This document shows positions 1 through 16,787 of a stretch of DNA of 16,787 nt, piece after piece (the stretch's first letter is position 1; every line of letters starts with the position of its first letter). Made by a program: the position numbers and the translations under genes. Origin of the DNA: Candidatus Lindowiibacteriota bacterium (lineage in GTDB: Bacteria; Lindowbacteria; 2-12-FULL-62-27). The notes under the pieces are model-generated. The model saw only the letters and a list, made by a program, of their open reading frames with translations, was not told the origin of the DNA and searched no databases. The stretch lies in the NCBI GenBank assembly GCA_023249255.1, contig JAHFCY010000043.1, positions 1 through 16,787 of the forward strand. Reading direction: 5' to 3'.

Positions 1-1065
1 TCCGCCGATTTTATATCGCGAGTCCGTGAAGCCGGAAAGAACGGAAACGGATCGTCGGTTGTCAGCGTCATTCTGGATGGCGAGAACGCGTGGGAATATT
101 ATGCGACGGGATCATGCCGGCCGTTTTTGACGGACCTTTTTTCAGCTCTGGCCAAATCCGACATTGCAACCCGCACATGCGCGAGTCTGTCGCAGGGAGG
201 CAATGGCGGCGAGTCTCCCCTGCCGCATCTTTCGCCCGGATCCTGGATCAACGCGAATTTCGACATCTGGATCGGCCACTCCGAAGACAACGCCGGCTGG
301 GACGCCGTTCAGACGGTCCGGAAGGCCGTTGAGTCCATGCCGGCCGGGGATGCCCGTGACCACGCCGCGCGGCTACTCCGGATCACAGAGGGCAGTGACT
401 GGTACTGGTGGTTCGGGGATGACCACAGTTCCATGGACGATCCGATGTTCGACCGGTTATTTCGGGAAAACCTGATGGCGATCTGCAAACTCGCGGGCGT
501 CCCCGCGCCGACCGAAATTTTATATCCGATCAAGAAAGGCCAGGGGGTGTTGGAGGCCAAGCCGCCAACCGAGCGGTTCACACCGACCATCGACGGCCGC
601 ATCCGCCCGTTTTACGAGTGGCTGGGGGCGGCGCGAATCGACGTCAGTTTCATGGCCGGAGCGATGCACAAGGCGATCTATTATCTGGATGAGCTGTACT
701 GGGGATTTGATGAGACGAACATGTACGTGTGTCTGGAGTTGTCCGACGTCCCGGACGGCGCGGGCGTACAGCTTCATTTCCGGACGGACCGCGAGGACGT
801 GGATGTCCACTTATCAATGGATCCGCTCGTCCGGCACGGCACAGTCAAAGGCGTGGGGCGGGAATGCACGGTACTCGCCGCGCGGGGGGATGTGCTCGAA
901 GCGGCCATTCCGCTGGAGATCCTGGGCGCGGCTGCCGGAACGCGGCTTCTGCTGTCGATCATGATTATGTCAGGCGGCATGGAGATCGAGCGATGGCCGG
1001 TGGGGAAGCATCTCGAAATCGTCGTGCCGGATCCCGCGTTTTATTCCTCGCAGTGGATGGTGTGA
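1..1065 (+). CDS. GH57 family glycoside hydrolase (alpha-amylase type), C-terminal part, 5' end outside window
   Basis: The reading frame is open from base 1, so the gene starts upstream; 354 residues are visible. Near the visible N-terminus is ILDGENAWEYY (about residues 24-34), the GH57 motif carrying the acid/base Asp (visible residue 26). WYWWFGDDHSS and FDRLFRENL further on are typical of the helical region after the barrel in alpha-amylase-type GH57 proteins. From about residue 195 a beta-rich segment (FYEWLGAARIDV, IYYLDELYWGFDETNMYVCLEL) resembles the glucodextranase-C/DOMON-like domain often appended to these enzymes, probably for sugar binding. The expected role is hydrolysis or rearrangement of alpha-1,4 glucans such as glycogen. 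The nucleophile Glu would lie upstream and cannot be checked. The stop overlaps the next gene's GTG start (GTGA), indicating coupling. Family assignment is firm; exact substrate is not. Confidence 0.9.
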   Translation, partial: SADFISRVREAGKNGNGSSVVSVILDGENAWEYYATGSCRPFLTDLFSALAKSDIATRTCASLSQGGNGGESPLPHLSPGSWINANFDIWIGHSEDNAGWDAVQTVRKAVESMPAGDARDHAARLLRITEGSDWYWWFGDDHSSMDDPMFDRLFRENLMAICKLAGVPAPTEILYPIKKGQGVLEAKPPTERFTPTIDGRIRPFYEWLGAARIDVSFMAGAMHKAIYYLDELYWGFDETNMYVCLELSDVPDGAGVQLHFRTDREDVDVHLSMDPLVRHGTVKGVGRECTVLAARGDVLEAAIPLEILGAAAGTRLLLSIMIMSGGMEIERWPVGKHLEIVVPDPAFYSSQWMV

Positions 1066-3032
1066 CGATCGCACTGTCGTTTATCTTCGGCGTTCATTGC
1101 CATCAGCCCGTCGGCCAGCTCGAGTCTGTCATCGACCGGACCGCCGACGACTGTTATTTCCCGTTTTTCCGCGCGGTTGAGGAATTCCCGTCGTTCAAAC
1201 TGTGCGCGCATTTCTCCGGCGCGCTTCTTCAACAGATCGAACCCCGCCGGCCGGAACTGATCGCGCTGATCAAAACTCTCGTCGGCCGCGGGCAGATCGA
1301 GCTTATCGGTGGAGCGATGTACGATCCGATTCTATCCGCCCTGCCGGAAGCGGACCGCAGCGGGCAGATCAGGCGGTTCAGCGATTATCTGGAAAAAAAA
1401 TTTGGCAATCGGCCCAAAGGATTCTGGCCGGCGCATCTCGCGTGGGAGCCGCACCTGTGCCGGCCGATCCGGGAAGCGGGCATTGAATTTATTTTTCTGG
1501 ACGAGCAACATGTCGTCGCAGCCGGCGTGGATGCCCGCGGCATTCACGGCGTGTATCTCACCGAGGACAGCGGACACCGGCTGAAGATTTTGCCCATCAA
1601 CAGGAATATGGGGGACGCGATTGCCAAAAAGTCCGTGGCAGCGGCTGTCGGGGCGATCCGGGAGAAAGCTGCAACGGGGACGGATTCATCCGGGCTGGTT
1701 TTGACGTTCATGGACGATATCGAAAAGTTCAGCGGGCGTGGGGGAGACGGAGAGCGCGGCCGCGACTGGACGAATGCTTTTTTGGAAGCCGTACAGGGAA
1801 TCGAAACCGTCATGATCTCAACGCCAACCGAGGCGATTCCGAAAAGCGCGGCCACCGGGCCGATCTATATTCCCCCCATTTCCGCAGGCGGCATGTGGCG
1901 TGGGTTTTTTTACAACTATCCCGAATCCAACTGGACGCACAAACGGGTCTTCGGCGCGGCGCAAAAAATGGGACCGGTACTGGACAAGTTGGGGTCGGAC
2001 AGAGAAGCCAGGGCCATCCGCGATCTTTTGGACCGGGCCTGGTGCAGCGACGTGTACCAGCGAGACGACTCCGGCGGTCTCTACGCTCCACATCTTCGAC
2101 ACGCCGTCTTCGCCAATCTGCTCGAAGCCGAAACGCGGTTTTCGAAAAAAATGGGCGTTTTTCCTGCGATCGAGGAGGACGACACGGACTGCGACGGACA
2201 GCCGGAACTTCTTGCGGCCGTTGACGACTGGATCATTGCCGTCAAACCCGCCATGGGCGGGGGCGTCATCGAGTGGTCTTTTCGTCCCGCATACTACAAT
2301 TTCCAAAACACTCTGACGCGGCGGCCGGAGGCCTGTCATCAGTCGGCGGATCCAAAACCCCGGCGGATTATTCTGACGCCGACCGGAGGTGAATCGGACG
2401 ATGCGACGCGGGATGTGCGACGGGACATCGTCTACGACCGCTATCGAAAATCGAGTGGTCTGTTACATGCGCTCGACCCGGCCGTCTCCTTGGATGATTT
2501 CAAAACCCAGTCCCTTCCGGAGAAAACGGCGGCCGACGGACCCTATGAATGTAAAACCGAAACGCGGCCTGAAACATTCAGTATTCATTTGAAGCGCAAC
2601 GCCGGCGGGTTTTCTTTTGAGAAGCATATTGTGATTTCAAAACACGAAAGTAGAATTTCCGTATCGGCTTCGATGCAGGGCCCGGCCGTGAAGAATCCGG
2701 CGGTGCTCGGAATGGGACTCGAATTATTTTACAGTTCGGAATCGCATCTGGCTGTGAAATTCGCCGACTCGGGCTCACCCGGCAGATTCGAGGGTGAATT
2801 TCGGGGCGAAGGCGCCGAGATCGAAGACGGGATCAGCCGGACCCGGTTGCGGTTGACGTCGGACAGGCCGATTCGCTGGATGACCGTTCCGTCCTACACC
2901 GTATCCAAATCGGACTCGGGGTTGGACAAAACGTTTCAAGGCCTGTCGATGCTGTTGGTTTGCGAAGAAAGCGACGTCCCGCGGCAGAATTTGGCTTTGA
3001 CGATTGACGCGGGACAGATCGCAGGCCTGTAA
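1062..3032 (+). CDS. GH57 4-alpha-glucanotransferase/alpha-amylase-like protein with DUF1925-DUF1926 domains; nucleophile Glu replaced by His
   Basis: Starting at GTG 1062, which overlaps the previous stop, the product is 656 aa, matching the roughly 659 aa of Thermococcus litoralis 4-alpha-glucanotransferase. The GH57 barrel covers about residues 1-300 (IFGVHCHQPVG, with H12 and H14), followed by the middle helical domain (GFFYNYPESNWTHKR) and a beta-sandwich C-terminal domain (about 380-656). Alignment by eye to the T. litoralis enzyme is good throughout, but the nucleophile region WLTERVW reads WPAHLAW, putting His125 where the catalytic Glu123 belongs. The acid/base region is kept as DDIEKF (D218/D219; the family has DDGEKF). 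The family YWHG motif reads YQRD (332-335). I infer loss or change of catalysis, perhaps leaving a glucan-binding or regulatory role. The frame is intact, so it is not an obvious pseudogene. The longer frame open from 729 is an extension inside the upstream gene. Confidence 0.88.
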   Translation: MTIALSFIFGVHCHQPVGQLESVIDRTADDCYFPFFRAVEEFPSFKLCAHFSGALLQQIEPRRPELIALIKTLVGRGQIELIGGAMYDPILSALPEADRSGQIRRFSDYLEKKFGNRPKGFWPAHLAWEPHLCRPIREAGIEFIFLDEQHVVAAGVDARGIHGVYLTEDSGHRLKILPINRNMGDAIAKKSVAAAVGAIREKAATGTDSSGLVLTFMDDIEKFSGRGGDGERGRDWTNAFLEAVQGIETVMISTPTEAIPKSAATGPIYIPPISAGGMWRGFFYNYPESNWTHKRVFGAAQKMGPVLDKLGSDREARAIRDLLDRAWCSDVYQRDDSGGLYAPHLRHAVFANLLEAETRFSKKMGVFPAIEEDDTDCDGQPELLAAVDDWIIAVKPAMGGGVIEWSFRPAYYNFQNTLTRRPEACHQSADPKPRRIILTPTGGESDDATRDVRRDIVYDRYRKSSGLLHALDPAVSLDDFKTQSLPEKTAADGPYECKTETRPETFSIHLKRNAGGFSFEKHIVISKHESRISVSASMQGPAVKNPAVLGMGLELFYSSESHLAVKFADSGSPGRFEGEFRGEGAEIEDGISRTRLRLTSDRPIRWMTVPSYTVSKSDSGLDKTFQGLSMLLVCEESDVPRQNLALTIDAGQIAGL

Positions 3033-3081
3033 GCCCGGGCGACGCGCGGGCGTACCAGAACGAATGGAGGACATTTAACTC

Positions 3082-4119
3082 ATGCCGGAACTTCGACGTG
3101 ATCCCCTTTCCCATCGGTGGGTCATCATCGCGACGGAGCGGGCGATGCGGCCCAGCGATTTTCGAGTGGAGAATCCCAAACCCATCGAGGGCAACATCTG
3201 CCCGTTCTGTCCGGGCAACGAGCATCTGACGCCTCCCGAGATCCTGGCGATCCGACCCGCGCCTGCCGAGCGCAACAAGCCCGGCTGGACGCTTCGCGTG
3301 ATTCCAAACAAATATCCGGCGTTGCGGATCGAAGGAGAACTGGGACGCAAGGGATACGGCATCTACGACAAGATGAACGGCATCGGCGCGCACGAAGTCA
3401 TCATCGAAACATCGACCCACAAGCAGGAACTGCCTGATTATTCCCAGACGCAGACCGAGATGATCCTCCGGGCATACCGGGACCGGCTCGCGGATCTCAA
3501 GAACGACCAGCGGTTCAAATACATGCTCGCGTTCAAAAATCACGGAGCGCGCGCCGGCGCGACGCTCGAACACTCGCACTCGCAGTTAATCGCCATGCCC
3601 GTCACGCCCAAACGCGTCGCCGAGGAGCTCGACTACTGCCGGGAATATTACGGCTACAAAGACCGATGTCTTCTGTGCGACATCATCTCCCAGGAACAGC
3701 TTCTGGAGGAGCGGCTCGTCCTTGTGGAGGAGAACATGGTTGCGATCATGCCCTACGCCTCGCGGTTTCCGTTCGAGGTTCATATTCTGCCGAGACGGCA
3801 CATGCACGACTACTGCAAAATCAGCGACCGTGAAATCTCATCTCTGGCCTATGTGCTCAAGAGCGTCCTTAAAAAAATCCGGCAAGCCCTTGGAGACCCG
3901 AGTTACAACTACATCCTTCACACCTCGCCCGTGACCCATCCGCGGCCGGGGCATCCAGAGCAGTGGGGTACCATCGAGATGGACTATCACTGGCACATCG
4001 AAATCATCCCGAGGCTCACGCGGATTGCCGGCTTTGAGTGGGGGACGGGGTTTTACATCAATCCGGTGACGCCCGAGAACGCCGCGAAATTTTTGCGGGA
4101 TGAAAACGTGGACGTCTGA
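3082..4119 (+). CDS. galT: GalT-family nucleotidylyltransferase: galactose-1-phosphate uridylyltransferase or ADP-glucose phosphorylase-like
   Basis: This 345-aa protein has the double-HIT fold of GalT. Zinc ligands appear as CPFC (C40, C43) with H104 (GAHEVIIE) and H164. The nucleotidylation motif is HSHSQ (164-168), with nucleophile His166. The second half has CLLC, YPFEV-like RFPFEVHILPRRH, and HWHIEIIPRL...GFEWGTGFYINPV. GalT transfers UMP between glucose-1-P and galactose-1-P in the Leloir pathway. However, HSHSQ rather than the HPHGQ of classical GalT, together with the GFEWGTGFYINP ending, resembles the Arabidopsis GalT-like ADP-glucose phosphorylase. Because it sits directly before an ADP-glucose-using glycogen synthase, an ADP-glucose role is plausible (inference). 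GGAGG at 3066-3070 precedes the ATG by 11 nt. The stop is 3 nt before glgA, so co-translation is likely. The gene symbol follows family convention only. Confidence 0.9.
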   Translation: MPELRRDPLSHRWVIIATERAMRPSDFRVENPKPIEGNICPFCPGNEHLTPPEILAIRPAPAERNKPGWTLRVIPNKYPALRIEGELGRKGYGIYDKMNGIGAHEVIIETSTHKQELPDYSQTQTEMILRAYRDRLADLKNDQRFKYMLAFKNHGARAGATLEHSHSQLIAMPVTPKRVAEELDYCREYYGYKDRCLLCDIISQEQLLEERLVLVEENMVAIMPYASRFPFEVHILPRRHMHDYCKISDREISSLAYVLKSVLKKIRQALGDPSYNYILHTSPVTHPRPGHPEQWGTIEMDYHWHIEIIPRLTRIAGFEWGTGFYINPVTPENAAKFLRDENVDV

Positions 4120-4122
4120 TCC

Positions 4123-5850
4123 ATGAAAATCGCGTTCGTTTCGGCCGAAGTCACACCGTTTTCGAAGACGGGCGGACTGGCCGACGTCTCGGGGACCCTG
4201 CCGCCGGCGCTGGCCGCCCTGGGACACGAGGTCCTCGTCATCACGCCGCTCTACGCATCGATCGACCGGACCGCGCACGGACTCACGTTGATATCCACCC
4301 GGGGCGGAATTCCCGGCATGGGCGGCACCGAAATATGGGAGGGGAGACTTGGCAACGCGGCGCGGAGATCGCGTGTGTTATTCATCGGCGCGGCCGCATT
4401 CGACCGGGCGGGATTGTATCAGGAAAACAGCAGGGACTACATCGACAACGACGAGCGATTTGGATTTTTCTCACGGGCCGCTCTCCTGCTTCTCAAGCAT
4501 CTCGGGTTTCAGCCCGATGTCATTCACGCCCACGACTGGCAGGCCGCATTGATTCCCGTCTACCTCAAAACGCGTTATCAGGATGATGAATTCTTTTCCC
4601 GGACCGGCTCGATCCTCACCATCCATAATCTGGTTTACCAGGGAGTGTTTGAGGCCGCCCGATGGCGCAGTCTCGGTCTGCCGAATCATCTATTCCGGAT
4701 GGAGGCGCTCGAATTTTACGGCAAGATCAATTTTCTGAAGGGCGGGATCATTTTCTCGGACGTCGTCACCACCGTCAGTCCCCGATACGCGCGGGAGATT
4801 CAGACCCGGAGTTTCGGCGCGGGACTCGAAGGCATTCTGTATTCGCGTCGCCACAGCCTCACCGGCGTCTTGAACGGCCTCGATTATGATGAATGGAGTC
4901 CGGCGTGCGATGCCAATCTGTTTCCGCCCTACGACATCCGGAATCTCGCCGGCAAATCCGCAGCCAAGAAAATGCTTCTTGAAAAAATGGATATGTCGGC
5001 GGGGGACGGAAACCCGGATCCTCCCGTCATGGGCTGCGTCACGCGGCTCGATCCGCAAAAAGGATGCGATATCCTGCTTCGCGCGATGTTTCAGATTCTG
5101 CCGAGGACCGATTCCCGCCTGATTCTGCTCGGATCGGGCGCCCGGGACCTCGAGACCGCATTTGGCAACCTTGCGCGGGCCTTTCCAAATAAAGTAAGGG
5201 TGAACCTGAAATTCGACACCGAACTCGCCAAACTGATTTACGCCGGAAGCGATTTTTTTCTGATGCCGTCAAAGTATGAGCCTTGCGGGCTCGGGCAGAT
5301 GATCGCGATGTCATACGGAACGGCGCCGGTGGTCCGGCTAACCGGCGGGTTGGCCGACACGGTCAAACCGTGGCAGGCGGCGGCGAAACAGGGGAACGGA
5401 TTCGGGTTCGAAAGCTATACGGCAAACGCGCTAATCGGGACCCTGATGAAAGCATTCGAGGCGTATCGCAGGCCGGGCGTGTTTCGAATGATTCAAACCT
5501 ATGCCATGCAGGAGCGCTTTACGTGGGATCGGGCGGCGCGCGCGTACGCGACGCTGTACGGACGCGCCGTGTATTTTCGACAGAAAGGAGGTGGGGGAGA
5601 AATGGCTGTGAAAGCGATGAAGAAGGCTGCGGAGCCTGTGTCCCTGGTTTACGAGATCGGCGAAAACGCCGGCAAGGTGTATCAGTATTTATCCGACAAG
5701 TCCGAGGCGGAGAGTATCGCGCAGATCGCCAAGGGTGCGGGGCTCGAAGTATCAGTCGCCGCGATGGCGATTGGATGGCTTGCCCGTGAGAACAATGTTT
5801 CCGTGGAGAAAGCCGGCAAAAACGTTCAAGTCCGGTTGATCCGGCGGTAA
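4123..5850 (+). CDS. glgA: Glycogen synthase (GT5) fused to C-terminal winged-helix domain (DUF2582 type)
   Basis: Residues 1 to about 487 are a complete bacterial glycogen synthase, which extends alpha-1,4-glucan from ADP-glucose in the cytoplasm. Visible marks are the N-terminal KTGGLADVSG (K15, ADP-glucose contact), HAHDWQAALIPVYLK, TIHNLVYQG, GVLNGLDYDEWSP, and SKYEPCGLGQ (E386, the conserved GT-B Glu region) followed by LTGGLADTV. Usual GlgA length is about 480 aa; this one is 575. After a KGGGGE linker, residues 494-575 form a winged-helix domain (AGKVYQYLSDK, GWLARENNVSVEK, VQVRLI) like the small stand-alone DUF2582 proteins. The linker is encoded by a Shine-Dalgarno sequence followed by an in-frame ATG, so the domain could also be made separately. 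Start ATG 4123 lies 3 nt after the upstream stop and leads straight into the canonical MKIAFVSAEV. The GlgA assignment is very secure; the fusion is read directly from an uninterrupted frame. Confidence 0.96.
   Translation: MKIAFVSAEVTPFSKTGGLADVSGTLPPALAALGHEVLVITPLYASIDRTAHGLTLISTRGGIPGMGGTEIWEGRLGNAARRSRVLFIGAAAFDRAGLYQENSRDYIDNDERFGFFSRAALLLLKHLGFQPDVIHAHDWQAALIPVYLKTRYQDDEFFSRTGSILTIHNLVYQGVFEAARWRSLGLPNHLFRMEALEFYGKINFLKGGIIFSDVVTTVSPRYAREIQTRSFGAGLEGILYSRRHSLTGVLNGLDYDEWSPACDANLFPPYDIRNLAGKSAAKKMLLEKMDMSAGDGNPDPPVMGCVTRLDPQKGCDILLRAMFQILPRTDSRLILLGSGARDLETAFGNLARAFPNKVRVNLKFDTELAKLIYAGSDFFLMPSKYEPCGLGQMIAMSYGTAPVVRLTGGLADTVKPWQAAAKQGNGFGFESYTANALIGTLMKAFEAYRRPGVFRMIQTYAMQERFTWDRAARAYATLYGRAVYFRQKGGGGEMAVKAMKKAAEPVSLVYEIGENAGKVYQYLSDKSEAESIAQIAKGAGLEVSVAAMAIGWLARENNVSVEKAGKNVQVRLIRR
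5584..5604 (+). promoter_or_regulatory. Internal ribosome binding site and in-frame ATG within glgA
   Basis: AAAGGAGGT at 5584-5592 is a near-perfect anti-16S complement. It lies 9 nt before ATG 5602-5604, which is in frame with glgA (Met494). Initiation here would give an 82-aa stand-alone winged-helix protein (5602-5850). The same bases are translated as the KGGGGE linker in the full-length protein. Either both products are made, or this is the relic of a gene start left after a stop-codon loss fused two genes. No upstream gene in this operon has a stronger Shine-Dalgarno. Confidence 0.7.
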
Positions 5851-5893
5851 TCGGGCGGCCGAAAAATCGGCGATCCCGAACAGGCGGTGGGAT

Positions 5894-6754
5894 GTGAAGA
5901 AAAAACTGATCATCGTCCTCTCGATCGTGGGAGGTGTACTCTGCGTCGGCGGCGCCGTCTCCTATTTTTTCTTCTGGGACGATCTGCGGCTCTTGTTCGG
6001 GCAGGCAACCGTCAAACAAAAAAGTGCGGGCAACGATGACCTGCTGAGCGATTTTTCCGATGAGGCCCCGGCGGAAAAAGGCCCGACGGCGGCGGGGGCG
6101 GCCAAACCCGTCAATATCGCAAACACCGGCGGAGGAGAAACCAAACCGGTGGAGACCGTCCGGAAGGAGGAGGCAGGCGGCGAGGATATCGGAGGCGACG
6201 AGGAGGACATGGAGGAAGAATCTCCGGCGGCGCCGCAGAAATCTTCTCCGGCCGCACCGGCGACGGCGGCGAAAAAATCCGAGGCCGTACCGGCGTTAAC
6301 ACGCGGCGGAGGAACGACGGTTGCCCCAACCCCGGAGCCTCCAAAGCCATCGAAACCAGTGGCGGGGGCGGCGAGGCCGTCGAAGAAGGAAGAGCCGGAA
6401 GAGCTCGGGGATGAGGAAGAGCAGGCGCGGCCCGCACCCAGGAGTGTCCACGCCGCCAAGCCGGTTGTCTCCAAACCCGCGGCGAAACAGGCGGAGCCGT
6501 CGGCAGACCTATCCGTGCATCAAAAAACGCAAGCGCTGATTCAGCGGAAAAAATATGCCGAAGCCGAAACATTGCTCAAACAGCATTTGGGAACACATCC
6601 ATCCGACGGCGACGCACATTTCATGATGGGATTTTTGATGATGCAACAGGGCCGGAAGGGGCAAGCCGTTGCGTTTTTTCAGAGGGCGGCGCAGACAACA
6701 AAGGACCCGGAAATCCGCCTGATGGCGGAACAATATTTGAAAAAGTTAAAGTGA
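5894..6754 (+). CDS. Membrane-anchored TPR protein with long low-complexity linker
   Basis: This 286-aa protein starts at GTG 5894 (MKKKLIIVLS), 43 nt after glgA. Lys residues precede one transmembrane helix (about residues 5-28, ending YFFFW), giving either a signal anchor or an uncleaved signal peptide. Residues about 45-205 are disordered and rich in Ala, Pro, Glu, Lys and Gly, including acidic runs (GGDEEDMEEE, EEPEELGDEEEQ). The last roughly 85 residues contain helical repeats of TPR type (KKYAEAETLLKQHLGTHPSDGDAHFMMGFLMMQQGRKG is split over two repeats). It probably scaffolds a protein interaction on the far side of the inner membrane. I do not recognise a named family. It is the last gene of the glycogen operon, and its TGA stop lies inside the AT-rich inverted repeat. 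Coding status is supported by the TPR pattern and start spacing; function is unknown. Confidence 0.8.
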   Translation: MKKKLIIVLSIVGGVLCVGGAVSYFFFWDDLRLLFGQATVKQKSAGNDDLLSDFSDEAPAEKGPTAAGAAKPVNIANTGGGETKPVETVRKEEAGGEDIGGDEEDMEEESPAAPQKSSPAAPATAAKKSEAVPALTRGGGTTVAPTPEPPKPSKPVAGAARPSKKEEPEELGDEEEQARPAPRSVHAAKPVVSKPAAKQAEPSADLSVHQKTQALIQRKKYAEAETLLKQHLGTHPSDGDAHFMMGFLMMQQGRKGQAVAFFQRAAQTTKDPEIRLMAEQYLKKLK

Positions 6755-6791
6755 TATCATGATATCATGATATATATCATGATATCACTTT
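6748..6791. repeat. AT-rich perfect inverted repeat between convergent genes, possible bidirectional terminator
   Basis: Two perfect 18-bp arms (6748-6765, AAAGTGATATCATGATAT, and 6774-6791) flank an 8-nt loop. Internally it is built of repeated GATATCAT units. The stop codon of the TPR gene (6752-6754) lies in the left arm, and the convergent metallophosphoesterase gene ends at 6823. The AAA...TTT ends give each strand a short U run after the hairpin, consistent with a two-way terminator. The stem is almost free of G and C, which is unusual for a terminator and foreign to the GC-rich surroundings. It could instead be a dispersed palindromic repeat or a protein-binding site. The remaining gap to 6822 shows nothing else. 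Confidence 0.7.
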
Positions 6792-6822
6792 GAATTTGAC
6801 CCGGACGCGATCAACACGCGAT

Positions 6823-7995
6823 TCAAGTCAACACAATCCGCGTCAGTTCCGCAGGAGCGGCGATGCGCATGGGTGGACCCCAGGTGCCGGTGCCCCGGCT
6901 GACGTAAATCTGGGTCTGATCGCGGCGGTGCAGGCCGCTGATATACGGCTGGGCGGCCATCACCACGACGCCAAACGGCCAGATTTGTCCGCCGTGAGTG
7001 TGTCCGGACAATTGCAGATCGACCCCGGCGGAAACGGCAGCCGCGATTTCACGCGGTTGATGCGCCAGAAGCACGGTCGGAAGATCGGCCGGGCGATTGG
7101 CAAGAGCACGGGGAATATCAGGCCAGTCATCCGGTGACACACCGCTGATTTCCCGGATCGTCCGATCCGGAATTCCCGCCAGGAAAATAGCGCCGGCCAC
7201 GGGCAATCCCGAATTATGCAGAATGGTGATTCCCATTCGCCGGATTTGATCCAGCCACGGGTCGGTTTCGACGTAGTATTCGTGATTGCCCGTCACAAAA
7301 AAAACTCCATGCAACGCCGACAATTTTGCAAAGACACCGATCTTATCGCCCAGCCGGTCGACCTCGCCGTCGACGAGATCGCCCGTGATGACGACGACAT
7401 CCGGACGCGACGCGTTCACCCGATCGACGATGCGTTCCAGAAATTCCAGTGGCGTCCAGGGCGACACATGCAGATCGGTCAACTGGACGATTGTGAATCC
7501 TCGTGCGAGCGGCGGCAGGCGGTCGAGTCGAACCGGAACGTCCTTCCATGCCGGATCCTTGAACGTGTTCATCATGCCGCGCGCCACGCCGGCGACGCCG
7601 ATCGTCAAAGTCCCGACCGCAAGCGTTCGCAGAAGAAATTGCCGGCGAGCTGGATCGAACGCCGTTTTTTTCCGGATTTTGGAATACAGAAACACTGCCA
7701 GTGGAATCACTTCAAAAATGCCGCGCAGACACACCAGATAAAACAAAATCGCAAGCCATGACATGAGTCCCAGAAACACAATGCTATCGATCGGCTGGAT
7801 CAGACGCCGACGCAAAAAGAAACAGAATGGAAAGAGGATCGTCAATACCGCGAATCCCCATCCAAAACTCCGGACCCATCGGCCCGGCATGCCCGTGTCT
7901 TTCAAGAATCGTTTCCAGAAATATGCATGCATTCCGCCCGAGGCGACAAGAAGAAATCCGAGCCAGAACGTCCAGAGCAGAGAAGATCTATTCAC
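6823..7995 (-). CDS. Membrane-attached metallophosphoesterase (YkuE/YaeI-like)
   Basis: This 390-aa calcineurin-like phosphoesterase has all metal-binding motifs: TDLHVS (D174, H176), TGDLVDG (D206), TGNHEYY (N237, H238), AHQP (H312) and SGHTHGGQ (H332, H334). Upstream of the domain are about three or four hydrophobic helices (residues 5-28, 41-62, 71-105). A further hydrophobic segment (about 119-140) is introduced by PARRQFLLR, which looks like a twin-arginine signal; YkuE of Bacillus is a known Tat substrate. The catalytic domain probably faces outward at the inner membrane. Likely substrates are phosphodiesters or lipid-linked phosphates, but none can be assigned. The GTG start at 7995 lies 6 nt after the RND pump stop, making this the last gene of the efflux operon. 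That position hints at an envelope role, though it may be simple co-transcription. Confidence 0.92.
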   Translation of the reverse strand: MNRSSLLWTFWLGFLLVASGGMHAYFWKRFLKDTGMPGRWVRSFGWGFAVLTILFPFCFFLRRRLIQPIDSIVFLGLMSWLAILFYLVCLRGIFEVIPLAVFLYSKIRKKTAFDPARRQFLLRTLAVGTLTIGVAGVARGMMNTFKDPAWKDVPVRLDRLPPLARGFTIVQLTDLHVSPWTPLEFLERIVDRVNASRPDVVVITGDLVDGEVDRLGDKIGVFAKLSALHGVFFVTGNHEYYVETDPWLDQIRRMGITILHNSGLPVAGAIFLAGIPDRTIREISGVSPDDWPDIPRALANRPADLPTVLLAHQPREIAAAVSAGVDLQLSGHTHGGQIWPFGVVVMAAQPYISGLHRRDQTQIYVSRGTGTWGPPMRIAAPAELTRIVLT

Positions 7996-8001
7996 GACAA
8001 A

Positions 8002-11000
8002 TCATACTTCATGCGGCTTGTCGGCGGGAGGGATCCCAATCAGGGCAGGGACCGGGCTGGACGGATATATCCAGTGCGCAACTCGTTTGACCCATCTCAC
8101 GCCGTCATCCATGAACGTGTAAATCACAGGGACGATAAAAAGCGTGAGGAACGTGGAGGAGAGCATGCCGAATCCGGTCGCAATGCCCATGGGCCGGCGG
8201 ACCTCGGATCCCGCGCCTGTGCTGAAGACGATCGGCAGAACGCCGCAAATCATGGCGACGCTGGTCATGAGAATGGGCCGCAGGCGGATGGGGCCGGCGT
8301 GGAGCATGGCATCCCGGGCCGAGGCGCCGTCGCGCTGGCGCGTCACGGCGAAATCGACGAGCAAGATCGCGTTTTTTTTGCAGATACCCATGAGCGTGAT
8401 GATCCCGATCGCGCTGAAGAGGTTCATCGTCTGGCCGAAAATCGCCAGCCCGCCGACACCCCCGATGAGCGCAAGCGGCAGGGACAGCATCACCGTCATC
8501 GGATGAACGAGGCTTTCATACTGCGCGGCCAGAACCATGTAGGCGGTCAGGAGGGACAGAACAAACGCAAAAAGCAGGCTTTGCATCGATTCTGTAAATT
8601 CCTTGCTCTGGCCCACCAGCACCGTCCGGAAATCCTTCGGCAATGTTTCTTTCGCAATGCGGTCAACCTCCTTGATCGCCTCGCCCAGCGTTTTTCCCGG
8701 TTGGAGGTTGGCGGTCAGCCGAACAGACCGCTCGCGCGAATATCGATTGATCGAATCGGGGCCCACGCCCTCGACGCGGTGCGCGACGCTGGACAGCGGC
8801 ACGAGTTTTCCGTCGCGGGCCCGCACGTAAATGCGGTCGATGGCCGACGGATCGTTTCGAAACGCTGCGTCCAACTGCGGAATGATATCGTAGCGTTTGC
8901 CGCGGAGCTTGAATTTTGCGACGTCGTCCTCGCCCAGGAGTACCTGAAGCGCCGCGGCGATGTCCCGGACCGACAGGCCCAGGTCGGCGGCGCGTTTCCG
9001 GTCAACGGTGATTTTGAGTTCCGGTTTGTTGAGATCCAGATCCGAATCGATGTCGATGAGGCCCGGAATCGTCTTCATTTTTTCGAGCATGATCGCCTCA
9101 TATTTTTTCAGCGCCGCAAAGTCGCCGCTTTGGATCATGTACTGCAGAGCCGCGTCGGCACGGCCCAGGCGAACCGTTGGAATCGGAAAAACGTACCCGA
9201 CGAGGCCGGTGATGCCGCCCAGCCTGCGGCGGAGTTCCCCGATGACGGCATCCTGGCCGCGCGAACGCTCCTCGCGCGGTTTGAGCCGGACAAAAATGAT
9301 GCTCTTGCGGGGCGACGGCGGCCCGGCCTGCGCAAGTCCAATGGCCGAAAAGAACGTGCTGACTTCGGGAATCGACGCCACGATCGCCTCGGCCTGGAGT
9401 TGATACCGGTTCATGTATTCAAACGTCGCTCCCTGCGGCGCCTCGAGGTTGACGACAAAGGACCCCTTGTCCTCCGGCGGGAAAAATTCCGTTTTTAATT
9501 TGTAGCGGATCAGGCTGAACGACCCGGCAAGAGCCGCGATGCCGATCAACACCATCACAAAGCGGTGATCCAGCGCAAACGCCAGCATCCGCCGGTACCG
9601 TTCGGAAAACCACTCCCAGAACCGGTCAACGGACCGCAGAATCCGATTCGTGGGCCGGCCGACCGACAGCATGCGGGAACACATCATGGGCGTGAGAGCC
9701 AGCGCGATAAAAAGCGAAATGAGCACGGCGATCGAGATGGTCATGCCGAATTCATGGAAAAACCGGCCGATGAGTCCGTACATGAACGCGACCGGCAGGA
9801 AAATGGCCGCGATCGCAAGAGTGGCCGCGATCGCCGCGCCGGAAATTTCGGCCGCGCCCGCATGCGCCGCTTCAACGCCCGTCGTGCCTTCCTCCATTTT
9901 CCGGTAAATATTTTCAAGGACGACGATGGCGTCGTCGATGACGACGCCGACGGAAACAGACAGAGCCAGAAACGTGAAATTGTTGAGTGAAAACCCGAGG
10001 TAGAACATGACCCCAAACGTCGCGATGATGGACGTCGGAATGGCGACCGCGGCAATGACGGTGGATCGGAGCGACAGTAGAAAAACGAAAATCACGGCGG
10101 CGGCAAAAATTCCCCCGAGAACGAAATCCTCCCTGATCGCGCGGATGCTGTTTTCAATGTACTGCGACGAATCAAATGCCGTGCGGATCTGCATGTCCGG
10201 CGGTAAATTTTTTTGAATCTCCGGCAACATGTCTTTCACGCGGCGCGCGACGTCCACGGTGTTGGCTTTGCTCTGCTTGAGAATCCCGAGTCCGACCGAC
10301 GGATCGCCGTTGAACCGCGCAAGACTGCGGTAATTGGTGATGCCCGATTCGGCGCGGCCGACGTCGCGGAGTCGGACCGGCACGCCGTCTTTGACCGCGA
10401 GCACGATCTCGTTCATCTCGTCGACCGAGGAAAATTCTCCCTCCGTTTTGACCACAAACTCGCGGCGGTTGGACTCGATCCGTCCTGACGGAATTTCGAT
10501 GTGCTCGGTCCGGAATGCGGTGACCACGTCTGCGGCCGTTATGCCCTGCGCGGCCATTTTCCGGGCATCCAACCAGATCCGAACCGCGAATTTCCGGGAT
10601 CCGCCGATGATGATGCTCCCGACGCCGGGCAATCGCTGAATCTGTTCCTTGAGCACGTTCTCGGCGTATTCGGTCAGTTCGACGTTGGTCATCTTCGGGG
10701 ACGTGAGAGCCAGCCACATGATCGCCTGCGCGTTCAGGTCGAGTTTGCTGATTTGAGGCTCATCCATGTCTGACGGGAGATTTCGGCGGGCCGCGCCGAC
10801 TTTATCGCGGACGTCCTGGGCGGCGGCGTCGATCTCGCGTTCAAGATTGAATTCGATGGTGACGGACGACAACCCTTCGGACGAGACGCTGGTGAGCGTT
10901 TTCACGCCTTCGATCGTATTGACCGCCTCTTCGATCACGTCCGTGATCTCCGTCTCCACGATTTCGGGACTTGCACCCGGCAGGGATACATTCACCGTGA

Positions 11001-11133
11001 CGATCGGAATTTCAACGTCGGGCACTTCCCGAACTTCGAGTTTTCGATATCCGAGGAGACCGACGATGACAAGACCCATCGTGAGCATGACGGCCGTGAC
11101 AGGCCGGCGGATAAAAAGGCTGGAGAGGAACAT
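8002..11133 (-). CDS. RND multidrug efflux pump, AcrB/HAE1 type
   Basis: At 1043 aa this is a full-length RND inner-membrane transporter. It begins MFLSSLFIRRPV, a typical RND N-terminus with TM1, followed by the porter motif LPGASPEIVE. TM4 carries the paired proton-relay Asp residues (GVVIDDAIVVLENIY, D400 and D401), and TM10 carries the matching Lys (GICKKNAILLVDFA, K919/K920). Two-fold repeat architecture with large periplasmic loops is evident. These residues and the adaptor and channel genes just upstream support drug or amphiphile export by proton antiport rather than heavy-metal export, although the substrate is unknown. The ATG at 11133 is 16 nt after the adaptor stop, with no strong Shine-Dalgarno, so reinitiation is likely. 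All key residues are present and the frame is intact. Confidence 0.96.
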   Translation of the reverse strand: MFLSSLFIRRPVTAVMLTMGLVIVGLLGYRKLEVREVPDVEIPIVTVNVSLPGASPEIVETEITDVIEEAVNTIEGVKTLTSVSSEGLSSVTIEFNLEREIDAAAQDVRDKVGAARRNLPSDMDEPQISKLDLNAQAIMWLALTSPKMTNVELTEYAENVLKEQIQRLPGVGSIIIGGSRKFAVRIWLDARKMAAQGITAADVVTAFRTEHIEIPSGRIESNRREFVVKTEGEFSSVDEMNEIVLAVKDGVPVRLRDVGRAESGITNYRSLARFNGDPSVGLGILKQSKANTVDVARRVKDMLPEIQKNLPPDMQIRTAFDSSQYIENSIRAIREDFVLGGIFAAAVIFVFLLSLRSTVIAAVAIPTSIIATFGVMFYLGFSLNNFTFLALSVSVGVVIDDAIVVLENIYRKMEEGTTGVEAAHAGAAEISGAAIAATLAIAAIFLPVAFMYGLIGRFFHEFGMTISIAVLISLFIALALTPMMCSRMLSVGRPTNRILRSVDRFWEWFSERYRRMLAFALDHRFVMVLIGIAALAGSFSLIRYKLKTEFFPPEDKGSFVVNLEAPQGATFEYMNRYQLQAEAIVASIPEVSTFFSAIGLAQAGPPSPRKSIIFVRLKPREERSRGQDAVIGELRRRLGGITGLVGYVFPIPTVRLGRADAALQYMIQSGDFAALKKYEAIMLEKMKTIPGLIDIDSDLDLNKPELKITVDRKRAADLGLSVRDIAAALQVLLGEDDVAKFKLRGKRYDIIPQLDAAFRNDPSAIDRIYVRARDGKLVPLSSVAHRVEGVGPDSINRYSRERSVRLTANLQPGKTLGEAIKEVDRIAKETLPKDFRTVLVGQSKEFTESMQSLLFAFVLSLLTAYMVLAAQYESLVHPMTVMLSLPLALIGGVGGLAIFGQTMNLFSAIGIITLMGICKKNAILLVDFAVTRQRDGASARDAMLHAGPIRLRPILMTSVAMICGVLPIVFSTGAGSEVRRPMGIATGFGMLSSTFLTLFIVPVIYTFMDDGVRWVKRVAHWIYPSSPVPALIGIPPADKPHEV

Positions 11134-11149
11134 CAGGTCGCGGGGATCG

Positions 11150-12613
11150 TCAGGATCCCGGGTTCACGCGAACCGGCGCGCCGTCGCGGATTTTCTGGAT
11201 GCCGGCCACAACCACCTGATCGCCCGGCTTGATCCCGGACAGAACCTGAACCTGCCCTCCCTGGCGCAGTCCGATCCGAATCTGTCGAAGGTGGGCAACG
11301 CCATTTTCAACGACAAAAACGAACGAATCTCCGCCCTGGGGCACAATCGATTCCTCCGGAATGACCGTCGCGGACGGGAAATCGCCGATATCGATGCGAA
11401 CCGTGGCAAACAGACCGGCCTTGAGTTTGCGCGCGGCGTTTGGAATCCGCATCTTCATGAGAACGGTTCTGGTTTTTTCGTCAACGGCAGGATCGATGTA
11501 ATAGATCACGCCACGAAACGTCTCGTCCGGGTACGGTTCCAGCCGCGCCTCGGCCGATTGGCCGATTCGAATTTTATTGATGTATCGTTCCGGCACCTGA
11601 AAAACAATCCGCACCGTCGACAGATCGTACAGTTCAAAAATCAACGCGGCTTTGTCGACGAAATCTCCGACCGCCACGCGACGCTCCGACAACACGCCAT
11701 CCATCGGCGCAATCAACGTCAGATCTTTCATGCGCGCCTTGATCAGGTTGAGTTCGGATACCGCATGTTGAACCGCGGGGTGGACATCGACGGAATTGTT
11801 TTCATCGGCTGCATCGCCGAGTGCGGTGAGAAGCGCCTGTTCAGCCGCGCGGGCCGCATCCAATTCGGCCTTCGCCTGTTTCACCATCGGATGATCGTCG
11901 ATCGCGTCTTTCCGGGCGGAAATCGTGGAGAGGCCGGCCAGCACGGCGGCGCGGTCCGCCTCGGCCTGTTTGACGGCGGTGGTCACCTTTTCCAGGTCGT
12001 CCTGTGTTTTGAATTCTTTTTCGAACAACGCCCGCGTCCGGGCCTCGTCCTGGTGCGCCCGCTCGAGAACCGCGTCAGCCCGGTCAAGTCGCGCGAACAT
12101 TTCCCGAACCGCCTGACGCGCCTGATCGATGGACGCGGCCGCCTGCGCGATCTGCGCGCGGGCCGTCGCGAGTTGTTTGCGCTGTTGAAGGATTGACTGG
12201 CGGATTTGCCGCACACCCGCCTCGGCGACATCCTCCTCCTGTGCAAATTTCGAGGGATCCAACTCCACCAGAATATCCCCCTTTTTCACGTTCTCGCCTT
12301 CGTCAAAATGCATTGCAACAATCCGGCCTGCGATCTCCGGTTTAATCTGCGCCTTCTCGTTCGCCTCGATGGTTCCGACCGCCTCCGCTGCGTCCTCAAG
12401 GTGTTGAGTTTTCGCCGGCGCGACGTCCACCAGCGGCGGCAAAACGGCGGGCGCGACCGGTGTGGAATCGACGGCGGATGATTTCGCCGGCCCAGCCGAT
12501 TTTTGTTTGGCTCCGCAAGCGGCAAGAAAGAGGGACAGGCATAGGAAGAAACTGACGAGCGGACGAGCGGACGAGCGGATAAACGGACGAGACGGGGGAT
12601 AGAATCGATTCAT
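11150..12613 (-). CDS. Periplasmic adaptor (membrane fusion) lipoprotein of RND efflux system
   Basis: This 487-aa adaptor links the RND pump to the outer-membrane channel. An N-terminal hydrophobic stretch ends in the lipobox LAAC, so it is a lipid-anchored protein. The biotinyl-lipoyl half is GTIEANEKAQIKPEIAGRIVAMHFDEGENVKKGDILVELD; its counterpart is LIAPMDGVLSERRVAVGDFV. Between them lies a coiled-coil hairpin (about residues 110-300) that is longer than in AcrA-type adaptors (380-400 aa in total) and contains a duplicated DxHPxVxxAxxEL element (His241 and His278). Beta-barrel and membrane-proximal domains follow (RIVFQVPERYINKIRIG, GDQVVVAGIQKIRDGAPVRV). The ATG at 12613 overlaps the tolC-like stop as ATGA, which fixes the start. 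Eight-base tandem repeats lie within codons about 7-20. Confidence 0.95.
   Translation of the reverse strand: MNRFYPPSRPFIRSSARPLVSFFLCLSLFLAACGAKQKSAGPAKSSAVDSTPVAPAVLPPLVDVAPAKTQHLEDAAEAVGTIEANEKAQIKPEIAGRIVAMHFDEGENVKKGDILVELDPSKFAQEEDVAEAGVRQIRQSILQQRKQLATARAQIAQAAASIDQARQAVREMFARLDRADAVLERAHQDEARTRALFEKEFKTQDDLEKVTTAVKQAEADRAAVLAGLSTISARKDAIDDHPMVKQAKAELDAARAAEQALLTALGDAADENNSVDVHPAVQHAVSELNLIKARMKDLTLIAPMDGVLSERRVAVGDFVDKAALIFELYDLSTVRIVFQVPERYINKIRIGQSAEARLEPYPDETFRGVIYYIDPAVDEKTRTVLMKMRIPNAARKLKAGLFATVRIDIGDFPSATVIPEESIVPQGGDSFVFVVENGVAHLRQIRIGLRQGGQVQVLSGIKPGDQVVVAGIQKIRDGAPVRVNPGS
12554..12593. repeat. 8-bp tandem repeat (GACGAGCG) within the adaptor signal-peptide code
   Basis: Three exact copies of GACGAGCG occupy 12554-12577. 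A degenerate copy follows (12578-12585, GATAAACG), then a partial one (12586-12593, GACGAGAC). They encode roughly residues 7-20 of the adaptor on the opposite strand, including the Arg/Ser/Pro n-region before the hydrophobic core. Because 8 is not a multiple of 3, gain or loss of a unit would shift the frame. No ATG or GTG start follows the repeat before the lipobox. Confidence 0.8.
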
Positions 12614-13965
12614 CGGGCGGATTCGCCTTTCAGATAGGATTTGTCGATTGTTCCGACAGCAAAGTCGGCCTTTCGGCGCGCAATCTGCAAGTCAGCCCGG
12701 GTGGCGGCAACTTGTTCTTCGGCTGTGATCAGGGCCGTGTGGGCGTCGGCCACATCAACCGGCGTTGCGAGGCCTTCCCGGTATTGAGCGGTTTCGCGAT
12801 CATAATTTTCCTGCGCCAACCTCACCTGGTTGCGGCCCTCCTCCAAAATTGCGTTCAGGGACTCGATGTCCAACATCGCCTCCCGCACGTCGAGTTCCAC
12901 CTCGCGCGAGAGATACATGCGGGAGAGCGTGGCCTGATGCAGCACGATTTTGGACTGTTCGTATTCGGCATCCCGGCCAAACCCCTCGAAAATATCGTAA
13001 TCGAGTTTGGCCTGAACCTGCCAGTTGTCGTTTTCTCGAAAGGCGCTGACGTTTTCGGTCCGGGAGAGATTGCCGATCAGTTTGGCGGACGGAAAATATT
13101 TGGCGCGGGCAATCTTCACTCCCTCCTCCGAAGCCTGGATATCAAGTTGTGCGATGCGTGCGTCGGACCGGGCCACCATCGCCTGCTGGACCAGGGGATC
13201 CAGATGGGACAGATTCCATGATTCATCCGCGTCGGCCTCCGCATTCTGGACGGGTGATATCACCGGTTCGCCGATGAGAAAGCCGAGGCGAACGCGTGAC
13301 GTCTGAACGGCATTTTCAGCGCGCAACAGGTCGGTTTTCGCCTTGGTGACTTCAACCTCGGCGCGGACCACGTCCGTGCGGGTGGCGGTCCCGGCATTTT
13401 TTCTGGCTTGGGCCTGATTCAACTCCTGCTGGGCCAGATCGAGAGATCGTTGAGACACCGTCAATTTTTCCTGTTCACGGATCACCGAAAAATAAGCAAC
13501 CGACACATCGAGGAGCAATGCCTGTTTGGCAAAGCGAATCTGCTCGCGGGATATTTCCTCCCCCACTTTCGATGCCCGAAGCGCCGCCCATTCCTTTCCT
13601 CCGCCGTATAGCGGCTGTTCCAGATCAAGGCGCAGATCCCGGTTGTATCGAAATGTCGCGAACCCTCCGGCACCGGCGACTTTGTTCATGGACTGCGTAA
13701 CGGACGTTGAAAGCGTCGGAAGAATTCCGGCGCGAGCCCGGCGGATATTCTCACGGGTCGATGCCATCTGCTCCTCCGACAACTGAATTTTTTCGTTCCG
13801 GTCAAGGGCCAGGCGGCAGGCCATGTCCAGAGTCAATCCGCCGGACGCAACGGGTTCGCGGATCGCGACCTCCATCGGAGACGCGGCGCGGGATGGGAGC
13901 ACGAAGGCTATCCCAAGACACACGGCAAGAGCGGCGGATGCAGCGAAGGACATTCGCAGGGTCAC
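12610..13965 (-). CDS. TolC-like outer-membrane efflux channel
   Basis: This 451-aa protein is of the outer membrane efflux family. A signal peptide (hydrophobic residues about 7-24, ending PSRAAS) suggests signal peptidase I cleavage. The mature part shows the two-fold OEP repeat: TLDMACRLALDRNEKIQLSEEQM opens the first half, and DPLVQQAMVARSDARIAQLDIQASEEGVKIARAKYFPS opens the second, with long heptad-rich helices between (QQELNQAQARKNAGTATRTDVVRAEVEV is a typical segment, here broken by GTATRTD). RYNRDLRLDLEQPLYGGG is a strand region of the barrel. It should form the trimeric outer-membrane exit duct for the RND pump encoded two genes downstream. Start GTG 13965 is chosen because AGGAGG lies 5 nt upstream and the codon overlaps the tetR stop (GTGA). 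Met5 (13953) is an alternative. Confidence 0.95.
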   Translation of the reverse strand: MTLRMSFAASAALAVCLGIAFVLPSRAASPMEVAIREPVASGGLTLDMACRLALDRNEKIQLSEEQMASTRENIRRARAGILPTLSTSVTQSMNKVAGAGGFATFRYNRDLRLDLEQPLYGGGKEWAALRASKVGEEISREQIRFAKQALLLDVSVAYFSVIREQEKLTVSQRSLDLAQQELNQAQARKNAGTATRTDVVRAEVEVTKAKTDLLRAENAVQTSRVRLGFLIGEPVISPVQNAEADADESWNLSHLDPLVQQAMVARSDARIAQLDIQASEEGVKIARAKYFPSAKLIGNLSRTENVSAFRENDNWQVQAKLDYDIFEGFGRDAEYEQSKIVLHQATLSRMYLSREVELDVREAMLDIESLNAILEEGRNQVRLAQENYDRETAQYREGLATPVDVADAHTALITAEEQVAATRADLQIARRKADFAVGTIDKSYLKGESAR

Positions 13966-14540
13966 GATTTCCTCCTGCCGCGAAATCCGTTCAAAAACAT
14001 GTCGACTAAAAATACGGAATCCCAGTCCGGATCAATTTTCTCATCGGAGAATCCGAGTTTCTGGCGAAGGTGCCCGAACACCATGCTGTGGAACACCGCG
14101 GCCGCCCGGATGTGGGATGCGCCGCCGAGGATCCGGGCGATCCGGACGTTCGCATCCGCGGCCATTTTTCGCATCGCGGACCGGACGGACACGATCGACA
14201 GCGCGCCTTCCCGAACAAACACCCGAAGAAGCGCCGGGCGCGCCGCAAAATACGCAAGCCATTCGCGAGCGGCCGCGGCGAGTTGATCCCGAACGGGCAG
14301 GCCGGGCCGGATTGCGGACAAAAGTCTATCAGACATTTCGTGCGACGTGCGGTTAAGCGCCGCCAGAAGCAGTTTCTCCTTGCTGTGAAAATGCCGGTAG
14401 ACGGTCCCTTTGCCGACGCCCGCGGAGAACATGACATCCTCGACCGTGGCCGAAAAGTATCCCTTTTGCGAAAACACGCGGCAGGCCGCCTCCAAAATCT
14501 TCTCCGCCTCCGCCGGCTTGCGTCCAACCCCAGCCCTCAT
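13962..14540 (-). CDS. TetR/AcrR-family transcriptional repressor of the efflux operon
   Basis: This 192-aa regulator has a typical TetR N-terminal DNA-binding domain: ILEAACRVFSQKGYFSATVEDV followed by AGVGKGTVYRHFHSKEKLLLAAL, split here at about residue 37, with the helix-turn-helix at roughly 32-51. The variable C-terminal domain should bind the inducer, probably a pump substrate. The frame is open to an ATG at 14591, but I prefer ATG 14540: it has a purine-rich AGGAAAGGGG stretch upstream, and the longer start would place the operator palindrome inside the coding region. It is the first gene of the five-gene efflux operon and divergent from the helicase. Autorepression is inferred from the palindrome 16 nt upstream. 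Confidence 0.93.
   Translation of the reverse strand: MRAGVGRKPAEAEKILEAACRVFSQKGYFSATVEDVMFSAGVGKGTVYRHFHSKEKLLLAALNRTSHEMSDRLLSAIRPGLPVRDQLAAAAREWLAYFAARPALLRVFVREGALSIVSVRSAMRKMAADANVRIARILGGASHIRAAAVFHSMVFGHLRQKLGFSDEKIDPDWDSVFLVDMFLNGFRGRRKS
13963..13976 (-). promoter_or_regulatory. Shine-Dalgarno of tolC-like gene embedded in the end of tetR
   Basis: On the minus strand AGGAGG (13976-13971) lies 5 nt before GTG 13965-13963. These bases are also the last codons of tetR (Arg-Arg-Lys-Ser-stop). The overlap decides the GTG start over the downstream ATG and implies coupled translation. Confidence 0.8.
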
Positions 14541-14556
14541 CCTCGTCCCCTTTCCT

Positions 14557-14584
14557 ATTTCGGACTGACCAGTCAGTCCGAAAT
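14557..14584. promoter_or_regulatory. Palindromic operator, likely TetR-family binding site
   Basis: Perfect 13-bp arms (14557-14569, ATTTCGGACTGAC, and 14572-14584) are separated by 2 bp. The GACTGACCAGTCAGTC core is typical in shape for AcrR/TetR operators that contain GACTGAC half-sites. It lies immediately downstream of the predicted -10 box and upstream of the tetR start, where bound repressor would block initiation or early elongation. Confidence 0.85.
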
Positions 14585-14591
14585 TATCCAT

Positions 14592-14620
14592 ACCTTACCC
14601 GCAAGCGGCGCGGATGTCAA
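14592..14620 (-). promoter_or_regulatory. Sigma70-type promoter of the efflux operon
   Basis: On the minus strand a consensus -35 TTGACA (14620-14615) is followed by exactly 17 nt and then TAAGGT (14597-14592), a weak -10. Transcription would start near 14585, at the edge of the palindromic operator. The strong -35, ideal spacing and position above tetR make this credible. A second -10-like GATAAT nearer the operator is too far from the -35. Confidence 0.6.
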
Positions 14621-14675
14621 GCGGCGGAGCCGACCATTGCATCCGTAGCGCAATCCCTGATAGGGTGCGTGGCTT

Positions 14676-15902
14676 ATGGATACCGTCGAATGGACTCGAT
14701 TTGAAGAATTGCCCATCCCGGAGGCGCTCAAGGCGAACCTCGCGAGGCTGGGGTTTCAGGAGCCGACACCGATTCAGTCGGCCACGATATCGAAAGTTCT
14801 GGCCGGCAAGGACGTCATCGGACAATCCCAGACGGGCAGCGGAAAAACCGCCGCCTATCTCGTGCCGGTCATTGCCCGGCTGGACGCGGCCAACCCGGCC
14901 GTTCAGGCGATCGTCCTCACGCCCACGCGGGAACTGTGCGTGCAGGTCGCCGAGGTCGCCCACGACCTGATTCAGGATACCGGTCTTCGCGTCATGGCCA
15001 TCTTCGGCGGATTTTCCCTCGACATCCAGTCTGCGGCGCTCCGGCAGGGGGTTCAGCTGGTTCTCGGCACGCCGGGTCGCGTCAAGGACCTGATGATGCG
15101 CGACAGGCTGGATCTGTCACACGTCCGGAATTTCATTCTGGACGAGGCCGACGAGATGTTAGACATGGGATTTTTGAACGACATCACCTATATCGCCAAC
15201 CGCACGCCCAAGGTCCGTCAGAACATTTTGTTTTCCGCAACCGTAGCGCCGGGCGTCAAACAGCTCATCAATGAATACATGAATTATCCCGACCACATCG
15301 AAATCAAACAGGCGACGCGAACGGCTGACACGCTGAGCCACCATTTCATCAACGCCAACGGTCCGGAAAAAGATTCCACGATTCGAAAACTCCTGTCCAC
15401 GCTGAAGCCCGGCGCGGCGCTCATTTTCAGCAACAAGAAACAGGCCGTCTCGCGTATCGCCTCCGCCATCCGGGGATGCGGGCTGACCATCGATTATCTG
15501 CATGGCGGCCGCGAGCAGGACGAACGGATGCGGATCATGCGAAATTTCCGGGAGGGCCGGATCGGCGCGCTTGTCTGCACAGACGTCGCATCCCGCGGAC
15601 TGGACGTGCTCTCCGTCGAACTTGTCGTCAATTACGATCTGCCTCGAGAACCGGACGTCTACATCCACCGCGTGGGCCGGACCGGCCGCATCGGCGAAAA
15701 AGGCATGGCCATCAGCCTGGTCTCCCACCACGACATGGCGATTCTCCGTCGCATCGAGTCTCACGCACGAATCCAGCTGACGCCCTATCCCGGATTTCCG
15801 GCCTCGGCCTCCTCCAACACCGGATTTTCGAAACGTCCTTCCGACGAAAAAAATTCCCGTCGATACAAAGGGCACCGCAGGCAGTCCGGCCCGCGCCGGT
15901 GA
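14676..15902 (+). CDS. DEAD-box ATP-dependent RNA helicase
   Basis: This 408-aa helicase has every DEAD-box motif in order: Q motif (F-x17-TPIQ, Gln34), motif I QTGSGKT (52-58), Ia PTRELCVQ, Ib TPGR, motif II DEAD (156-159), motif III SAT (187-189), IV ALIFSNKK, V TDVASRGLD and VI HRVGRTGR (331-338). It unwinds short RNA duplexes in ribosome assembly or RNA decay. The core ends near residue 373, and the tail (to 408) is short, basic and Ser/Arg-rich (SRRYKGHRRQSGPRR). That tail is encoded opposite the end of the convergent glycosylase gene (15785-15902). The ATG at 14676 has only a weak Shine-Dalgarno (AGGG about 10 nt upstream). It is divergent from tetR, with 135 nt between the start codons. 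Which RhlE/DeaD subgroup it belongs to cannot be decided here. Confidence 0.96.
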   Translation: MDTVEWTRFEELPIPEALKANLARLGFQEPTPIQSATISKVLAGKDVIGQSQTGSGKTAAYLVPVIARLDAANPAVQAIVLTPTRELCVQVAEVAHDLIQDTGLRVMAIFGGFSLDIQSAALRQGVQLVLGTPGRVKDLMMRDRLDLSHVRNFILDEADEMLDMGFLNDITYIANRTPKVRQNILFSATVAPGVKQLINEYMNYPDHIEIKQATRTADTLSHHFINANGPEKDSTIRKLLSTLKPGAALIFSNKKQAVSRIASAIRGCGLTIDYLHGGREQDERMRIMRNFREGRIGALVCTDVASRGLDVLSVELVVNYDLPREPDVYIHRVGRTGRIGEKGMAISLVSHHDMAILRRIESHARIQLTPYPGFPASASSNTGFSKRPSDEKNSRRYKGHRRQSGPRR

Positions 15903-16585
15903 CAGTATCTCTTGCCGACTTCCACAATCTGGGCGTGATAGTCGTTCCATAATTCCACCACTGCCGACCGCCCGACGCCCTTCCCCGGCGCCGCTTCAAA
16001 TGTTTTGCGGATCTCTTCGTACGGCTCATCCCCCCGAATCCATCCATGCCGCGCAAAAATTCGACGGGTGTAGGCGTCGACCACAAAAATCGGGTTTCCT
16101 ATCGCGTATAGTAATATGGAGTCAGCGGTTTCCGGACCCACGCCGTGAAGACCCAGAAGTTCACCGCGAGCGGCCTCGGGTGGCATGCGCCTCAAGCGAT
16201 CGATCCAGCGCGCCGTCGATCCAAATCCGATTACGTATCGCGCAAATTTTTTGAGTTTGATCGATTTTTGATTGAAATATCCGGACGGCCGGATGAGAGC
16301 TGCCAGACGTGATCGCGGCATTCGGGCGATTGATTCGGGCGACAGCGCGCGGGCACGGTGCAGGGCCTGAAGCGCTTTGGAGACGTTCGACCACGCCGTA
16401 TTTTGCGTGAGAATCGCGCCGACCGCGACTTCAAATCGTTGCCGGGACGTGAGCGTTTTTCGGCGCGGGTCATACACCGGCTTGGCGGACGCCTTCGCGC
16501 TGGGGCGAAAGACAGGCCACCACCCACGAATCCCATGCGCGCGTTTCAAGGCGCGGTACATCGCCAAAAACGGCGGACCTTTCAC
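15785..16585 (-). CDS. HhH-GPD DNA glycosylase, endonuclease III/MagIII-like, with incomplete Cys cluster
   Basis: This 266-aa base-excision repair protein carries VGAILTQNTAWSNVSKAL near the N-terminus, the helix-hairpin-helix LLGLHGVGPETADSILLYA, and VDAYTRRIFARHG with the catalytic Asp. Endonuclease III has GVGRKTA with the lyase Lys120; here that Lys is Glu, so a monofunctional glycosylase such as Helicobacter MagIII (3-methyladenine) is more likely. Near the C-terminus, CHRRGPDCLRC gives the first three Cys of the C-x6-C-x2-C-x5-C iron-sulfur loop, but the fourth position is Glu (PLYRREFF). Cluster binding is therefore doubtful or uses another ligand. The start is GTG 16585 or ATG 16561; the homology-like region begins close to the latter (MYRALKRAHGIRGWWP). 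The last 118 bp overlap the helicase gene on the other strand. Confidence 0.88.
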   Translation of the reverse strand: MKGPPFLAMYRALKRAHGIRGWWPVFRPSAKASAKPVYDPRRKTLTSRQRFEVAVGAILTQNTAWSNVSKALQALHRARALSPESIARMPRSRLAALIRPSGYFNQKSIKLKKFARYVIGFGSTARWIDRLRRMPPEAARGELLGLHGVGPETADSILLYAIGNPIFVVDAYTRRIFARHGWIRGDEPYEEIRKTFEAAPGKGVGRSAVVELWNDYHAQIVEVGKRYCHRRGPDCLRCPLYRREFFSSEGRFENPVLEEAEAGNPG

Positions 16586-16604
16586 GGGATCTTACAGCCC
16601 CAAC

Positions 16605-16787
16605 TCACACACGCGGCACGATCCGGTCGAAGTAATTCGAAAAAATCTTCCGGGCGGCGTTATGGACGCCGGCGAGTTTCTCGCGGCTGTCCGCGAGGAT
16701 CGTCTCGCGCGATGTCCGGGCAGACTTGAGTTCTTCCGCCGCGTTTGAAGTCCAGCGGTCGATCATGTCCCCGGTGATTTCGAGATG
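16605..16787 (-). CDS. C-terminal fragment of an unrecognised protein, truncated by window edge
   Basis: The minus strand is open from the window edge to TGA 16607-16605, giving 60 residues (EITGDMIDRWTSNAAEELK near the start and FSNYFDRIVPRV at the end). Third codon positions are strongly GC-rich as in neighbouring genes, and the composition is that of an amphipathic, charged helical segment. It ends 19 nt before the glycosylase start and is on the same strand, so the two may be co-transcribed. I do not recognise the family; the fragment is too short to assign a function. Confidence 0.6.
   Translation of the reverse strand, partial: HLEITGDMIDRWTSNAAEELKSARTSRETILADSREKLAGVHNAARKIFSNYFDRIVPRV

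Follow-up and report, generated by a model that had tools for sequence, protein, structure and literature searches.

In-frame joining of a predicted glycogen synthase to a DUF2582 winged helix across a conserved Shine-Dalgarno sequence suggests a translationally nested gene pair

The window analysed here is a 16,787-nucleotide stretch of Candidatus Lindowiibacteriota DNA (assembly GCA_023249255.1, contig JAHFCY010000043.1, positions 1 to 16,787 of the forward strand). On its forward strand, a GH57 alpha-amylase or 4-alpha-glucanotransferase gene (1065..3032, +, start approximate; PF03065, PF09094, PF09095) is followed by a gene for a GalT-like hexose-1-phosphate uridylyltransferase (3082..4119, +; PF01087/PF02744) that ends 3 nt before glgA, by the glgA frame itself, which runs on into a winged-helix domain (wHTH), and by a gene for a TPR protein with a membrane-anchored look (5894..6754, +; PF14559). 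The phylum was sampled with three genomes, one per genus, namely that of the window (G000) and two others, G001 and G002, and this gene order is common to all of them. Downstream of the TPR gene, positions 8002-14591 (-) of the window encode an RND pump, a membrane-fusion protein, a TolC-like protein and a TetR regulator, a block that stands at the same place in G001 and not at that place in G002.

The glgA-wHTH frame is free of stops from 4123 to 5850 (+) and encodes 575 aa, in which GlgA is joined in frame to a DUF2582 winged helix (TIGR02095, 527 bits; PF10771, 62 bits); the same architecture is present in G002 (L126:7473-9200). Stop-codon reassignment was set aside as an explanation, the fused frame being without any stop to read through. 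The GlgA part, a GT5 glycogen (starch) synthase module of 487 residues (4123..5583, +), matches TIGR02095 over residues 1-481 with 527.5 bits against a curated cut-off of 328, which places it within GlgA; the initial annotation of this DNA had put the normal end of GlgA near residue 485. All of the active-site residues K15, G17, G18, H168, R308, K313 and E386, which are invariant or near-invariant positions in a 23-row GlgA alignment (A3), are present in the fused ORF; they represent the motifs KTGGL and HN, the R/K of RLxxQKG and the E of YEPCGL. The nearest PDB structure is 1rzu, with 2qzs and 3d1j as further GlgA structures, and the module is a predicted ADP-glucose-dependent glucan synthase. 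In its full-length GT5 module and conserved active site the fused ORF is like other GlgA proteins; unlike those of 80 other GlgA loci, it carries a C-terminal DUF2582 domain.

The two parts are connected by the linker KGGGGE (5584..5601, +), whose codons also contain the ribosome-binding site for the domain after it. It can be read directly from the letters of the junction, CGA CAG AAA GGA GGT GGG GGA GAA ATG GCT GTG AAA, in which it is encoded by the codons from AAA to GAA. The DUF2582 (PF10771) domain that follows (5602..5850, +) has its own conserved ATG and would be 82 aa long if started internally; PF10771 matches residues 511-571 of the fusion with 62.1 bits, and the score rises to 67 bits for the 82 residues on their own (gathering cut-off 24.2). 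The initial annotation had described a fusion of GlgA to an 82-residue DUF2582-like domain beginning at ATG 5602, and its coordinates and letters proved right. An AF2 model of the whole fusion gives pLDDT values mostly above 90 for GlgA and below 50 for the linker and from residue 492, and it depicts a flexible tether with no confident GlgA-wHTH interface (there were only three rows for the wHTH domain). Modelled alone, the wHTH domain is a confident winged helix (AF2 pLDDT 88.8; H-H-H-E-E wing) whose nearest PDB structures are 2l02 (BT2368) and 2l01 (BVU3908), at a Foldseek TM of 0.72-0.73 and a VIA Z of 11. It is like these standalone DUF2582 proteins in sequence, GWLARE motif and fold, and unlike every other DUF2582 surveyed that scores above the cut-off, none of which lies in a frame longer than about 125 aa, in being part of a 575-aa frame.

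Comparison of the three genera shows glgA and DUF2582 fused in G000 and G002 and split in G001. The G002 fusion is 575 aa long from its ATG and has the linker KGGDER. In G001, the junction reads AAA GGA GGG GAG TAA GCG ATG, and one in-frame TAA parts glgA from the wHTH gene. The codon that aligns with this stop is GGA in the window (5596..5598, +) and GAA in G002; the unfused arrangement is one or two substitutions away with the frame unchanged, and the step from GAA to TAA takes a single base. Each of the three genomes has one DUF2582, always at the glgA locus, and the domain is about as well conserved among the genera as GlgA (63-71% vs 61-68% identity). Because G001 shows the unfused state in the same frame, the proposal in the initial annotation that two adjacent genes were joined through loss of the glgA stop is now supported by a comparison of sequences. 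Its further description of the fusion as recent is not supported in the sense of an event unique to this genome, G002 being fused as well. The rpoB tree groups the genomes as (G000,(G001,G002)) with support of 99/98, and the GlgA gene tree left the three genera unresolved. On the rpoB tree the states run fused, split, fused, and two events are therefore needed: either two losses of the stop, or one fusion and one re-splitting. The conserved frame and length fit one ancestral fusion followed by one re-splitting slightly better than two stop losses. Taken together, the glgA stop is labile and the internal start has been retained.

Outside the phylum the fusion was not encountered. The survey covered roughly 475 distinct genomes, G000, G001 and G002 among them, and ~96 carry DUF2582; outside these three, every match above the cut-off lay in a frame of about 125 aa at most. 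The search for GlgA with a C-terminal DUF2582 that the initial annotation had recommended returned G002 and, in 80 GlgA loci from other species, no DUF2582 in or near GlgA; extending the search to the phyla of G188, G186, G059 and G020 brought in few further genomes, none of them with a fusion. Relatives with separate genes, which it had also proposed to look for, are represented by G001, and beyond the phylum glgA and DUF2582 are adjacent in G188 and G386. One locus that resembled a second fusion in a tblastn match spanning residues 1-567 (L082) was rejected, its GlgA frame ending normally. Some genomes hold two or three DUF2582 copies (G268, G131, G475 and relatives; family f130), and most others hold a single one. 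In the window's own genome, an RdgB-like frame runs into a UDP-glucose dehydrogenase, with AGGAGG ahead of the dehydrogenase ATG (L180:4909-6885, contig C30). It was considered as a second fusion linked by a Shine-Dalgarno sequence and discarded: comparison with G001 shows a frameshift in the RdgB tail, and from its sequence we judge this frame to be the product of a frameshift or assembly error and not a domain fusion.

The Shine-Dalgarno sequence within the linker, a perfect one, AAAGGAGG (5584..5591, +), lies 10 nt before ATG 5602, and its 8/8 bases and its spacing are identical in the three genera. Its duplex with ACCUCCUUA is worth -12.9 kcal/mol in the window, and the corresponding values at the wHTH start are -12.1 in G001 and -11.6 kcal/mol in G002, all calculated with the canonical anti-Shine-Dalgarno, which may not be the host's own 16S tail. 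On the same assumption of a canonical tail, the start of glgA itself pairs weakly (-3.4, -5.6 and -1.9 kcal/mol in G000, G001 and G002). The pairing at ATG 5602 is the strongest among 107 internal in-frame ATGs of the window's main genes, for which the median is -3.2 kcal/mol; in 150 kb of other contigs from the same genome, pairing of -11.5 kcal/mol or stronger is found at only 2 of 569 internal ATGs. When these contigs and the window (166 kb) were scanned for AGGAGG-N4-13-ATG opening at least 50 codons, the ATG was the start of an ORF in 6 of 8 distinct cases, the exceptions being ATG 5602 and one site within an asparagine-synthetase-like ORF. ATG 5602 is, in other words, an in-frame start with a strong Shine-Dalgarno sequence inside a longer ORF, as expected of a gene within a gene.

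The preservation of this element goes beyond what the protein sequence would demand. Among residues shared by all three genera, 75 of 300 codons (25%) are identical three ways, and the 30 nt preceding AAAGGAGG have a three-way nucleotide identity of 43%, against 8/8 bases for the element itself; the argument from synonymous conservation rests on few codons in three genomes and is given moderate weight. With that weight, the conservation favours an internal start that would work in the presence of the stop as well as in its absence. The initial annotation had interpreted the linker as a Shine-Dalgarno sequence read as protein and had thought that the internal start may give a second product, and both ideas gain from the constant sequence and spacing in fused and unfused genera alike. 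It had also pointed out that the same fusion without a Shine-Dalgarno sequence would speak against a recent fusion with two products; in the sole other fused genome, G002, the sequence is there.

We therefore favour, with a probability of roughly 0.6, the view that the locus is a translationally nested pair with two predicted products, GlgA-wHTH and free wHTH. According to this model, glgA and a small DUF2582 gene would have followed one another head to tail and in frame, the last glgA codons containing the ribosome-binding site of the small gene, and the glgA stop would have turned into a sense codon, GGA in G000 and GAA in G002. Initiation at the weak glgA site would yield the 575-residue GlgA-wHTH with its flexible tether, and ribosome entry at the strong internal AAAGGAGG would yield free wHTH of 82 residues, probably as the more abundant product. 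Free wHTH would also be made by the unfused G001 and would be the conserved product; the tethered form may have a function, with a partner that existed before the fusion now attached to GlgA, or may be a read-through product that is tolerated.

The last of these options leads to the closest competitor of the two-product model, in which read-through is nearly neutral: free wHTH would be the one small product with a function, and the tail on GlgA a tolerated by-product of a stop that flips on and off since nothing depends on it. We consider this quite conceivable, at rather less than even odds, and it overlaps with the two-product reading, both assuming a working internal start. The two changes needed among three genera on the rpoB tree, a stop lying one substitution from GAA, and a Shine-Dalgarno sequence kept regardless of fusion would all be natural if the tail had little effect, as would the flexible tether and the GlgA fold that stays confident in the AF2 model. 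A dispensable junction, however, would not need to keep its frame and the exact distance from Shine-Dalgarno to ATG in three genera, and the fused partners are also neighbours in other phyla. The converse proposal, that only the fusion protein is made, with AAAGGAGG a relic and ATG 5602 an ordinary methionine, accords with the open frame and with the position of glgA, which comes first and sends elongating ribosomes across the Shine-Dalgarno sequence. It would leave unexplained why that sequence is kept 8/8 at constant spacing despite near-saturated synonymous sites among the genera, and why no other internal site in the window's main genes pairs as strongly as 5602, and we find it improbable. 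More improbable by far is that an assembly or consensus error erased a real stop from this metagenome-assembled genome. The assembly is indeed fragmented (366 contigs, 88.7% complete), and the RdgB/UGD frame described above looks frameshifted in the same genome, but frame and homology are intact on both sides of the junction, and the error would have had to strike twice to produce the same fusion in the independent G002, which belongs to another genus.

What the wHTH domain does, whether tethered or free, is a separate matter. The initial annotation had raised the possibility that an enzyme-tethered domain links glucan synthesis to gene control, in the sense of a winged helix that binds its own operon and couples GlgA to transcription. 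A canonical winged-helix fold, with ArsR, MarR and Z-alpha domains as the next structural neighbours after 2l01 and 2l02, and a basic wing (net charge +3 to +4 in the three orthologues) would suit such a role, but the fold by itself is no proof of DNA binding. The recognition helix, helix 3 (EVSVAAMAIGWLAR), is hydrophobic with a net charge of about 0 in all three orthologues, against a family mean of +0.7, and this argues weakly against DNA binding. The positions invariant over 33 DUF2582 members, A23, G58, W59, L60 and E63, do not form a DNA-recognition pattern either, and the genomic context points to glucan enzymes and not to a regulon. The gene-control proposal has consequently lost ground, and a tethered DNA-binding regulator seems to us doubtful, a shade more so than a locus that makes the fusion protein alone.

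Genomic context points instead towards alpha-glucan metabolism. In lineages unrelated to that of the window, standalone DUF2582 genes lie immediately beside glgA in G188 and at locus L172 of G386; that of G040 adjoins glgP and a GT5-like gene, and glgP is next to DUF2582 in 30/30 loci from the phylum of G040. At L129 these two genes overlap, at the stop of DUF2582 and the start of glgP; glgB and a GH57-DUF3536 gene are the neighbours in G059 and G215, and glgC is two genes away in G186. Alpha-glucan gene neighbours were recorded at loci L117, L127, L128, L129, L141, L172 and L193-L222. In a domain-wide survey such neighbours accompany DUF2582 in 5 of about 21 independent families, and 316 kb of control loci contained no alpha-glucan gene. 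Other surroundings recur too. An order of pnp, a small biotin-carboxyl-carrier-like gene, DUF2582, uppP and ftsK was named by eye at L116, L121, L124, L125, L131, L136 and L137, and this context spans several families; exbB/exbD/TonB-like genes, likewise named by eye, flank DUF2582 at L135, L139 and L143. Because other DUF2582 families sit in pnp-uppP-ftsK or exbD surroundings, we propose a role in glucan metabolism for only some of its members.

Since unfused DUF2582 genes adjoin glgA, glgP and glgB in other lineages, we tentatively suggest that the wHTH is a small protein acting as partner or regulator of alpha-glucan enzymes (GlgA in this case), that it may associate with itself or with the enzyme, and that the fusion would tether to GlgA a protein with which it had already cooperated in trans. 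In its wider form the suggestion is equally tentative: DUF2582 may serve as such a partner in several phyla, and here may be made both tethered and free from one gene, the ratio depending on two start sites that differ greatly in strength, and with a stop that toggles between genera.

Gene fusion through loss of a stop is a known kind of event, and so is internal initiation. In the Rpn proteins, an internal start gives rise to a second, shorter product that consists of the C-terminal domain (RpnS) and binds the long form (RpnL) (PMC10327210). The present locus resembles RpnL/RpnS in that a C-terminal domain has a start codon of its own, in frame within the longer ORF, with a short product that is here predicted. 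It differs in that the nested unit was once a gene of its own, which is still found unfused in a sister genus. Fusions that join neighbouring alpha-glucan genes also have precedents, described in the available part of a 2024 review of prokaryotic alpha-glucan enzymes (PMC11046441): glgA-glgB in Criblamydiaceae/Waddliaceae, in which the branching-enzyme domain is inactive, and glgB-malQ in Neisseria suica. Those fusions unite two enzymes, whereas the one described here unites an enzyme with a winged helix, and the same part of the review contains no mention of 'winged' or 'helix-turn-helix'. Our literature search found no GlgA-DUF2582 architecture, no fusion with both states in one phylum and no recurrent DUF2582-glycogen neighbourhood; in the open-access library it returned no paper naming DUF2582 and none on Shine-Dalgarno-linker fusions.

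The occurrence of fused and split states in sister genera, one codon apart, opens the effect of the fusion to near-isogenic constructs, and the synonymous recoding of AAAGGAGGT to AAGGGCGGC would break the Shine-Dalgarno sequence in the linker. For DUF2582, a widespread family with solved structures and without a described function, its position beside glycogen genes in several lineages provides a first functional lead.
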